The notes beneath the pieces were generated by a model, which was not told the DNA's origin, searched no databases, and saw nothing but the letters and a program-made list of their open reading frames with translations. From the NCBI GenBank assembly GCA_026004655.1, contig BPJO01000020.1, forward strand, positions 1 to 64,000: a DNA stretch of 64,000 nt, written 5' to 3'. This DNA is from Phycisphaerae bacterium. Its GTDB lineage: Bacteria > Planctomycetota > Phycisphaerae > Tepidisphaerales > Tepidisphaeraceae. The first letter of the stretch is position 1, and the number at the start of each line of letters is the position of its first letter. Both the position numbers and the translations under genes were made by a program. Below are positions 1-64,000 of this stretch, one piece after another.

Positions 1-154
1 GGTCGCCCCTGGGGAGCAAGAAGCTCAAGTGTGCCTTAAGGAGGGCGCTGATTTCAAAAAAAATGATCAAAAGCTGGTGCTTGCCGGGGAATGTACTTGG
101 TCTACACCGTGCCCTAAAAGGCGAATATCTCGATGAGGCCCGTAGCGGCTCGGA
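1..154 (+). other. left-edge sequence, possible tail of an unknown gene
   Basis: The second forward frame is open from base 2 to a TGA at 134-136 and reads as a hydrophilic peptide with three cysteines (VCLKEG, GECTWSTPC). It could be the 3' end of a gene that starts outside the window, but about 45 codons are too few to recognise a family and no promoter or ribosome site was found. The rest of the stretch up to the ars promoter holds nothing I can name. Confidence 0.15.
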
Positions 155-189
155 TTGACATTGTCTATCTGCTTGACTACACTTCGTCA
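155..189 (+). promoter_or_regulatory. ars operon promoter with candidate ArsR operator
   Basis: TTGACA at 155-160 and TACACT at 178-183 are separated by exactly 17 bases and lie 30 bases upstream of the arsR start, a good sigma-70-type promoter. An inverted repeat TGAC-N8-GTCA (174-177 and 186-189) straddles the -10 box, where ArsR-family repressors commonly bind. The promoter is read directly from sequence; assigning the repeat to ArsR is an inference. Confidence 0.6.
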
Positions 190-213
190 GTTGGCGAATT
201 AACGGAGTGACTT

Positions 214-579
214 GTGAAGCAGTTTCTCTCCATCACCAAAGCCTTGTCCGACGGGACGCGTGTGCGTGCCCTCTTGTCTCTGCGCGAGGGCGAGTTATGC
301 CTGTGCCAGATCATTGATTTGCTGGGGATGGCCCCCTCGACTGTCTCTAAGCACATGGACCTGCTGTATCAGGCCGGACTGGTGGAGCGGGAGAAAAAAG
401 GACGATGGCACTACTTTCGCCTGTCCGGTCGCGATGCTTCGCCTGTGGTCCGGAAAGCGTTGCGTTGGGTGTTGGATACCTTGGCTGATGAGCCCGTGGT
501 CAAGGCAGACGCCAAGCAGCTCTGTTGCGTTCTGAAAAAAGATCTGGAGGAGGTGAGCGCATGCTACCGCGGAAACTGA
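214..579 (+). CDS. arsR: ArsR/SmtB-family arsenite-responsive repressor
   Basis: This 121-residue protein is a typical winged-helix ArsR/SmtB repressor. It is expected to bind the operon promoter and release it when arsenite or another thiophilic metal binds. The recognition-helix region follows GELCLCQI, whose C29 and C31 match the metal-sensing ELCVCDL motif of the family; a second pair, C103-C104 near the C-terminus, could add ligands. The start is GTG at 214, preceded by GGAG seven bases upstream. It is the first gene of arsR-arsC-arsM-acr3 and overlaps arsC by 19 bases, which points to translational coupling. The promoter repeat over the -10 box is its likely operator. Family assignment is secure; the exact inducer is inferred from the neighbours. 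Confidence 0.93.
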   Translation: MKQFLSITKALSDGTRVRALLSLREGELCLCQIIDLLGMAPSTVSKHMDLLYQAGLVEREKKGRWHYFRLSGRDASPVVRKALRWVLDTLADEPVVKADAKQLCCVLKKDLEEVSACYRGN

Positions 580-1001
580 AGGTGCTGTTTCTCTGTACCG
601 GCAATTCCTGCCGCAGCCAGATGGCCGAGGGTTGGGCTCGTCATCTCAAGGGCGATGTGATCGAGGCCTATTCGGCTGGGATCAAGGCTCACGGACTGAA
701 CCCCGACGCGGTGAAGGTCATGGCCGAAGCCGGTGTCGATATTAGCAACCATACGTCCAAGACCACTGAGGCGGTGCGTGATGTGCCGTTTGATTACGTG
801 GTGACTGTCTGCGGTCATGCCAACGAAACCTGCCCGACTTGGCTGGGAAGTAAGACCAGTATTATTCATGTGGGTTTCGATGACCCCCCGGCGCTGGCCA
901 AGTCGGCTAAGACGCCGGAAGAGGCGTTGAACCACTATCGTCGAGTACGGGACGAAATTGAAGCGTTTGTGCAAACATTACCCGATTCACTGAAGCAATG
1001 A
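561..1001 (+). CDS. arsC: arsenate reductase, low-molecular-weight phosphatase type
   Basis: This enzyme reduces arsenate to arsenite in the cytoplasm, which feeds the methyltransferase and efflux pump encoded next. The N-terminus shows the P-loop CTGNSCRS (C12-X5-R18) of the LMW tyrosine-phosphatase fold, and FDDPP in the C-terminal half supplies the family's general-acid aspartate. At 146 residues it has normal length for the thioredoxin-coupled class. I chose ATG 561 because GGAGGAGG lies just upstream and the family motif begins ten residues later; an in-frame start at 525 would add a non-homologous leader. It overlaps the end of arsR. The cysteine relay to thioredoxin is family knowledge and was not tested residue by residue. 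Confidence 0.92.
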   Translation: MLPRKLKVLFLCTGNSCRSQMAEGWARHLKGDVIEAYSAGIKAHGLNPDAVKVMAEAGVDISNHTSKTTEAVRDVPFDYVVTVCGHANETCPTWLGSKTSIIHVGFDDPPALAKSAKTPEEALNHYRRVRDEIEAFVQTLPDSLKQ

Positions 1002-1023
1002 TGCTGATCAGATAGGAGTCAAT

Positions 1024-1902
1024 ATGAGTTGCTATGATAATTCCACCATTACGTGCTGTTCGTCGACATCTGACGTGCGCGAAAAGGTTCGCGACGGCTA
1101 TGCAAAGATTGCCCAGACGGGGCAACTCGCCACGGCGACGGCCCCCAAGGGTGGCGGCTGCTGTGGTGTGTCAACGCTGAGTATCGACGAACTGGTCCAA
1201 AGGATCGGTTACTCGGCTGAGCAGATCCGCGATCTGCCCGAAGGGGCCAACATGGGGCTTTCGTGCGGCAATCCCACCGTCATCGCCGACCTCCGGCCGG
1301 GTCAGATTGTCCTGGACCTGGGCTGCGGCGGCGGGTTCGACGTGTTTCTGGCCGGTCCGAAGGTTGGTGCCACAGGTCGGGTGATCGGGGTGGACATGAC
1401 TCCCGAGATGCTTACTAAGGCTCGACGAAATACCGACGTCTACCGAAAGAAAACCGGTCTAGACAATGTCGAGTTCCGACTGGGCGAGATCGAGCACCTT
1501 CCACTGGCGGATGCCAGCGTAGACGTGGTTATCTCTAACTGCGTCATCAACCTTTCACCGGATAAACCTCAGGTCTGGCGGGAGATTGCTCGAGTCCTCA
1601 GGCCGGGAGGCCGCGTCGTGGTGTCGGACATGGCGCTGTTGCGCCCGTTGCCGACTGAGGTCAGCCAGATGGTCGAGGCACTGGTGGGCTGCATAGCTGG
1701 CGCGGTGCTGCTGGACGACTACCGCCAGATGGTGATCGCTGCCGGTTTGGACGATGTATCTCTTCGACCCAAACCAGAGTACATCACGGTGCTGGTAGAG
1801 TTCAAAGACCCGCTTTACCGGCAGATCGCCGAAAAACTCCCCGCTGGCACGACTGTAGGAGATTTCGTCACCAGCGTGGATGTGACAGCGACCAAGCGGT
1901 GA
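1024..1902 (+). CDS. arsM: arsenite S-adenosylmethionine methyltransferase
   Basis: This cytoplasmic class I methyltransferase transfers methyl groups from SAM to As(III), giving methylated arsenicals that are volatile or exported. It carries the SAM-binding loop LDLGCGGG near residue 100 and the three conserved arsenic-binding cysteines of ArsM: C81 (GLSCGNP), C173 (SNCVINL) and C223 (VGCIAGA). A further CC pair at 46-47 sits in the N-terminal region. The 292-residue length is usual for the bacterial enzyme. AGGAG lies six bases before the ATG. It is third in the ars operon and is clearly different from the longer ArsM paralogue at 14711-15919. I am sure of the family; the number of methylations performed cannot be read from sequence. 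Confidence 0.93.
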
Positions 1903-1940
1903 TTGTTGTGGACATCGGTTGATCGACTTTGAGGTGAATC

Positions 1941-3065
1941 ATGGCAGGAATCGCCCGGAGACTCTCGTTTTTGGATCGCTATCTGACATTGTGGATCTTC
2001 CTGGCGATGATGTTTGGAATTGGGCTGAGCTATCTGGCGCCGGGTACCCAGTCTTTGATCCACCGTTTCGAGTTCGGTACGATCAACGTCCCCATTGCAA
2101 TCGGTCTGATCCTCATGATGTACCCGCCACTGGCCAAGGTGCGTTACGAAGAGCTGGGCGATGTGTTCTGTAACGTCAAGGTACTGGGTCTATCGCTGGT
2201 ACAGAACTGGGTCATCGGTCCGATTCTCATGTTCGGCTTGGCTGCCCTTTTCCTGCATAACAATCCGGAGTTCATGATCGGTCTGATCATGATCGGCTTG
2301 GCGCGGTGCATTGCGATGGTCATCGTGTGGAATGCCCTGGCCAGGGGCGACACGGAATACGCCGCCGGTCTGGTCGCGTTCAACAGCGTGTTTCAGGTGC
2401 TCTTCTACAGCGTGTATGCCTGGCTGTTCATCAAGGTCATCCCCTCGTCGATCGGACTGTCTTTGGGTGATGTGGACCTCTCGAGGATCACGATGGCCAG
2501 CATCGCTCAGAGCGTGTTGATCTACCTCGGCATTCCGTTTCTGGCAGGGATGATCACACGCTTTGCCTTGGTGAGATCCAAAGGCCGCGAGTGGTATGAG
2601 AATCGGTTCATCCCCAGGATCAGCCCGATCACTCTGGTGGCGCTGCTATTTACCATCGTGGCGATGTTCGTCATCCAGGGGGATAAGATTGTGCGTCAAC
2701 CGTGGAACGTGGTGCTGATTGCCATCCCACTGCTAATCTACTTTGTGGTGATGTTCCTGGTGAGCTTTTGGATGGGTAAAAAGGCCGGGGCCGACTATTC
2801 CAAGACCGCGACCGTCGCATTCACCGCCGCCAGCAACAATTTCGAGTTGGCCATCGCTGTGGCTGTTGCGGTCTTTGGCATCGATCATGGCGCGGCTTTT
2901 GCCACTGTCATCGGTCCTTTGGTAGAAGTGCCGGTGCTGATTGGGCTGGTGAATGTGTCGCTATGGCTGCAGCGGTGGTACTTCGCTGATAGCGGCGTTA
3001 CGCCTCTACCCATGGCTATTAAGAGCGGTTGCCCGACGATGCTCCACAGGGAAGAACGAACCTAA
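1941..3065 (+). CDS. acr3: ACR3-family arsenite efflux permease
   Basis: This 374-residue inner-membrane protein exports arsenite using the proton gradient and completes the reduce-methylate-export set. It is almost entirely hydrophobic, with about ten membrane segments, and contains the ACR3 signature GLARCIAMV whose C123 is the essential cysteine of the family, plus the conserved [17 protein letters not shown] segment near the C-terminus. ATG 1941 follows GAGGTG. It ends 27 bases from the converging 3' end of the minus-strand glycosyltransferase gene, and I see no clear terminator hairpin between them. The family is unmistakable and is distinct from ArsB of the E. coli type. Confidence 0.94.
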
Positions 3066-3092
3066 ATGCTGTGTGTGGTCGCGTACAGTCAT

Positions 3093-6000
3093 TCAGCAGC
3101 GGAGGCCCTTTGCCCCCGTACCGTTAGGACTCTCAGAAAACCCGCTATGATTCGAACCACCAGTCAAGTGATACCGTAGGATCAGCCACTGGTGCCACAA
3201 CGTTGTGCGTATCCATCCGCGTGACTCCCAACGGCGTGCGGAGGTGGACACGCTTGCAGATGCCACATGGATCCGGCCACAGACCTTGACTCGCGAGAGC
3301 ATGACGTAGTCCTCCATGTACGGCAGATCGGGGAATCCGCCGCACTGCCGATAGGTGTGGCTCGTCATGAAGAGAGCCTGGTCCCCGTAGGGTCGCCCAA
3401 GAATGCGTGCACGGACAAAGACACCCCATTCGATCAGGCGCGGGGCCAGCCCTCGGGCATCGATGCTGAGGTTGAACGCACCCGCAGCGATGCCTGGTCG
3501 CCCGAGTGTCTGCTCCACGATGCTGGCGAACCCAAATGGCAAGATCGTGTCCGCATGGAGGAAGATCAGTCGATCGCCGCGAGCGTGACTTGCGCCGAGA
3601 TTGAGTTGCCGACCGCGCGACGGTTCGGAGTCTACGACTGTGACTCCGAAATGACGCGCGATCTCGCGGGTAAGATCAGTGCTCCGGGCATCAACGACGA
3701 TGATCTGAATGTCTCCCGCAGTCAGTGTAGAACAGATCGTGGCGGCCAGATGGTCCTGCTCGTTTCGCGTCGGGATAATGACCGAGATACGAGGCCGGGT
3801 ATCGTTCATGGCCAATCGGGCCGACGCCCATGAGACCAGATCCGCAGGGGTGTCCACATCCGACAACACTGGAAGCAAGATATGACGCAGACCGAGGCGA
3901 TGGCAGGCATTGAGGGTCTGGGCGAGGACTTCCGGCCCTCCCCACGCAATGTCTTCGAACAGTTCCGCGTGATCTGACTTGATCCCGATGAGGTAGTAGC
4001 CGCCATCCAATGCCGGGCCGATGACGACGTCGTGATCGTCCAGGGCTACGAACGCAAGGTCCAAGCGGTCGGCATCGAGCATCGGACAGTCCGTGCCAAT
4101 GAGGACGACTTTACCGGCTCCACTGTTGATCGCCTCGGCAGCTGCGGCGCGAAGGCGCTGCCCAAGATTGCCGGGACCTTGCTTACAATAAATCAGGTCA
4201 CGACCAAAAAGGGAGACCATTTCCCGTCGCGATGAACCGGTGAAACGCAGTTCCAGCACGACATTCCGGCGACTACGGAGTTGGCGGGATGCCTCAACGG
4301 TAATCCGAACGAGCTGTCGGTGCAGCAGAGCCGCACCCGTGGGGCCAAGCAATGGAATCAGCCGAGTCTTGGCTTGTCCGGGCTTGGGATAGCGACCGAA
4401 GATGATGAGACGATCCGTTCCTATGATCGAGTGATCAGACTGTCCACGAACCGCCTCGCGGAAGATGGTGCTGAGAATCTTGATGCCTGCGCCAATCACG
4501 CCTCGAATCGTACCAGAAATCTTCGACTTGCCGATGCGACACCGGTAACTGACGGGCATTTCGACAGCACGCAGGCCAAGTCGGGCGGCCCGTACCTGCA
4601 TCTGCACCGTCCAACCATAATCACGATCGTCCATACTCAGTCGCTGGAGTGAGGTGTAACGGATAGCACGGAACGGGCCGAGATCGGTATGTCGAACGCC
4701 ATAAAACAAGCGAATCAGCCAACAGGCCAACGCGTTTCCGAACCGTTGCTGCGGTGTCAGTGCGCCCTCTTCGCTGTGGCCAAGAACCCGTGATCCGATC
4801 ACCAGGTCTGCCTCTTCTCGCACGATAGGTGCGATCAGGCGGCTCATTTCCCGCGGGTGATCACTGAAGTCGCCATCCAGAAACACGACGATGTGAGGTC
4901 GATCCAGTATGGCCAGGCCTGCCAGGCAGGCAGCGCCGTAGCCTCGCTGGGGTTCATGCACGACCGTTGCTCCGAACCGTCGAGCGATAGCAGCGGTGCT
5001 ATCGGTTGATCCATTGTCGGCCACGACGATCTGGCTCACCCATTTGGGTATGGCGGCGAGAACGGAACCGATCGACTGCTCCTCGTTCAAGGCTGGAATG
5101 ACGACAGAGATCCGAATACCTGCCGGAGGCGTGTAGTCATCATCCGTCACAGCTAGTTCTGCCCGAGTCATTCGGACCGACAACCATCCCCAGGCTGCCC
5201 ATCCGATCAGCAGCCACACCGGTAGGTGCTCGATCCACATCACCCATGGATAGTCGTATTGCAAGTGGTACAGGGGAAGCAGGGGGGTGTAGAGCACCAG
5301 TGCCCGGGCCGGAGCCAGTACCAGGAACGGAAGTACCCATGTGTAGTACCACGGGAACTGCGTCGGGCTCAAGAGAAACAACCCACCAACGGCAATCATG
5401 CTCCACCACGCGACGGACGCGGCATCGGGCAGTCGACGTCGTGACAGAAACAGCATCCACAAGAGTACAAGCACGATCGTGGTGAGGCGGGCGAGCTGGT
5501 GAGGATCGGCCCACCACAGTAAGTCATATTCGTCGAGGGTTTGCGTCGTCCAGTGTAGCACCGCGAAGAAGCCGGCGTTGTTGATCCACTGATGAGCATA
5601 AGCGTTCACGCCCGATTCCGACTCCTGGCCCCAACTGGCTAGCAACGGCCAAGTCACGATACCGGCAATCACTACCAGCAAGATCACGCCTGTCAGCAAC
5701 TGCCGTCTGTCTTGCACACCATACCGCAGCAGGACCGGTGCGAGCACCACAGGCCAGAGCTTGGTGCCTATGGCCAAACCGAGTAGGACAATCCCAAAAT
5801 ATCGCCAGCGCCACACGATCGCTGCCATCGCCGCAACGGTAAACAAGACCGCAAGCCCATCCATATGGGCCGAAACATAGAACTCCTTCACGGCGATAGG
5901 GTTCCACCAGTAGAGTGCGAGCCAATGCAGCGGAAGTCGTAGGCTCTGCAGCAATGCCACCAGGATCGAGACCAAGACCAGTTCTGCGACTAGGAATATC

Positions 6001-6569
6001 CCCCTGAGCGATTCCGCGCTGAAGGGCTCGATCCAGTAAGCGACGGCAAAGGCCCACTGGGCCACAGGTGGATAGATCGTCGTCAGGTAAGAATGATTTA
6101 CGTTCACCAGTGTGGGTCGACCGGTCTCTGCTAGAGCAGAGAACGCGGGGTCTTGCGGCAAACGGTCGGTACGGTGCTCGAGCACATCGATTGGACGGAT
6201 GGTGTAAGGGTTGTACCCATTAGCGGTGACCGCGCCGTCCCACAGGTAGCGATAGAAGTCCGACTCGAATCGAGGTGGCTCAGAGAACGCCAGCAGACGT
6301 ATCAGCAGACCGGTCAGTAGAATCCAGGCGACCACCCCCGGTCCTGAAGCCGACCTCCTAAGCCAGGCCAGTGCGACGAGCAGTGCTACGCCTGCGGCCA
6401 TGTAGGCCGAAGTCAGAAACGCGGATCGTGTCGTTTCCGTAACCCCCTCCGTCCAAGCGCCGACCTTCACCACTGCGACATTCATGACGATCAGCACACC
6501 GCCAGAGAAAGCCCAAATGAGACTTTGCTTCGCAGGGGCATTTGCAATCAATACCAGTGGTCTTTTCAT
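3093..6569 (-). CDS. four-domain glycosyltransferase fusion of the arsenosugar type
   Basis: This protein of about 1158 residues joins four units. Residues 1-470 form a polytopic membrane glycosyltransferase of the GT87/ArnT-like kind, with an early acidic motif (FESDFYRYLWDG). Residues 480-720 are a GT2 domain (VVIPALNEE, ADNGSTDST, FLDGDFSDHP) resembling dolichyl-phosphate mannose synthases. Residues 725-920 are a DUF2064/TIGR04282 domain (FGRYPKPGQAKTRL, GTDCPML, GPALDGGYYLIG). Residues 930-1150 are a second GT2 domain of the TIGR04283 type (IIPTRNE, FLHADT). The last two are the transferases linked to arsenosugar biosynthesis. ATG 6569 forms an ATGA overlap with the upstream gene's stop; GTG 6578 is an alternative. 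It probably builds a sugar donor or glycosylates the arsenical at the membrane, but substrate and order of steps are inferred. Confidence 0.85.
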   Translation of the reverse strand: MKRPLVLIANAPAKQSLIWAFSGGVLIVMNVAVVKVGAWTEGVTETTRSAFLTSAYMAAGVALLVALAWLRRSASGPGVVAWILLTGLLIRLLAFSEPPRFESDFYRYLWDGAVTANGYNPYTIRPIDVLEHRTDRLPQDPAFSALAETGRPTLVNVNHSYLTTIYPPVAQWAFAVAYWIEPFSAESLRGIFLVAELVLVSILVALLQSLRLPLHWLALYWWNPIAVKEFYVSAHMDGLAVLFTVAAMAAIVWRWRYFGIVLLGLAIGTKLWPVVLAPVLLRYGVQDRRQLLTGVILLVVIAGIVTWPLLASWGQESESGVNAYAHQWINNAGFFAVLHWTTQTLDEYDLLWWADPHQLARLTTIVLVLLWMLFLSRRRLPDAASVAWWSMIAVGGLFLLSPTQFPWYYTWVLPFLVLAPARALVLYTPLLPLYHLQYDYPWVMWIEHLPVWLLIGWAAWGWLSVRMTRAELAVTDDDYTPPAGIRISVVIPALNEEQSIGSVLAAIPKWVSQIVVADNGSTDSTAAIARRFGATVVHEPQRGYGAACLAGLAILDRPHIVVFLDGDFSDHPREMSRLIAPIVREEADLVIGSRVLGHSEEGALTPQQRFGNALACWLIRLFYGVRHTDLGPFRAIRYTSLQRLSMDDRDYGWTVQMQVRAARLGLRAVEMPVSYRCRIGKSKISGTIRGVIGAGIKILSTIFREAVRGQSDHSIIGTDRLIIFGRYPKPGQAKTRLIPLLGPTGAALLHRQLVRITVEASRQLRSRRNVVLELRFTGSSRREMVSLFGRDLIYCKQGPGNLGQRLRAAAAEAINSGAGKVVLIGTDCPMLDADRLDLAFVALDDHDVVIGPALDGGYYLIGIKSDHAELFEDIAWGGPEVLAQTLNACHRLGLRHILLPVLSDVDTPADLVSWASARLAMNDTRPRISVIIPTRNEQDHLAATICSTLTAGDIQIIVVDARSTDLTREIARHFGVTVVDSEPSRGRQLNLGASHARGDRLIFLHADTILPFGFASIVEQTLGRPGIAAGAFNLSIDARGLAPRLIEWGVFVRARILGRPYGDQALFMTSHTYRQCGGFPDLPYMEDYVMLSRVKVCGRIHVASASVSTSARRWESRGWIRTTLWHQWLILRYHLTGGSNHSGFSESPNGTGAKGLRC

Positions 6570-8137
6570 CTTCGCCACCCGAGGAATCGGGTCACCAGAG
6601 ACTTCACCCGCGGGGTCAGCCGCGTACGACTGTAGGCATCGCCGGCACGCTTCATAATGTCGGCCTGTGTCGGATAGGGATGGATCGTCTTGCTCAACGT
6701 GCCCAGCCCCACGCCGGCTACCATGGCTAAGGTAATCTCCGAGATCATCTCGCCGGCATGCCTGGCGACGAGAGTGGCGCCGATGATCTTGTCTGTGCCT
6801 TTGCGCACATGAACCTTGAGCAAGCCATCGTCTTCGCCATCCAGGATGGCACGGTCCACGTCCTTGAGTTCGACGGTGAATGTCTGCACCGGTATGCCTG
6901 CAGCCTCGGCGTCACGCTCGTACATACCGACATGGGCGATCTCCGGATCGGTGTAGGTACACCAAGGAATGGTCAAGGTGCTGGCCTTGGCTCGTCCAAA
7001 GAACAGTGCATTCTGGATGACGATACGGGCTAGCGCGTCGGCGGTGTGGGTGAACTTGTACTTGGAGCAGATGTCTCCGGCGGCATAGATTCGCTTGTTG
7101 GTCGTACGAAGCCGATCATCGACGGTCACACCGGCCTGCTTGTCGTATTGAACACCGACTGTTTCCAGGTTCAGGTCCTCTACGTTTGGCGCGCGGCCCA
7201 CGCCGACCAGGATCGCGTCCACCACGATCTCATGACGTTGGCCGTCGCATTCGACAATGATGATTCGCTCGTCGCCCTGGCGATGGACCTCTGCCGCCTT
7301 GCCGCCACAGACGATCTTCACACCGTCGCGGACCAAGGCCGCTTCGACCCGACGGGCTGCGTCGTAATCCTCGCGGATCAGTATCTGCTTGTCGGCTTCG
7401 ATCAGCGTCACCTGCGATCCAAATCGGGCAAAGCTCTGAGCCATCTCGCAGCCGATGGGGCCGCCACCGATTACCGCCAGGCGTCGTGGCAATTGCGTGA
7501 GCGAGAACAGTGTCTCGTTGGTCAGGTAACCGGCTTCGGCTAACCCTTTGATCGGTGGAGCGACGGCGCGGGCACCGGTGGCGATGACCGCGCGGGCGAA
7601 CTGGAGTTGCTGTCCTTCCACCTCGACCGTGTCGGGACCATTGAACCGGGCTGCCCCCAGGAACACATCAACGCCTAGCTTCTTGAATCGATGCACCGAG
7701 TCATTGGGCGCGATCTCGGCGCGGATCCGCCGCATCCGCTCCATGACGGCCGGGAAGTCCACTTCCACCGGACCGACGATCTTTATACCAAAGGATGATC
7801 CGCGGCGGGCATCGAAAGCGGCGCGGGCGCAACGGATCAATGCCTTGGACGGGACACATCCGACATTCAGGCAATCGCCACCGGTCAGGTGCTTCTCGAT
7901 GAGGGCAACCTTCGCACCAAGCCCTGCAGCCCCGGCTGCAGTCACCAACCCGGCGGTACCGGCACCGATCACGATCAGGTTGTACCGTCCGTCGGGCTTG
8001 GGATTCACCCAGTCGCTCGGATGTGTTTGTTGCTGCAACCGGAGATTGTACTCGTCGAAGGGTATCAACGCAGGCACGAGTGGATCGTCGTCATCGGGAT
8101 ACGCAATGCCGCCGAAGCTGTCTGGGGAAAGGCTCAT
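6566..8137 (-). CDS. MerA-like FAD-dependent disulfide oxidoreductase
   Basis: This is a class I pyridine nucleotide-disulfide oxidoreductase of 523 residues. An FAD-binding GAGTAGL begins near residue 58, the redox-active pair is C89/C94 in CLNVGCVPSK, an NAD(P)H-binding GGGPIGCE follows, and the C-terminal dimerisation domain ends with HPYPTQADIM. It would be annotated as mercuric reductase by similarity, but it lacks the N-terminal HMA domain and ends without the paired cysteines that hand Hg(II) to the active site in true MerA, so mercury reduction is doubtful. A dihydrolipoamide-dehydrogenase-like thiol reductase serving arsenic chemistry is an alternative. ATG 8137 shares its A with the stop of the upstream gene and follows AAGGAG; TTG 8140 is the other option. 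Confidence 0.85.
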   Translation of the reverse strand: MSLSPDSFGGIAYPDDDDPLVPALIPFDEYNLRLQQQTHPSDWVNPKPDGRYNLIVIGAGTAGLVTAAGAAGLGAKVALIEKHLTGGDCLNVGCVPSKALIRCARAAFDARRGSSFGIKIVGPVEVDFPAVMERMRRIRAEIAPNDSVHRFKKLGVDVFLGAARFNGPDTVEVEGQQLQFARAVIATGARAVAPPIKGLAEAGYLTNETLFSLTQLPRRLAVIGGGPIGCEMAQSFARFGSQVTLIEADKQILIREDYDAARRVEAALVRDGVKIVCGGKAAEVHRQGDERIIIVECDGQRHEIVVDAILVGVGRAPNVEDLNLETVGVQYDKQAGVTVDDRLRTTNKRIYAAGDICSKYKFTHTADALARIVIQNALFFGRAKASTLTIPWCTYTDPEIAHVGMYERDAEAAGIPVQTFTVELKDVDRAILDGEDDGLLKVHVRKGTDKIIGATLVARHAGEMISEITLAMVAGVGLGTLSKTIHPYPTQADIMKRAGDAYSRTRLTPRVKSLVTRFLGWRR

Positions 8138-9780
8138 CAATTAGGCTCCTTGGCATTTAGAGACCAGTCGTAATTCAGGAACTCGACTTTCGGCTTATTG
8201 CCTGAATCGAGGGATTGCTTGAGCTGCGGTGAGTAACCCGCGGCATAGTTCATTACCGATCCAGCCACTTGATCGAAGTCGCCGGCATACCAGTTGTAGA
8301 GACTGGTGAGTCTGACGACGTTGGCGATGCGATCGAACTGGAACCAACGATCATGGGTATGGACATACCGGGCCTGGTCGGCTAGCTGCGCTTCTAGTCG
8401 ATCCGAGACATAGGCCTCGTTCCGCAGCGGCGGGCAGCCGATCGCGGCACACACCAGGGCAAAGTGAATCCTCGGCTCCTTGAAGTGCGGTCGAATCTGC
8501 TCGTGCTCGATCTGGTTGAGGCTCCATACATTGCCACCAATATTCCAACGCTTAGCGTCCCAGCGCTGATCGGCGGGAATATCCTTGATCGACTTGATCG
8601 GGTAGTAGTCAAGGATAAGACGCAGTGTGAACGCGTTATAGGCGTTGATCAGCAGTGCCAGACGTTCGTTCCGACCCATGTCCGTCAGCGGTGCACTCGC
8701 CAGCGACGCGATATAACCATCCAGCATTGTCGGATCGGACTTCAGAGCACGATAATCGACCAGCCCGGTATCATCGACATGCTGACGCAGCAAGGTATCG
8801 AAAGCGGAATGATCAAATCGTGGGCCATGCGGCTTATCCGTATAGGTTTCTGTCATCGTGACAGTCGGTGGACCGAAGAGCCCGGGGATCGTCACTCGAT
8901 AGATGTAAGCGTAGGCAGTACACCCGGCCAGTACCAACGCGAATACCAGCACGAGTAGCGTTGTCGTCACGGGTGAGCCCGACGCTGTGACTGGGGATGC
9001 AAGTGATGGGTCGGTGGATTGGTCAGCGATGACTTTATTCTCGTGAATGGCATTGCGAGCCAGACGCGTGACGTAAACTGTGACGAGCACGGTCGCCACC
9101 AACCCCACGACCAGGATCGCCCACTGGGCGAGAGATCGTCCGTCCGGCGCTCCGGTTGCGGCACTCAGGCCGGCCCGTCCCGCATAACCCAAATAGACAT
9201 ACATGAACGTGCCCGGCAGCATGGCTAGCCAGCTTGTCAGCACGTAAGGCCAGAAACGGATCGACGTCACACCATAGAGGTAGTTCCCAAGGCTGAACGG
9301 GATTGCCGGGGATAGTCGGAGCAACGCGATGATCTTCCATCCCTCTTGACCGATGGCACGGTCGATAGCAGAAAATTGTGGGTTTCGTGACGCCCATTGG
9401 CGTACCGAATCGCGAGCGAGGTAACGACCAACTAGGAACGAGACAGCGGCTGCCGTTGTCGAAGCGAGAGACACCAGAATAGTACCAACGACCAACCCAA
9501 ACACCGCGCCAGCAGCCAGTGTGAGCGCCGATCCGGGCACGAAGAGTACCGCAGCCAGAACGTACACTACCGCGAACATCACCGGCCCCCATACGCCCAG
9601 CGATTCGACTTTGGCCGAGAGCAGAGCCACTAGACGATCCACAGGAAGAAGCCGCACCAGCAGCAACAGGGACATAAGGATCGTCGCCAAGGATGCCAGG
9701 CGCACCCAGGAAAACCATCGACTGTGTGATGGTGCTGACGAGCTTGAGAAATCGACAGATGGATTGGCTATTAAAGGCAT
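8137..9780 (-). CDS. TVP38/DedA-type membrane protein fused to DUF547
   Basis: The first half (about residues 25-235) is a TVP38/TMEM64 SNARE-associated (PF09335-type) membrane domain with several hydrophobic segments and the conserved FVPGSALTLAAGAVFG motif. After a linker and one more membrane helix (about 270-290), residues 320-530 form a DUF547 domain (LLINAYNAFTLRLIL, HFALVCAAIGCPPLRNEAY), probably outside the cytoplasm. Both domains recur next to arsenosugar genes, usually as separate proteins; neither has an established biochemical role there. DedA-like proteins elsewhere act in lipid or small-molecule transport. The gene is translationally coupled to the flavoprotein downstream. The domain calls are firm and the function is unknown. 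Confidence 0.85.
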   Translation of the reverse strand: MPLIANPSVDFSSSSAPSHSRWFSWVRLASLATILMSLLLLVRLLPVDRLVALLSAKVESLGVWGPVMFAVVYVLAAVLFVPGSALTLAAGAVFGLVVGTILVSLASTTAAAVSFLVGRYLARDSVRQWASRNPQFSAIDRAIGQEGWKIIALLRLSPAIPFSLGNYLYGVTSIRFWPYVLTSWLAMLPGTFMYVYLGYAGRAGLSAATGAPDGRSLAQWAILVVGLVATVLVTVYVTRLARNAIHENKVIADQSTDPSLASPVTASGSPVTTTLLVLVFALVLAGCTAYAYIYRVTIPGLFGPPTVTMTETYTDKPHGPRFDHSAFDTLLRQHVDDTGLVDYRALKSDPTMLDGYIASLASAPLTDMGRNERLALLINAYNAFTLRLILDYYPIKSIKDIPADQRWDAKRWNIGGNVWSLNQIEHEQIRPHFKEPRIHFALVCAAIGCPPLRNEAYVSDRLEAQLADQARYVHTHDRWFQFDRIANVVRLTSLYNWYAGDFDQVAGSVMNYAAGYSPQLKQSLDSGNKPKVEFLNYDWSLNAKEPN

Positions 9781-9824
9781 GGTCTTATGGTTCCTTTAAA
9801 AGTACCGGGTCCACTTGGAGGCCT

Positions 9825-10415
9825 TTAGTGTCCGACGATCCGCCGCGCCGCTACGATCAGGTCGGCGGACTCGAGTCGCTTCTTGTAGTCCGCATCCCAG
9901 TGGGCAAAGCGAATGACGCCCTGGGTATCGACGATATAGACCGCGGACACGGGCATCAGGTGATGGTCACGCCCCGAGGCCTTGTCCAAGTCGATGCCGA
10001 AGCCGCGATATTTCTCGACGGTCGGGTCATCCACACGGAATGCCAGTCCGAAGGCGCGGGTCAGCACCATGTCGCTGTCGGACAGCAGCTGGTAGGTGTA
10101 GCCGCCCTCGTCGATGGAGGTGCGAAGGGCTTCGGGTTGGTCAGGGCTGATTGCCAGAACTTGGTATCCGATCTTGATCAGCTCGGCCTCCGCCTTGGCG
10201 ATCTGACCGAGGTGGGTATTGCAATAAGGGCACCATCCGCCGCGATAGAAGATTAGGATGGTCGGCTTGGCCGCGTATGCCCTGGACAGCGTCATAGGCT
10301 GGCCGTCAGGGCGCGCCAGCGTCGCGCTGGGAGCCCGGTCGTCCTCCTTGAGCGGGTGCACGTCCTCAGCACGAATTGGGATGGCAGCTTGTGTGACGGG
10401 TGCGGGAATCGTCAT
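9825..10415 (-). CDS. AhpC/TSA-family peroxiredoxin-like protein
   Basis: This 196-residue thioredoxin-fold protein carries the active-site motif YRGGWCPYC and the segment ISPDQPEALR seen in the AhpC/TSA (bacterioferritin-comigratory-like) group, so a thiol peroxidase or disulfide-reductase role is expected. I started it at ATG 10415, which has CAGGAG seven bases upstream; a start at 10454 would add 13 unrelated residues. It has no signal peptide and is probably cytoplasmic. Its place in the arsenosugar-type operon suggests protection of thiols or peroxide removal during arsenic metabolism, which is inference. A gap of about 190 bases separates it from the phosphatase gene upstream. Confidence 0.82.
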   Translation of the reverse strand: MTIPAPVTQAAIPIRAEDVHPLKEDDRAPSATLARPDGQPMTLSRAYAAKPTILIFYRGGWCPYCNTHLGQIAKAEAELIKIGYQVLAISPDQPEALRTSIDEGGYTYQLLSDSDMVLTRAFGLAFRVDDPTVEKYRGFGIDLDKASGRDHHLMPVSAVYIVDTQGVIRFAHWDADYKKRLESADLIVAARRIVGH

Positions 10416-10605
10416 CGTCGTCTCCTGTTGGCGGCCGGCGGATCCAAGAAACATTCCGGCAAGCAGTGTGAATAGCCTAGCGTTTTCATGTCATCTCTAC
10501 GTAACAGTGGTGAGTCGCGCCGAGCCAACGAATCCTTACAGATATTTCGCAGGCCGTCATGTGGCGAGTACTGTTGCATCGCAGGAACGCCGCGCACCAC
10601 TCCAC

Positions 10606-11469
10606 TCAGTCCCGAAGATCAAGCCCCAACATGCGAGCCATGACGCGCAATTTTTCGCCCAGGGACTGCAGCGGGGGATTCGTGCCATTGTGATGCAGCA
10701 CCAGCAGCGTCTCGTCGTCATCGGAGGTGCTGGCCCCGCGATAGGCCGTCACCGACTTCGGGATGCTCCTGCCCATTTCCGATGGTGATCCCGTCGGTAG
10801 TCCGCGAACCAGCGATAGCAAACCCTCCTCGCCAAGTATCCTGCCCTCCGGATTGCGTGCATCAATGAGCGAATCTGTGAACAAGAGCACCCGATCATGC
10901 TGTCCAAGCTTGATGGAAAATTGCATGTACTGTACGCCCTCGATGATGCCCAGAGGGAGGTTGCGAATTGCGGCCGTGGGCTCGGAAGCAACGTGATCGA
11001 GCAACTCCCATGTTGCCGTTGCGCTGCGATACCACAGCGGGCGCGGATGCCCCAGGTTGCAGACGATGAGGTGGTCGGTCGGCGCAAAATAGGTCGCCAG
11101 GATTGCGGTGGCGAATCGACCCTCGCGAGCGAGATGGGCAAAACGATTGTTGAGGGTCCGGGCGAATATCGTCTGGTCTAAGGTGCGGATATGCTTCCGC
11201 ATCAGCTTACGGAGGAGCTGCCCCAGTTCGCCCGCCGTCGTTCCGTGGCCCGACACGTCTGCCAGGGCAAACCGCGAGATGCGACCGGCTTCACACATTG
11301 AGAGATAGTAGACATCGCCTCCATCGACATCACCGTGATACGGGGTGGACGAGACCCACGCATCGATTCCCGGAACCGATAGCCCGGTCTCGACGGCTTC
11401 ACTGCCGCCCCAGACCTCCAGACACTGCATCGCGTGGGTATGGTCAGAAGATGTCGCAACCCTTGGCAT
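10606..11469 (-). CDS. SpoIIE-type PP2C serine/threonine phosphatase
   Basis: This 287-residue protein is a stand-alone PP2C/SpoIIE phosphatase domain. Metal-binding acidic motifs are visible as YHGDVDGGDVYY (residues 44-55) and ADVSGHG (70-76), followed by CNLGHPRPLWY and LLFTDSLIDARN, a normal set for the family. No sensor, HAMP or receiver domain is attached. ATG 11469 is supported by AAGGA six bases upstream; a longer reading from 11568 would overlap the MerP-like gene. Such phosphatases usually act on an anti-sigma-antagonist protein, but none is encoded in the window, so its target is unknown. A link to the ECF/anti-sigma pair at 19.9-20.8 kb is conceivable but unproven. Confidence 0.82.
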   Translation of the reverse strand: MPRVATSSDHTHAMQCLEVWGGSEAVETGLSVPGIDAWVSSTPYHGDVDGGDVYYLSMCEAGRISRFALADVSGHGTTAGELGQLLRKLMRKHIRTLDQTIFARTLNNRFAHLAREGRFATAILATYFAPTDHLIVCNLGHPRPLWYRSATATWELLDHVASEPTAAIRNLPLGIIEGVQYMQFSIKLGQHDRVLLFTDSLIDARNPEGRILGEEGLLSLVRGLPTGSPSEMGRSIPKSVTAYRGASTSDDDETLLVLHHNGTNPPLQSLGEKLRVMARMLGLDLRD

Positions 11470-11500
11470 GTCGATTCCTTGAATGGAAGCCGTTTCCCGC

Positions 11501-11758
11501 TCACTTGGGTCGCACAGTCGTATCATCGCCCGAGAGATTCGTCGGCGATTTGAATCCCGCTTGCTCAACCGCTTCGCGGATCACTTTATTTCCAGGCTCA
11601 TCGATGGCGGATCGAATCGTGGCGGTGCGGTCGTCAAAGGAGACGTGCGCTTCGGTGACACCGGGCAGTTTGGTCAGCTTGACTTCCAGCCTGGCGGCAC
11701 ATGCGGCGAACGTCATACCCTCAATGTGATAGACGCGGGTCGTTTGCTGCATGACCAT
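11501..11758 (-). CDS. MerP-like HMA-domain protein with an altered metal site
   Basis: The 85 residues form one heavy-metal-associated ferredoxin-like domain. The usual GMTCxxC motif reads GMTFAAC (residues 14-20): the first cysteine is phenylalanine (codon TTC, one base from TGC), leaving only C20. HMA domains need both cysteines to bind Hg(II) or Cu(I), so this copy should bind weakly or otherwise, perhaps as part of a three-coordinate As(III) site with a partner. Unlike classical MerP no signal peptide is present, so it is probably cytoplasmic. Either ATG 11758 or 11752 could start it, and no strong ribosome site is visible. It follows the broken merT-like gene. Confidence 0.75.
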   Translation of the reverse strand: MVMQQTTRVYHIEGMTFAACAARLEVKLTKLPGVTEAHVSFDDRTATIRSAIDEPGNKVIREAVEQAGFKSPTNLSGDDTTVRPK

Positions 11759-11813
11759 GCCCGCTGAGCCGATGCCTCCGAGTCGGCGGTGGGCGGTTCC
11801 GCGAAGACGCGAA

Positions 11814-12525
11814 TCAGCGCCGGGCTGTAAACGCGAAGGCGATTACAAAGACCGTGGCGACCCACAACAGGGAACGATTGAATCGCTGGAGCTTCGGATT
11901 TGGTACAGCGCACGCTTCGCCGGGCTTGCACGCCTGTTTACGGAAATAGGCGAAGTAGAAGCCAATGCCCAGGAAGACCCCGGCGGCAGCAAGGAAGTAG
12001 GGCGCACGGAGTCGAGGAAACGGCCACGCCTCCCGCCGACAAACCGAACGCCAAGAGCAGCAGCGGCAGCCAGCAGCAAGCCGAGGAAAGAATCGCCGAC
12101 CCCACGGCGGCAGGCGTGCTCCATAGCGACATGCGGTTGGCTTGACCCGACGTGCCTTCGATCAGTTGGACCGGGGCCTGAGACGAGCAACAATCGTGAG
12201 TACCTGCGCCGTGGTCGGATGCTCTATGGGATGCCTCGCGTATGGCCTGCTCGATCATCTCCACTGGCGGGACGCCCGCGCCATCAAACATCCGGCAGCC
12301 AAAGCCGTAATTGTGTTTCGTTCGTTGCGTTGGATCTATATCCTGACCATCGACCAGTACGGTCGGTGACCCGATGAACTTCATAGTTACGGGATCATCA
12401 TTTTGGGTCATTTCGATCTCGCAGACCTCTGCTAAGACGCCCATCCGGTGGATGACTTCCTTCAACCGCTGAACGGTGGGTTTGTGATTGGGGCATCCCT
12501 TGAAGTAGAGCACATCAATCTTCAT
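11814..12525 (-). pseudogene. DF-domain/MerT-like metal transporter, frameshifted
   Basis: The first about 100 codons encode a thioredoxin-fold DF-family domain (VLYFKGCPNHKPT, FIGSPTVLVDG), followed by a linker and a MerT-like membrane segment (SACCWLPLLLLAFGLSAGGVAV). At about 12000-12025 the reading frame breaks. A second frame carries LDSVRP and a third carries YFLAAAGVFLGIGFYFAYFRK followed by QAC and NRSLLWVATVFVIAFAF, ending at TGA 11814-11816. Together they make a full MerT, so two one-base indels separate an otherwise intact gene. One falls in a CCC run, so sequencing error is possible, though true decay fits the neighbouring pseudogenes. It overlaps arsS by 11 bases. When intact it would import Hg(II) or a related metal ion for the MerP-like and MerA-like partners. 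Confidence 0.8.
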
Positions 12526-13546
12526 CGGAGTCTCCTCGTGCCTTGTCTGATGCCAGCGATCCTTTACATGACGAACCGCAGCCGGCGGTGCAACCGAAGC
12601 AGTGGTCGCCCGTCGCGATCCTCCGGCGTCGGTACTTCTCCGGATCGAAGTCCCGGATGTGCTTCACGGGACCGTTCACGGGCAGGCCGATACCATAGTT
12701 GAAGTCGCAGTCATAAAGTTGACCGTCCCAGCCAACATGCAGTTGGTGTCGACACATCAGCCCGGGCAGCGTAGCGGGGTTGAACGTTTCCCGCAGGACC
12801 TGAGTATAACGTTCGGCTTGACCATCGCGCTTCAGGTCGTGCAGGAAGCGACCAATCGGCATATTCGTGATGGTGTAGAGTCGGTTGAAACGAATACCAA
12901 AGCGACGATCCAGTTCCACCCGATAGGCTTCCTCGAGCTTCTCCTGCGACGGGGGCAGACTCGGACCCCCGGGGTTGTACACCAGGTCCAGTTGAAGACG
13001 TGGGTCATTACCGTAGCCCAGTACGTTGAGCTGTAGGATGACTTCGATGCTGTCACGGTACACGTGCTTACCACGTTGTTTGTCGACGTTCGTCTCAAGG
13101 TAGCAGGGAAGCGAGGCCACCAAATGTACGCCCCGCTCGGCGTAGAATCGAGGCAGGTTAACGGACCCAGGCTGCAACATGATGGTCAGGTTCGTGCGGA
13201 CCAGTACATGCAGACCCTGGGCGATGGCGGCGTCTACAAACCTACCAAACAGCGGGTGCATCTCGGGCGCACCACCGGTGATGTCGAGCGTCCTGGCTCC
13301 AGCACGACGTGCCGCGTCGAGAACCATGACCATCGTCTCCCAGGTCATCTGTTCCTTGCGGCTCGGCGACGACTCGACATGGCAATGATGGCACGCTAGA
13401 TTGCAGCGTAAACCGATGTTGACCTGCACTGTCTCGAGTGTAAGCCCGTCGAGGTCGGCGTTCAGCTTCTCCCGTACATACCTGTCAAAGTCGTTGGAGG
13501 TCAGTTCTGTCTCGAAGGCAGTCCAGATGGGTAATACTAACTTCAT
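12515..13546 (-). CDS. arsS: arsenosugar biosynthesis radical SAM protein ArsS
   Basis: This 343-residue radical SAM enzyme matches the ArsS family: the cluster motif CNLACHHC (C48, C52, C55), the SPASM-like cysteine-rich C-terminus (CRHQLHVGWDGQLYDCDFN, then HCFGCTAGCGSSCKG), and the characteristic opening LPIWTAFETEL. ArsS acts after ArsM, adding the 5'-deoxyadenosyl group of SAM to a dimethylated arsenical on the way to arsenosugars. It starts at ATG 13546 with AGGAG upstream, three bases after the PiT permease gene. It is the diagnostic gene that marks this operon as arsenosugar-type. Family assignment is strong; the product made by this organism is inferred. Confidence 0.9.
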   Translation of the reverse strand: MKLVLPIWTAFETELTSNDFDRYVREKLNADLDGLTLETVQVNIGLRCNLACHHCHVESSPSRKEQMTWETMVMVLDAARRAGARTLDITGGAPEMHPLFGRFVDAAIAQGLHVLVRTNLTIMLQPGSVNLPRFYAERGVHLVASLPCYLETNVDKQRGKHVYRDSIEVILQLNVLGYGNDPRLQLDLVYNPGGPSLPPSQEKLEEAYRVELDRRFGIRFNRLYTITNMPIGRFLHDLKRDGQAERYTQVLRETFNPATLPGLMCRHQLHVGWDGQLYDCDFNYGIGLPVNGPVKHIRDFDPEKYRRRRIATGDHCFGCTAGCGSSCKGSLASDKARGDSDED

Positions 13547-13549
13547 GGA

Positions 13550-14686
13550 TCAAACTCCTAAATTTTTCAAAAGCCAACACAGCCCAGCACCCACTGCCAA
13601 TCCCATCGGCAGTGTCAGTGCCCACGCGGCGAGGATTCGTCCGATGATGCGCCAGTCGCGTTTCCCATTGACTGCGCTGATCCCGAAGATTGCACCACAT
13701 GAGACGTGAGTTGTGGATACCGGCAGCCCCAGGCGCGAAGCGCCAAGCACGAGCACTGCCGTCACCAAGTTAGCGGTCAACCCCTGACCGGTGTTCAGGT
13801 CCGTGATCCGTCGGCTCATCGTCTCAGCCACACGCCGACTTTGTAGCCATCCGCCCAAAGCAACCGCGACGGTCACCAGCCCTAGCACCCAGGGCTGACC
13901 GACACCAAGCCCAAGGACCGGAGCACTCAGTAAAATCGCTGCGATTTTAGGTGTATCGTTTGTAGCCCTGGCGAAACACACCGCTCCAGCGCTCAGATAA
14001 TGCACGGCATTGACGATCGTCTGCACTTGGACGCCTACAACCTGTCCTTGGTAGCGATCCACACAGATCTGTGTTGTACCGGTAGCCACTTCCAGTTGCC
14101 CGGTCATGGACGCGCGTGCGTAGCCGGGCGCGCCAGCGATGAACGGCACCGGGTTGGCGTTACCGATGCAAAAGCAGCTCCGACTGGTGATCCCACTACG
14201 GGCCCGAAGGCGGTGAAGGACAACGTAGAGGCCTGCTGTAAGCCCAATCGATAGCAGCGGACTGAGCAGCAGAGGTTGTGCGAACCTGGTCAACAGAATG
14301 CCGGTGTTGATACCAGTAGGATCTACGACCAGCGCCGCGCCAACCAGTGCCCCGGTGAGTGCGTGGGTGGTTGAGGTCGGCATACCCAGTATCGTGGCGA
14401 GCAAGATCGTTGCAGAAGCCGCCAGTCCGACCGCTGCCAAAGTGCTATCATTCATGAGTTCCGCGTCAATGATACTTTGGACGCTGAAGGTCTTAATCAG
14501 GCCGTGGGCCAGGAACACCGAGACCACGCTTCCTGCGACTGTTGCCACCGTTGCCAAGATCAGTGCTACGCGATAGTTCAGCGTCCGGCTGCCATACAGC
14601 GTAGCCACGCCTTTGAAGTTGTCATTGGCACCGTTGCTCCAGCCAAGCCAGATCGTTCCCAGTACCAGACATGCAATCAGCATCAT
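13550..14686 (-). CDS. PiT-family phosphate/arsenate permease
   Basis: The 378-residue membrane protein has the duplicated PiT signature: GWSNGANDNFKG near the N-terminus and its degenerate counterpart FARATNDTPKIAA in the middle, each followed by a serine/threonine-rich STTH segment (GMPTSTTHALTG and LPVSTTHVSCG). PiT carriers import inorganic phosphate with protons or sodium and also admit arsenate. Its place directly between arsM and arsS suggests a role in moving arsenate, phosphate or a related oxyanion for arsenosugar synthesis. It could instead scavenge phosphate when arsenate competes. Direction and substrate are not readable from sequence. Confidence 0.88.
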   Translation of the reverse strand: MMLIACLVLGTIWLGWSNGANDNFKGVATLYGSRTLNYRVALILATVATVAGSVVSVFLAHGLIKTFSVQSIIDAELMNDSTLAAVGLAASATILLATILGMPTSTTHALTGALVGAALVVDPTGINTGILLTRFAQPLLLSPLLSIGLTAGLYVVLHRLRARSGITSRSCFCIGNANPVPFIAGAPGYARASMTGQLEVATGTTQICVDRYQGQVVGVQVQTIVNAVHYLSAGAVCFARATNDTPKIAAILLSAPVLGLGVGQPWVLGLVTVAVALGGWLQSRRVAETMSRRITDLNTGQGLTANLVTAVLVLGASRLGLPVSTTHVSCGAIFGISAVNGKRDWRIIGRILAAWALTLPMGLAVGAGLCWLLKNLGV

Positions 14687-14710
14687 GTCAGCTCTCCGGA
14701 GTAGTCCCTT

Positions 14711-15919
14711 TTAGCAACAGCCGCTTTCGGGAGTGCAAGCAGGTTTGCCGTCCGCAGTGCGGGTTTCGCGGTACTCCACACCTTTGGTCTGGCGTGGATG
14801 GCGAACGCTGCTGACGTGGCAATCAAACGCCTTGGCCTGATCCAACGGTACGTCCACGCGCGGAAGCACGGGAATCATCTGCCCGGCATAAGGGCCGGAG
14901 GGGTCAGTGACGATCTGGAACGTCTTGTCGCACACGGCCATGCGTTGCCCACGATGGAAGACGTGGCCGTCGTCATCGCGGACTTGTTTCCAGGGACCTT
15001 TGTAAATCACCGCTTGGTTGCGTTCGAGGCACGGACCCTCTTTGCCCTTGAAGGCACGCACGGTTAACGAACGGAACTCCACACCGTCGATTACCTGCCA
15101 GGGTTCGTCGGCGCGGCTAAGGATCTCCACGCCGTAGAACCCTGCCTCCTCGAACATCTGTAGGAAACGGTCCTCGCGGAAGGCTCCGGAGATGCAACCG
15201 GACCACAGTTTTGGGTCCGAGAGGATGGCGGGTGTCGGGTCCTCGTCGCAGACGATGTCAGAGATCACGCAGCGACCACCACGCCGTAGCACGCGATGCA
15301 TCTCACAGAAGAGCTGTGCTTTTTCCTGACTTCGCACCAGGTTTAGTACACAGTTGGAGACGATCACGTCTACCGATTCGTCCGCGATCAGTGGTGATTG
15401 AACGCGAAGGGTCTGACAGTGGCCCTCGAAGGCCGACACCTGTTCGATGGTCCGGATGGGGTTGCGCTTAAGCCATTCTCCAGCAGCTTCCAGATCGAGC
15501 GCCATATCCTGAATACGGGCCTTGCGGAACTCCACATTCCGGTACCCGAGCTTTCCGGCCATCTCGTCAAGGTACTTGCGAGCTAGGGCCAACATCGCAT
15601 CGTTGAAGTCCAGACCAATGACCTTTCCCCGTGCCCCGACCTTCTGGGCTAGGATGTAGCATACCTTGCCTGCGCCCGACCCGAGATCCACCACCACTTC
15701 TCCCTCAGCGACGTGCTGTGACGGATCTCCGCAGCCGTAATCTTTCTCGATGATCTCCCTTGGAAGAAGTTTGAGAAACGTCGGATCGTAGCTCGTGGTC
15801 GGACAACATAGTCCTGGCTCGACCTCTCTGGCCCCGTTGGCATAACGCTCGAGAATCTCGCTTTCCAAATCATCTGAGGGCCTGGGATCAATCGTAGGTG
15901 ATGACGTCATCTGGGTCAT
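14711..15919 (-). CDS. arsM: arsenosugar-type arsenite methyltransferase with C-terminal extension
   Basis: This 402-residue ArsM paralogue has the SAM loop VDLGSGAGK (residues 77-85) and the three arsenic-site cysteines in YGCGDPS (C63), SNCVLNL and SGCISGA. Unlike the 292-residue ArsM of the + strand operon, it carries an insertion before SNC and about 100 extra C-terminal residues ending in SGCC. This architecture is that of the methyltransferases co-occurring with ArsS. It would supply the dimethylated arsenical used by ArsS. ATG 15919 is preceded by GGAG. It is the first intact gene of the ten-gene minus-strand operon; only 41 bases separate it from the dead glucosidase, so its promoter may lie inside that pseudogene. 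Confidence 0.9.
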   Translation of the reverse strand: MTQMTSSPTIDPRPSDDLESEILERYANGAREVEPGLCCPTTSYDPTFLKLLPREIIEKDYGCGDPSQHVAEGEVVVDLGSGAGKVCYILAQKVGARGKVIGLDFNDAMLALARKYLDEMAGKLGYRNVEFRKARIQDMALDLEAAGEWLKRNPIRTIEQVSAFEGHCQTLRVQSPLIADESVDVIVSNCVLNLVRSQEKAQLFCEMHRVLRRGGRCVISDIVCDEDPTPAILSDPKLWSGCISGAFREDRFLQMFEEAGFYGVEILSRADEPWQVIDGVEFRSLTVRAFKGKEGPCLERNQAVIYKGPWKQVRDDDGHVFHRGQRMAVCDKTFQIVTDPSGPYAGQMIPVLPRVDVPLDQAKAFDCHVSSVRHPRQTKGVEYRETRTADGKPACTPESGCC

Positions 15920-15960
15920 AGGTGTTCGCTCCAGTTACTTTTCAACCCACCGGCGGGGTC

Positions 15961-18540
15961 TCATGGATGAGTCGGAGCGAATCGGCTAATCCTTACACCT
16001 TCGTTTCCGGTGCTCACAGCCAGATCAGTCTGGCTTGCGCCAGTCCCGAAAAGCCGGATCACCATCGCGGTCCATCCGGTCTGATGGCTCGCGCCGAGGC
16101 CACGTCCGGTCTCACCGTCGAAGTACTCATGAAACAGCAGCAGATCTCGGCGGAAAGCGTCATACGGTAATCGAAACGCTCGCCGTGGCATGGGCGTTGC
16201 CCATTCTTATCGGGCAGGAAGATCGAAGTCAGACGACGGGAGATCTCATCGGCGACCTCTTGTATGTTTTCCAGATACCCGAACCGGTTGGGCACTCGAC
16301 TTTGAAAGCATCCCCATAAAATGGGTGGTAACGCTCCAGTGCCTCGATCAGGAGATAGTTCACTGGAAACCTGACCGGGCCACGCCAGTTCTAGTTGCCG
16401 CCAAACAAATAGCTCTTTCCCTCTCCCGGCTCGTAATCCACACGGAACTCCTGCCCGCCCCGTGAAAGACATAAGGATGTTCTTGGTGGAACTTCGAGAG
16501 CGAACGGATTCCGTAAGGAGACAGGAACTCGGCCTCATCCAGTACATACCGCAAGGCACAGATGAGACGCTTTTTAGAGGGGATCGCCAGCAACCAGCGG
16601 TTTTGCCAGGGACGGCAATCGACTCGTGTCCATGATATCTGATGCGCCAGGTCTTGCCGATTCGAGAGGAACCATTCGAACCGTTTTTTGAAACCTGGTA
16701 ACAGGTCGAGTGTCTCCTGCTCGATCACGGTCACGGCAATCAAGGGTAACAGACCGACCATGGACCGTACTTTCAATCGCTCTGGAGCTTGACCCTCCAC
16801 ACGAATCGGGTCGTAGTAGAATCCGTCTTCCTCATCCTATAGTCCTCCTAGGTTGTTAATGGCACGACTGATTTGGACAAAATGCTCAAAGAACTTAGAG
16901 GCCATATCGCCAAACGCGATACGAGGTCGGGTATCGTCATGCACTAACTCCATCGCCATATCCATCATGGTCAGGCAGTAGAAAGCCATCCATGCCGTCC
17001 CATCGGCCTGCTACAGTGTGCCTCCGGTGGGCAGCGGTTTAGACCGGTCGAAGACACCAATGTTATCCAGACCGAGAAACCCGCCTGAGAAAAGGTTACG
17101 CCCATCCTGGTCTTTCCGATTAACCCACCATGTGAAGTTGAGTCGTAGTTTCTGGACGGTGCGTTCCAGAAAAGTACGGTCATGTGAACCGGCAGGTGCT
17201 GTCATTTTGTAAACCCGACAGGCGGCCCACGCATGGACTGGCGGATTGGTGTCGCTCAGATTCCCTTCGTAGGCGGGTATCTGACCGTTTGGGTGCATTT
17301 ACCATTCCCGAAGAAGCCGCACGAGCTGGTCCTTAGCTAACTGCGGATCAACACGTGCCAACGGAATCATGTGAAAAGCGAGATCCCAGGCGGCGAACCA
17401 GGGGAACTCCAACATGTCAGGAACCGACAATACGTCCCGGCTGTAGAGGTGTGACCATTCCGCGTTGCGTCTCCGATGACGCGAGGCGGGCGGTGTCACC
17501 GTATCGAGATCGCCATTCAACCAGTCTTCAATGATGTAGTGGTAAATTGCTTGCTCCACAGAAGACCCGCGTAGGCCTGCCGGGAGATGGCGTGGGTCTG
17601 GGGATCCAGTCCCGCAGGCAGGATTACGTCGTAGAAAGCGTCTGCTTCCTGTTGACGCAGGGCGAATAGTTCATCGAAGTCCACTCCAGTCACACCCGCA
17701 TCAACCGTCGCACTTTCTACGAGGCGCAATCGCACCCGCTGGGATTGCCCGGCGGGATCCGTAAGACATAGTGCGCAGCCGCCTTAGTACCGACGTGCTT
17801 GCGATTTACCGCTGACTCATCCCGATGGATGACATAGCGGTGAAAGGCATCTTTGGTATACGGGGAACTGTTGGCGATCCCGTATAGCCGCTGGTTATTG
17901 GTCTGGTTTTCTGTGAACAGCACCGGTGGAATCTCTCCGGTGAGTTCCGGACCCACGCGAAGGTTGAAGACACCCAGCTTTCGTGATGCGCAACCAGGAT
18001 CTTTTCGTCCGTCGGTTCATACGTGGTCTTAGGGTACATCCTTCATGCCGGCACCCCCAGGACCACGTGTTCCGAAACCAAATAGTGGGCAGCGGGTGAA
18101 TCGGAGCGACGTCGGTTCTCCTCAACCAGCCGGCCGTAAGGAAACTCGGCGTGCGGATACTTGTACATCGCGCTCATATAAGAATGCGTCGGAGTCGAAT
18201 CGAGATATAAATACTCTTCCTTGACATCCTCGCCGTGGTTACCTTCCGCCCCGGTCAGACCGAAAAGTCGTTCCTTGAGGATCGGATCCTTCTCGTTCCA
18301 TAGAGCCAGACCGAAACAGAGACGGCATTCGTGGTCGGTGATACCCAGCAGGCCATCCTCCCCCCAGCGGTAGGCGCGGCTGCGCGCGTGGTCATGGGGG
18401 AAGTAGTTCCAATAGTCGCCATTTTCCGAGTAATCTTCGCGTACTGTGCCCCACGGGCGTTCAGACAGGTATGGTCCCCAACGCTTCCAGTTGCGGTGGC
18501 GCTCCAGGTCCGGCTCTAGTCGACGATGTTCGGCGGTCAT
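15961..18540 (-). pseudogene. GH63-like glucosidase (MGH1 type), decayed
   Basis: Pieces of one bacterial glucosidase of about 880 residues lie in order. The N-terminus (18540-18043, with [19 protein letters not shown] and [17 protein letters not shown]) is followed by [12 protein letters not shown] near 18070, LYSRDVLSVPDMLEFPWFAAWD near 17420, and the end [25 protein letters not shown] near 16070. About 50 codons are missing between VEENRRRS and WFRNTWSWG. At least three in-frame nonsense codons interrupt recognisable sequence: TAA at 17301-17299 (REW-stop-MHPNGQ), TAG at 17013-17011 (GTL-stop-QADGTAW) and TAG at 16839-16837 (GGL-stop-DEEDGF), besides several frameshifts. Base substitutions to stops show genuine decay rather than read errors. 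Such glucosidases cleave alpha-glucosides, for example trehalose- or glucosylglycerate-like compounds. Confidence 0.85.
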
Positions 18541-18785
18541 GGCAGTATTCCTTCCGGGAAGTCGTAGGCAGTCACTTGCGCCGACTTCCTACGCGAGGCT
18601 GGATTCGGCAAAAGAGGCTGTGACTCGACTTGCCGCAACTCTGCCCGCAATTGCTCCTCGGCCATGGGCCAGTGAACATCACACCTACCTTGAGGACAAT
18701 CTTCGGCGAGATAGATTGCGAAGGCGCGTTCCTGAATCTGCTGGAAGGTTGGATGAATATTCATCGGTTCGTTGCTGGGTTTCAT
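18537..18785 (-). CDS. DUF2934 small protein
   Basis: This 82-residue hydrophilic protein has the DUF2934 core: [18 protein letters not shown] followed by [12 protein letters not shown]2934 proteins are short, of unknown function, and often sit next to stress or carbohydrate genes. ATG 18785 has AGGAG nine bases upstream. The same frame is open further upstream, because the DUF3179 remnant there runs into it without a stop, so an accidental fusion product is possible. It overlaps the start of the dead glucosidase by an ATGA, evidence that the two were once an operon. Confidence 0.65.
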
Positions 18786-18859
18786 ATTGCTGTCTCCTTG
18801 AGTAAAAGACGATTGGATCACCTTGAGTAGTGGCATGGCGTCTTTCACGTGAGGCTGGT

Positions 18860-19340
18860 CGGCAGGTGACGATGTATATAGATCAGTCTTCAGGTGGAAA
18901 GCTGCCCACGCGAACCAGAATGTGTGAATGATTTGGGCTTCTTCTGGCAACTTCACGACACGCACCCCACCCTGTGGGTCGGCGTTCAATACGAGTTGCT
19001 CATTCTCCAGGGTGTCCGTCATGTGCGATTGGGCAGGGACATGATCAGATCAACCGGATAAGCACGCAGGATATTCCCGTTCAGGACACCGACGATCCGC
19101 GCTTTGGGGCCAAGCCGCTTGTCCTCACGGGCCACCGAAACATCAAGCGATCATTCGTGAAATAAGGGGCATAGGGGTTGCGGGTGTAGTCTTGCTGATG
19201 GCCGGTATCCGTGCCAACTACTTGCGCGTCAGGGAACTCCCGGCACAGCGCAGCAACCGTGGTGATGCGCCACGGCAGATACTTGAGCGAGTGTCCGGCG
19301 TGCGCCCCACTGATGGCGACCAGTCCCGCCTGGGACCGTT
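18860..19340 (-). pseudogene. DUF3179 protein, truncated and frameshifted remnant
   Basis: The remnant contains the C-terminal half of a DUF3179 protein in three frames: AISGAHAGHSLKYLPW with DYTRNPYAPYFTNDRLMF (about 19330-19130), then VAREDKRLGPKARIVGVLNG with LRAYPVDLIMSLPN (about 19130-19030), then DTLENEQLVLNAD with FWFAWAAFHLKTDLY (about 19015-18870). The N-terminal half is missing: homology stops near 19340, where oppositely oriented sterol desaturase sequence begins. DUF3179 is of unknown biochemical function and is often found with DUF547 and TVP38 proteins, as in this island. Confidence 0.7.
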
Positions 19341-19470
19341 TGTTCGGGACCTTTCGCCTGCGCGATGACCCGCGTACCATCCGCTTCGGTCTCGAGGGTC
19401 TTGACCGAGACGCCGACCAGTCGCTCGCGGGCCTTATCCGAACGCCCTTCACCGCTGCCGGATCGGCTGC
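19331..19470 (+). pseudogene. sterol desaturase family, C-terminal remnant
   Basis: From TGG at 19331 the + strand reads WDRLFGTFRLRDDPRTIRFG and then EGLDRDADQSLAGLIRTPF, the characteristic tail of membrane fatty-acid hydroxylase/sterol desaturase family proteins. The histidine-box core is absent because the sequence upstream is the oppositely oriented DUF3179 remnant. With no start codon or catalytic part it cannot work. It marks a deletion or inversion junction. Confidence 0.6.
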
Positions 19471-19774
19471 CGACATCCGCCTGGGCCGCTACGCATTATT
19501 CGTGGTCGTCGGAGCGATCCTCGCAGCGGTCATGAGATTCCTCATTATTCGTAAGGCCTTTGCGACCGACTGGTCAATGATCAAGGATCAAATCTCCAAA
19601 GAGTTCCCTCAATAAGCAGATCACGATAGAGGAGTTGGACCGGCGGATCAGTAAGCCCGGCACGCCACCCCCAAGTTCCTGGATGTGCACGAGATCCATC
19701 CCTACGACTCGAAGTGGGGACGCCTACTTGACCCGCCATTGCGTGCTCGTGTCGGATATCATGGCAAGAGATGA
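19470..19774 (+). pseudogene. membrane-anchored rhodanese-like protein, broken remnant
   Basis: In frame with the sterol desaturase tail comes a membrane helix (LGRYALFVVVGAILAAVMRF) and a charged stretch up to KEFPQ with a TAA at 19613-19615. A second frame continues with ITIEELDRRISKPGTPPP and a third with KFLDVHEIHPYDSKWG, which together resemble the start of a rhodanese domain. Translation ends at TGA 19772-19774, before any active-site cysteine loop. The family call is tentative. Confidence 0.45.
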
Positions 19775-19860
19775 AAACGCCCCGCGAACGTGCAAGTAGT
19801 AGTCAATGCAAGTAGACTATGACCAATGATCGCAGCCAGGAGATGTCTTTAGGAGGTTTT

Positions 19861-20508
19861 ATGGAAGACCGCAATGCAGCAAATTTGGCAAGTCGGTCAA
19901 CCGGTTCCGGTGGGCAAACAACCGGCACACGCGCGATGGGCGACCCTTCCACATGGGTCGATGAGCACGGTGACGCGCTTTTCCGCTATGCCTTGCTTCG
20001 CATACGTGAACGTGCTAGCGCTGAGGATGTGGTGCAGGAGACCTTCCTCGCTGCCGTCAAATCGAAAAACGAGTTCCAAGGTAACTCGGAAGTTCGTACA
20101 TGGCTAATCGGTATTCTACGACACAAGATCGGTGACTACTTCCGCAAGAACGGCCGCGAGGTCCAGGTGGACAGCAACCCGGACGATGCCGACCCTGTCA
20201 TCGATAGCTGGTTCAACAAGAAAGGCTTCTGGATCAAACCACCCAAAACGTGGGATGTGAACCCGGCCGAACTGGCCGAGCGGCAGGAGTTCTGGCTCGT
20301 TCTACAGGGCTGTATGGATGCTCTCCCAGGTCGGGCAGGCGAAGCATTTTCACTTCGTGTTGTCGACGATATCGAGGCGGGCGAAGTCTGTAAGGTTCTG
20401 GGGATTACCACGACCAACCTTTGGGTGCTGTTGCATCGCGCGAGAGCGCGTCTACGAGCCTGCCTCGAGGAGAAGTGGTTCGGTCGGCAGACCAAGGAGT
20501 CTGCATGA
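19861..20508 (+). CDS. ECF-type RNA polymerase sigma factor
   Basis: The 215-residue protein has sigma region 2 (ALLRIRERASAEDVVQETF, FQGNSEVRTWLIGILRHKI) and region 4 (MDALPGRAGEAFSLRVVDDI, then VCKVLGITTTNLWVLLHRAR), so it recruits RNA polymerase to a specific set of promoters. An insertion between the two (about residues 100-140, rich in W, N and D) is longer than in minimal ECF factors. ATG 19861 is preceded by AGGAGG at 19851-19856; an in-frame ATG at 19819 lacks such a site. Its stop overlaps the start of the zinc anti-sigma gene. Its regulon probably includes nearby island genes, which is inference. Confidence 0.88.
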   Translation: MEDRNAANLASRSTGSGGQTTGTRAMGDPSTWVDEHGDALFRYALLRIRERASAEDVVQETFLAAVKSKNEFQGNSEVRTWLIGILRHKIGDYFRKNGREVQVDSNPDDADPVIDSWFNKKGFWIKPPKTWDVNPAELAERQEFWLVLQGCMDALPGRAGEAFSLRVVDDIEAGEVCKVLGITTTNLWVLLHRARARLRACLEEKWFGRQTKESA

Positions 20509-20798
20509 TGCTCAACTGTAAAGATGCAACTCGTCTTATTTCAGAGGGCTTGGACCACCGACTATCCATATGGCAGCGGATCAATCTCCGCTTACACGTG
20601 ATGATGTGTAAAGCCTGCAACGCATACAAACGACAGATCGAGGGCCTCCAACGGGTCTTCGTACTTCTAAGGCAGCGGGGCAAGGGAGTTGTCCCAGACA
20701 TGTCATCCGACGCACATCGGTTGTCTCCGGTGAAACGCGAGCAGATCAAGCACCTCCTGGAGTCACAAACTCGGGTCGATCCCACCGACCGACTATGA
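20505..20798 (+). CDS. zinc-binding anti-sigma factor
   Basis: This 97-residue soluble protein carries the HxxxCxxC zinc motif (H31, C35, C38 in HVMMCKACNAY) plus C5, the anti-sigma (zf-HC2/ZAS) signature. It should hold the ECF factor inactive until zinc or cysteine chemistry is disturbed, which would suit thiophilic metals such as arsenite. AAGGAG lies upstream of ATG 20505, and ATGA overlaps the sigma stop. No membrane segment is present, so it probably senses in the cytoplasm. The role is a family inference. Confidence 0.82.
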   Translation: MMLNCKDATRLISEGLDHRLSIWQRINLRLHVMMCKACNAYKRQIEGLQRVFVLLRQRGKGVVPDMSSDAHRLSPVKREQIKHLLESQTRVDPTDRL

Positions 20799-20916
20799 CT
20801 GAAATCTCGTATTAACGGTCAGTAAAGGGAGACAGAATACTCGTTGGAATGATCTGTCTACGATGTCGTACACGGGTTCGGCGAGGGGCTTAACCGTATC
20901 GTTGCTAAACTGCCTA

Positions 20917-21906
20917 TCATGGGTGAGGATGAGTTTCATTATCCAATGGATCATGCTTTGAAACATCGTGAAACCGTTCTTCTAAGTTTTCAGAATAGGT
21001 ATTCATGAAGTCATACTTCCCCACCCATTCATGATTTGATTCCTTTGTTTGTTTTCGTATCCAAAGCGATCGTTTGAAAAACTTGTACCACTGCCCTTTA
21101 TAAAGATCGATGAGTAAACGAGAGGTTTGAATCATCAACAGGGGAAATCGGACGGTTTGGGTGAGATGCTCATTTTCGTAAACGACTCTGCTTCGGGTGG
21201 TTTGGGGTAGAGAAGATCCTCTGATCCCGGGGGTTTTTATCAAGACATGGATCCCATTCCACCAGCCATTGACCGCATTTTCGGACGCATGCCCACTGAG
21301 ATTATGGGGATGAGCTTGCGTATAGGATTCGTATACCATGGCAAACTCGGGGTGTGTACGTAGAAAATCGCTGGTCGCCAGCCGAACATGGCGGTAGTTA
21401 CAGTCATCGATAACGATCACAGCATCTGTTGCCAGGTGAGGTAAGACGAGCTGTAAACACATCAACTGGCTACGATAGTCGTGTGGTCCGTCGACGAAAT
21501 AGACTCCGATTTTTTTGCCTTGCAGATATTGATGCAGTTGTTCCAGGGCGTCTTCGTAGTCTTGATTGATAAGTATGGCGTTATTGATCCCCGATTGTTC
21601 CATTCGACTCAATACCAACGATTTATTTTTGCCTTCAGGATCGAAAAAAGCGAAGTTGTCGATTCCGTATGCTTCACTTTTACAGTGGGGGGCTGCGTGC
21701 AAAAGGGTCATTCCTTGAAAGACGCCGATTTCCAAGTAGCAACGATTCTGATCTGTAAATGCATCACACAGTCTTTGTAGGAGGGCAATAACACACTTGC
21801 CTGAATATCCGGTCAGTAGCGAATTTTCGGACAAAAGTCCTAAGGTTTGGGCTTCTACAATAACATTCCGAACGCGGGTCGCGAAATGACATGGTGAACA
21901 ACTCAT
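20917..21906 (-). CDS. class I SAM-dependent methyltransferase (Methyltransf_24 type)
   Basis: This 329-residue protein has a Rossmann-like methyltransferase fold: NRCYLEIGVFQGMTL forms motif I, GIDNFAF motif II, and YFVDGPHDYRSQ with DAVIVIDDCNYRHV the later strands. These features match the Methyltransf_24 group that modifies sugars or surface polymers. The C-terminal about 100 residues are positively charged and not recognised. ATG 21906 has GGGAG upstream. It is transcribed alone, between the ECF pair and isocitrate dehydrogenase, so context gives no substrate. The gene lies just to the right of the apparent base-composition boundary. Confidence 0.75.
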   Translation of the reverse strand: MSCSPCHFATRVRNVIVEAQTLGLLSENSLLTGYSGKCVIALLQRLCDAFTDQNRCYLEIGVFQGMTLLHAAPHCKSEAYGIDNFAFFDPEGKNKSLVLSRMEQSGINNAILINQDYEDALEQLHQYLQGKKIGVYFVDGPHDYRSQLMCLQLVLPHLATDAVIVIDDCNYRHVRLATSDFLRTHPEFAMVYESYTQAHPHNLSGHASENAVNGWWNGIHVLIKTPGIRGSSLPQTTRSRVVYENEHLTQTVRFPLLMIQTSRLLIDLYKGQWYKFFKRSLWIRKQTKESNHEWVGKYDFMNTYSENLEERFHDVSKHDPLDNETHPHP

Positions 21907-22134
21907 GAACCCAATCTCCCAGTCGGCATTCTACAGGATCACCTTCGACGGCTCGACTATCCGGAACAAGTTTCTCTCAAGGCTGGTTCGAGTAGTCACA
22001 GGTGTTCCAGACAGAATGAAAACCAAAATTCGACATCGTGGTTGTTCATGAGAACCGGTTGCGGCCGGACGTGTGGTTGAGTGTGATATCAGTTTGACAT
22101 TGTTGAACTGGAGACAAATGCGTATCACTCGATA

Positions 22135-23619
22135 CTATTGTCCTTGACCTAACGAGAAACCTGGAACACCGTCGAACGTATACAGATGCTCTGTTTTAAT
22201 GAAATCGATGTTGTGATGATGAAGCGCATTCAGAAGTTCGATAATTTCGGCATGTGTGACGGTTTGATCATCAGAACCAGCCTGGAAACGACAACGCCAG
22301 TGGTCGGTTGTAAAAGTTTCCGGGAACCCATCTGGCCAAACTTTTACTCCGCGGTTTGTGATCATGACGAGCTGAAGACGATCGGTTTGGGATCTTTTGA
22401 GCAGATCAGCAAGTTCATCGGGGGTTGAATCGGCATCATGTATGAATACGTCGATGCCGATAAGATTCTTGGATGCTTTCGGCAAGCGAGAAGGGGAAAT
22501 GCGAGGCATTGCGTCGCCAGCGTAGGTAACCCGTCTGAGATGGGAAGGATTTTGTCCGAGTCGTTCGATGACCGCTTTTGCAAACTCTTGGGTTCCGGCC
22601 TTGTGTTGGCTGGTTCCGGATCGATACATATCGGCTGTGTGAATCCCGTCTTCGATCGTGACCATCCAGGCACTGTGAATCCGCTCTGCGACTTGGCCCT
22701 GACCGATGTAAGCCAGCATTTTAACGGCGCTCAGAAGCAGACCACTGGGATTGGCGATATTTTGTCCAGCGATATCCGGCGCCGAACCATGAATGGCTTC
22801 AAACATGGCGTAGTTTTCACCAATATTCGCAGAAGGGGCAAGACCGACCGATCCACTCAGTTCCGCGGCGATGTCGGATAGAATATCACCATAAAGGTTG
22901 GGCAGTACGATGACATCAAAGAGCTCGGGTGCGTTGGCAAGTCTGGCCATCCCTATGTCAACGATCATGCTATCGGCTTTGAGATCCGGGTATTCGGCGG
23001 ATATCTCATAAAAGACCTTTTTAAACAACCCGTCCGTTAGCTTCATGATATTGTCTTTGACGAAACAGGTTACTTTCTTGCGTTTCCGTCGTAGGGCATA
23101 CTCGAACGCGAAACGAACAATCCGTTCGCAACCCGGACGTGTTATGAGTTTGAGGCATTGGAAAACCTGATCGGTCTGGCGGTGTTCGATCCCTGCGTAG
23201 AGGTCCTCCTCATTTTCGCGGATGATGACCACATCCAAATGAGGATGCCGAACGGGAATGTAGGGATCATAAGCGATGCACGGACGTACGTTCGCATACA
23301 AACCCAGAGTCTTCCGCAATGTCACGTTCAAACTTTTCACTCCACCACCTTGCGGAGTCGTAATAGGACCTTTCAGGATCACTTTTCTCTCTCGAATATG
23401 CTCCCAAGACTCCGGTGATATTCCTGAACTGTATCCTTGCTTATAAACGGATTCACCGATTTCGATAGGAACCAAGTCAAGCGAAGCCCCGGCTGCTTCC
23501 AGGATCGACAGAGTTGCCTCCATGATTTCCGGACCGATCCCGTCTCCCGCAGCCACGACGACTGGAACAGGTTCGATTCCCCCGCGCATGATCCGTTTTG
23601 AGATATTCATCAGATTCAT
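22135..23619 (-). CDS. icd: isocitrate dehydrogenase, long two-domain type
   Basis: The enzyme oxidatively decarboxylates isocitrate to 2-oxoglutarate in the TCA cycle. Visible features are the N-terminal nucleotide-fold motif VVAAGDGIGPEIM, the substrate-binding segment KSLNVTLRKTLGLYANVRPC, and the NAD(P)/metal region NLYGDILSDIAAELSGSVG followed by HGSAPDIAGQNIANPSG. After about 340 residues an extra C-terminal domain of about 150 follows (FIHDADSTPDELADLL, TYAGDAMPRI earlier), as in Thermus-type enzymes of about 496 residues; this one has 494. ATG 23619 is supported by GGAG; an upstream in-frame start at 23667 adds an unlikely leader. NAD versus NADP preference was not decided. Confidence 0.88.
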   Translation of the reverse strand: MNLMNISKRIMRGGIEPVPVVVAAGDGIGPEIMEATLSILEAAGASLDLVPIEIGESVYKQGYSSGISPESWEHIRERKVILKGPITTPQGGGVKSLNVTLRKTLGLYANVRPCIAYDPYIPVRHPHLDVVIIRENEEDLYAGIEHRQTDQVFQCLKLITRPGCERIVRFAFEYALRRKRKKVTCFVKDNIMKLTDGLFKKVFYEISAEYPDLKADSMIVDIGMARLANAPELFDVIVLPNLYGDILSDIAAELSGSVGLAPSANIGENYAMFEAIHGSAPDIAGQNIANPSGLLLSAVKMLAYIGQGQVAERIHSAWMVTIEDGIHTADMYRSGTSQHKAGTQEFAKAVIERLGQNPSHLRRVTYAGDAMPRISPSRLPKASKNLIGIDVFIHDADSTPDELADLLKRSQTDRLQLVMITNRGVKVWPDGFPETFTTDHWRCRFQAGSDDQTVTHAEIIELLNALHHHNIDFIKTEHLYTFDGVPGFSLGQGQ

Positions 23620-23666
23620 ACATACTCCGTTCGATTCGTGATAATGAAAACAACCCGATTTACGCA

Positions 23667-23755
23667 AATCGAATGCTGAATTTCTGATTAGTTGCAGAAG
23701 GTTAATTCTAGTCGTTGATCGAATCTGTCAATCGAAATTTGATTTGCGAATCGAA
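23667..23755. repeat. four copies of an AATCGAA-type heptamer upstream of icd
   Basis: AATCGAA occurs at 23667-23673, 23730-23736 and 23749-23755, and GATCGAA at 23717-23723, all in the same orientation within 90 bases of otherwise noncoding DNA between icd and the efflux adaptor gene. They could be regulator half-sites, but TCGA-rich words are frequent in this genome, so chance is not excluded. Confidence 0.3.
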
Positions 23756-23786
23756 AGTCGCTTTTGGCGATGATAACCGATGTGAA

Positions 23787-25016
23787 TCAATCAGTTGTTA
23801 CTACTACCGGTGCTCCGTCAAATACTCGTTGCGGGTTGTCAGAAATTATGGTTTGGATTCCGTCCAGACCTTCTCGAATGACAACCCAACCGTCATCCAG
23901 TGTAGGGCCGAGCCGGACAACATGTTCGACGGCTCGTCCCTCACGAATGCTGAAGACTTTATCGATTCCCGCAAAGGTGTACACGGATGACGCGGGAACG
24001 ACGGGCAAGCCTTCGTCAAAGCCGATTTGAATGAAACCTTTGGCGAACGCGCCGGGTTTGAGGGTTTGGTCGGGGTTTTCGAAAAGCGCTTCGATCTGAA
24101 AGGTGCGGGTGGCGATGTCGACGACGGGGCTGACGCGTGAGACGCGTCCTTCGACGGGTGCGGGGTGACCGGCCAGTTCCAGGAAAATGGTTTGTCCGGT
24201 TCGGATTTCCTGGGCGAATCGTTCGGGCAAGCCGCCTCGGAATTTGACACGGTCGTCGAGAATCAGTCGGAACAGCGGGGTGGCTTCGCGTACATATTCG
24301 CCGGGCGTGATCGACCGGCTGGCGATGGCAAATCGTCTCCCTTCGAGCAAAGGGGGCGCGACAATGCGGGTGTTAGCCAGTTGCTCACGGGCGACATCGA
24401 GTTCACTTTTTCGTAAACGTGCAGCAGCTAGTTGCGAACGTGCGTTGAGTCGGGCAACTTTCCAATCCTGTTTGGCTACCTGGTAGGCTGTCTGAAGGTC
24501 CTGGTATTCCTGTTCCGCGATCAAAGGCGGATTCTGTTCAAACAATCTTTTGGCCCGCTCGACTCTGGCTGAGGCATTGTCGGCCTGTAATCGGGCTCGT
24601 TCGACAATGGAAATGGTGTCAACGTCGAAATCATCCGGGGGCAGGGTTGACAGACCCAGACTGGCTAATGCTTCGGCTAGAGCGTTTTCACGACGGTTCA
24701 CTTCGAGTTGATAATCCACCGGATCGATCCTGGCCAGTACGGATCCGCCCGTGACACGATCGCCTAGATCCGCCTGAACATCGATCACGCGCCCTGCGAC
24801 CTTAGAGCTGATAGTCAGTTCTTCGTCGCCATGAAGAGTACCGACGACTTCGATGGTTCGGGGAATCCGGGTACGTCGAACCTCGACCGTCTTAACGCGC
24901 ACCGGCGCGGATAGTGAACTATCGCCAGATCTCTGACCAGCCTGTTCAGACTTGTCACAGCCTGTCCCGAGTACTACGAACACCATCACCGAAAAAAGGC
25001 AAATTGATTTATACAC
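23787..25016 (-). CDS. RND efflux periplasmic adaptor lipoprotein
   Basis: This 409-residue membrane-fusion protein links an inner-membrane RND pump to an outer-membrane channel. It starts with a lipoprotein signal ending VVLGTGC, then a biotinyl-lipoyl-like half (DVQADLGDRVTGGSVLARID), a helical hairpin rich in Q, R and A (about 120-210), the second lipoyl half and beta-barrel (GEYVREATPLFRL, GRVSRVSPVVDIATRTFQ, KPGAFAKGFIQI). The start is GTG 25016, preceded by AAGGAT. It is divergent from tetR-tolC-RND with only 75 bases between, and with them forms a tripartite system. It is closest to AcrA/MdtA-like adaptors; the substrate is unknown. Confidence 0.9.
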   Translation of the reverse strand: MYKSICLFSVMVFVVLGTGCDKSEQAGQRSGDSSLSAPVRVKTVEVRRTRIPRTIEVVGTLHGDEELTISSKVAGRVIDVQADLGDRVTGGSVLARIDPVDYQLEVNRRENALAEALASLGLSTLPPDDFDVDTISIVERARLQADNASARVERAKRLFEQNPPLIAEQEYQDLQTAYQVAKQDWKVARLNARSQLAAARLRKSELDVAREQLANTRIVAPPLLEGRRFAIASRSITPGEYVREATPLFRLILDDRVKFRGGLPERFAQEIRTGQTIFLELAGHPAPVEGRVSRVSPVVDIATRTFQIEALFENPDQTLKPGAFAKGFIQIGFDEGLPVVPASSVYTFAGIDKVFSIREGRAVEHVVRLGPTLDDGWVVIREGLDGIQTIISDNPQRVFDGAPVVVTTD

Positions 25017-25033
25017 AGGATGATCCTTACAAT

Positions 25034-25047
25034 ACTGACGAGTCAGT
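25034..25047. promoter_or_regulatory. palindromic operator between efflux adaptor and tetR
   Basis: ACTGAC-GA-GTCAGT is a perfect 6+6 inverted repeat with a two-base centre, located in the 75-base divergent region, 18 bases from the adaptor start and 45 from tetR. TetR-type repressors bind such short palindromes in exactly this position, so it is the likely site through which the adjacent regulator controls both directions. The palindrome is seen; its function is inferred. Confidence 0.55.
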
Positions 25048-25091
25048 TTTGATACAGTTATCCTAGGACCTCACAGACCCGCAGGCAAGTC

Positions 25092-25667
25092 ATGCAAAAA
25101 AGGGATGACAAAAAACGAGAAGCCATTATCGCAGCGGCTGTCAAACAGTTCAGCAGCCGACCTTTTCATGAAGTCCTTCTGGACGAAATTGCCGCTGCTG
25201 CCAAGGTCGGAAAGGGAACCGTCTATATCTACTTTTCGAGCAAGGAAGATTTATACGACACCATCGTTCTTGAAACATTTGACCAGCTCCTTGCGGAACT
25301 CAGGAGATTGGCGGATGGCAAGGCAAACGCCTGGTCGGTGCTCTCTGAAATGGTTCGACATCTGATGCGATGGGCTTACAGGAACCCGCACTTTTACCGA
25401 ATGATCATGCAAAGTGTCAGCGACCGGGTAAAACCCAGCCTCGTCCGTAAACGGAAAGATCTGGGAGATGTTTTTGGAATAGTCCTTCGTCGTGGTATCG
25501 AAGAAGGGGATTTCGAGGATTCTCAACCTCTGCTGACCGCACAATACATACCTGCTTGCGTGAGAGCATCGGTCTTGTACGGACCGGTCAAACTTGAAGT
25601 CGATGAAGCGGTTGAACACTTGCTTTCATTTCTGGAGTCCAGATTGCGTAAAGGGCAGCAATTATGA
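25092..25667 (+). CDS. TetR/AcrR-family transcriptional regulator
   Basis: The 191-residue protein has the N-terminal helix-turn-helix typical of TetR (FSSRPFHEVLLDEIAAAAKV then GKGTVYIYFSSKEDLYDTIV, about residues 10-58) and a helical ligand domain. It should repress the efflux genes on either side and release on binding a toxic compound. It is divergent from the adaptor and its stop overlaps the TolC start (ATGA), so it is autoregulated with the pump. The ligand is unknown. Confidence 0.9.
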   Translation: MQKRDDKKREAIIAAAVKQFSSRPFHEVLLDEIAAAAKVGKGTVYIYFSSKEDLYDTIVLETFDQLLAELRRLADGKANAWSVLSEMVRHLMRWAYRNPHFYRMIMQSVSDRVKPSLVRKRKDLGDVFGIVLRRGIEEGDFEDSQPLLTAQYIPACVRASVLYGPVKLEVDEAVEHLLSFLESRLRKGQQL

Positions 25668-27025
25668 AAAGCAGGGGTCTGATTAGTCTTTTTCTGATCA
25701 GTTTCTGCGGGTGCGCAGTCGATCAGCAAAAAGAGATCGAAATCTATCAGAAGGAAATACGCCTGACCGATGGGCAGGTTGATTACGTATCAGGCAGCCC
25801 CTTGACTCTCCGGCAGGCGATTCTCTTGACGAGTCAGAACGACGAAGTTCTTGCCCAGCGAGGAGAAAGCTATCTTCGTGCGGTTATCGCACGCAAGCGG
25901 ACGCAGGCCGAGTTTTTGCCCACCGTGGATCTGGTACCTGTCTATTCTCGGAGAGAAAAAGTGGCGTCACAGACCGGCTCCTCTTCACAGGACCAGTCCC
26001 TCGACGTAACTGTGCAGGGGTCGATTAATCTGTTTAACGGTTTTCAGGACGTCAATCGGGTTTGGCGGGATGAGTATGTCGCCAAGCAGCGGAGAAACGA
26101 GCTGCTGCATCAGCAGGAAGCGCTGATGCTCGATACGGCGGAGGTGTTTTTTCAGGTCCTACGATCAGAAGCTTCCGTGCGCGTGCTCGAAAGTTCGCTG
26201 CAGTTGCAGGATGAACGATTTCGAGATGCTCAGGGTCGTGTAGACGTAGGACTGGCAAGTCCACTCGTAGCCAGCCAGACACATGCTCAGGTTGCCGCGA
26301 CACGCACAACCTTGATCCGTGCACAAGAAGACGTGCGGCAGTCACGGTCTCGTCTGGCATTGTTGACTTCCCAACCGGTCCAGCAAGCCCCACTGACTGA
26401 TGACTACGATCCTCCTGACCTACCGGATTTACAGGAATTACTGGATCAGGCAGCGAAAATGCGTCAGGACCTTCGGGCGGCTGAACAGGCGGTTCAGGCG
26501 GCTCGTCACGATGTCGAGGTCGCTTTCGGACAGTATTATCCGTCCATATCGCTTAATCTAGATGTGTTTCTCTATCGCGAATCTGTACCCGACACACGCA
26601 CCTGGGAAGGTCTGCTCACAGCCAATTTCCCGATTTTTTCTGCAGGTCGTATTGAACAGGATATCCGAACCGCTTGGAGCAATTATCGGTCGGCCTTGTT
26701 GGCAAGGTCTTATCTTGAACGGTCCGTTCGTTCCGAAGTGGAACAATCATATCAAGCCGTTCAAGCCAGCATCCAAAGACTGGGCCAGCTTCGCGTTCAG
26801 GTCGATGCCGCCCAGCAGGCACTTCGACAGGCTGAAGAATCCTATAAAGCCGGACTCGCCACCAACCTGGACCGTATTACCGCACAGGACACTCTTCTGC
26901 AGGCGCAATTGCAACTGGTCAGTGAACAGTACGATTACAAATTGCTTTATCTGACCCTACTCCAGCATGTCGGTGACCTGCGTGAATATGTTGTGAGTTG
27001 GAAACCACTTCAACAACGGGATTGA
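25664..27025 (+). CDS. TolC-family outer-membrane efflux channel
   Basis: The 453-residue protein forms the outer-membrane exit duct for the RND system. A signal peptide ends with a possible lipobox (SFCGC), and two repeated halves follow, each with long alpha-helical coiled-coil stretches: LRQAILLTSQNDEVL in the first, and LLDQAAKMRQDLRAAEQAV with YSPSI-like GQYYPSISLNLD in the second. GRIEQDIRTAWSNY and YKAGLATNLDRITAQ are conserved TolC/NodT-like segments. ATGA overlap with tetR and a one-base gap to the pump gene show co-translation. Confidence 0.9.
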   Translation: MKSRGLISLFLISFCGCAVDQQKEIEIYQKEIRLTDGQVDYVSGSPLTLRQAILLTSQNDEVLAQRGESYLRAVIARKRTQAEFLPTVDLVPVYSRREKVASQTGSSSQDQSLDVTVQGSINLFNGFQDVNRVWRDEYVAKQRRNELLHQQEALMLDTAEVFFQVLRSEASVRVLESSLQLQDERFRDAQGRVDVGLASPLVASQTHAQVAATRTTLIRAQEDVRQSRSRLALLTSQPVQQAPLTDDYDPPDLPDLQELLDQAAKMRQDLRAAEQAVQAARHDVEVAFGQYYPSISLNLDVFLYRESVPDTRTWEGLLTANFPIFSAGRIEQDIRTAWSNYRSALLARSYLERSVRSEVEQSYQAVQASIQRLGQLRVQVDAAQQALRQAEESYKAGLATNLDRITAQDTLLQAQLQLVSEQYDYKLLYLTLLQHVGDLREYVVSWKPLQQRD

Positions 27026-27026
27026 A

Positions 27027-30000
27027 ATGCAGCCTTTTATTGATCTGTTTGTCAAACGTCCCATCTTTGCGAGCATGATCATCCTCGCGATGGTGGTTGT
27101 CGGTGCAGCCGCATATACCGGACTGGGCGTCGATCGTTTCCCTTCAGTGGACCTGCCGACCATCAGCGTCCGAACTAGTCTTCCCGGAGCATCTCCCGAA
27201 GAGGTCGAAACCGAACTCATCGAACCGATCGAAGAAGTTGTCAATACGGTTGCAGGTATCGAAGAATTACGGGCCATCGCAGGAAACGGGTCGGCGATCA
27301 TCATCATCACCTTCGATCTTTCACGCGACATTGATGTCGCAGCCCAGGACGTCCGGGACAAAGTATCCACCGTTCTGCGTCAGCTCCCAGAAGATGCCGA
27401 TCCTCCGACCGTCAGCAAGTTTGACAATGATTCACTTCCGGTCATTAGCTACGCACTGTCAGGAAACCGATCGCTACGGGAACTATCTGAAATCGCCGAC
27501 AAGATCGTCAAAAAACGATTGGAGACCGGTCGCGGTGTCGGTGAAGTAGAGCTCGTCGGTGAAGCCGAAAGAACCATCAATATTGACGTGGACGCCCAAC
27601 GCCTAGCCGCTCACGGGATCCCGATCACCGCGATCCGCGATGCAGTGGTCCGCGAAAACTCGGATGTTCCGGGCGGAAACGTTACCGGTCCCAAGCAGGA
27701 ACAGACGATCCGAACCATGGGCCGATTGCCCGATGCCGAGGCTTTTGCCGAAATCGTCATCACGAATGTGAACGGTGTGCCCGTTCGAATCAAGGACGTA
27801 GCCACGGTTGAAGATGGTTTTGCCGAACGACGATCGATTTCCAGACTGAACGGTCAGCCCAGTGTTTCTCTGAACATCCGTCGTCAAAGCGGCGCCAACA
27901 CCATCGAGGTGATCGAATCCGTCAAGCAAAAGGCCGATGAGATTCGCGGGCAGCTTCCGCCTGGCGTTGAGTTGCAGGTAATCCGAGATCAATCGAATTA
28001 CATCTACACGGCCCTGCACGAGATTAACATCCACCTGGTCCTAGGTTCGATCCTTGCGTGTCTTGTTGTTCTGGCGTTTACCCGTAGCTGGCGTTCGGTT
28101 CTGATCGCGGGCATATCCATCCCGGCATCGGTCATCAGCACCTTTGCCATGATGTGGATCCTGGATTTTACTCTGAACAGTGTCACCATGCTGGCTTTGG
28201 TATTGATGGTCGGGATCGTTATCGATGACGCGATTGTCGTCCTGGAAAACATTTTCCGTTTTGTTGAGGAAAAGAAAATGTCTCCGATGGAAGCGGCCAG
28301 GAAGGGTACAGCCGAAATCGCGCTGGCCGTACTCGCGACGACTTTATCGCTGGCCATCATCTTTGTTCCCGTGTCTTTTATGTCATCGATCAGCGGTCGA
28401 TTTCTGTACCAGTTCGGGATCACGGCTGCGGTGGCTGTTCTGGTCAGCATGCTCGTCAGCTTCATTCTCACCCCCACACTGTCAGCGAGAATGCTCGGAA
28501 AAGAGGCTGAAAAAGCGGCTTCTAACCACCAGGGAAAGGGTAGTCGCGGTGGTTTTTATGGATGGATTGACCGGTTTTACACGGCATTACTCAAACTCGT
28601 CCTGCGATTCCGAATCGCCACCTCGGTTCTAGCGTTTCTGGTCATGCTGAGCGGGGTATGGTTTTTCGGAACTGTCAAACAAGGTTTCTTGCCCCAGGGC
28701 GCTGATGACGCGGAGTTTCAGATCAATATCGAAGGTCCCGAAGGAATCAGCTTCGATGCCATAAACGATGTTGTTCAAAGAATCGAATCAGATCTCAGGA
28801 AACTGCCTCAGATCCGAATGGTACAAGCCCAGGCAGGCGGGGGATTCATCGGAAGTGTCAATAGCGGCAATATCCACGTGGCTCTGGCGCCACATTCACA
28901 ACGGTACTGGAGCTTTTCAAGATTGTTCAAAGGTATCCTGAACGGCGATCCGTTTGAAGCCTTTCGGGGCAATTACACTCAGACGGAAGTGATGAATATC
29001 ATCCGCCAAAAGATCGCACCCTGGTACGAAAAACAGGGTATCAGTCTACGAGTTCGAAATTACCCGAGCTTCAACATAGGCGGCGGAAACTTTGACATTG
29101 ATTTTTCCCTGTCCGGACCGGATCTTGACAAACTAGCAGCCTATTCCGCGGAATTGGCCAAACGTGCTCAGACGCTTGGAGGAATCATTAATATCGATAC
29201 AACCCTCGAACTCTCCAAACCAGAACTTCGGGTCAATATCGACCGAAGGCGTGCCGAGGATCTGGGCATTAGCAGCCGGGACATTGGTACGGCCTTACGA
29301 TTGATGATCGGTGGAGATCAGGAGATCAGTCGGTACCGTGACCCGCAGACGAATGAGAATTATGACGTACGACTAAGACTGACCGAGCAAAACCGAAACG
29401 ATCCGGACCAGATCCCCAATCTTTTATTACCAGCCAGTGACGGGCGCCTGATCCAGTTGAGCAACATCGCATCGTTAACTGAGACCAAAACGACCTCGCG
29501 GATCGATCGTTTGAACCGAGGACGAGATGCCCGACTGCGTGCCAGTATAGCGCCGGGCGCGTCTCTTGAAGAAAAGACATCACAGCTTTTGGCAGCAGCA
29601 CAGGACATGGGAATGGAACCCGGTTATGTGGTCAGCGTTCGTGGGCAGGGGAGAGAGTTTGCCCGAACCAGGACGGAATTTGCCTTTGCTTTTGTCTTAT
29701 CGATTGTCTTTATGTACATGATCCTGGCCAGCCAGTACGAGCATCTGGTTCACCCGTTTACGATTCTCTTGTCGTTGCCGTTGGCGGTACCATTCGCGTT
29801 GTTGTCACTGGTGTTGGCAGGGGAGCAGTTGAATCTGTATTCGGCGTTGGGGATTCTCGTGTTGTTCGGTGTAGTGAAAAAGAACTCGATTCTTCAGATC
29901 GATCATATGAATCATTTGCGTCGCGAATATGGAATGCCCCGGTACGAGGCAGTAGTGCAGGGATGTCGGGATCGTCTTAGACCGATCCTGATGACCACCC

Positions 30001-30236
30001 TGACCTTGGTGGCCGGGATGCTTCCTCTATGGTTGGGCACGGGTCCGGGTGCCGAAGAACGCCGGGCTGTGGCGGTGGTGGTTATTGGCGGACAGTCATT
30101 ATCATTGCTGTTGACGCTTCTGATTACGCCCGTGGTTTACACTTTGCTGGATGATCTTGGGATTCTTCTGCGCCGACACCGCTCAGTGGTTACGGTCAAT
30201 CGATCCACCGACCGGGTATCGGCAATAGGTAAGTAA
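27027..30236 (+). CDS. RND efflux pump, AcrB/MdtB (HAE1) type
   Basis: This 1069-residue inner-membrane pump expels toxic compounds with proton exchange. It begins FVKRPIFASMIILAMVVVG, has the two large periplasmic loops, and its central membrane block holds MVGIVIDDAIVVLENIFR, the proton-relay segment with paired aspartates of the HAE1 family; the second repeat ends with LVAGMLPLWLGTGPGAEERR. Length and motif order are typical of drug pumps. It is not of the heavy-metal CusA type, which differs at the metal-binding methionines. Operon: tetR-tolC-RND. Confidence 0.93.
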   Translation: MQPFIDLFVKRPIFASMIILAMVVVGAAAYTGLGVDRFPSVDLPTISVRTSLPGASPEEVETELIEPIEEVVNTVAGIEELRAIAGNGSAIIIITFDLSRDIDVAAQDVRDKVSTVLRQLPEDADPPTVSKFDNDSLPVISYALSGNRSLRELSEIADKIVKKRLETGRGVGEVELVGEAERTINIDVDAQRLAAHGIPITAIRDAVVRENSDVPGGNVTGPKQEQTIRTMGRLPDAEAFAEIVITNVNGVPVRIKDVATVEDGFAERRSISRLNGQPSVSLNIRRQSGANTIEVIESVKQKADEIRGQLPPGVELQVIRDQSNYIYTALHEINIHLVLGSILACLVVLAFTRSWRSVLIAGISIPASVISTFAMMWILDFTLNSVTMLALVLMVGIVIDDAIVVLENIFRFVEEKKMSPMEAARKGTAEIALAVLATTLSLAIIFVPVSFMSSISGRFLYQFGITAAVAVLVSMLVSFILTPTLSARMLGKEAEKAASNHQGKGSRGGFYGWIDRFYTALLKLVLRFRIATSVLAFLVMLSGVWFFGTVKQGFLPQGADDAEFQINIEGPEGISFDAINDVVQRIESDLRKLPQIRMVQAQAGGGFIGSVNSGNIHVALAPHSQRYWSFSRLFKGILNGDPFEAFRGNYTQTEVMNIIRQKIAPWYEKQGISLRVRNYPSFNIGGGNFDIDFSLSGPDLDKLAAYSAELAKRAQTLGGIINIDTTLELSKPELRVNIDRRRAEDLGISSRDIGTALRLMIGGDQEISRYRDPQTNENYDVRLRLTEQNRNDPDQIPNLLLPASDGRLIQLSNIASLTETKTTSRIDRLNRGRDARLRASIAPGASLEEKTSQLLAAAQDMGMEPGYVVSVRGQGREFARTRTEFAFAFVLSIVFMYMILASQYEHLVHPFTILLSLPLAVPFALLSLVLAGEQLNLYSALGILVLFGVVKKNSILQIDHMNHLRREYGMPRYEAVVQGCRDRLRPILMTTLTLVAGMLPLWLGTGPGAEERRAVAVVVIGGQSLSLLLTLLITPVVYTLLDDLGILLRRHRSVVTVNRSTDRVSAIGK

Positions 30237-30472
30237 GTGCTCGACTAAATAAGAAATGGGTGATCTCATTCCGATCAAAACGATCACTAGCGTCTTAACT
30301 CCTGCCGTAAGGAAAATGAAGAAAACTTCACTTTTAAAATGAATTTGGTTTCACCAGAGTTTTAGTCTCTGGTCAGAAGTATCTTCCGATAATTTCTCGT
30401 GCGATAAATGAAAACCGCGAGGCGAAGGGCCAAGCATCGGATATCGCAAGGTATTTATCAGGAGATGGTTCT

Positions 30473-30613
30473 ATGGGCCGATATTTCAAAATTCTTGGCT
30501 TGCTTGCGATGGCAGTGGTGTTCAGCGGATTAACCATCGGGTGTGAAACGATGGAAGGGGCGGGGCGTGATCTGGAAAAAGCGGGTGACAAGATCGAAGA
30601 CGCCGCGGACTAG
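30473..30613 (+). CDS. entericidin-like small lipoprotein
   Basis: This 46-residue gene encodes a signal peptide with lipobox SGLTIGC followed by ETMEGAGRDLEKAGDKIEDA, the charged, helix-forming tail of entericidin A/B-type lipoproteins. GGAG precedes ATG 30473 by eight bases. Entericidins are stress-induced envelope lipoproteins, associated in enterics with an antidote/toxin pair; only one copy is present here. It heads a run of three small genes for envelope or stress proteins. Confidence 0.8.
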   Translation: MGRYFKILGLLAMAVVFSGLTIGCETMEGAGRDLEKAGDKIEDAAD

Positions 30614-30649
30614 TTTCGTCTTTGACATTTAAACCCAAGTGAAATGCAT

Positions 30650-30679
30650 AGGAGATCGAATCGTTTAATTGAGTCTCCT
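30650..30679 (+). other. inverted repeat between entericidin-like gene and DUF1328 gene
   Basis: AGGAGA (30650-30655) and TCTCCT (30674-30679) pair perfectly and are flanked by further pairing TGCA (30645 and 30683). No T-run follows, so it is more likely a regulatory leader or a processing structure than a terminator. One arm resembles a ribosome-binding sequence and could be masked by the other, though no start codon is close by. Confidence 0.3.
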
Positions 30680-30780
30680 GGGTGCATATGCCAGCTGTAT
30701 ATGAAGTTACGAATATGTAGAAGACGGCTTTTTAATTTTTTAAACGGTTGTGAACATCATTGACCGTACAAGGAGCTTAT

Positions 30781-30957
30781 ATGCTTTACTGGGCCGCTGT
30801 ATTTTTTGTTATCGCAATTGTTGCTGCAGTTTTTGGATTCGGTGATATCGCCGCCGGGGCTGGGTCAATTGCAAAGATTCTTTTTTTTATATTTTTGATC
30901 CTGTTTTTGGTATCGCTTGTAGCTGGGATGTTCAAGGGTCGCGCGCCTCGTGTTTGA
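30781..30957 (+). CDS. DUF1328 small membrane protein (YtjA family)
   Basis: The 58-residue protein consists of two membrane helices separated by [15 protein letters not shown], the invariant core of DUF1328/YtjA proteins. AGGAG stands six bases before ATG 30781; a start at 30760 lacks a ribosome site and is not conserved. The family is widespread in stress and biofilm contexts, with no defined function. It lies between an entericidin-like gene and a DUF2383 gene, a frequent combination of sigma-stress genes. Confidence 0.88.
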
Positions 30958-31026
30958 GCAACCCAACCGAACCGTTTGACAAGTAATGTTAGTTTCAAAA
31001 TGCGTTTTGAGTGAAAGGAGTTTTAT

Positions 31027-31500
31027 ATGAGTCAGACACTTGTAACCATGTCGGATCAGGCTGCAGATCATGTCCAGGGACTGATTCGTCTGAATATTGA
31101 TTCCGCCGAAGGATTTACGGCAGCTGCTAAACGGGTCGAGGATCCGCGTGTGGCCGATCTTTTCCGTGAGTACGCAGCTCAGCGTTCAAAAAACGCTGAG
31201 GAACTCAAGGCTGCAGTCGCATTTAATGGTGAAGAACCTGCGGATTCGGGTACAACAGCCGGGACACTCCACCGATGGTGGCTTGAAATCCGGGGTACTG
31301 TCACCGGTCATGACACTGCCAACGTGCTGGCCGAAGCCGAACGTGGAGAAGATTCGATCAAACATCATTACGAAGACGCTATCAAGGAATGCTCCGGAAG
31401 TCCGATCATTCAGCTTCTGACGAAACAATATGAAAACGTCAAAGCTGCGCATGACCGTGTCCGCGATCTGCGTGATGCTTACAAAGCGGCTAAGTCTTGA
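31027..31500 (+). CDS. DUF2383 ferritin-like stress protein (PA2169 family)
   Basis: This 157-residue all-helical protein contains the DUF2383 four-helix bundle (LIRLNIDSAEGFTAAAKRV, DLFREYAAQRSKNAEELKAAV, EDSIKHHYEDAIKECSGSP). Family members resemble ferritin-like bundles and are induced by stress, but no diiron site has been shown. AAAGGAG lies upstream of ATG 31027. A hairpin at 31562-31596 probably ends the three-gene cassette. Confidence 0.85.
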   Translation: MSQTLVTMSDQAADHVQGLIRLNIDSAEGFTAAAKRVEDPRVADLFREYAAQRSKNAEELKAAVAFNGEEPADSGTTAGTLHRWWLEIRGTVTGHDTANVLAEAERGEDSIKHHYEDAIKECSGSPIIQLLTKQYENVKAAHDRVRDLRDAYKAAKS

Positions 31501-31561
31501 TCGGCGTCTTGTCTTGAATGCCCTGAAAGGAATCGGGTCAGGCTGTACAGACCCTTCCCTC

Positions 31562-31605
31562 GGTCCCGTCGCTTCAGATGATTGAGGCGACGGGCCTTGC
31601 GTTTG
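31562..31605 (+). terminator. stem-loop after the DUF2383 gene
   Basis: GGTCCCGTCGC (31562-31572) pairs with GCGACGGGCC (31587-31596), extended inward by TCA/TGA, giving a strong GC-rich stem 60 bases after the DUF2383 stop. The sequence following is TTGCGTTTGG, only modestly T-rich, so termination is probable rather than certain. Confidence 0.5.
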
Positions 31606-31652
31606 GCATTCCACTAGGGCTTACAAAAACTCGTCCCTTCCACCGGTTACAG

Positions 31653-32108
31653 TCACAAAATGCGAAGATGCTGTTTAGCGGGAGAAGGATTCAGAATTGT
31701 CTGTCGAACTTCCAGAAGAGCGGATCGATCAACCGGCCACATCAGCATTTCTATGGCTTGATCGATCGTGATCCACTGAAACCGCGTGTGTTCATCATTT
31801 AACTGAACTTGCACATCGGATGAGACAATCGCACAAAACGATATCATGGTATTGATCGAGTCGTCCTCGTATCGGTAGAACTGCGAGATTCCCGGGATGC
31901 GATAATATTCGGTGGGTTCGATTCCGGTTTCCTCTCGAATTTCCCGAAGACCTGCTTCCCAAGCCGTTTCATTGGGTTGAATTCGCCCGGAAATCAGCTG
32001 CCATGTTCCGCCCATGTATCGTCCTTCGGTTCGCTGGACAAGAAGCAATTCATATTCCCTTGCCGTAGATCGAACGACGAAATTGACTGTGTAATAAATT
32101 TGTTTCAC
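31653..32108 (-). CDS. Nudix hydrolase
   Basis: The 151-residue protein contains a complete Nudix box, GRIQPNETAWEAGL followed by REIREETG (G-x5-E-x7-RE-x2-EE-x-G), which binds the metal that cleaves nucleoside diphosphate-X substrates. Size and opening (YYTVNFVVRSTAREYELLLV) are similar to dATP pyrophosphohydrolase-like members, but the substrate cannot be fixed. The start is GTG 32108, four bases after the dprA stop, so the two are probably co-transcribed. Confidence 0.85.
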   Translation of the reverse strand: MKQIYYTVNFVVRSTAREYELLLVQRTEGRYMGGTWQLISGRIQPNETAWEAGLREIREETGIEPTEYYRIPGISQFYRYEDDSINTMISFCAIVSSDVQVQLNDEHTRFQWITIDQAIEMLMWPVDRSALLEVRQTILNPSPAKQHLRIL

Positions 32109-32112
32109 CGCA

Positions 32113-33252
32113 TCACTTCACCAAAACATACTGCTGTCCGTCAACCCGTTTCACCCGACCTCGGAGGGATAAAAGCGTTAGTTCTCTCAGGACAAACGAA
32201 ATATCGGTTTCAGTGGTCTGAGCAATCACATCCACGTGTTGAGGCTCGTGATTCAACACTTTCAGGATTTTCTGCTGAAGATCAGACAATCCTTCGAACA
32301 TCTGTTTAGAGTCGGGTGTTGACGGAGGTAGGTCTTCCGGTGACTCGAAAAGGGGCGTCTCTGGGATCGATGCGTTTAGTGGTCCAAGCGCCTCAAAGAC
32401 GTGTTCTGGTCTGGTAACAAGAACCGCTCCTTGTCGGATGAGCTTATGAGGTCCAGCCGAAAGAGGGTTATCGACGCGTCCGGGGATCGCCATGACCAGA
32501 CGGTTATGTTCGTCAGCGGCCTGTCTAGCGGTGATCAATGCCCCGGACCGTTCATCGGCCTCAATGACCAATACACCACGGGACAAACCCGAAACGATAC
32601 GATTTCGTCGGGGAAAGTTTTCCGCTAAAGGGGCTGTCCCAAGAGGAAACTCACTCAAAACCGCGCCACGCTGACGGATGATCTCAAATAATTCGATATT
32701 TTCCGGCGGATATGGAACATCAAGTCCACTTCCTACGACCGCAATGGTTCGACCCCCGGAGACCGACAGCGCGCCACGATGGCAGGCAGAATCAATACCA
32801 CGCGCTCCCCCGGAAACAAGAGTGAATCCGTTCTGCGCTAAGACGCGGGAAAAACGCTCGGACTGTTCTCTTCCGTAATGACTGCAACGTCGCGAACCGA
32901 CCAAGGCGATCGAGTTTAGGTCTCGTGGTTCCAGTGTCCCGATCATATAAAGCACCAAAGGGGGATCCGGGATGCTTCGAAGAAGGTGTGGGTAACATTC
33001 TTGATCAGGTGTAACCAAGTCGATCCGTTTGCTCACAACCTTTTCGGTTTCCTCTTTAGCTTTGGCCTTGGCAGTTCGAATCGCGCAGGCCAGACGATCA
33101 GCCTTGAGAGCCCCGATCCCATCGATCTGTTTCAACACCGAAACCGTTGCATCGCAGGCCGATCGAACCGAACCGGTTTTTTCAATAATCCGGCGGGCTA
33201 GAATCGGACCGATCCCTTCCGTCAGATGAAGTGTCAGCCAATACTCCTGCAT
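32113..33252 (-). CDS. dprA: DNA-processing protein DprA
   Basis: DprA binds incoming single-stranded DNA and loads RecA during natural transformation. The 379-residue protein has an N-terminal helix-hairpin-helix-like region (GIGPILARRIIEKTG), the central Rossmann fold (ALVGSRRCSHYGRE, LVSGGARGIDSACHRGAL, VVGSGLDVPYPPEN, SGALITARQA), and a C-terminal winged-helix (LQQKILKVLNHEPQHVDVIA). Length and domain order are normal for bacteria. No other competence gene is in the window. It lies between aroB and the Nudix gene on the same strand. Confidence 0.93.
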   Translation of the reverse strand: MQEYWLTLHLTEGIGPILARRIIEKTGSVRSACDATVSVLKQIDGIGALKADRLACAIRTAKAKAKEETEKVVSKRIDLVTPDQECYPHLLRSIPDPPLVLYMIGTLEPRDLNSIALVGSRRCSHYGREQSERFSRVLAQNGFTLVSGGARGIDSACHRGALSVSGGRTIAVVGSGLDVPYPPENIELFEIIRQRGAVLSEFPLGTAPLAENFPRRNRIVSGLSRGVLVIEADERSGALITARQAADEHNRLVMAIPGRVDNPLSAGPHKLIRQGAVLVTRPEHVFEALGPLNASIPETPLFESPEDLPPSTPDSKQMFEGLSDLQQKILKVLNHEPQHVDVIAQTTETDISFVLRELTLLSLRGRVKRVDGQQYVLVK

Positions 33253-33315
33253 GACGAAATTATCCGTTGCGGTGATGATCTGACAACTTTTATCCCTGTT
33301 ATGCTCATGATAAGG

Positions 33316-34398
33316 CTAACAAAGCGATTCCAACGACTTGCGGACCAACTCCGACGAAAGATCGTCGCGGAGTGTCACCGCCCCGATCCGTGTTGGCAGC
33401 ACAAACCGTATACGTCCGGATCGTACCTTCTTGTCCGAATACATGCTTTTCACAACCGAATCGACCGAAAGAGTCAATCCTGAAGTCGGCAGACCAGTCT
33501 GCTGGATCAATCGAATGATCCGTTGACGGTCGGATTGATTGATCATTCCCAGTTCGACGGCTGCGTAAGTGGCTGCGCACATCCCTAACGCGACGGCTTC
33601 TCCGTGCGCGTATGCGTAATTCGACACCGATTCGATCGCGTGACCGAAGGTGTGGCCGAAGTTCAAATGGGCCCGTTCGCCCCTCTCGAGAGGGTCATTC
33701 ACTACCACCGAAGCCTTGATTCCGACATTGTGTGCGATTAACTCCGAAAGATAATCCAGATCCAGTTGCAAGGCCCGGTGGAGGTTTTGTTCCAGGGACT
33801 CAAACCCGCGTTCGTCACGAATGATCTCGTGTTTGATGCATTCGGCCAAACCGGATCTCAACTCGCGTGGGGGCAGTGTCTGTAAAACAGCAGGATCGAT
33901 TAAAACCGCAGTCGGTTGATGAAAAGCCCCGATCAGATTTTTTCCGACCGGATGATCCACGCCCGTTTTTCCACCCACGGATGCATCGACCATGGCAAGC
34001 AGCGTGGTCGGGATCTGAATAAAGGGCACGCCGCGTAACAATGTGGCAGCGACAAATCCGGTCATGTCTCCGACAACACCACCACCACATGCGAGGATCG
34101 GAGTGGTACGTTCGAATCGCGCGCGTAAGAATATGTCATAGACCGGAAGAAGCTGAGAAAGCGTTTTATACGCTTCCCCGGCCGGGATAGTGGCTACTAC
34201 CGGATCCAAACCACAATCTTGGATCGAACGAACCACCCGATCCAGGTAAAGCTTTTCAATATTAGAATCAGTGACAATCCCGACTTTATCTGATCGTACG
34301 AGAGGCGCGATCATGGTTCCGATACGATCCATCAGCCCAGGCTCGATCGTTACGTCGTAGGGAGATTCTGCAACACCAACATGAACGGTATGGGTCAT
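33316..34398 (-). CDS. aroB: 3-dehydroquinate synthase
   Basis: AroB makes 3-dehydroquinate from DAHP, the second step of the shikimate pathway. The protein has the NAD-binding GGGVVGDMTGFVAA, the conserved FIQIPTTLLAMVDASVGGKT with VDHPVGKNLIGAFHQP, and the zinc-ligand region LNFGHTFGHAIE. I chose ATG 34398 (MTHTVHVG), giving 360 residues, the usual length; an in-frame start 39 bases upstream adds an unmatched leader, and neither has a strong ribosome site. Confidence 0.93.
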   Translation of the reverse strand: MTHTVHVGVAESPYDVTIEPGLMDRIGTMIAPLVRSDKVGIVTDSNIEKLYLDRVVRSIQDCGLDPVVATIPAGEAYKTLSQLLPVYDIFLRARFERTTPILACGGGVVGDMTGFVAATLLRGVPFIQIPTTLLAMVDASVGGKTGVDHPVGKNLIGAFHQPTAVLIDPAVLQTLPPRELRSGLAECIKHEIIRDERGFESLEQNLHRALQLDLDYLSELIAHNVGIKASVVVNDPLERGERAHLNFGHTFGHAIESVSNYAYAHGEAVALGMCAATYAAVELGMINQSDRQRIIRLIQQTGLPTSGLTLSVDSVVKSMYSDKKVRSGRIRFVLPTRIGAVTLRDDLSSELVRKSLESLC

Positions 34399-34452
34399 AC
34401 CCGGGATTGTAGGGATTATGCGCCGCAACGGTAGCACATGACAGGGAGGCTT

Positions 34453-36243
34453 TTATAACATAGATGAGGGCGACAGATGCGTATTAAACTGTGTACGAAT
34501 CCGGGCGACTTGACCGCTGATACGCTCGTCGGTTTCGCCGAGCCCCTGCAACACTAGACGAGAAAGCGCCACGGCGGCTTCGGCTTCTTCATAGCAGGCG
34601 GCATCGGCGCCGACCTGCTCGAGTTCTTCTCGTTCGGCAACGTAGTGGGCACGAACAAAAATTTTCAATTCCGGTTTGATGAGTTTGGCCGATGCGATCA
34701 ACGGAGATCGGTTGGCCGAATGAGGTAGGGAAACCACCATATGAGTAGCCCGTTCCAAAGCCGGGGCGAGGACTTCGATGTTATAGGCATCTCCGTAGAT
34801 CGCGAGCCTTCCCTCCGACTTGAGTTGTGAAATCGTATCCATGTTGATATCGATCACGAGCGTTTCCATTCCACGTTCTCGAAGCATGGAGTCGACCGTT
34901 CGTCCCACCGGACCATATCCCACGATCACCGCCAGAGGAGAGTCATTCTGACTCAGATTCTTTTCGGTATCGGCATTCATGGACTGCATCCGGGATAATG
35001 CCCGACGGTTCATAAATCGCCAGACCGCAGGATACTTTTGAAACCATTGTTCGATCCGAGGAATCAATCGGAACAACATCGGATTGAGTGTGATCGTTAC
35101 AATCGAACAGGCGACTAGCAGGTTATGCCCGTCCTCACTGAGCAATTTTTCCCGACGGGCGAGGTCCGACAGGATAAACGAAAACTCCCCGACCTGCGCC
35201 AGCGCAATGGCAACGGTGATCGCAACCCGACCGGAATGCCCCATCAGCGCAACGATCATCAGAGCGGCTAGTGGTTTACCGATCAGGATGATTCCCAAAC
35301 CTGCTAGAACGAGCAACGGTTGCTCGATCACGAACCATGGATTAAAGATCATTCCGACCGACGCGAAAAACAGAATCGAAAAAGCATCTCGCATGGGAAG
35401 TGCGTCGGCAGCGGCTTGATGAGAAACCGGGCTTCGCCCCGCGACAAGTCCTGCCAGAAAAGCCCCCAAAGCCATCGAAGCGCCGAACACATAATAAGCC
35501 GCGGCTGCGATGGTGATCGCCATCACCAGAATGGTCAGGGTAAATAGCTCTCGCGATCGAAGACGGGCCACTCGGACCATCACCCAGGGAATAAACCGTT
35601 GTCCCAGCACAATCAGGATCGCGATAAACGCAGCCAGTTTGGCCAAAGCGACCGGTAACGTGATCCACAGGCTCGGGGTGGGTTGGTCCGGATCGTGCGG
35701 GAGCACAGCTGCACCCAAAACCGGGATGATGACCAATACCACCACGGTCAGAATGTCCTCGACAATCAACCATCCGACCGCAACGTGACCGGATTCAGTT
35801 TCCAGACAACGATTGTCGGTCAACACCCGAACCAAAACAACCGTGCTTGCCACAGCCATGGCCATTCCCAGAACTAGACCTGATGTGAAGGTCCAACCAA
35901 ACATCATCGCCACGACCCCTCCGAGTACGGTGGCAACAAGACTTTGAACAAGGGCGCCGGGGATCGCGATCAATTTGACGGCTAAAAGATCCTTCCAATG
36001 AAAATGCAGACCTACCCCGAACATCAGAAGCATCACCCCGATTTCTGCCAGTTGAGCGGCCAGTCCGGGATCGCCTCTGACACCGGGCGTGTACGGTCCG
36101 ATAGCCACACCCGCCAAAAGATAACCCACGATCGGGGAAAGTTTGAGTTTCTGGGTAATGATTCCGAACACCCATGCCGCAAAAAAGGCTCCCGCCATCG
36201 TGGTAATCAGAGGCAGATCATGTCCGGTTCCGGCTGCGAGCAT
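34453..36243 (-). CDS. Kef-type K+/H+ antiporter with TrkA-N domain
   Basis: This 596-residue protein combines a CPA2 antiporter domain of about 12 helices (LSPIVGYLLAGVAIGPYTPG, LGAFLAGLVAGRSPVS, FFASVGMIFNP) with a C-terminal RCK/TrkA-N nucleotide-binding domain (VIVGYGPVGRTVDSML, about residues 430-560). It resembles YbaL/KefB and should exchange potassium for protons under NAD(H) or glutathione control. I prefer ATG 36243 (MLAAGTGHDLPLITT), where homology begins; a TTG at 36273 is possible. Confidence 0.9.
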   Translation of the reverse strand: MLAAGTGHDLPLITTMAGAFFAAWVFGIITQKLKLSPIVGYLLAGVAIGPYTPGVRGDPGLAAQLAEIGVMLLMFGVGLHFHWKDLLAVKLIAIPGALVQSLVATVLGGVVAMMFGWTFTSGLVLGMAMAVASTVVLVRVLTDNRCLETESGHVAVGWLIVEDILTVVVLVIIPVLGAAVLPHDPDQPTPSLWITLPVALAKLAAFIAILIVLGQRFIPWVMVRVARLRSRELFTLTILVMAITIAAAAYYVFGASMALGAFLAGLVAGRSPVSHQAAADALPMRDAFSILFFASVGMIFNPWFVIEQPLLVLAGLGIILIGKPLAALMIVALMGHSGRVAITVAIALAQVGEFSFILSDLARREKLLSEDGHNLLVACSIVTITLNPMLFRLIPRIEQWFQKYPAVWRFMNRRALSRMQSMNADTEKNLSQNDSPLAVIVGYGPVGRTVDSMLRERGMETLVIDINMDTISQLKSEGRLAIYGDAYNIEVLAPALERATHMVVSLPHSANRSPLIASAKLIKPELKIFVRAHYVAEREELEQVGADAACYEEAEAAVALSRLVLQGLGETDERISGQVARIRTQFNTHLSPSSML

Positions 36244-36320
36244 GCTTACGGGAAAATAGAAACTTCGTTTCAACGCGACGGAAACACACCGTCGATCGGG
36301 TCAGAAGAAACGCCACACCG

Positions 36321-37607
36321 TCATCGGTTTTCGATCGGGACGTAATCTTGAACAGTGGGTCCGACATAGATCTGTCTCGGCCTGGCGATGCGGGCATTAG
36401 GATCGTCGTGCTGTTCTTTCCATTGGGCGATCCATCCGGGCATGCGTCCGATTGAGAACATGACTGTGAACATGTTCACAGGAATACCAATAGCACGCAT
36501 GATGATGCCGGAGTAAAAATCGACATTCGGATAAAGTTTTCGATCCACAAAGTACTGGTCTTTTAGGGCAAGCTGTTCCAGTTGCATCGCGATATCAAGA
36601 AGCGGATCCTTAATTCCAAGTTTGTTCAGGACTTTTTCTGCACTAGCTTTGAGGATTTTAGCCCGGGGGTCGAAGTTTTTATAAATCCGATGACCGAATC
36701 CCATCAGTCGGAATCCGGATGTCTTGTCCTTGGCCATTTCGATGCACTTTTGCGGGGTGAGTCCGCCTTTGTGGATGGCTTCGAGTTGTTCAAGGACCTC
36801 GACATTGGCCCCACCGTGCAACGGACCCCACAAGGCACAGACCCCGGCAGCCGCCGACGCGAACAGGTTTGCCCGACTTGAACCGACCATTCGAACGGTG
36901 CTCGTCGAACAGTTCTGCTCATGATCCGCATGCAGGATCAGGATTTGATTCAGAGCATGCTCGATCTCCGGCTCGACCACATACTGGTCGTAGGGCATGG
37001 AGAACATCATGTGGAGAAAATTCGCGACGTATTTGAGTTTGGGATCGGGATAGATGAAAGGACGACCGATCGACCGACGGTAGGCGTAGGCAGCAATCGT
37101 TCGGACCTTGGACAAAAGTCTGGCGGCCGCTTCTTCGAAGGCTTCTTCATCTCCGAGGGTAATGAACTGGGGGTGAAAACAGGCCAACGTGTTAATCATG
37201 GCCGACTGAATGGCCATCGGCGGGGCACTGGTCGGAAACCCCCCGAAATGATACTTGAAATCTTCATGAATGGGTGCGTTGGCGGTCAAACGTCGGCTGA
37301 AACGGTCAAGCTCGTCCTGTTTCGGTAATCGTCCGAAAATCAGCAACCAGGCGACCTCGACGAATCGGGATTTCTCAGCGAGTTGTTCGATCGGTATGCC
37401 CCGATAACGCAGAATTCCTTTATCACCGTCTATAAAGGTAATCGCACTGGTACAAGCACCAGTGTTTCCATACCCTGAATCCAGCGTAATAAGACCTGTT
37501 TGGCTACGAAGTTGAGTGATATCGATCGCCTTTTCGCCTTCGGTTCCGGTGACGACTGGAAACTCGAAGGTCTTGTCACGATAGATCAGTTTGACTGTTT
37601 CGTTCAT
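36321..37607 (-). CDS. gltA: citrate synthase
   Basis: Citrate synthase condenses acetyl-CoA and oxaloacetate at TCA-cycle entry. The 428-residue protein is of the type II, Gram-negative-like class: early DIRFIDG-like segment [20 protein letters not shown], active-site [28 protein letters not shown] and [15 protein letters not shown] with catalytic H and D, then the C-terminal [17 protein letters not shown] 37607 is where family homology starts; an open leader of 120 codons upstream has no similarity. With icd at 22 kb, two TCA-cycle genes lie in the window. Confidence 0.94.
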
Positions 37608-37744
37608 CCGACTCTCTACGATTATGAGGCTGCGAAGGTCCCAGATACTATGGCGCATTATAATATAAACTTTTAATACTTTCGACCTGTCTGTTATCAA
37701 AGATTCATGAGTGCAAAAAGGATGGCTGAATTGATCGGGGAAAA

Positions 37745-38833
37745 TCAAAGCAGGCGTTTGAATCGTTTGAATCGTTTGAGCAGACGATTTCGCAACTCTC
37801 CATGATCTGCGCGGAACTGACCGATATGACCGGCGACCTCGGTCAGAAGTTTGACCATATTCACCCAGTCCCGGAGGTCTATGGATTCCGGAGAAATTTT
37901 TCCGGTTTGGGGGTTCATGTTGTGGTAATTGCACAACGGGATGCACAAGGCAGCCGAGAGATAGTTCCAAGCGTCGAATACGGTGGCTTCGCAGGTTCCT
38001 CCGGGCATGAGCGCCCGTTGAAATCGAAACGTCGGATCAGACCCAAGAAGTCGATCCGCCTGTTGGTGGAGGAAACGGGTCAGAGCCGAATGAAAGATGC
38101 TGGTCCGGTCTCCGGTTCGGACAATCACCCCGTCTCCCGGTCGGGCGTAGGGTTGTTCTGCGGAACACTCTAGGCTGATGATCCGGTCGTCCGATCTAAG
38201 CAGTTGTGGAGAGGAAGCGGCCTCGATCGCACCAATGAATCCTTCCTCCTCGGCCCGGGTCAGAAGCAGACAGACAGGGTTCTGCAAACGTTTGTTGTAA
38301 AGTCGATCCAGAACCGACAGTCCCGCTGCCACCCCGGCCAGATCGTCACAGACCCCGGCCAAGAAACGAGTTTTCCGGATTCGGGGTTTTCCAAGATCCC
38401 ACATCCCGATTGTTCCACGTGGAACATTTTCACCCACCCGTAAGTTTGTTTGGATCGGACGACCGGACGGATCTGTCTTCACGTCAAGAATCGTTCCGAC
38501 CACTTCCCGGTCCGGTGCATAAAAACGGACACGTTGTCCTTTGAAGTACTGGACCTGCACGCCACCATTGAAACGTGCCTCGAGGGTCTGAACTCCGGTC
38601 ATTCGTGTCGCGGTAAAACCCGGATGATCCATATGGGAAACCATAACCAGACGTCGGTCCGGTCGAGTTCCTTTCAGAGTCAACAAAAGATTTCCACAAC
38701 GGTCACGATCCAGTCGAATTCGCGGACGTGATTCTGCCCAACCAGAGACCCATTCGATAACCCGCTGTTCACCGAACGGGACTGTGGCCAGCTGTGTGAT
38801 CTGGATCAAAACGTCGCGTGACATCGTCGTCAT
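37745..38833 (-). CDS. M42-family metallopeptidase
   Basis: The 362-residue cytoplasmic aminopeptidase-like protein shows the co-catalytic metal ligands of M42/M20 enzymes: [10 protein letters not shown] (H-x-D), [13 protein letters not shown] (bridging D), TRAEEEGF (catalytic EE), [10 protein letters not shown] and CNYHNMNP near the end. These enzymes trim peptides as large oligomers. Its start overlaps the stop of the membrane-protein gene upstream (ATGA), so they form an operon. The 3' end contains a 9-base direct repeat encoding KRFKRF. Substrate specificity is not visible. Confidence 0.82.
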
Positions 38834-40920
38834 CCGGGTAAGAGAATAATTCGCTGGTATTCATAACCCATCCAGTGGACGGTCAAGCTTGTGATTAACC
38901 AGAACCCGGCAGCAAAGGCTTCTCCGACAACCAGACCAATGAAGACCGGTTTCGACGACTTTAACAGGTTAGCTCCACCCATCCGGATCACGATCACCTT
39001 GACCAACCACCCGATAAAAATACTGAGCCACACTTTTTGGGTCGCGTAACTGTATAAAACAATGAACGCGATCGGATGAAAAGGCCACCACGCGACGGTC
39101 AATCTCAAGAAGCTGGTCAGACCGACCACGATTCCGCCGATCACAATGTTGACGACCGAACGAAGCCCACTTTCCTGATTTAGCCCACTTTTGTAGGTCA
39201 GAGAGCTTTCCAGAATTATACTCCGGGGCACGCTGTTCATCGCGTAATCGTTAATCGGTGAGACCGGAGTTGATGACATGGTGGAAAAATAATTGTATTC
39301 CGTCCACAACATGCTTGCTGCCGAGGTGACGTACCCCACACCCAACGCTAAAACGATTGCGAGGATAAAACCGACACTGTTCCGCCATCGTCGTATTCTT
39401 GCATAGGCCGATTGATCTGCCACCTTCATTCCCTGCTGGAAGAAAACAGAAAAGCTTTCTCTCAGGTCATGAAAAAGTCCGGTCATCCAACCGGTCATGA
39501 AAAAGTTTCCGGAGGAGGTTGCAAAAGGAATCGGGGTCAGAAGCGTTGGGTAGTACCAGAACCGGAACATCAGCCAGTTGATTTGTGCGAACACCAATCC
39601 GGTCTCTGCAACCACTCGTGCGATCATCATGAACATCATGACCAGGACCAAGGTTAGCAGTGTTGCACCGAGAACGCTCATTCCCGCCATCCAGAACCAA
39701 CCCACGACCCCCAGAAAACAAACCACGGTCGCCCATCCCGCAAAAGCATAAGGCAGGTATCGCGATTCGGACTCATCCATACGATGACGACCGAACATGT
39801 GTCGAATAATCATCCACCAATGATGTCGTCCGATCCACAGGATCACGCCGGTCATCACCAGCATCCCGCCAAAGGTCTGATCCTGTTTCATGGATTCTGT
39901 AAACTCGATCTGGATCCCACCTAGAACCATATGAGCTATTTGTAACAGGATGAAAAAAGACCACAGGCTCAGGGTGATTTTCGTCTGGAGAAAAAAACTG
40001 ATTCCAATGACCGAGAAGAACAGACTGGCTTCTTTGAAACCGTAGGTCGTTTGTCGCCAGGGGTCGTCTGCGAACAGGGTGTGGAAGTTATACCCCAGAG
40101 GGGCTTCGGGAACGTCAGGCAGGTATTGATGCATCGCGTTAAGCGAATGAACTCCGAAAACCAGTCCCACAGCGATCCAGAACCCGTAGCTTCGAAACAG
40201 ACCGTTGATAGCTTTTCCGGGTTCCGGGGATTCGATCAAAGATGAATAAACTGTCGCGAGGGGAAAAGCTAATTTTTCGTTTTCCACCCATTGTCTGCGG
40301 ACCAGAATGCTCAAGAGCATCAGAAGCATCCACAACAACCCGATCAAAACACCCCAGACAACGAAAAACCCGATCCAATCCGACCAGGGAACCGTTCCGT
40401 CCGGCGCACGGTTAAAGTAATACTTGAAGGTGTCGCTGGTCCCGATTTGCGCGGGGGTCTCTCCGGTTGAGTCCGGCAAAAGCCATCGGGGCACGCCTGC
40501 GCGGGTGATCACATCCGAATAATCCAGTCGCTGGGAGGCCAGATTGTACAGACCTACCGTCGTCGTTGGCAGATAACGCATCAGTCCCGAACTCGGGATA
40601 CTGCAAGCGACCAGAATCATAGCCGTGATGATCGCCAGTTCTGCTTCTCTCAAAGCCGACTGTGGAGCCCATTTTCTCAACGGTGCATTGATCAGCAAAA
40701 GTAAAACCACTAGAAAAACAACCAATCCCAGAGGCAAAAAGTTACCAACCAGATATGTGTTATCGACCGCAAAGTCGTTATACGGAGTCAAACCACAGAC
40801 CAGGAGTACTCCGATTAAACCAACCAACAAGCTTCGCCAGGTAACTGCACGAGGTGAAGAATCTTTCGGCAAAGCTGGCAATCCGCCGGGGTCGGAAGAG
40901 ACAGTCACGGGTTCCTGCAT
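38830..40920 (-). CDS. DUF6785-type polytopic membrane protein
   Basis: The 696-residue protein has about 14 predicted membrane helices and a cytoplasmic N-terminus of about 30 residues. Conserved segments such as LREAELAIITAMILVACSIPSSG and VVAETGLVFAQINWLMFRF match the DUF6784/DUF6785 proteins common in planctomycetes, distantly related to OPT oligopeptide transporters. A peptide transporter would fit the M42 peptidase with which it is translationally coupled, but transport has not been shown for this family. AAGGAA precedes ATG 40920. Confidence 0.75.
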   Translation of the reverse strand: MQEPVTVSSDPGGLPALPKDSSPRAVTWRSLLVGLIGVLLVCGLTPYNDFAVDNTYLVGNFLPLGLVVFLVVLLLLINAPLRKWAPQSALREAELAIITAMILVACSIPSSGLMRYLPTTTVGLYNLASQRLDYSDVITRAGVPRWLLPDSTGETPAQIGTSDTFKYYFNRAPDGTVPWSDWIGFFVVWGVLIGLLWMLLMLLSILVRRQWVENEKLAFPLATVYSSLIESPEPGKAINGLFRSYGFWIAVGLVFGVHSLNAMHQYLPDVPEAPLGYNFHTLFADDPWRQTTYGFKEASLFFSVIGISFFLQTKITLSLWSFFILLQIAHMVLGGIQIEFTESMKQDQTFGGMLVMTGVILWIGRHHWWMIIRHMFGRHRMDESESRYLPYAFAGWATVVCFLGVVGWFWMAGMSVLGATLLTLVLVMMFMMIARVVAETGLVFAQINWLMFRFWYYPTLLTPIPFATSSGNFFMTGWMTGLFHDLRESFSVFFQQGMKVADQSAYARIRRWRNSVGFILAIVLALGVGYVTSAASMLWTEYNYFSTMSSTPVSPINDYAMNSVPRSIILESSLTYKSGLNQESGLRSVVNIVIGGIVVGLTSFLRLTVAWWPFHPIAFIVLYSYATQKVWLSIFIGWLVKVIVIRMGGANLLKSSKPVFIGLVVGEAFAAGFWLITSLTVHWMGYEYQRIILLPG

Positions 40921-41229
40921 ATAGGTTCCTTGATGTTTGATTCAGGATGATTGACGAAAACTCGGGAGATGAGTCGTTTTGCCGACCTAAGCGTTATGCT
41001 TATGCAACGGATTCCTCCTCACAATCATGGTTAGCTCGATGAATTTAGGAAATAGTTGTAATCATTTCAGCGGATTTGCCAAGAAAAGCGTTCTGGTTTT
41101 GCAGGCGATGCAAAACCAGTGAACATCATCTCCTCGTGACCGGACCGATCAGCAGAAGGTCCGTGTCCATTAATGTCAAGGTAAGTGTTATAGATCCGGA
41201 TCAACTAAAAGCCGCAAGCAAACTGGACT
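40921..41229. other. 309-base intergenic stretch with a perfect hairpin
   Basis: No gene is visible here. It contains CTGGTTTTGCA (41093-41103) and its exact complement TGCAAAACCAG (41109-41119) around a five-base loop, 110 bases after the SPOR-like gene. On the minus strand only a short T-rich stretch follows (GCTTTTCTT), so it may be a weak terminator or a leader structure for the downstream membrane-protein gene. Confidence 0.5.
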
Positions 41230-42357
41230 TTAGGGCATCCGCCAGGTGTAAATGTCGGGTTTAAAGCTCTTGAAACGGGACCCGTTGGCGTATTCCTTCA
41301 TCACTTTGTTGATCGGTTCAATAAAGTCGTCAAACTCCGGATTGTTGCGGGTTCGTTGGAAACCGGTGGTTGTTACCACGCTGTACCAGGTCTGACTGTA
41401 ACCCGGAAGACCTTTCTCGGCCGTGACCGAGATTCCCTTCGAAGCCAGAAACTTGACCAGTTCCTGAGCGGGTTCCTCACGAGGGACCGAAAGTAAAACA
41501 ACGTACTGAACGCCGACGATTCGTTTGCCGCTAGGGGGCAGGGGAATGGGTCGCAGCGAACTTTCAACACTGACTTTGCCCGTGGGAGAGGCTGTCACAT
41601 TGGCCCGGGCTTCGGTATTTCCGGACGAAACGACCCGTGACGGGGTTTCGGAAGGCGCCACGGAACCGACTTCAAGCACATCAGGTCGAGGAGTCAATCC
41701 GGCGAGGTTCAACCCTGACGAATCGACAGAACGATTGATCCGTGTGAAGACGAGGATGAGGCTGGCTATGACCAGCAACGCGATCCCCGCTGCCAGACCG
41801 GTCGTGTAACTCACCCGAAATGGCAGACTCCACACACGACGAGGTTCGACCGGCGTTCTCTCAGACGGATCGGATGTCCCAAAAAGTTCTGACACGCGGT
41901 TCAGGACCGGGTCCGGAGTCGGATCGTCACACGTGTCGGGGATTCGTGAGGCTGCTGCAATTTCCTCGCGGACCTGACGGGCAATGTCCTCGGCGGGGGT
42001 TAAAAGTGACATCGGGGTGGATTCGATCATCACAACCGGTCGTGGAACGTCAGGCGCACGTTCGACCATTGTGCTACTGTTGACCGAATTGACATCGGCT
42101 TGCGGACGATCTGATCCCGAAGAACCGGTTGTCGATGAACCTGATATTCCCGTCGGTGAAACGATCGGACGTGCAGAGGTCGATGCACCGGAGCGGGGTT
42201 TCAACCAGCTCAGTTCGCGTAATTTTGCAGCAGCGGTTGTTAACACGCCCGGACCCGATTTTTTCTGTTGTTCGAGTCTTTTTTGTTGTTCGAGTTGTTT
42301 TTGTTGAGCGGCACGAATGACTTCAAACAGTGCCGGACCCTTTTTGCCCTTTGCCAT
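41230..42357 (-). CDS. membrane-anchored protein with SPOR-like C-terminal domain
   Basis: The 375-residue protein starts with a basic, glutamine-rich helix (QQKQLEQQKRLEQQKK at about 20-35), a long low-complexity S/T/P linker, one membrane segment (AAGIALLVIASLILVFT near residue 205), a second linker, and a C-terminal domain of about 95 residues (VQYVVLLSVPREEPAQELVKF then LASKGIS) resembling SPOR domains, which bind denuded peptidoglycan. The domain is therefore probably in the periplasm. ATG 42357 has GAGG upstream. The SPOR call is tentative; the rest is unrecognised. Confidence 0.55.
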   Translation of the reverse strand: MAKGKKGPALFEVIRAAQQKQLEQQKRLEQQKKSGPGVLTTAAAKLRELSWLKPRSGASTSARPIVSPTGISGSSTTGSSGSDRPQADVNSVNSSTMVERAPDVPRPVVMIESTPMSLLTPAEDIARQVREEIAAASRIPDTCDDPTPDPVLNRVSELFGTSDPSERTPVEPRRVWSLPFRVSYTTGLAAGIALLVIASLILVFTRINRSVDSSGLNLAGLTPRPDVLEVGSVAPSETPSRVVSSGNTEARANVTASPTGKVSVESSLRPIPLPPSGKRIVGVQYVVLLSVPREEPAQELVKFLASKGISVTAEKGLPGYSQTWYSVVTTTGFQRTRNNPEFDDFIEPINKVMKEYANGSRFKSFKPDIYTWRMP

Positions 42358-42594
42358 CCTGGCCTCACTTTCGCTGACTTTCGTCCAGACAACCGCGATC
42401 CGTCGCGCGTCCGATAACCGATCACATCCCTGCACCAAAATCTAAATCGGTCCGACCAGAACTGCAAGAAGAACATTTTTTATTAACCCGATTTCCCGAA
42501 CTCAGACCCGATGTGACGAAAAAAGCGGCTTTGGTCTATCGTCCCGGCATATCGTATATCTTTCCTGGTTTCACGTTCTACCGGACGCAAGGCT

Positions 42595-43644
42595 ATGCAA
42601 AGGCCGACTCTTAATCCGACCATATTCGATGACCCGGATCGCCAGCCCGATCTGACGGACGCCAGATCCATCCCTTCCCTAGGACTTGTTCTCAAGCGGT
42701 TGGGACAGTTGTTCCTCATCGCTCTAGATCGCGTTCGTCGGTTGGCTTTGATCCCGATACTAACGCGACGTCCGATTTTGACTGAAAACACCGGAACCCG
42801 GTCGGAAAACTGGGTTTATCTGGCGACGAGAATGATGGTCTGGCTGACAGGGCTGGGTCTAGCGGTTTTGGTAGGAGTGGGGGCGCAAGTGTATTTGCTT
42901 TCTCACCCGTGGGGTACGCCTATGACCGATTTGACGACCTTTACGGGTCTGCACGTTTCAACAGTCAACATGGTGACCGAAGACGGGCGGAGAATGGACG
43001 GTTTTCTGGTCCCGGTCTTTGATGAAAAACGGTTGATTCAAAACCGACAAGCCGCTCTGGCCGCACGCTGGCCGGCTGTGGTGTTGGTATCCGATCCGTT
43101 TGGCGATGTTTCCGGGTTGGACGGTTTGATTGCCGGGTTACACGATGCAGGTTACGTGGTGATGGTGGGTCGTCTGAGAGACGGGCAAACACCCGGGACC
43201 CCCCGTACGTTCGGGTTGCACGAACAATTCGATATTGCAGCCGCGGTAAACAAGCTTCGGGAACTGAATTATGTCGATACGTCCCGTATTTCGGTTATTG
43301 CCACCGGAACGGCTGCCAATGCCGCGATGATCGCGCGGCAAACTTCAACGGACATTCACCGATTGGTGATTTACCAACCGATCGAGTCGTTTGATGAAGT
43401 TCTAGAACGTTCCGACGTACCGACGGGTTTACGAGCGGCGTGTCGATGGGCTTTTGAGGTTTTTTACAGGGTCGATGCAAAGGACATGGAGTTTTCTCGT
43501 CTCTACTTGTCTTCGGATCCGGATGTGCTGGTTCTCGATCAGCATCCCACACGCCCTTCCCAAAAACAACGTGTGTTATCATTTCTTAACCGACCAGCGA
43601 GCACAGATCGGTCGCCCGGTGTCCATGACGGGCTACGAGATTGA
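42595..43644 (+). CDS. membrane-anchored alpha/beta-hydrolase-like protein, probably inactive
   Basis: The 349-residue protein has a cytoplasmic N-terminus, one membrane helix near residue 85-105 (MMVWLTGLGLAVLVGVGA), then a domain with the rhythm of an alpha/beta hydrolase: PAVVLVSDPFGD, GLHDAGYVVMVG, LRELNYVDTSRISVIATGTAANAAMIA. The nucleophile elbow should read GxSxG; here it is TGTAA, lacking the serine, so catalysis is unlikely. The last 20 codons overlap the converging gene. I do not recognise a close family. Confidence 0.5.
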   Translation: MQRPTLNPTIFDDPDRQPDLTDARSIPSLGLVLKRLGQLFLIALDRVRRLALIPILTRRPILTENTGTRSENWVYLATRMMVWLTGLGLAVLVGVGAQVYLLSHPWGTPMTDLTTFTGLHVSTVNMVTEDGRRMDGFLVPVFDEKRLIQNRQAALAARWPAVVLVSDPFGDVSGLDGLIAGLHDAGYVVMVGRLRDGQTPGTPRTFGLHEQFDIAAAVNKLRELNYVDTSRISVIATGTAANAAMIARQTSTDIHRLVIYQPIESFDEVLERSDVPTGLRAACRWAFEVFYRVDAKDMEFSRLYLSSDPDVLVLDQHPTRPSQKQRVLSFLNRPASTDRSPGVHDGLRD

Positions 43645-45049
43645 TTGACCGGACCGGTTCCTGAGGCCGGGTCAGATCCCAGATAATCACCGTCTGACGG
43701 TCCAACGACAACCCCGTCATGTACCGACCGCATCCACACAAAATCCTGAACGACTGGAATCTTCCGTTCAATTCCAACAGTGGGGCGCCGTAGGACGACA
43801 AAAGATCCACCGGTCCGGTCTCCCCGGTCACCGCCAAAACGGTCAATCCTTCGATCTGCATGACCTCGGATGCAGTGAGAGTTGCCGATCGGTTCCATTC
43901 TTCACGCAACCCCAGGTCTGAACGGTTTAGACGTTCTATCCGTCCCCACGAACCGATGACCCAGACCGAATCACTCGTCAGATGCAAACGAAGAATCGGC
44001 TGACCACACTCGCGAACCGTCCTGACCCGGTCTCCGGTCAGACACATCACCCGGTTTTCGCAAGCGAACAAAATCCGATCGTCCAAGCCGATGAGAAATC
44101 GAGGCGACGATACGTCCGTGATCCCGGACAGGGGTTGGCCGGTTTCCAGGTTCCATCGAAGCAATCCCAGATCCGTATGACCTGCGACGAGCAGCTGCTC
44201 GATCGGATCTATCGCGACGCTGTTGATGCCTCGCTGCGAGTCTGATTCAACCCGATAGACCCGATCCGCGGTCCAGACGCCGTTTTGTCCACCGACATAA
44301 ATCTGATCGGAGTGTCGACTCACGCTTCGGAGTGGACCGATACCTTCGATGGATTTGCTGGTCGTCTCACCGGTACTAGGATCGAGTTGAATCAGATTCG
44401 GTCCGGCAGGAATCAGGACCGATCCGGTGGGTAAATCCCTGACAAAAAGCTGTAGCAGTGTCGTCTGATGCTCGGACGACAATGTATCGAATCGACCCAG
44501 CTTTCGCACCCGTTCCAGACTTTGGATGGTCAGGTTCAAACGCTCATTCTTTTCACGGTCCAGTCGGTGAATTGCCCGTCGGGATTCGAGCGTCGGTGAA
44601 CGAATCGCCACCTGCACCGGAGGGACAAACTCGATTCCCCATCCGAACCCGATCTCGTTCGCCCGTTGCATTAACAACTGAGTCAGCATCGAATGCTGAT
44701 GAATCAGCGCTTCAGCGTCATGGGTCGATGCGAACGTCTGAACGGTGCTGTGCAGACCAGGCACGATTCGATTTCGAATCGTGTCCAAGGTTACGGAAGA
44801 TTCATTTGCGAGAAATTGCTCCTTGAAAAGCTGAATGTCGGCATCGCGTTCCACCACCCGCACACTGCTTCGAATCTCTAGGACCAGGTCGTGTCCGTCC
44901 CGAGCAGTTATTGGTGTCAGAGACAGCCACAGGGGTATCGGATCATGCCGAATCACGCTCCCTTCGTTGGTCCGTTTGGCAAGCTCGTGCGAAGACAACT
45001 TCATATTGGGATTGTATCTGTCTCGGACCCTTTCTGCAGAACATTTCAT
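43586..45049 (-). CDS. SPFH-like domain fused to a beta-propeller (planctomycete-type, unknown)
   Basis: Residues 35-170 have the pattern of an SPFH/band-7 domain: LTPITARDGHDLVLEIRSSV, a helical run, and a turn with IEFVPPVQVAIRSP. A charged helix follows, then about 260 residues of repeated short strands (YVGGQNGVWTADRV, LLVAGHTDLGLLRWNLETG, VWVIGSWGRIERL) like a WD40/quinoprotein-type beta-propeller. No signal peptide or membrane anchor is obvious. The start may be ATG 45049 or ATG 45004; neither has a well-placed ribosome site. Its 3' end overlaps the converging gene by 59 bases. Function unknown; a scaffold is a guess. Confidence 0.5.
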   Translation of the reverse strand: MKCSAERVRDRYNPNMKLSSHELAKRTNEGSVIRHDPIPLWLSLTPITARDGHDLVLEIRSSVRVVERDADIQLFKEQFLANESSVTLDTIRNRIVPGLHSTVQTFASTHDAEALIHQHSMLTQLLMQRANEIGFGWGIEFVPPVQVAIRSPTLESRRAIHRLDREKNERLNLTIQSLERVRKLGRFDTLSSEHQTTLLQLFVRDLPTGSVLIPAGPNLIQLDPSTGETTSKSIEGIGPLRSVSRHSDQIYVGGQNGVWTADRVYRVESDSQRGINSVAIDPIEQLLVAGHTDLGLLRWNLETGQPLSGITDVSSPRFLIGLDDRILFACENRVMCLTGDRVRTVRECGQPILRLHLTSDSVWVIGSWGRIERLNRSDLGLREEWNRSATLTASEVMQIEGLTVLAVTGETGPVDLLSSYGAPLLELNGRFQSFRILCGCGRYMTGLSLDRQTVIIWDLTRPQEPVRSINLVARHGHRATDLCSLVG

Positions 45050-45057
45050 TGATTATC

Positions 45058-45084
45058 TTGATCCTCCGTCAGGATGCTTATAAT
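45058..45084 (+). promoter_or_regulatory. carA promoter with internal inverted repeat
   Basis: TATAAT (45079-45084) lies ten bases before the carA ATG, and TTGATC (45058-45063) is a plausible -35 with a 15-base spacer. Between them is ATCCT-CCGTC-AGGAT (45061-45075), a perfect inverted repeat that could be an operator. The transcript would start at about 45090, leaving almost no leader, and no ribosome site is visible before ATG 45095, so carA may be translated leaderless. Confidence 0.5.
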
Positions 45085-45094
45085 CCGGGTTAAC

Positions 45095-46270
45095 ATGAAT
45101 AAATCGACACGGGTCGCGAAATTGGCATTGGAAGACGGAACGGTTTTTACCGGAGAAGCGTTCGGCGCCTCCGGTACCAGCGAAGGGGAAGTCGTTTTCA
45201 ACACTTCTATGACCGGTTATCAGGAAATCCTGACCGATCCGTCCTACAAAGGACAGATCGTCACCATGACCTACCCGTTGATCGGGAATTATGGTGTCAA
45301 TCCTGACGATACCGAAAGCAAAACCCCTCACGTCAGCGGGTTTGTCGTCCGGGAACTCTCCGCGACTTACAGCAATTACCGTGCCCGTGAATCCCTAGAG
45401 GAATATCTGAAACGTCACGGGATCATCGGAATCACCCACATTGATACTCGCGCACTGACCCGACGTATCCGAATCACCGGTGCCATGCGTGGGATCATTT
45501 CCACCGAAATTCTTGATGATCAGCAACTGATCGATCGTGCCCGATCGACCGCCCGTATGGAAGGCGCCGACTGGGTCCAAGCCGTCAAACCCCAAGGTGC
45601 CTATTCGTGGGATCAAAACCACCCGACCGATTGGAAGTTTGGTAAACCCAATGATGGCAAAGGTTTACATGTGGTCGCACTGGATTGCGGCGCCAAACAT
45701 AACATTCTGAGGCATCTAGCAGAACGGGGTGTCAAGATCACTGTTCTTCCTCCCGACGCCACAGCCGAACAGATCCTCCAACATCGTCCCGATGGATTAT
45801 TCGTCTCCAACGGTCCCGGCGACCCGGCTGTGTTGGATTATGCCGTCAAACCCATCCAAGGCGTCATGGAGAAGCTCCCTATCTTCGGAATCTGTCTCGG
45901 ACACCAGCTCCTGTCCCGGGCTATCGGTGCCAAAACCTACAAACTAAAGTTCGGACACCGGGGCGGAAACCAACCCGTCAAGAATATCGACACCGGACGT
46001 GTCGAAATCACCTCCCAAAATCACGGTTTTGCGGTCGATAAAGAATCCCTCGAAGCCAACGGCGGGGTCGTAACCCATATCAACCTCAATGACCAGACCG
46101 TCGCAGGATTTCGACACACCCGGTTGCCCATTTTCAGTGTGCAATATCACCCCGAAGCCTCTCCCGGACCCCACGACGCGGCTTATTTGTTCGATGCCTT
46201 TATCGAACTCATGAAAACCCGAAAACCCCTCGACCCCCAACGCATCAAAGCCATCCAGGGCGTGGGCTAA
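45095..46270 (+). CDS. carA: carbamoyl-phosphate synthase small subunit
   Basis: CarA supplies ammonia from glutamine to the large subunit for arginine and pyrimidine synthesis. The 391-residue protein has the N-terminal CarA domain (LEDGTVFTGEAFGASGTSEG, NTSMTGYQEILTDPSY) and a C-terminal class I amidotransferase (FVSNGPGDPAV, catalytic cysteine in GICLGHQLLS, SVQYHPEASPGP with H and E). ATG 45095 is where homology begins. carB is not in the window. The next gene is unrelated. Confidence 0.94.
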   Translation: MNKSTRVAKLALEDGTVFTGEAFGASGTSEGEVVFNTSMTGYQEILTDPSYKGQIVTMTYPLIGNYGVNPDDTESKTPHVSGFVVRELSATYSNYRARESLEEYLKRHGIIGITHIDTRALTRRIRITGAMRGIISTEILDDQQLIDRARSTARMEGADWVQAVKPQGAYSWDQNHPTDWKFGKPNDGKGLHVVALDCGAKHNILRHLAERGVKITVLPPDATAEQILQHRPDGLFVSNGPGDPAVLDYAVKPIQGVMEKLPIFGICLGHQLLSRAIGAKTYKLKFGHRGGNQPVKNIDTGRVEITSQNHGFAVDKESLEANGGVVTHINLNDQTVAGFRHTRLPIFSVQYHPEASPGPHDAAYLFDAFIELMKTRKPLDPQRIKAIQGVG

Positions 46271-46300
46271 CCCCAGCGGACCGGACGTGTCTATCCTGAC

Positions 46301-47365
46301 ATGAATCAGTCCCATCGACCAAAGAAACAAACACCTCCGTCGACTAACCGGTTTGAAACTCTCGACCGACGATGTTTGTGGGCGTCTACACTTGTAGACG
46401 GTCAACTCATCGTGGCAGGAACCCAGGGGGATGACGATATCGGTGTCGGCATTCTCGGTCAGCAGATCGTCGTATTTGATCGGGGGATCGCCCAAGCCTA
46501 CTACAACGTCACAGAGGTTCGTACCATCTGGGTCGATGCCTTTGCAGGGAATGATGGAATCAACGTTTCACGCGGTTTGCGACTTAGGACCACCCTCTGG
46601 GGTGGGGGCGGGAATGATACCATTTCGGGAGGAAACGGTACCGATTCGATCGTTGCCGGTGACGGGAACGACCTGATCCGTGGAAACTCCCGAGGGGATT
46701 ATATCTTTGCCGGAATCGGAAACGACCGAGTCTTCGGAAACGGAGGGTCGGACATCCTCTACGGAAACGAGGGGGACGATGATATCGACGGTTCGGACGG
46801 AAACGATTACATCGACGGCGGGTCTGGAAACGACGATCTGGACGGACGACGTGGACAAAACACCCTTTTGGGTGGTTCCGGTGACGACGATCTGCTCGGG
46901 GGAGACGATCCCGACCAACTCGACGGAGGATCAGGACGGGATCTACTCTCCGGATTCAGCGGGGACGACTCCCTGATCGGTGGCAGTAATCCCGACACGC
47001 TCTACGGGGACTCGGGAAACGATACCATCGAAGGCGGCGAAGGATCCGATGTGCTCTATGGTGACAACGGGGATGACGATCTGCTCGGCGGGGACGACAA
47101 CGATTCTCTCAGAGGAGGACGAGGGGATGATTATCTTGACGGGGGAATCGATGACGACACCATCCTCGGAGATGCCGGGTTTGACACAATGCTCGGCGGG
47201 GACGGGGACGATATCGTTGACGGTGTAGACGCCAATGACGATACCCTCCGCGGCGAAGACGGATACGATACGCTTTTTGGCGATCTCCGTCGGGATGATA
47301 TGTCAGGCGGGGCTGATTTTGACTATCTCTACGACGAGTTCGATTACCTGATCAGCAAGGGATAA
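46301..47365 (+). CDS. RTX calcium-binding repeat protein
   Basis: After an N-terminal about 35-residue basic region with FETLDRRCLWAS, similar to the LExRxLLSA-type motif at the start of planctomycete secreted proteins, about residues 100-340 are almost entirely RTX nonapeptide repeats (GGxGxDxLx; for example GGSGNDDLDGRRG, GGDGDDIVDG). The repeats form calcium-bound beta-rolls in exported proteins. No enzymatic domain and no type I secretion genes were found nearby. The protein ends without an obvious anchor. A surface or extracellular scaffold is likely. Confidence 0.8.
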   Translation: MNQSHRPKKQTPPSTNRFETLDRRCLWASTLVDGQLIVAGTQGDDDIGVGILGQQIVVFDRGIAQAYYNVTEVRTIWVDAFAGNDGINVSRGLRLRTTLWGGGGNDTISGGNGTDSIVAGDGNDLIRGNSRGDYIFAGIGNDRVFGNGGSDILYGNEGDDDIDGSDGNDYIDGGSGNDDLDGRRGQNTLLGGSGDDDLLGGDDPDQLDGGSGRDLLSGFSGDDSLIGGSNPDTLYGDSGNDTIEGGEGSDVLYGDNGDDDLLGGDDNDSLRGGRGDDYLDGGIDDDTILGDAGFDTMLGGDGDDIVDGVDANDDTLRGEDGYDTLFGDLRRDDMSGGADFDYLYDEFDYLISKG

Positions 47366-47367
47366 GC

Positions 47368-48540
47368 TCATTTTTTCTGAAACTGATCACGATATTCCGA
47401 AGGTGTCAATCCGGTGAGTTGTCGAAACGCCACCGCCATGTGTTGGGGGTATTGAAACCCAGCCCGACGGGCAATATCGGCCATCGAATGATCGGTTCCT
47501 GCCAGAAGCTGTTTGGCGATTTCGATCCGTTGTCGGCGAAGCTCGGCAGCCGGGGAACGACCGATCGCCCGCTTGAAGCGTCTTTCCAATGCTCTACGAT
47601 TGATCGGAACCTCTCTGAGCACGTCCTCTACCTGAATCGATCGATGAGCGTTAGCACGGATGTACTTAATAGCCGAAGCGACATCTCGATCCTCGATCGA
47701 GAAAACATCGGTCGACTGTCGGGTAACTACGCCTATCGGCGCCACCGGCGGGGGGGTAGGATAGTCGGATCCCTGCATCAGATGGTCCAACCATTGGGCC
47801 GCCCGGAACCCGATCTGGTGCAGATTCAGGTCGATCGATGAAAGTGGGGGATCACAAAACTCACAGAAAATGGTGTCATTATCCACACCCAGGACGGCAA
47901 CCTGCTCGGGTACGAGCAAACCGATCGAACGGCAGATTTCACACACCTGGAGTCCCTTGGGATCGTTACAACAAAAAATCGCCAGTGGTTTGGGAAGTGA
48001 CATCAACCATTCCTGAAGCATCTGATGTTCTTTGTCCCTACTCCAATCGGGATCATAGACCACGTCCAGACGAGAAAAGGTCGAATTGGGGTGTTGTCGG
48101 ACGTGTTGCTCAAAGGAATCTCCACGTCGGATCGAAAACCCGTATCCGTCGATCCCGAAATAGGCAAAATGCTGAAAACCGCGTTCGATAAAATGCTCCG
48201 CAGCCAGTCGGCCTATGAGAAAGTCATCGCTGACGATAGTCGGTAAAGGAGGGTTCATGAGTCGGGCGGAAACGTTGATGATCGGAATTCCAAAACTCAT
48301 CGCCCATCTTGCCGCAGCTTCGGTTGAAATGTGCGCAATTGCGCCGTCGCCTTCCAAACCGACAGCCTCTCGCGCCGGGAGGATACCACTCGAACGACCC
48401 TTCATGAACCGCCAATGACCGTGAGTCCGTCCATATTCCGCAACCCCTATCAAAATACGACGTCCGTACTCAATCGATGTTTCTAGAATCAACGTGACTT
48501 GCCGTGTGGAAGTATAAACATTAGTCTTGACGTTTGACAT
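47368..48540 (-). CDS. XylR-type regulator (LacI-like sensor plus AraC HTH)
   Basis: The 390-residue protein has a periplasmic-binding-protein-like sugar sensor (about residues 15-275; AAEHFIERGFQHFAYFG, FCCNDPKGLQVCE, VAVLGVDNDTIFCE) followed by an AraC DNA-binding domain (about 285-388; ADIARRAGFQYPQHMAVAFRQ then LTGLTPSEYR). This layout is that of XylR-like sugar-responsive activators. It diverges from the glycoside hydrolase gene with 42 bases between, so it very likely regulates that locus. The sugar ligand is unknown. Confidence 0.88.
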   Translation of the reverse strand: MSNVKTNVYTSTRQVTLILETSIEYGRRILIGVAEYGRTHGHWRFMKGRSSGILPAREAVGLEGDGAIAHISTEAAARWAMSFGIPIINVSARLMNPPLPTIVSDDFLIGRLAAEHFIERGFQHFAYFGIDGYGFSIRRGDSFEQHVRQHPNSTFSRLDVVYDPDWSRDKEHQMLQEWLMSLPKPLAIFCCNDPKGLQVCEICRSIGLLVPEQVAVLGVDNDTIFCEFCDPPLSSIDLNLHQIGFRAAQWLDHLMQGSDYPTPPPVAPIGVVTRQSTDVFSIEDRDVASAIKYIRANAHRSIQVEDVLREVPINRRALERRFKRAIGRSPAAELRRQRIEIAKQLLAGTDHSMADIARRAGFQYPQHMAVAFRQLTGLTPSEYRDQFQKK

Positions 48541-48582
48541 TCAGAACCCTCTAGTTGTGTCGCAAAATTATACAGGATTATA

Positions 48583-50487
48583 ATGAAAAATGCCAGAATG
48601 CTTTTTTTCCCGATTTTCTCAGGGTTCGGGAGACTCGCTCGGACAGGTGGATTGATGGTGGGTCTGGTTCTTTCGACCCAAGCAACGGGAGAGACTGACC
48701 CAAGACCCGACATTATAGTCACCGGTAAAGCGTTGTCTGTTAACGGAATATCCGAAGTTTCCCCGGGTATGTTCGGCGTTCATGCGACTCGATTGGACAA
48801 GCAACAGTTCGAAGAGTGGGGTATCCAAGCCGAACGAAAAATCGACCAGACGCCTTTGAGTCGTCCGGTGGTAGAAGAATCTGACCGATTATTGCTCAAA
48901 TGTCTGTACGACCGGTACCAGCCGGCCTTGCAATTGACGGACCCGAACTGGGAACAAACCCTCATGAAACTGGCAGATCGGTTTCGATCCGGAAATACGA
49001 CACAAACACCCTGGATCGAGTTCTGGAACGAACCATATTTGAACTGGTCGGTCAAACCGGGAGTGAATTATGACGGAGATTTCTACGACACAGACCGCGC
49101 AATCGAGGGTGGGCCCGTATTCTATCGAGGGTCCAACGATCCGATTCCTGATCTCGTCTGGCGACGCGGGTTGATGGCCGTTCGTCAAGACAATGGCGCA
49201 AAGGATTATCTGGCTTGGGGTTATATGCCCCCAGGTCTGAAACACGACGACACGTATGTTTTCCGTGGCAAAATACCCATGCGTGTCGAATCTCGATGGT
49301 TGGTCCGAGACACCTCTCAGAAAAGTTACTGGGCAGGCAAGCACAATGTCAGGTTGTACAATCAGATGCTACAAGTGTTTGCGCCGGCTTTGAAACGGGC
49401 CAATCCCGATGCGGTGCTCGTCGTCGGTTGGGATTTCCATTTCTACCAGGGGAATTGGGACGCTTGGCATACCTGTCTGAAACCGACGATTGATGTGTCA
49501 TATCCGTGGATCGACGGGGTTACCGAACACCATTACGGTGGAGATACCCGAAACGTTGCGGTCTCATATGAAGTGGCAACTGGTTATACATTAAGTACTT
49601 ACGGAAAGTTTATTCGGTGCTTCAATACCGAAGCAGGTGGCAACCTTGATCCGCAACGACCGGACACCGTGACCTACGGTCAACAACCTGACGCCAAAAC
49701 CCGTTCCGTTAGCGCGATGACGTATCATCTTAGGGATGTCATTTACTTACTGTCCCGAACTCCGGACAAAGCCGCTTTCCGTGCCGCCCATGAACCCGAA
49801 CAGAACGGGGGAGATGAGTATGCTTTTAAACTCCTGAAAGACCTTCGGGGACGACTCATGGAAACCACCAGTCGGTCGTCCGACGTCTGGAGCGTTGCCT
49901 CTCTCAACGATCGTTACCTTTCGGTCGTCTTGTTCAACGATCTGGCCCACGAGGTTTCGCCGACTGTCGTTGTGAATGCGCCTGATCAAGCCGGCTTGGC
50001 GCATGCCCTGGTAAGAAAAGTTAGAGTCGGGTCGCAACCGCCTTACTTGGGCTTGGACGAGGTTCCGCTCGGAGTCACAGGAGCATCCTGGACCGGAAAA
50101 GTCGTTCTCGAACCCAAATCGGCGGTCGTCATCCGGTTCACCCTCGACGGAAACCCCCAACCAAAGACACAGACACGGGTGCAGTACTTTGCTCCGGATT
50201 TCATTCGTACGGTGGAAGTGGGTCATCCGGTTTCGTTCGATCTGAAGTTGCCCGAAGAAAGTACCTTCAATCAAGCGGTTCTGAGAATTGCTTCTTTAGC
50301 CCCGATCCCTGCCGATATTTCGGCTAAATTCAATGACCAGTCCATCGCGATACCATCAGTGTCAGGGGTTATCGACATTCCGCTAACAAAAGACCGGGTA
50401 GGGTATTTCAATCGACTCACGATCCATCCCGGTGCGACTTCGTTTCAGATTGCTTCGGTCAGTCTTTTTCTCATTAACGAACCATAA
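48583..50487 (+). CDS. secreted clan-A-like glycoside hydrolase, family unassigned
   Basis: The 634-residue protein opens with a basic signal peptide. The first about 400 residues look like a TIM-barrel of glycoside hydrolase clan A: PWIEFWNEPYLNW places the acid/base glutamate after a WNEP motif, YPWIDGVTEHHYGG follows, and IRCFNTEAGG provides a candidate nucleophile glutamate. A beta-sandwich region follows (about 430-634). The arrangement recalls GH39- or GH86-like enzymes acting on xylans or marine galactans, but I cannot assign one. It is 12 bases upstream of the lyase and divergent from a XylR regulator, suggesting one polysaccharide-degradation locus. Confidence 0.6.
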   Translation: MKNARMLFFPIFSGFGRLARTGGLMVGLVLSTQATGETDPRPDIIVTGKALSVNGISEVSPGMFGVHATRLDKQQFEEWGIQAERKIDQTPLSRPVVEESDRLLLKCLYDRYQPALQLTDPNWEQTLMKLADRFRSGNTTQTPWIEFWNEPYLNWSVKPGVNYDGDFYDTDRAIEGGPVFYRGSNDPIPDLVWRRGLMAVRQDNGAKDYLAWGYMPPGLKHDDTYVFRGKIPMRVESRWLVRDTSQKSYWAGKHNVRLYNQMLQVFAPALKRANPDAVLVVGWDFHFYQGNWDAWHTCLKPTIDVSYPWIDGVTEHHYGGDTRNVAVSYEVATGYTLSTYGKFIRCFNTEAGGNLDPQRPDTVTYGQQPDAKTRSVSAMTYHLRDVIYLLSRTPDKAAFRAAHEPEQNGGDEYAFKLLKDLRGRLMETTSRSSDVWSVASLNDRYLSVVLFNDLAHEVSPTVVVNAPDQAGLAHALVRKVRVGSQPPYLGLDEVPLGVTGASWTGKVVLEPKSAVVIRFTLDGNPQPKTQTRVQYFAPDFIRTVEVGHPVSFDLKLPEESTFNQAVLRIASLAPIPADISAKFNDQSIAIPSVSGVIDIPLTKDRVGYFNRLTIHPGATSFQIASVSLFLINEP

Positions 50488-50499
50488 AAAATAAAAACC

Positions 50500-53400
50500 A
50501 TGAAAAAGAGAATAACCTGCATTTTCGGAATATTGGTCGTAGTTGTTTTTTCGTTCCCGGTCTTGGCAGAGTTCGAAAAGGCACGAACGATCACCAACCC
50601 GTTAAAACTAGAGTTTCCGTGGGACATGGTTTCGATGGATTTTCCCGGTGGAACTTTTCCGGAGGACCTCAAAGTAAAGCTAGGAAACGAAGACCGCCCC
50701 GCGCAGGTGGAACGACTCGAACAAGACGGTAAAAAGATCGATCGAGTTTGGTTTTTCGCCAGTTTGTCGGCAAAAACACCATCCATGGACGTTTACTTCT
50801 CACCCGGTCAGGCATCCACGCCTCTGAAACTGTCCCATGAATCCGGTCATTATGTGGTCAATAACGGGATCAGCACGATCAGGATCGTGGACTACGCGGG
50901 TCACAAGGTTACCGGTCGGAAGCTCAAGGACGTTCCGCATTGGCTAGGGGGAGTGAAGGTGGGAGACGGGCCTTGGGATGGTCGAGCATGGTTCGAAGGT
51001 ATTTCGGTCGTCCGTAATGCCAAAACCATGATCCTGAACAAGGGACCGGTCTTTATCGACTTCAAGATCGAGTACGACTTTGAAGACAGTCGATCAGACG
51101 GAACTGTTTTGTCGCAACCGCCCGAGTTGGGAAAACAAACCTTTCGTCGTCTGCCCGGAGATTTGCCGAGGGAGATGATCGAGAAAAAGTCTCATCATTA
51201 TGAAGTCCTGATTCGAGTCGCGATGAACGATCCCTGGATTGAGATCGTGGAACGATATCGTCTTCCGAAACTGGCTTCAATGAATGATTTTGGTGTTCAT
51301 CAGTATTTCATTCATTTCGGCACACCATCCGAACGCACGCCCCCCGGTCTGATCGAAGGTCAACAACATTTCAGCGTCGATACGGTGATGTGGACACGAT
51401 GGTTTGAGTGGGATTCATTCGGTGGAAACAACCAACTGCAGTTTGTGGATGCCAAACCGAGACCTGCCCAAAAGGGACGTCCGTTTGCAATTCTGCGATC
51501 TCGTTGGAATCAGGGAGGGGGAGGTGCGCAGGATTTTTTTCTGACCGCGGGTGGAAAAGAAGCCAACCCCCAGTCCCCAGCCGTCGGAATTGTGGCTGCT
51601 TATCCTAGTAAATGGGTCGGGCCCTACTCGGCGTCGATATTCGCCTATGCATATGACGGCAATCGTGGGGAGATACGGTTCCCCTTGACCGACGGAACCG
51701 GTTCGGATTCAAGTTCGGATCAAGACCCTCAGTGGTACGGGAATCGTTGCTATGCTTTGTGTGTCGGTCCACGAGAGCTGTTCGATTCCACACCAAAGCT
51801 CGATTCACTCGTGAGAAGGCATACCGATTGGACTCTCAACGCACAGGTCAACAAGTATGTTCTAGAGTGGACCCGTGATCCGTCCGTTGCCGGTGCCAAC
51901 ATTCTGACTAGTCGAAAACGTCTTGAGCAAATCCGTCGGGAATGGGAACAGAAATCCGATACCACGCGGGTACGGTTGCTGAAAGAAGCAAGTCAAAGAT
52001 TCCAAACCGAACGAAAAAAGCTGGAATCGATGGATCCGGACAGCAAGGAATCCAAGGATTTATCCAGAAAACTGAACTCCAACTCGGATTACCGTCTGCT
52101 GTCTTTTTTGGAAGGTCTTTCGGTTTCCAGACCACCTCAGCCAAACCCGGATCAATACCTGAGTCGAAGGTATCAAGCCGACGACGTGAACCCGACGAAT
52201 TACGGGACCCGACGACTGATCAATCAACTGTTCCCCGAAGCCGACCTTTATTCGGTCGGTGAACCGTTTGGAAATGCTCGTACTGCTGCGATCGGATACA
52301 TCTGCACGGACCTTGACGCCTGGCCGGGGTATCGAAATGGTTGGGGTCCGGGGAATCCGAACTTCCATACGGATAAGTACATCGGAGCGATTTTTGCTGC
52401 CGCTGCCATGCGGGATCATCCGCATTCGAGGGAGTGGTTTGACTACGGAAAACAACAGTTCGAGGACGACGTAAGAAGGGTGATCACTGCTCCGGACGGG
52501 GTCGGGTACGAATGCCCGGGCTACTCCGGTTATTCGTTGGGACTTCAAACCGAACTGGCCGGGGTGTTTTACAACGCCGGTATGGGAAATCTGATCGCGC
52601 AAAACCCACTGATCAAATCGTCCACCATTTGGCATCGAAAGTTGCTGACCCCCTTTGACCGAAGGTTGAATCGTCGCCACGAAGCCCCCCACGGGGATAC
52701 CCACCGTTGGGACGGGGGAATCGGGATAGACAACTGGGCAAAACTCGCGTTGTTCTATTCCGAAACAGACCCACAACATTCCAGCGAACTGATGGGCGTG
52801 TTTCGAATGCTGGCCGGCGAATCATGGAAACCCAAATCGCTTCGTTCAGCGGTCTTTGAAATGGACCTGGATCAACCGGTCACTGCTCCTGAGAAAATGG
52901 ACTGGTCTAGCCAGTATTTTCACGGTTTCGGTCCGATCTTTCGGAACCAGTTCGGGACCGAACGGGAGAGTTTTTTGTCGATGAAGGCCGGGTGGACTTA
53001 CGGACATTACCACAACGATGAGCTGGCATTTCATTACTACAATCACAACACGCCGATTGCTTTGGATTACAACTGTTCGTATCACCCTCGAGGAGATCAC
53101 GCGGCACTGCACAATTCGATGACCTTCGGCAAAGAGGGTAAAGTCCGTCACAACGCCCGGGGGCAGGACGTCGATGCTGCCGAACAGATCTTTGGTCCCG
53201 GGCGTGTCGGGGTGTTTGTGTCAACCCCTCAAGCGGATCTGGTCGTCGCTGAACGATCCGCCGACCGTCTGACGCTCAGTCCCGTTGAACCTGATGACGC
53301 CGAGTTTTCGAGAAACTATGAGTCTCGTCATGTCGACCCGATCGTACACCGTCGATGGTTGGCTATGATCCGTCACGAAGCCGGTTCGCCTCTAAGCGAC

Positions 53401-54096
53401 TATTTGGTCGTACGAGACGAAACCCAAAGCCGCGAACCCCAGCAAATTAATCTGCATCTTCTGGCCCGAGATGCTAGGATCGAATCCGAAACGGTTCGTC
53501 TGACCGGACAATGGGATCAGGACATGATCGTGCGCGTGGTGGAATCTACCGATCTGGAGATTCAAAAACGTTACTGGGCCTATTTCGATGAATGGGCAGC
53601 TTTCCCAGAAGAAATCATCGCCCGTGAGGGAGAAACTGACACGCAGTGGTCCGAACGTGTTCAGAAAGTGGCTACGGATTGGAAGTTCCGGACCGTTCAA
53701 CGGGAGCAACTTCCTGAGAACCGAAGTCGCTGGAAACAAGCGATTGATCAAACCCAAGGCCGGGCCATGATGCCACCACCGGATTGGAATCGACCGTGGT
53801 TATACGGCGAATCCCAGATCTGGCTGCGGATCAGTACACAGCCCGGCTCACCAACCACGTGGGTGCTTTACCCGTATAAACGGGGCACTCCGGAACCGAT
53901 CATAACCCGATCCGAGGATGGTCGTGTCTCGATCAGAATCGGGGATACCATTGAAACGGTCCAAATCGGTTCCGAGTTTGGAATGAGTGTTGAACGTAAC
54001 GGGGTTAAAACCATCTTGTTGCCTCCGAATCGTTTGCCCCCGATGGGTCAATTCCCTGAAGAGGCACCGTTGGTAAACCAGACACGTATGGAATAA
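50500..54096 (+). CDS. large secreted heparinase II/III-like polysaccharide lyase
   Basis: The 1198-residue protein has a signal peptide ending VLAEFEK. The N-terminal half (about 20-450) is a predicted beta-rich region of unknown type, then an alpha-toroid-like segment (about 570-800), and a heparinase II/III-type beta-sheet domain (about 800-1000) with SMKAGWTYGHYHNDELAFHY and DYNCSYHPRGDHAALHN, where the histidines and tyrosine correspond to the catalytic/metal positions of such lyases. The size is well above usual lyases (about 700-800). The substrate is probably a uronate-containing, perhaps sulfated, polymer. It is co-transcribed with the glycoside hydrolase. Confidence 0.65.
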   Translation: MKKRITCIFGILVVVVFSFPVLAEFEKARTITNPLKLEFPWDMVSMDFPGGTFPEDLKVKLGNEDRPAQVERLEQDGKKIDRVWFFASLSAKTPSMDVYFSPGQASTPLKLSHESGHYVVNNGISTIRIVDYAGHKVTGRKLKDVPHWLGGVKVGDGPWDGRAWFEGISVVRNAKTMILNKGPVFIDFKIEYDFEDSRSDGTVLSQPPELGKQTFRRLPGDLPREMIEKKSHHYEVLIRVAMNDPWIEIVERYRLPKLASMNDFGVHQYFIHFGTPSERTPPGLIEGQQHFSVDTVMWTRWFEWDSFGGNNQLQFVDAKPRPAQKGRPFAILRSRWNQGGGGAQDFFLTAGGKEANPQSPAVGIVAAYPSKWVGPYSASIFAYAYDGNRGEIRFPLTDGTGSDSSSDQDPQWYGNRCYALCVGPRELFDSTPKLDSLVRRHTDWTLNAQVNKYVLEWTRDPSVAGANILTSRKRLEQIRREWEQKSDTTRVRLLKEASQRFQTERKKLESMDPDSKESKDLSRKLNSNSDYRLLSFLEGLSVSRPPQPNPDQYLSRRYQADDVNPTNYGTRRLINQLFPEADLYSVGEPFGNARTAAIGYICTDLDAWPGYRNGWGPGNPNFHTDKYIGAIFAAAAMRDHPHSREWFDYGKQQFEDDVRRVITAPDGVGYECPGYSGYSLGLQTELAGVFYNAGMGNLIAQNPLIKSSTIWHRKLLTPFDRRLNRRHEAPHGDTHRWDGGIGIDNWAKLALFYSETDPQHSSELMGVFRMLAGESWKPKSLRSAVFEMDLDQPVTAPEKMDWSSQYFHGFGPIFRNQFGTERESFLSMKAGWTYGHYHNDELAFHYYNHNTPIALDYNCSYHPRGDHAALHNSMTFGKEGKVRHNARGQDVDAAEQIFGPGRVGVFVSTPQADLVVAERSADRLTLSPVEPDDAEFSRNYESRHVDPIVHRRWLAMIRHEAGSPLSDYLVVRDETQSREPQQINLHLLARDARIESETVRLTGQWDQDMIVRVVESTDLEIQKRYWAYFDEWAAFPEEIIAREGETDTQWSERVQKVATDWKFRTVQREQLPENRSRWKQAIDQTQGRAMMPPPDWNRPWLYGESQIWLRISTQPGSPTTWVLYPYKRGTPEPIITRSEDGRVSIRIGDTIETVQIGSEFGMSVERNGVKTILLPPNRLPPMGQFPEEAPLVNQTRME

Positions 54097-54146
54097 GACC
54101 AACCTTTCGCGGTTCTAGAGGAAAGTCGCGCCTTTGACGAACTACG

Positions 54147-55052
54147 TTATATTTTCGGTGTCGAAAGAGTCGGTAAATTCATTCCGGGCGCAAATACGGT
54201 CAATGCTTTGGGATGGATCAAAAAATCGGCCGGGGTATGGGTGAGGATTTCTCCGTCAGCCGTGATCGGACGCGGCACGCGTGTTTCAATCCGAAATCGA
54301 CGACCACGGGCGTTATAAACCGACCTGTAGCTTTGATGGGTTCCCCACCGAAGCGAAGGTAATAATGCCAGGATCGACCACCAGTGATAAACACCGACGC
54401 TGTACAGATCCAGGGAATGGTCATCTATGTCGGCCTGTTCATGAACCGTCATTCCGGTACCGAAATATCTCCCGTTTCCGACGACCAGTTGGACGGTCTT
54501 GAGATAAACCTTTTCCTGCTCAGTGGTTACGTGAACATGGAAGGGTTTAGCACGAAACACCGCCCGGGCCGAAGCTAATGCATATGCAAAGGGTCCCCAT
54601 CGTTTTTTCAAGGACCGGGTAAGCTGACGTGTGATATTGACGCTCAGCCCCAGGCTTGCAGCATTAATGAACAGATGGTCGTTTACTTGAGCTACATCGA
54701 TCACACGTTTCTGGTCTGACAGAATCAATCGGGCGGCTTCGACGGGGGTGTCGGGAAGATTCAGTGTCCGGGCCAAATCATTGGCCGTCCCTGCGGGGAT
54801 AATTCCCAAGGGCAGTTGGGTTTTCAGAAGTCCAGACAGTGTCGAATTAATCGAACCATCTCCCCCGACAACGATCACCCGATCGACCTTATCGGCGTGA
54901 TCAAGGATCAGTCTTGAAAGGTCCCTGACGTTGGAGAGATCTGGTTTGATCAGAGGAACACCGGTTTTCTGAAACTCGGTTTCGGCCTGTCGGGCACGAA
55001 GGGCACATTGACGGGCTTGTCGATTGGCGAGGAAAAGAAAGGGTTTTGTCAC
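54147..55052 (-). CDS. diacylglycerol kinase-family lipid kinase
   Basis: The 301-residue protein has the DAGK catalytic signature VVGGDGSINSTLSGL (about residues 60-75), LGIIPAGTANDLARTLNLP and a C-terminal beta-sandwich domain (GTGMTVHEQADIDDHSLDLY), as in bacterial DgkB/YegS-type kinases that phosphorylate lipids with ATP. The start is GTG 55052 (MTKPFLFLANRQAR), without a strong ribosome site. It converges on the lyase gene and diverges from msrB. Confidence 0.88.
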   Translation of the reverse strand: MTKPFLFLANRQARQCALRARQAETEFQKTGVPLIKPDLSNVRDLSRLILDHADKVDRVIVVGGDGSINSTLSGLLKTQLPLGIIPAGTANDLARTLNLPDTPVEAARLILSDQKRVIDVAQVNDHLFINAASLGLSVNITRQLTRSLKKRWGPFAYALASARAVFRAKPFHVHVTTEQEKVYLKTVQLVVGNGRYFGTGMTVHEQADIDDHSLDLYSVGVYHWWSILALLPSLRWGTHQSYRSVYNARGRRFRIETRVPRPITADGEILTHTPADFLIHPKALTVFAPGMNLPTLSTPKI

Positions 55053-55085
55053 TCAGAAGCATTTTAGGCAAGCTACAATGACAGT

Positions 55086-55568
55086 ATGAACAAGGTAAGT
55101 GTGAAAGTGTTTGATGCTTCTGGACAGTTGATCGGTCCGATCGAGCTTCCCAAAGTTCAGAAAACCGATGCCGATTGGAAGACGCAACTGACACCGACCC
55201 AGTTTCAGATTGCCAGAGGGAAGGGAACCGAGCGCCCGTTTTGTGGTAACCTGTTGGATAACAAAAAGCAGGGCGTCTACGTTTGTGTATGTTGTGGTTT
55301 GCCTCTGTTTTCGTCGTTTACCAAATTTAACTCCGGAACGGGTTGGCCCAGCTTTTATCAACCAATCGCCGAGGAAAACATCGCGTATGCGGAGGACCAT
55401 TCGTATGGCATGTACCGGGTCGAAATCCTCTGTACCCGATGCGACGGCCACCTCGGGCATGTCTTTCCCGACGGACCTGAACCGACAGGCCAGCGGTTTT
55501 GTGTTAACAGCGAGTCCCTCCGGTTTGTAGATCAGAACGAGTTGTATACCTTGGCTGAACGGGTTTGA
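55086..55568 (+). CDS. msrB: peptide-methionine (R)-S-oxide reductase
   Basis: MsrB repairs methionine-R-sulfoxide in oxidised proteins. The 160-residue protein has both zinc CxxC pairs (CVCC and CTRC), the conserved [13 protein letters not shown] and [13 protein letters not shown], and the catalytic [11 protein letters not shown]. It stands alone as a single-domain MsrB, with no MsrA. ATG 55086 is 33 bases from the divergent kinase start. Confidence 0.93.
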
Positions 55569-55626
55569 TCTTTGGTAAAATTACATTAGACCGGGACAGG
55601 TGGGTGGCTTACGTGCGTCGAAGGAT

Positions 55627-56379
55627 CTATTGTCGGTGGGGACTGTCGTAAGAAGATTCAGTGTCATCAGGACCTAGCAAAAGGGGGATCACTATCTGTC
55701 TGACAAAATCCCTGGACAGAGGTCCGAAGTGCGATCCATCATGACCGAGCTTTGACCAGTCAGGATCGTATGGAAACTCAACCAGACGGGGTGAGAGGGA
55801 TTTAAACCCTTGATGACCTGCTGCAGGGGTTTTTACACCATCGTATGTCCCGAAGTGGCCGGTACGCCATTTGAGAAAGATCAGATCCTTTTCGGAGTAA
55901 AAGCTGTAAATTCTGTTTTGGACATGATTTAAAGATGGATTAAGGTCATAATCCGGCGAAACCGAAGGTGCCAGCAGGATCAACGTATGCACCGGACGGG
56001 TTGATCGGGCGACCGCTCCGAGGATCACACCACAGCCTGCACTGTGTCCGATCAGGTCGATTCGATGAACCCCCTTCGGCAATTGGTCCAAGTATCGGGC
56101 TAATTTCTGCTCGGCTTGGTCATGAATCCATTGATCCGAAAAGTTAGCGAAGAAAAAAATCTTGGGCGCTCCCCAAGACCACGAATGGATCGTAACCCCT
56201 TTTTCCCGAAAGGCGTTGTAAATCGAATCATACCATCCCCCGTCCCCGGCTGCCCCGGGAACAAAGAGGATTTGTCGGTCCGAAGACAAGGGGGTCGGAC
56301 GATAAGTGCATCCGGTTCCCAAACCGACCAGCACGCAGAGGAATACGAGAAAACCTGCGTGAAGCGGAAGTGATATCAT
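55627..56379 (-). CDS. alpha/beta-hydrolase lipoprotein
   Basis: The 250-residue protein begins with a lipoprotein signal (FLVFLCVLVGLGTGC). The mature part is an alpha/beta hydrolase with FVPGAAGDGGWY near the start and nucleophile elbow LIGHSAGCGV. A serine esterase or lipase-like role in the periplasm is expected. ATG 56379 fits the signal peptide and overlaps the stop of the aldo/keto reductase gene (ATGA), so the two are coupled. Confidence 0.78.
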   Translation of the reverse strand: MISLPLHAGFLVFLCVLVGLGTGCTYRPTPLSSDRQILFVPGAAGDGGWYDSIYNAFREKGVTIHSWSWGAPKIFFFANFSDQWIHDQAEQKLARYLDQLPKGVHRIDLIGHSAGCGVILGAVARSTRPVHTLILLAPSVSPDYDLNPSLNHVQNRIYSFYSEKDLIFLKWRTGHFGTYDGVKTPAAGHQGFKSLSPRLVEFPYDPDWSKLGHDGSHFGPLSRDFVRQIVIPLLLGPDDTESSYDSPHRQ

Positions 56380-57449
56380 GCGACATACACCGGCGGGGGC
56401 ACATATTGACTGCGGACCTGACCGCTGGGGTCTGTACTGCTTTTCAGATTGCACGGATGAGCGTTTTCGCCCAATCCCCAATCATTCTGGTACTGTTCCA
56501 GAAGCCAATTCAGATCGCTAGCACGGATATCGGGCTTGGAGACCGCATTGACGGCTTCCTGGATTTCCTTTTCGTCCAGCAGGGTTCCGGTGATGCATGT
56601 CAGACCGGGCTGTTGAAGCAACCATTTGCAGGCGAACTCGTGAATGTTCATCCCATAGCTGCTTGCCATGCTTCGAATCAGTTCGACCTTTTTGGCGCCA
56701 TAGATCTTCCAGTTTTCGTCACGAAACTTGCGGTGATCATTGCGTCCGATGACGGTATCCGGTCGGATCACGTCTTTGAGGACCGAACTGTTGTCGTGCA
56801 CGCGAGCCATGACCCCGGCTTTGCGGGAAACGGCTACTTCGCAGAACTCACGTCCGGGGTGCTGTTCGAACAGATTGAACACGGTCTGACAGACCTTAGC
56901 CCCGTGGTCGAGCATGGCTTGAAATCCTTCTTCTCGCCAGCCGATTGCTGGCCCGAGCGAGACCCCCCAGGTTCGGATCTTGCCTTGTTTAACCAGGTCA
57001 TCCAGCGTCATCCAGAGGTCGTCCCGGAATTGAGGCAATTTGATGTTGTGTGCGGTGTAAACATCGATGTAATCGGTCTGTAGACGTTTTAAAGATTCTT
57101 CCAGTGCTTTGCGGATAAAAGCGGGTGAAAAATCTTGTTTCCGTTCGGTGTGGGCCCCCGGGACGCCCGGATCGGTATAAAAGTCGTAACCAAACTTTCC
57201 ACCGATCTGGATGTCCGAGCGTCGGATTCCGGACTTTTTTAACCAGTTTCCGAACAACGTTTCGGCACGACCGTTGCCGTACGCGTCACCGTTGTCAAAA
57301 AAAGTGATCCCACGATCATAGCTGAATGAACACAAACGGTCGCAATCTTCCTGCGTCCGGTGTCCCCACCAGTCCACCCCAAAAATCCAACAACCCAAGG
57401 AAATCACCGATACCGATACACCTGTATTTCCGAATGAACGAAATTCCAT
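56376..57449 (-). CDS. aldo/keto reductase
   Basis: The 357-residue NADPH-dependent TIM-barrel enzyme reduces aldehydes or ketones. It shows the family opening (MEFRSFGNTGVSVSVISLGC), catalytic D and Y in FDNGDAYGNGRAETLFG, K in IGGKFGYDF, and H in IDVYTAHNIKLP. ATG 57449 is where homology begins. Members of this subgroup are related to YhdN/Tas or oxidoreductases acting on sugars; the substrate is unknown. It is followed by the hydrolase lipoprotein gene. Confidence 0.9.
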   Translation of the reverse strand: MEFRSFGNTGVSVSVISLGCWIFGVDWWGHRTQEDCDRLCSFSYDRGITFFDNGDAYGNGRAETLFGNWLKKSGIRRSDIQIGGKFGYDFYTDPGVPGAHTERKQDFSPAFIRKALEESLKRLQTDYIDVYTAHNIKLPQFRDDLWMTLDDLVKQGKIRTWGVSLGPAIGWREEGFQAMLDHGAKVCQTVFNLFEQHPGREFCEVAVSRKAGVMARVHDNSSVLKDVIRPDTVIGRNDHRKFRDENWKIYGAKKVELIRSMASSYGMNIHEFACKWLLQQPGLTCITGTLLDEKEIQEAVNAVSKPDIRASDLNWLLEQYQNDWGLGENAHPCNLKSSTDPSGQVRSQYVPPPVYVA

Positions 57450-57532
57450 ACCCGTTATTTTACTCAGAATTACTCTTGAGATCGAACGCAACCAATCGGG
57501 TTCGGATTTGAAGGATGTTTATCCAGGGAAAT

Positions 57533-58327
57533 TTAATCTGCGGGCGCTGGACTGCTTGGCGGGTAAGCGGGAGGAGACCCCGTCGATCGATCGGACGGAA
57601 TCAGATCAGGAATGGGTCCTCGGGGGAGAATCGGCTGAGCAAGTTCAGATTCTTCTTTAATCGAAGGTCCGGGGATGATACCGATCCGGCGCAAGGCCGT
57701 GTTGACCTCTTCGTCCTCGGGATTAAGCCGATACGCACGTCGCAAGGCCTGTTCAGCCAAGGGTTTATGTCCAATCTGTTCCAGGTACAGTCCCTGAGAT
57801 TTTGCGATATGAAAGTTTTTAGGCGCTTGCTGGGCGGCTTTGCCGTATGAATCCATGGCTGAGTCGGCGTCCCCACGGTAGGAAAAGGTTTTGGCCAGGA
57901 TCAGCCACTCTTCTCCGGTTGTAGAACTTTCGGCGGCCTGCACCAGCCGATTGATCTCTGAATCATGGGTATCAAACTTCGCGAGACAGCGAGCCAGGGA
58001 ATCGATCGTTTTCAGCTTGAAATCAATGTCTTCTCGACCTTCGCTTGTGACATTCTGGACGCTCAACGACGTGCGGTAATTCGTCACTGCCTGCGCGAAG
58101 GCGGATTCTTTTTCGTAAATCGTGGCTAGATAATAGTAACTCTGATAGTCGCGCGGGTTCTGACGCACCGCATCTCTGAAGGCGCCTTTGGCTTCTTCGG
58201 TTTGATTCGACTGAAGATACTGCACCCCTCTTTTCCGGCTATCTTTGGAAAAAGTGACATATTCCCCGCAACCACTAACCAAGAGGGAGAGCAGAAGAAT
58301 CGAACCCGTGAATTGACGCCTTGCCAT
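57533..58327 (-). CDS. TPR-repeat lipoprotein
   Basis: The 264-residue protein has a signal with lipobox LLVSGC and at least five tetratricopeptide-like repeats (for example GVQYLQSNQTEEAKGAFRDAV, YYYLATIYEKESAFAQAVTNY). The C-terminal about 40 residues are proline-rich. It is probably an outer-membrane-attached scaffold resembling PilF- or BamD-like TPR lipoproteins, without firm function. ATG 58327 has GGAGG nine bases upstream. Confidence 0.75.
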   Translation of the reverse strand: MARRQFTGSILLLSLLVSGCGEYVTFSKDSRKRGVQYLQSNQTEEAKGAFRDAVRQNPRDYQSYYYLATIYEKESAFAQAVTNYRTSLSVQNVTSEGREDIDFKLKTIDSLARCLAKFDTHDSEINRLVQAAESSTTGEEWLILAKTFSYRGDADSAMDSYGKAAQQAPKNFHIAKSQGLYLEQIGHKPLAEQALRRAYRLNPEDEEVNTALRRIGIIPGPSIKEESELAQPILPRGPIPDLIPSDRSTGSPPAYPPSSPAPAD

Positions 58328-58545
58328 GTCCGCTACCTCCGTGTAGCAAAGTTTGTCAAATCCTAGCCAAACCACTCGTCGATGCAAGTTTCGTTCACTC
58401 GTCTGACAGAGTTCTAAGTCAGGATTCGTGTCATGATAATAAAACGGTCGAAAACCATTCATGAAACCCTCCTTCGATTGGGTACCGGTGACAAACCGAA
58501 AACAAACGGGTGGGGGATTCTGAAAAAGGGGATTGGTGGTTTATC

Positions 58546-59508
58546 TTACGGTCCAAGTAGATCCCGATAGCATTCGGCGGGTTGGATAGGCTGATCGATC
58601 ACTTTTAATTCGTGGAGCTGGGTCAGCAGCTGTTTCCATCGTGTATCGGTCATGATTCCCAATCGGGTTTGGCGGGTTTCCGTGGTTTGGATCAAGGGTT
58701 TTTGTGCATCGGCGGAGGCTTGGAACGTGGTTAAATCCATGGTTGGGTTTAATTCATGCATCCGGGCGTTGGTGGGGGCGGGGTCATTGAGATAGGTTTG
58801 CCAACCTTCAAGCACGGCTTGGACCATTTTCCGGCAGATATCGGGGTTTTGGGAAAGGAACTCGTCACTGGTGGCTAGAACCGTTGCATACGGATTGTAT
58901 CCGGATTCTGCGATGAGAAAGGTCTTGGGTGGGACGTTGGTTTTTGCCGCTGCTAGGGGTTCGCTGGTGACAAAACACTGCATGGCGTAGTTCTCTTGCT
59001 TCAGATACATGCTCAGATCTCCGAAAGGGGAAGGCACGATCTTCAGTTTTTCAAACCCGTACTTGTTCCGGAGGAAATCGGAATACGGAAGCCCTTTTTC
59101 CATGGCCAGAATTCCTTCATGCGAAAAAACCTCTTCAAGACGGGTAAAACCCCGGCTTGCACGGGTCATGATTCCTTGTGGATGGGTCTGATAGACGGCA
59201 AAAAGCGCCACGACTTTGGCTCCTTGCTGACGTGCACGAGGGATTTCATCGGCAGAGACGATTCCGAAGGGTATCTGCCCGGTTCCGATCAGTTCGATGG
59301 TAGGAGTGCCCGCACCGCCCGGGCGAACTTCCACGTTAAGTCCATGACGGTCATAGTCGGCTGCGTAAAAACCGCCGAACTGTGGTTCCGGTTTCCAGTT
59401 GAGCTGGAGAATCAGTTTGGTCTTGTCGGACGATCCTTCGGAAGATCCACGATCACATCCGAGAATCATGACCAGGCAAATCATCGAGAGGCTGAGGAGT
59501 CGAATCAT
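58546..59508 (-). CDS. ABC transporter substrate-binding lipoprotein, NMT1/THI5 type
   Basis: The 320-residue protein has a lipoprotein signal ending MILGC and the NMT1/THI5-like opening LILQLNWKPEPQFGGFYAA, with the ligand loop VRPGGAGTPTIELIGTGQIPFG. This fold binds pyrimidine (HMP), sulfonate or nitrate; the LNWKPEPQ sequence favours thiamine-precursor-type binding proteins, although the evidence is not decisive. It is the third gene transcribed, after the ATPase and permease, and overlaps the permease gene by ATGA. Confidence 0.82.
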   Translation of the reverse strand: MIRLLSLSMICLVMILGCDRGSSEGSSDKTKLILQLNWKPEPQFGGFYAADYDRHGLNVEVRPGGAGTPTIELIGTGQIPFGIVSADEIPRARQQGAKVVALFAVYQTHPQGIMTRASRGFTRLEEVFSHEGILAMEKGLPYSDFLRNKYGFEKLKIVPSPFGDLSMYLKQENYAMQCFVTSEPLAAAKTNVPPKTFLIAESGYNPYATVLATSDEFLSQNPDICRKMVQAVLEGWQTYLNDPAPTNARMHELNPTMDLTTFQASADAQKPLIQTTETRQTRLGIMTDTRWKQLLTQLHELKVIDQPIQPAECYRDLLGP

Positions 59509-60275
59509 GAAGGGTCCTTTTTTTCAGACGCGTGCCAGTGTCGTAAAAGCATATAGGATAACAAATTAATCATCGCAAACAGGACAATCCCCAGAAAAGA
59601 GGCGACCAAAAGAACTGCAAAAACTTTTTCGATTTGTCGTTGTTGGCGTGAGACATCGATCAACCCTCCCAGGCCACCCCCGGTGATAAACTCCCCGACG
59701 ATCGTTCCGATCACCGACAGACCGGCTGCAATCCGCAAACCGGTCATAATGTGAGGTAACGCATGAGGCAAACGGAGCTTAAAAAGGGTCGAAAATTTTG
59801 AAGCGCCGTAAAGTTTGAAAAGGTCCAGCAAAGCCGGGTCCGTTGATAAAAGACCGGTCAGGGTGTTGGCAACAACGGGGAAGATGCTGACGACCGTCGC
59901 CGACGCGATGACTGCATGGATGTCATACCCAAACCAGATGACCAGAAGGGGGGCGATGGCAATGATCGGAACGGTCTGAAAGAATACCGCATACGGGTAG
60001 AACGCCCGCTGAACCCATCCCCCGAGGGAGAGCAAGATAGCAAAAAGAGTTCCAAGAATCGTACTAAGAGAAAACCCGATCACCGACGCCAACGCCGTTT
60101 CGACCAAAGCATGAGCGATTTCGTTCATGTTTCGTCCCATTGATCGGATAATGCTTGTCGGACGGGGTAAAATAAACGGCTCGATCCATCCGACCGAGAC
60201 AGCCACTTCCATGAACGACGCGATCACCACTAGGGGGATCAAGGGGGGCACAATCAATCGGAAAAGCCATTTCAT
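59505..60275 (-). CDS. ABC transporter permease (SsuC/ThiX-like)
   Basis: The 256-residue protein has about six membrane helices and the conserved inner-membrane EAA loop region (LFKLYGASKFSTLFKLRLPHA) followed by LPHIMTGLRIAAG. It forms the channel of the importer. Both ends overlap by four bases with neighbouring genes, showing tight co-translation. Confidence 0.88.
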   Translation of the reverse strand: MKWLFRLIVPPLIPLVVIASFMEVAVSVGWIEPFILPRPTSIIRSMGRNMNEIAHALVETALASVIGFSLSTILGTLFAILLSLGGWVQRAFYPYAVFFQTVPIIAIAPLLVIWFGYDIHAVIASATVVSIFPVVANTLTGLLSTDPALLDLFKLYGASKFSTLFKLRLPHALPHIMTGLRIAAGLSVIGTIVGEFITGGGLGGLIDVSRQQRQIEKVFAVLLVASFLGIVLFAMINLLSYMLLRHWHASEKKDPS

Positions 60276-61046
60276 GGTGTGTCGGTCTGTTGAAGCGCTT
60301 TATAGAGTCGTTGAGTCTGTTCCGCAAAGATCGGGGTGCCCCGAAGCTCGGACGTCCGGCAAGACGGTAAATGGGCGCTCAGATCAACATCCAAACGAAT
60401 CCTCGCAGGACGGGGAGAAAAGACAATCGCCCGATCCGCCAGAAAGACGGCTTCGGGGATCGAATGTGTGACGAACAATACCGTCATCTGTTGTTCGAGC
60501 CAGATCGCTCTTAACCATTCGTCGAGTTGTTGCCGGGGTGATCTCGTCCAACGCGGCAAAGGGTTCGTCCAAGAGCAATAATCGGGGTTGAGTGACCATG
60601 GCCCGGGCTAAGGAAACACGCATCCGCTGACCACCGGACAGTTGCGCAGGATAACGTTCATGGAGTTGACCCAGTCCGACCTGATCGAGGATCTGACGCG
60701 ACTGTTGATCTCGGTAGGATCGATCCACTCCCAACAATTCGAGGGGCAGAGCTACATTCCCGAGCACTTTTCGCCAGGGGAGTAAGTGTGCGTCCTGAAA
60801 AACATATGCGATATCCGATCGGTTTTTCAATTCACAGTCGATCTGACCTTGGGTTGGCAGATCCAGCCCGGCAATCAGACGCAGAAGAGTGCTTTTTCCG
60901 CACCCGCTAGGACCGATCAGCGCGACAAACTCGCCGGTTCGGATACGCAGATCCAACGAATCAATGGCCTGAATCCCCCCGGGGAAGGTTTTCGTCAGGT
61001 GTCGGATTTGTATTAAAACAGGACTGGAACGATCCGGTTCCGTCAT
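60272..61046 (-). pseudogene. ABC transporter ATPase (SsuB/TauB-like), one-base frameshift
   Basis: The upstream frame encodes Walker A (GPSGCGKST), the signature (LSGGQRMRVSLARAM) and Walker B (LLLLDEPFAALDE) over about 170 codons, then derails at a run of four Gs at 60535-60538 (plus strand). In the next frame the protein continues with RQQLDEWLRAIWLEQQMTVL then FVTHSIPEAVFLADRA, including the switch histidine, to the overlap with the permease. A single extra base in the run explains it. As both partners are intact, an assembly or sequencing error is as likely as a true mutation. Confidence 0.8.
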
Positions 61047-61098
61047 GAATCTGCAATCCTTCCGAATGACTCAAGTGTAGGCGCGGTATGGGTGATAA

Positions 61099-61626
61099 TC
61101 AGTAAGTGATGACTGAATGAACCTGATGGGGCGCGACTTTTTCTCTGCCTTTAAGAAATGTCAGTTCGGTTAAGACGGCCACTCCCACGATTTTGCCTCC
61201 GAGGTGGGTAACTAGGTCACAACAGGCTTTCATGGTTCCGCCGGTAGCCAGGACGTCGTCCACGATTAGCACCCTCTGTCCGGGCAAAACGGCATCGGCG
61301 TGCATTTCGAGCGTGTCGGTCCCGTATTCCAGTTCGTAAGTCCGGGCAACGGTTTTCCATGGGAGTTTTTTGGGTTTTCGAACGACCTGAAAACCTGCAG
61401 ATATCGCGCACGCGACGGCCGTACCGAAAATGAATCCACGGCTTTCGGCGCCGACCACCACATCGACCCCTTTTCCCCGAAACGGATTGGCCAACAGTTC
61501 GATCGACATTGCCAGACCGCGAGGGTCTGCCAGAAGGGGGGTGATGTCGCGGAAAAGCACGCCCGGTTTGGGAAAATCGGGAATATCCCGGATCAGTTCT
61601 TTTAATTGTAAAACAGGATCTTTCAT
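61099..61626 (-). CDS. apt: adenine phosphoribosyltransferase
   Basis: Apt salvages adenine with PRPP to make AMP. The 175-residue protein has DIPDFPKPGVLFRDITPLL at the start, VVGAESRGFIFGTAVA, and the PRPP loop RVLIVDDVLATGGTMKA. Length and motifs are typical of bacterial Apt. It lies between the sigma-factor gene and the ABC importer. Confidence 0.94.
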   Translation of the reverse strand: MKDPVLQLKELIRDIPDFPKPGVLFRDITPLLADPRGLAMSIELLANPFRGKGVDVVVGAESRGFIFGTAVACAISAGFQVVRKPKKLPWKTVARTYELEYGTDTLEMHADAVLPGQRVLIVDDVLATGGTMKACCDLVTHLGGKIVGVAVLTELTFLKGREKVAPHQVHSVITY

Positions 61627-61719
61627 GTCCAGATCATACTTCCAACAACGAACGAAGCATAACCTTATTCGCCAACGCGCCGGGGTGTTTTGAAAATGTG
61701 TCTCGAAAATTAGGGATAC

Positions 61720-62544
61720 TTAATTCATCATAGCCCCACGGAGGCGCTTGAGGGCTTCATGTTCGATTTGTCGTACACGTTCCCGGGTCAGTCCGATACG
61801 CACACCGATCTGTTTGAGTGTCAGGGGGTCTTCGCCTTCCAGACCGTATCGAAGGCGTAAAATCGTCGCGGCGCGTTGGTCGATGCGTTCCAGCAGTTTC
61901 TCCAGGTGTTTCAACGTGTCGTGACTACTGACCTGTTGATCCGGGGTAGGTGAGTGTTGATCTTCAAGCACGTCTGAAATCGTCATTTCCTCATCATTGT
62001 CTGAAGCCACAAACTGTGTCGGCGCGGAATAGGCTTTAAGGGCGTCCTGGACGATGCCCAATTTTTTCATTGAGATGCCCATCGCCTTGGCCAGTTCTTC
62101 ATTGGTTGGGACACGTCCGAGTTCGTCTTCGAGTTTACGGGTGCATTTTTTATAACGGGTCATCAATTCCATCATATAAGCAGGGACATGGATCGGTTGG
62201 ACGCCGTTGATCAGGGCTCTTTTGATCGCCTGCTTGATCCACCAGCTAGCATACGTACTGAATCGACAGCCAGCGTCGGGGTCAAATCCTTCAACCGCTC
62301 GCAGCAATCCGACATTTCCTTCCTCAATCAGATCCGTCAGGCACATGCCCCGGCCCATGAATTGCTTGGCAATATTGACCACTAGACGAAGGTTGGCACG
62401 AACCATTTTCTCACGGGCGGCCATGTCCGAACGTTCAATGATCGCCCGGGCAAGTGCTTTTTCCTCCTCGGCAGTCAAGAGAGGGACTTGGTTGATCTGA
62501 TTCAGGTAAAGTTGCAGGTTGCTTTGAACACTCGCCGATGCCAT
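61720..62544 (-). CDS. RpoD/SigA-like sigma-70 factor
   Basis: This 274-residue sigma factor has regions 1.2 (LQLYLNQINQVPLLTAEEEKA), 2 (NLRLVVNIAKQFMGRGMCLTD, CRFSTYASWWIKQAIKRAL), 3 (VPTNEELAKAMGIS) and 4 (AATILRLRYGLEGEDPLTLK, TRERVRQIEHEALKRLR) but no region 1.1 extension. Small size suggests a group 2 factor rather than the housekeeping one, but planctomycetes also use short primary-like factors, so this is open. AGGGAG precedes ATG 62544. Confidence 0.88.
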   Translation of the reverse strand: MASASVQSNLQLYLNQINQVPLLTAEEEKALARAIIERSDMAAREKMVRANLRLVVNIAKQFMGRGMCLTDLIEEGNVGLLRAVEGFDPDAGCRFSTYASWWIKQAIKRALINGVQPIHVPAYMMELMTRYKKCTRKLEDELGRVPTNEELAKAMGISMKKLGIVQDALKAYSAPTQFVASDNDEEMTISDVLEDQHSPTPDQQVSSHDTLKHLEKLLERIDQRAATILRLRYGLEGEDPLTLKQIGVRIGLTRERVRQIEHEALKRLRGAMMN

Positions 62545-62743
62545 GTAAGGCTCCCTTTCTGATAAAGTCCGCTAATCGATCGATTGGCGGGACTGACATT
62601 CAGGACATCGACGTTTCTTTCCGGTGGATTAATATCCAAGACTCCCTGGAAAGTCCGATAAGAGGTGTGCTAGCTATATTGCCGGGAGGGTTTTTGGGAT
62701 ATTCCGAATGTGCAGGATTTAATGCCCTTTACTCAATCCGGGC

Positions 62744-62771
62744 CAAAAAAAGCCCACCAGTTAAGGTGGGC
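62744..62771 (-). terminator. rho-independent terminator after tsf
   Basis: Read on the minus strand, GCCCACC and GGTGGGC (plus-strand 62765-62771 and 62752-62758) form a 7-bp GC-rich stem with a six-base loop, followed by a run of seven to eight Ts (62744-62751). It lies 38 bases after the tsf stop and should end rpsB-tsf transcription. Confidence 0.85.
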
Positions 62772-62809
62772 GGCAATTCGGTATGCGGGATTCAAGACAA
62801 TCCGGAGGG

Positions 62810-63613
62810 TCAGGCCTGGCCGACTTCCAAACGGACATATTTCACAAGCTCAACGCCTTTGCTCTTGAGCAGGTCGCTGACTTTGCCCTTGAAGAAATCG
62901 GCGTTGACGAACTCCTGGTCCAGGAGCACACGTTCGGAATAGAAACTAGCCATTTTTCCTTCGGCGATCTTCTCGGCGATGTTTTGGGGTTTTCCAGTGG
63001 CTTTGGCCTGTTCGATGGCGATTTCGCGTTCCTTGGCGACAAGATCGGCGGGAACCTGGTCGCGGCTCAGCGCCAGAGGACGGGCTGCCGCGATGTGCAT
63101 ACCCAAAGCCTTGATCAGTTCTTCATTGGCAGAAGCGCTAAACTGCAAAAGTACTCCGATTTTGCCCTTACCGGCGGTCGAATACAAATACGAACCGACA
63201 TTTCCGTTGAGGACAGCAGTTCTGCCCAACTGAACGTTTTCCCCGGTGACCTTGGACGCGTTGGCGAGGGCTTCCTGGATGCCCGGATCGTCGTTAGCAC
63301 TGGCGGATGCATTTAGGGCTAAAAACTCGGCAGCCCGTTGAGCGACCTTAAGCACTTCGTCACTTTTGGCGGTGAAGTCGGTGTTGCAGACGACTTCGAC
63401 CGCAACAGCGGTATTTCCACGGGTGAGCACTTCAACCCGACCTTCCGTGGCTGCCCGTTCGGTGATCGAGGCTTTGACCCCTTTTTTGCGGAACTCGTCG
63501 ATCGCCTTTTGAATGTCGCCCCCGGTTTCGGTGAGCATTTTCTTGCATTCCATCATGCCCAGACCGGTCTTATTGCGAAGTTCGTTGACTAAAGAAGCCG
63601 TAATAGCTGCCAT
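62810..63613 (-). CDS. tsf: elongation factor Ts
   Basis: EF-Ts recharges EF-Tu with GTP during translation. The 267-residue protein shows the TDF motif region (LVNELRNKTGLGMMECKKML) with FRKKGVKAS, and the core (VEVVCNTDFTAKSDEV, IGVLLQFSASANEELIKALGMHIAAARPL, VLLDQEFV). Its ATG lies 145 bases after the rpsB stop, and both are co-oriented as usual. Confidence 0.95.
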   Translation of the reverse strand: MAAITASLVNELRNKTGLGMMECKKMLTETGGDIQKAIDEFRKKGVKASITERAATEGRVEVLTRGNTAVAVEVVCNTDFTAKSDEVLKVAQRAAEFLALNASASANDDPGIQEALANASKVTGENVQLGRTAVLNGNVGSYLYSTAGKGKIGVLLQFSASANEELIKALGMHIAAARPLALSRDQVPADLVAKEREIAIEQAKATGKPQNIAEKIAEGKMASFYSERVLLDQEFVNADFFKGKVSDLLKSKGVELVKYVRLEVGQA

Positions 63614-63758
63614 GATTCAATTCTCCCATTGTAAAAGGATCATCGGGATCATTCCCGGACCCAATTGTATACACCTAAACCATCGAACTTTGTTTCTGAT
63701 GGTGTATGAATGTTGATATTTCGTGTCAGGATCTGGCCGAAGAATCGGGCGATCTTGA

Positions 63759-64000
63759 TCAGTTGGAAGCAGCGACCGTTTCACTGGGGTTGGGATTGGT
63801 ATCCTGGGTAGCCGGTGCATCGGTTTCGGGTTGGTCGGCCTTGAAGCTGACCCGGCTGCTTCGTCGTCGTGGTTGAGGTTCGTTGTCCGTTTTATCGCCG
63901 ACGGTACGACCTTGTTTGCCTTCGATGGCTGCGTCGGCGATCTGACTGGTTACCAGCGCGATCGCCCGCATCGCGTCGTCGTTTCCGGGGATCGGAAGGT
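63759..64000 (-). CDS. rpsB: 30S ribosomal protein S2, 3' part
   Basis: The gene runs off the right edge; only the C-terminal about 80 codons are here. [20 protein letters not shown] and ADAAIEG are the conserved end of S2, followed by a family-variable, charged extension of about 50 residues ([26 protein letters not shown]) as in many planctomycetes. The next gene is tsf, the canonical pair. Confidence 0.9.

Follow-up and report, generated by a model that had tools for sequence, protein, structure and literature searches.

We describe a gene from a Phycisphaerae bacterium that encodes four enzyme domains in one polypeptide. It is the last gene of a cluster read in one direction, which also encodes an ArsM-like methyltransferase, ArsS, a PiT-type permease relative, a VTT-DUF547 fusion and a flavin oxidoreductase. 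The fusion and the clustering are observed; we infer every reaction of the pathway proposed here, in which the protein would convert dimethylarsinoyl-ribose to a nucleotide-activated form, probably pass the sugar on to polyprenyl phosphate, and finally attach it, beyond the membrane, to what is likely a lipid or a glycan of the envelope. Both the substrate and the acceptor are predicted from sequence. We favor this arsenosugar reading tentatively, with a little less than even confidence, because the domain folds and conserved motif residues agree with it and because ArsS shares the cluster and co-occurs with fusion-type and TIGR04283 matches in the phylum.

The fusion gene and its cluster

The gene lies at 3093..6569 on the minus strand of the window (the whole 64,000-nucleotide stretch analyzed) and comprises 3477 bases from ATG to TGA. 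One frame without internal stops runs from the ATG at 6569 to a stop ending at 3093, which bears out the uninterrupted frame of about 1158 codons in the sequence-only reading, including the ATG start implied by its coordinates. An alternative in-frame start exists (GTG 6578), from which the residue numbers used here are counted. The length of 1158 codons (1158 aa) is nonetheless the likely one, because the start at ATG 6569 and the stop of the flavin oxidoreductase gene upstream share an ATGA.

The sequence-only reading had proposed looking for the same domain order in other genomes, and all four domains were found in one chain in 22 of the 120 database relatives listed and classified (out of 381 matches, with 7996 candidates scored; our own HMM thresholds of 60 to 150 bits were set by eye). 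It is very improbable that the long frame is an artefact of assembly or reading that joins separate genes. While many relatives do carry the parts as separate genes, which would fit such an artefact, the four-part chain recurs in those 22 other proteins; the four-domain relatives that were aligned are 41-75% identical, three of them lie on contigs of >100 kb, and composition is uniform over the four domains (GC 0.58-0.60, GC3 0.63-0.69). An assembly join was rejected on the strength of the 22 relatives and of others that have the parts as adjacent genes. The sequence-only reading took the last two domains to be usually separate or paired genes; the commonest form among the 120 is a three-domain fusion, GT2+TIGR04282+TIGR04283 (88 of 120, one being a partial copy of the window's protein).

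Upstream of the fusion, the minus strand encodes the flavin oxidoreductase (6566..8140; PRK06370.1-3, 829.6 bits, cut-off 620), a VTT (DedA) + DUF547 fusion (8137..9780), an AhpC/TSA-type protein (9825..10454; its SelL-related model match is below cut-off), a DF family (seleno)protein domain (11938..12525; 101.2 bits, cut-off 70), the arsenosugar radical SAM protein ArsS (12515..13546; TIGR04167, 416 bits, cut-off 300), a relative of PiT-type phosphate/sulfate permeases (13550..14686; both NCBIfam matches below cut-off) and an ArsM-like methyltransferase (14711..15919; best NF040538, 323.6 bits, below the cut-off of 500). ArsS, the mark of an arsenosugar cluster, thus sits ~6 kb upstream of the fusion. 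A convergent arsenic gene group on the plus strand (214..3065) comprises an ArsR-type regulator (214-579), an ArsC-type protein (525-1001; 143.9 bits, cut-off 174.3), and ArsM (1024-1902) and ACR3 (1941-3065), both above cut-off. The 14 cluster proteins scanned include no phosphorylase or recognized flippase, which counts against the arsenosugar reading. There is likewise no MATE or SMR match among them, and a VTT/DedA domain is present. We regard the VTT-DUF547 protein as a candidate for polyprenyl-phosphate recycling or flipping; DedA proteins are candidate C55-P translocases (PMC9876793).

Domain architecture

The N-terminal third, a GT-C domain (aa 4-470; 5169..6569, minus strand) with ~12 predicted membrane segments, gave no Pfam match at E 0.001 in the whole-protein scan. 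When aa 4-480 were scanned alone against GT87 (PF09594), the score was 20.3 bits, under the gathering cut-off of 25, which tells against the arsenosugar reading; 11 of 16 aligned relatives match GT87 at E up to 0.1 (best 3.9e-12). The sequence-only reading was right about the order and substance of the domains, but its GT87 assignment falls below the Pfam cut-off. Searched on its own against PDB sequences, the GT-C domain had no match at E 1; a profile picked up the mannosyltransferase 9dm5 (E 0.011), a match too weak to stand by itself. The predicted model, on the other hand, matches solved GT-C enzymes, including ALG3. Its best solved matches use dolichol-phosphate mannose, which is present in the structures of ALG3 and GPI mannosyltransferase I that it matched; ArnT is absent among the 50 structure matches listed. 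The domain shows both features of the GT-C superfamily: the fold and, in the first long loop predicted to lie outside, a conserved acidic residue (D107). The estimated topology, with D107 on the outer side of the membrane and all three soluble domains on the inner side, supports the arsenosugar reading. We predict that the N-terminal domain works like a GT-C enzyme, although it is not filed as GT87. It has the GT-C fold in common with ALG3-type/GT87 mannosyltransferases, but its GT87 likeness is weak and below cut-off, it is joined to predicted donor-making enzymes, and its predicted sugar is a pentose.

The second domain (aa 488-711; 4446..5117, minus strand) is a GT2 of the polyprenyl-phosphate-sugar-synthase-like kind, with a clear PF00535 match at aa 491-619. 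It combines the DPMS fold with the acidic metal motif of dolichol/polyprenyl-phosphate sugar synthases: D568, D570 and D573 are present in 28 of 28 alignment rows, the motif positions here and below having been chosen after the alignment was inspected. Its scores against NCBIfam equivalogs are all below cut-off (AglJ, 153.5 of 325 bits; DPhHxTase, 81.1 of 375; PpgS, 64.2 of 370).

The third domain, TIGR04282/DUF2064 (aa 722-915; 3834..4415, minus strand), has a nucleotidyltransferase-like fold and matches TIGR04282 over aa 724-914 (196.5 bits, cut-off 134). Its motif residues K737-T-R739, D830 and D858-G-G occur in all 28 rows, while position 804 is D in 27 rows and N only in the window protein, an exception that speaks against the arsenosugar reading. 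So does the NCBIfam label of the family, glycosyltransferase; the glycosyltransferase and nucleotidyltransferase folds are related, and the domain stays under the 105-bit cut-off for CofC-type nucleotidyltransferases (TIGR03552). The domain appears closer to nucleotidyltransferases than to glycosyltransferases. We read it as one of the former, in contrast to the NCBIfam label and to the suggestion that all four domains are glycosyltransferase-type.

The fourth domain, a TIGR04283 GT2 (aa 931-1138; 3165..3788, minus strand), scores 262.1 bits against a cut-off of 182. NCBIfam names both TIGR04282 and TIGR04283 "arsenosugar biosynthesis glycosyltransferase," and both domains of the fusion exceed the family cut-offs and are clustered with ArsS; unlike the families as described, they are here fused to each other, and the chain also holds a DPMS-like GT2 and a GT-C. 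In the predicted model of the whole fusion (pTM 0.49), the domain-to-domain arrangement is unsure, which again weighs against the arsenosugar reading.

Fusion forms and co-occurrence with ArsS

Among 392 genomes of the phylum, ArsS is found in 27 of the 35 with a fusion-type match versus 105 of the 357 others (Fisher p 4e-8, kinship ignored), and in 97 of the 157 with TIGR04283 versus 35 of the 235 without (p 7e-22, kinship ignored). The intact four-domain protein was detected in one of the 392, possibly an undercount, as two candidates were scored per genome. GT2 and TIGR04282 form a single chain in 12 genomes, 10 of which have ArsS; in 9 of the 10, ArsS shares the contig and lies no more than ~10.4 kb away. 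Of the 12 stretches L150-L161, five lack an ArsS label: two come from genomes that do have ArsS (G222 and G376), L160 is the sister contig of the ArsS-bearing L161, and L150 and L151 show none. Elsewhere, Synechococcus elongatus scores above cut-off for ArsS, TIGR04282 and TIGR04283, and Aquimarina brevivitae DSM 17196 (L058) has ArsS, GT2 and GT-C. One locus (L153) encodes, on one strand, ArsM, PiT, a fatty acid hydroxylase, ArsS, VTT-DUF547, an FAD oxidoreductase, GT-C and GT2+TIGR04282+TIGR04283, keeping the gene order of the window with GT-C as a separate gene, which favors the arsenosugar reading.

Several genomes point the other way. ArsS is missing from 60 of the 157 TIGR04283-positive genomes and, at E 1e-50, from 26 of 80 genomes with a GT2 relative. 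TIGR04282 is retained at E 1e-25 in 25 of those 26 and in 27 of the 28 ArsS-less genomes examined once G162 and G274 are added, and TIGR04283 at E 1e-30 in all 12 ArsS-less genomes tested for it. In G162, a single 9.5-Mb contig, GT2, TIGR04282 and TIGR04283 are present with no ArsS at E 1e-60. Because 25 of 26 ArsS-less genomes keep TIGR04282, the module is not specific to arsenic in all genomes; those without ArsS weaken a role tied only to ArsS. They also lend support to a somewhat unlikely alternative, namely, that the module serves general glycosylation outside the cytoplasm with a common or methylthio-type pentose, and is found in arsenic clusters only because an envelope glycan helps under arsenic stress, with other enzymes making the arsenosugar. 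This alternative also fits the pairing of GT-C and GT2 in ArsS-less proteobacterial genomes (e.g., L013, L020 and L074) and one of 10 ArsS-less regions (L169), where an MTAP gene on the opposite strand adjoins, end to end, radical SAM, TIGR04283 and TIGR04282 genes. The strong co-occurrence and tight linkage with ArsS in the window's phylum argue against it, as do phosphorylase genes within ArsS-type clusters and another radical SAM gene in the place of ArsS in 2 of the 10 ArsS-less regions.

The phosphorylase genes in question are purine nucleoside phosphorylases in 7 of the 80 related loci taken in (from 435 relatives); all seven loci have TIGR04282, five have ArsS in the stretch examined, and the three phosphorylases scanned were above cut-off. 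These genes fit the arsenosugar-1-phosphate reading, and the MTAP gene of L169 can be counted for it as well as for the general-glycosylation alternative; against it stands that neither PNP nor MTAP was found in the other 73 loci.

A clearly less likely alternative places the arsenic chemistry in the cytoplasm: TIGR04282 would activate the sugar and TIGR04283 transfer it to glycerol or phosphatidylglycerol, while GT2 and GT-C serve a separate glycan and the fusion provides co-regulation only. NCBIfam links exactly these two families to arsenosugars, and a TIGR04282+TIGR04283 protein with neither GT2 nor GT-C in the chain exists in 14 genomes of the phylum, 11 of them with ArsS (beside ArsS in L134, L136 and L138). 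However, GT2 is joined to TIGR04282 in 135 of 212 GT2 sequences (a set picked by GT2 or fusion similarity), and 11 proteins combine GT-C, GT2 and TIGR04282 without TIGR04283; such fusions tie the GT2/GT-C pair to the activating domain. On a tree of the 212 GT2 domains, GT-C fusion requires 9 changes versus 33.5 in shuffles, with support low in places and some tips being partial proteins (P0005 is the partial copy of the window's protein). The fusions cluster on this tree, but their gain or break-up was probably not a single event.

Proposed pathway and known counterparts

In the arsenosugar reading, ArsM and ArsS would first make 5'-deoxy-5'-dimethylarsinoyl-adenosine. This predicted product is the arsenic analogue of methylthioadenosine. 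A nucleoside phosphorylase would then free arsenosugar-1-phosphate; here, that enzyme might be the product of a single MTA-phosphorylase-type gene elsewhere in the genome, while some relatives have an in-cluster gene. The genome does hold the MTA phosphorylase that a methylthioxylose-type pathway calls for, its one PF01048 protein being an MTAP equivalog on another contig (284.1 bits, cut-off 274.85). TIGR04282 would turn the 1-phosphate into an NDP-sugar, and the DPMS-like GT2 would pass the sugar to polyprenyl phosphate at the cytoplasmic face. Flipping of the sugar-bearing carrier, in which the VTT/DedA protein may assist, would follow, and the GT-C domain would hand over the sugar on the outer face. 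In the least certain step, TIGR04283 may act in the cytoplasm with the NDP-sugar from TIGR04282 or with another nucleotide sugar, e.g., on a phosphatidylglycerol-type acceptor. The earlier suggestion that a sugar is channeled from synthesis to membrane transfer fits the predicted folds, but the arsenic is probably on the donor sugar already, rather than on the acceptor, because ArsS is encoded ~6 kb upstream in the same cluster.

A close parallel in pathway logic is methylthioxylose capping, whose mycobacterial locus presumably also has a DUF2064 gene, an MTA phosphorylase and an epimerase. For the module studied here, an apparent epimerase beside it in L014 was not used, as the best model for that neighbor is of thioester-reductase/SDR type and below cut-off. 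MtxS makes MTX-P-C50 and MtxT transfers MTX (PMC8780516); the pathway starts from methylthioadenosine and uses a GT-C, and its presence outside lipoarabinomannan was left unclear in 2024 (PMC11127046). By analogy, both systems would take a 5-modified pentose from an adenosine metabolite, use a polyprenyl-phosphate donor and transfer by GT-C; in methylthioxylose capping, the element is sulfur rather than arsenic, MtxS and MtxT are separate genes, and the acceptor is lipoarabinomannan.

One account of arsenosugar biosynthesis covers arsenic methylation and a radical SAM enzyme that adenosylates arsenic (PMC12159101). The adenosyl part has been proposed to be lost on the way to an algal arsenolipid (PMC10456119), and two "arsenosugar biosynthesis glycosyltransferase" genes are named by annotation only (PMC13077682). 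Our literature search, mostly confined to sources outside subscription journals and partly to incomplete texts, found no enzyme shown to release, activate or attach an arsenosugar. The fusion and its split relatives offer a concrete gene set for these steps. If the arsenosugar reading is true, they would supply enzymes for later steps of arsenic sugar and lipid synthesis and extend methylthioxylose-type chemistry past mycobacterial lipoarabinomannan, the point left open in PMC11127046. A bolder and more doubtful proposal is that bacteria make polyprenyl-phosphate arsenoribose, with a one-protein line that activates arsenosugar-1-phosphate, loads the carrier and decorates the outer membrane face as an arsenic twin of methylthioxylose capping; more broadly, the same four-domain module would turn any 5'-modified adenosine (arsenic, sulfur or another radical SAM product) into a surface sugar.

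The fusion also resembles the three-component pentofuranose addition systems, which combine a polyprenyl-phosphate pentose synthase, a flippase and a GT-C (Kelly et al. 2024, GT136). Those systems begin with PRPP and rely on a MATE flippase, whereas the fusion, with no MATE among the 14 cluster proteins scanned, is predicted to employ a DPMS-like GT2 working with an NDP-sugar.

Domain architecture and recurrence of the fusion

The uninterrupted frame claimed by the sequence-only reading was borne out on the minus strand (3093..6569), where a gene of 3477 bases ends in a TGA stop codon. The likely start codon, the ATG at 6569, shares an ATGA with the stop codon of the gene upstream; residues of the protein are counted here from a GTG at 6578. 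Pfam and NCBIfam scans recovered three of the four domains named in that reading: GT2 (residues 491 to 619), TIGR04282/DUF2064 (724 to 914), and TIGR04283 (931 to 1138). The N-terminal third, a membrane protein (here GT-C), matched the remaining one, GT87, only below threshold.

A protein database search with the fusion gave 381 matches, and 120 listed among them were assigned to domain classes using HMMs built from an alignment of fusion-protein relatives (A1). All four domains share one chain in 22 of the 120. The same domain order, for which a search elsewhere had been proposed, is present in other database proteins, and we rejected chance or artefact as the origin of the frame. Among the other listed matches, 88 contain GT2, TIGR04282, and TIGR04283 (one of these, P0005, is an incomplete version of the protein encoded in the window, and others may be shortened by contig ends), 9 contain GT-C, GT2, and TIGR04282, and 1 contains GT-C and GT2 alone. 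Two candidates were scored in each of 392 genomes from the phylum; 35 of these genomes contain a fusion-type match at an E value of 1e-80, and the intact four-domain chain was seen in the window's genome only. In genome G274 (L151:47-3838), one in-frame stop codon, in the sequence TGA gcc ATG, splits GT-C from the other three domains, apparently a fusion/fission intermediate. With one intact and one split copy seen in the 392 genomes, the exact fusion is uncommon among them yet recurrent among database proteins.

Association with ArsS and genomic context

The arsenosugar radical SAM protein ArsS was detected at an E value of 1e-60 in 132 of the 392 genomes (131 above cutoff), and TIGR04283 at 1e-35 in 157 (135 above cutoff). 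In statistics that ignore relatedness, ArsS occurs in 97/157 genomes with TIGR04283 versus 35/235 of the remainder, in 27/35 fusion-type genomes versus 105/357, and in 10/12 genomes with GT2 and TIGR04282 in one chain versus 122/380. ArsS and the GT2-TIGR04282 chain lie on the same contig, at most ∼10.4 kb apart, in 9 of the 10 genomes having both; in G088, they are on two separate short contigs. Among the window's genome and 60 relatives, 13 of 61 have ArsS above cutoff.

Upstream of the fusion on the minus strand lie, in order, genes for a flavin oxidoreductase, a VTT (DedA)-DUF547 fusion (8137-9780), AhpC-type, SpoIIE-type, HMA, and DF-family proteins, ArsS, a PiT-type permease, and an ArsM-like protein. 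Strand and spacing suggest that these genes form one operon; ArsR-, ArsC-, ArsM-, and ACR3-type genes face them. Locus L153 keeps this gene order, with GT-C as its own gene adjoining GT2-TIGR04282-TIGR04283, and L154, L155, L158, and L160 have much of the gene set in different arrangements. Three of the related clusters have a fatty acid hydroxylase nearby, recognized by Pfam in L153 and L014 and by similarity in L068, a hint that the product may be a lipid.

Several further features were observed. The VTT-DUF547 fusion recurs in ArsS-bearing loci L092, L093, L096, L100, L153, L155, and L158 and in L154, where a separate genome search showed ArsS. The PiT-type permease (13550-14686), flanked by ArsM and ArsS, has relatives in L014, L153, L155, and L158 and could move phosphate or an arsenical. 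Within the arsenic cluster, the HMA-domain and SpoIIE-type genes overlap (10606-11758). A third, cellulose-synthase-like GT2 gene (L051:11864-13354) has GT2 and GT-C on either side; relatives are so placed in five of the loci compared (L031, L045, L051, L068, and L080).

A proposed polyprenyl-phosphate route

ArsS-type chemistry would yield an adenosine bearing dimethylarsinoyl where methylthio would be, and phosphorolysis of this product would release a 5-modified ribose-1-phosphate. TIGR04282 would convert the latter to an NDP-sugar, GT2 would place the sugar onto polyprenyl phosphate, and GT-C would transfer it on the outside. The DedA/VTT protein might recycle or flip the carrier, as DedA proteins are candidate undecaprenyl-phosphate translocases (PMC9876793). 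We infer every reaction of this route. Methylthioxylose capping in mycobacteria is the nearest worked-out precedent (PMC8780516; PMC11127046).

The tie of TIGR04282 and TIGR04283 to arsenosugars is already known, since NCBIfam assigns both families so; a genome paper also carries the annotation (PMC13077682). In the literature searched, which included PMC10456119, PMC12159101, PMC11009773, PMC13171826, and PMC7345539, we found no description of the four-domain chain, of the GT2/GT-C partners, or of a polyprenyl-phosphate route to an arsenosugar.

A purine nucleoside phosphorylase relative is present in 7 of the 80 best-matching GT2 loci, all seven with TIGR04282 and five with ArsS within the stretch examined; all three such phosphorylases scanned exceeded the PRK08202 cutoff. 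A domain scan of the window's cluster found no phosphorylase, and the single PF01048 protein of the genome (93% complete) is a methylthioadenosine (MTA) phosphorylase equivalog on a different contig.

The module in genomes lacking ArsS

Of the 80 genomes with the best-matching GT2 loci, 54 have ArsS and 26 lack it. TIGR04282 is present in 27 of 28 ArsS-less genomes (these 26 plus G162 and G274; 24 above cutoff) and TIGR04283 in all 12 tested (8 above cutoff); the two adjoin in 9 of 10 chosen ArsS-less regions. One of the ten (L169:5819-9124) has TIGR04283 followed by a radical SAM gene, with an MTA phosphorylase gene adjoining on the opposite strand, and in another (L170:6623-11273), a radical SAM gene is flanked by TIGR04282 and TIGR04283. 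The two radical SAM proteins best match an Rv1681-type model, below its cutoff, and score just 57 to 59 bits against ArsS; at these two loci, the same module may be supplied with another 5'-modified adenosine. Because ArsS-less genomes keep TIGR04282 and TIGR04283, with radical SAM neighbors in two of the ten regions, the module looks wider in scope than arsenosugars and may take other 5'-modified adenosine products.

A 676-residue GT-C-GT2 fusion (L014:9761-11788) was also observed in a genome without a recognized ArsS; its neighbors are TIGR04282, TIGR04283, PiT, an ArsM-like gene, rhodanese, and a fatty acid hydroxylase.
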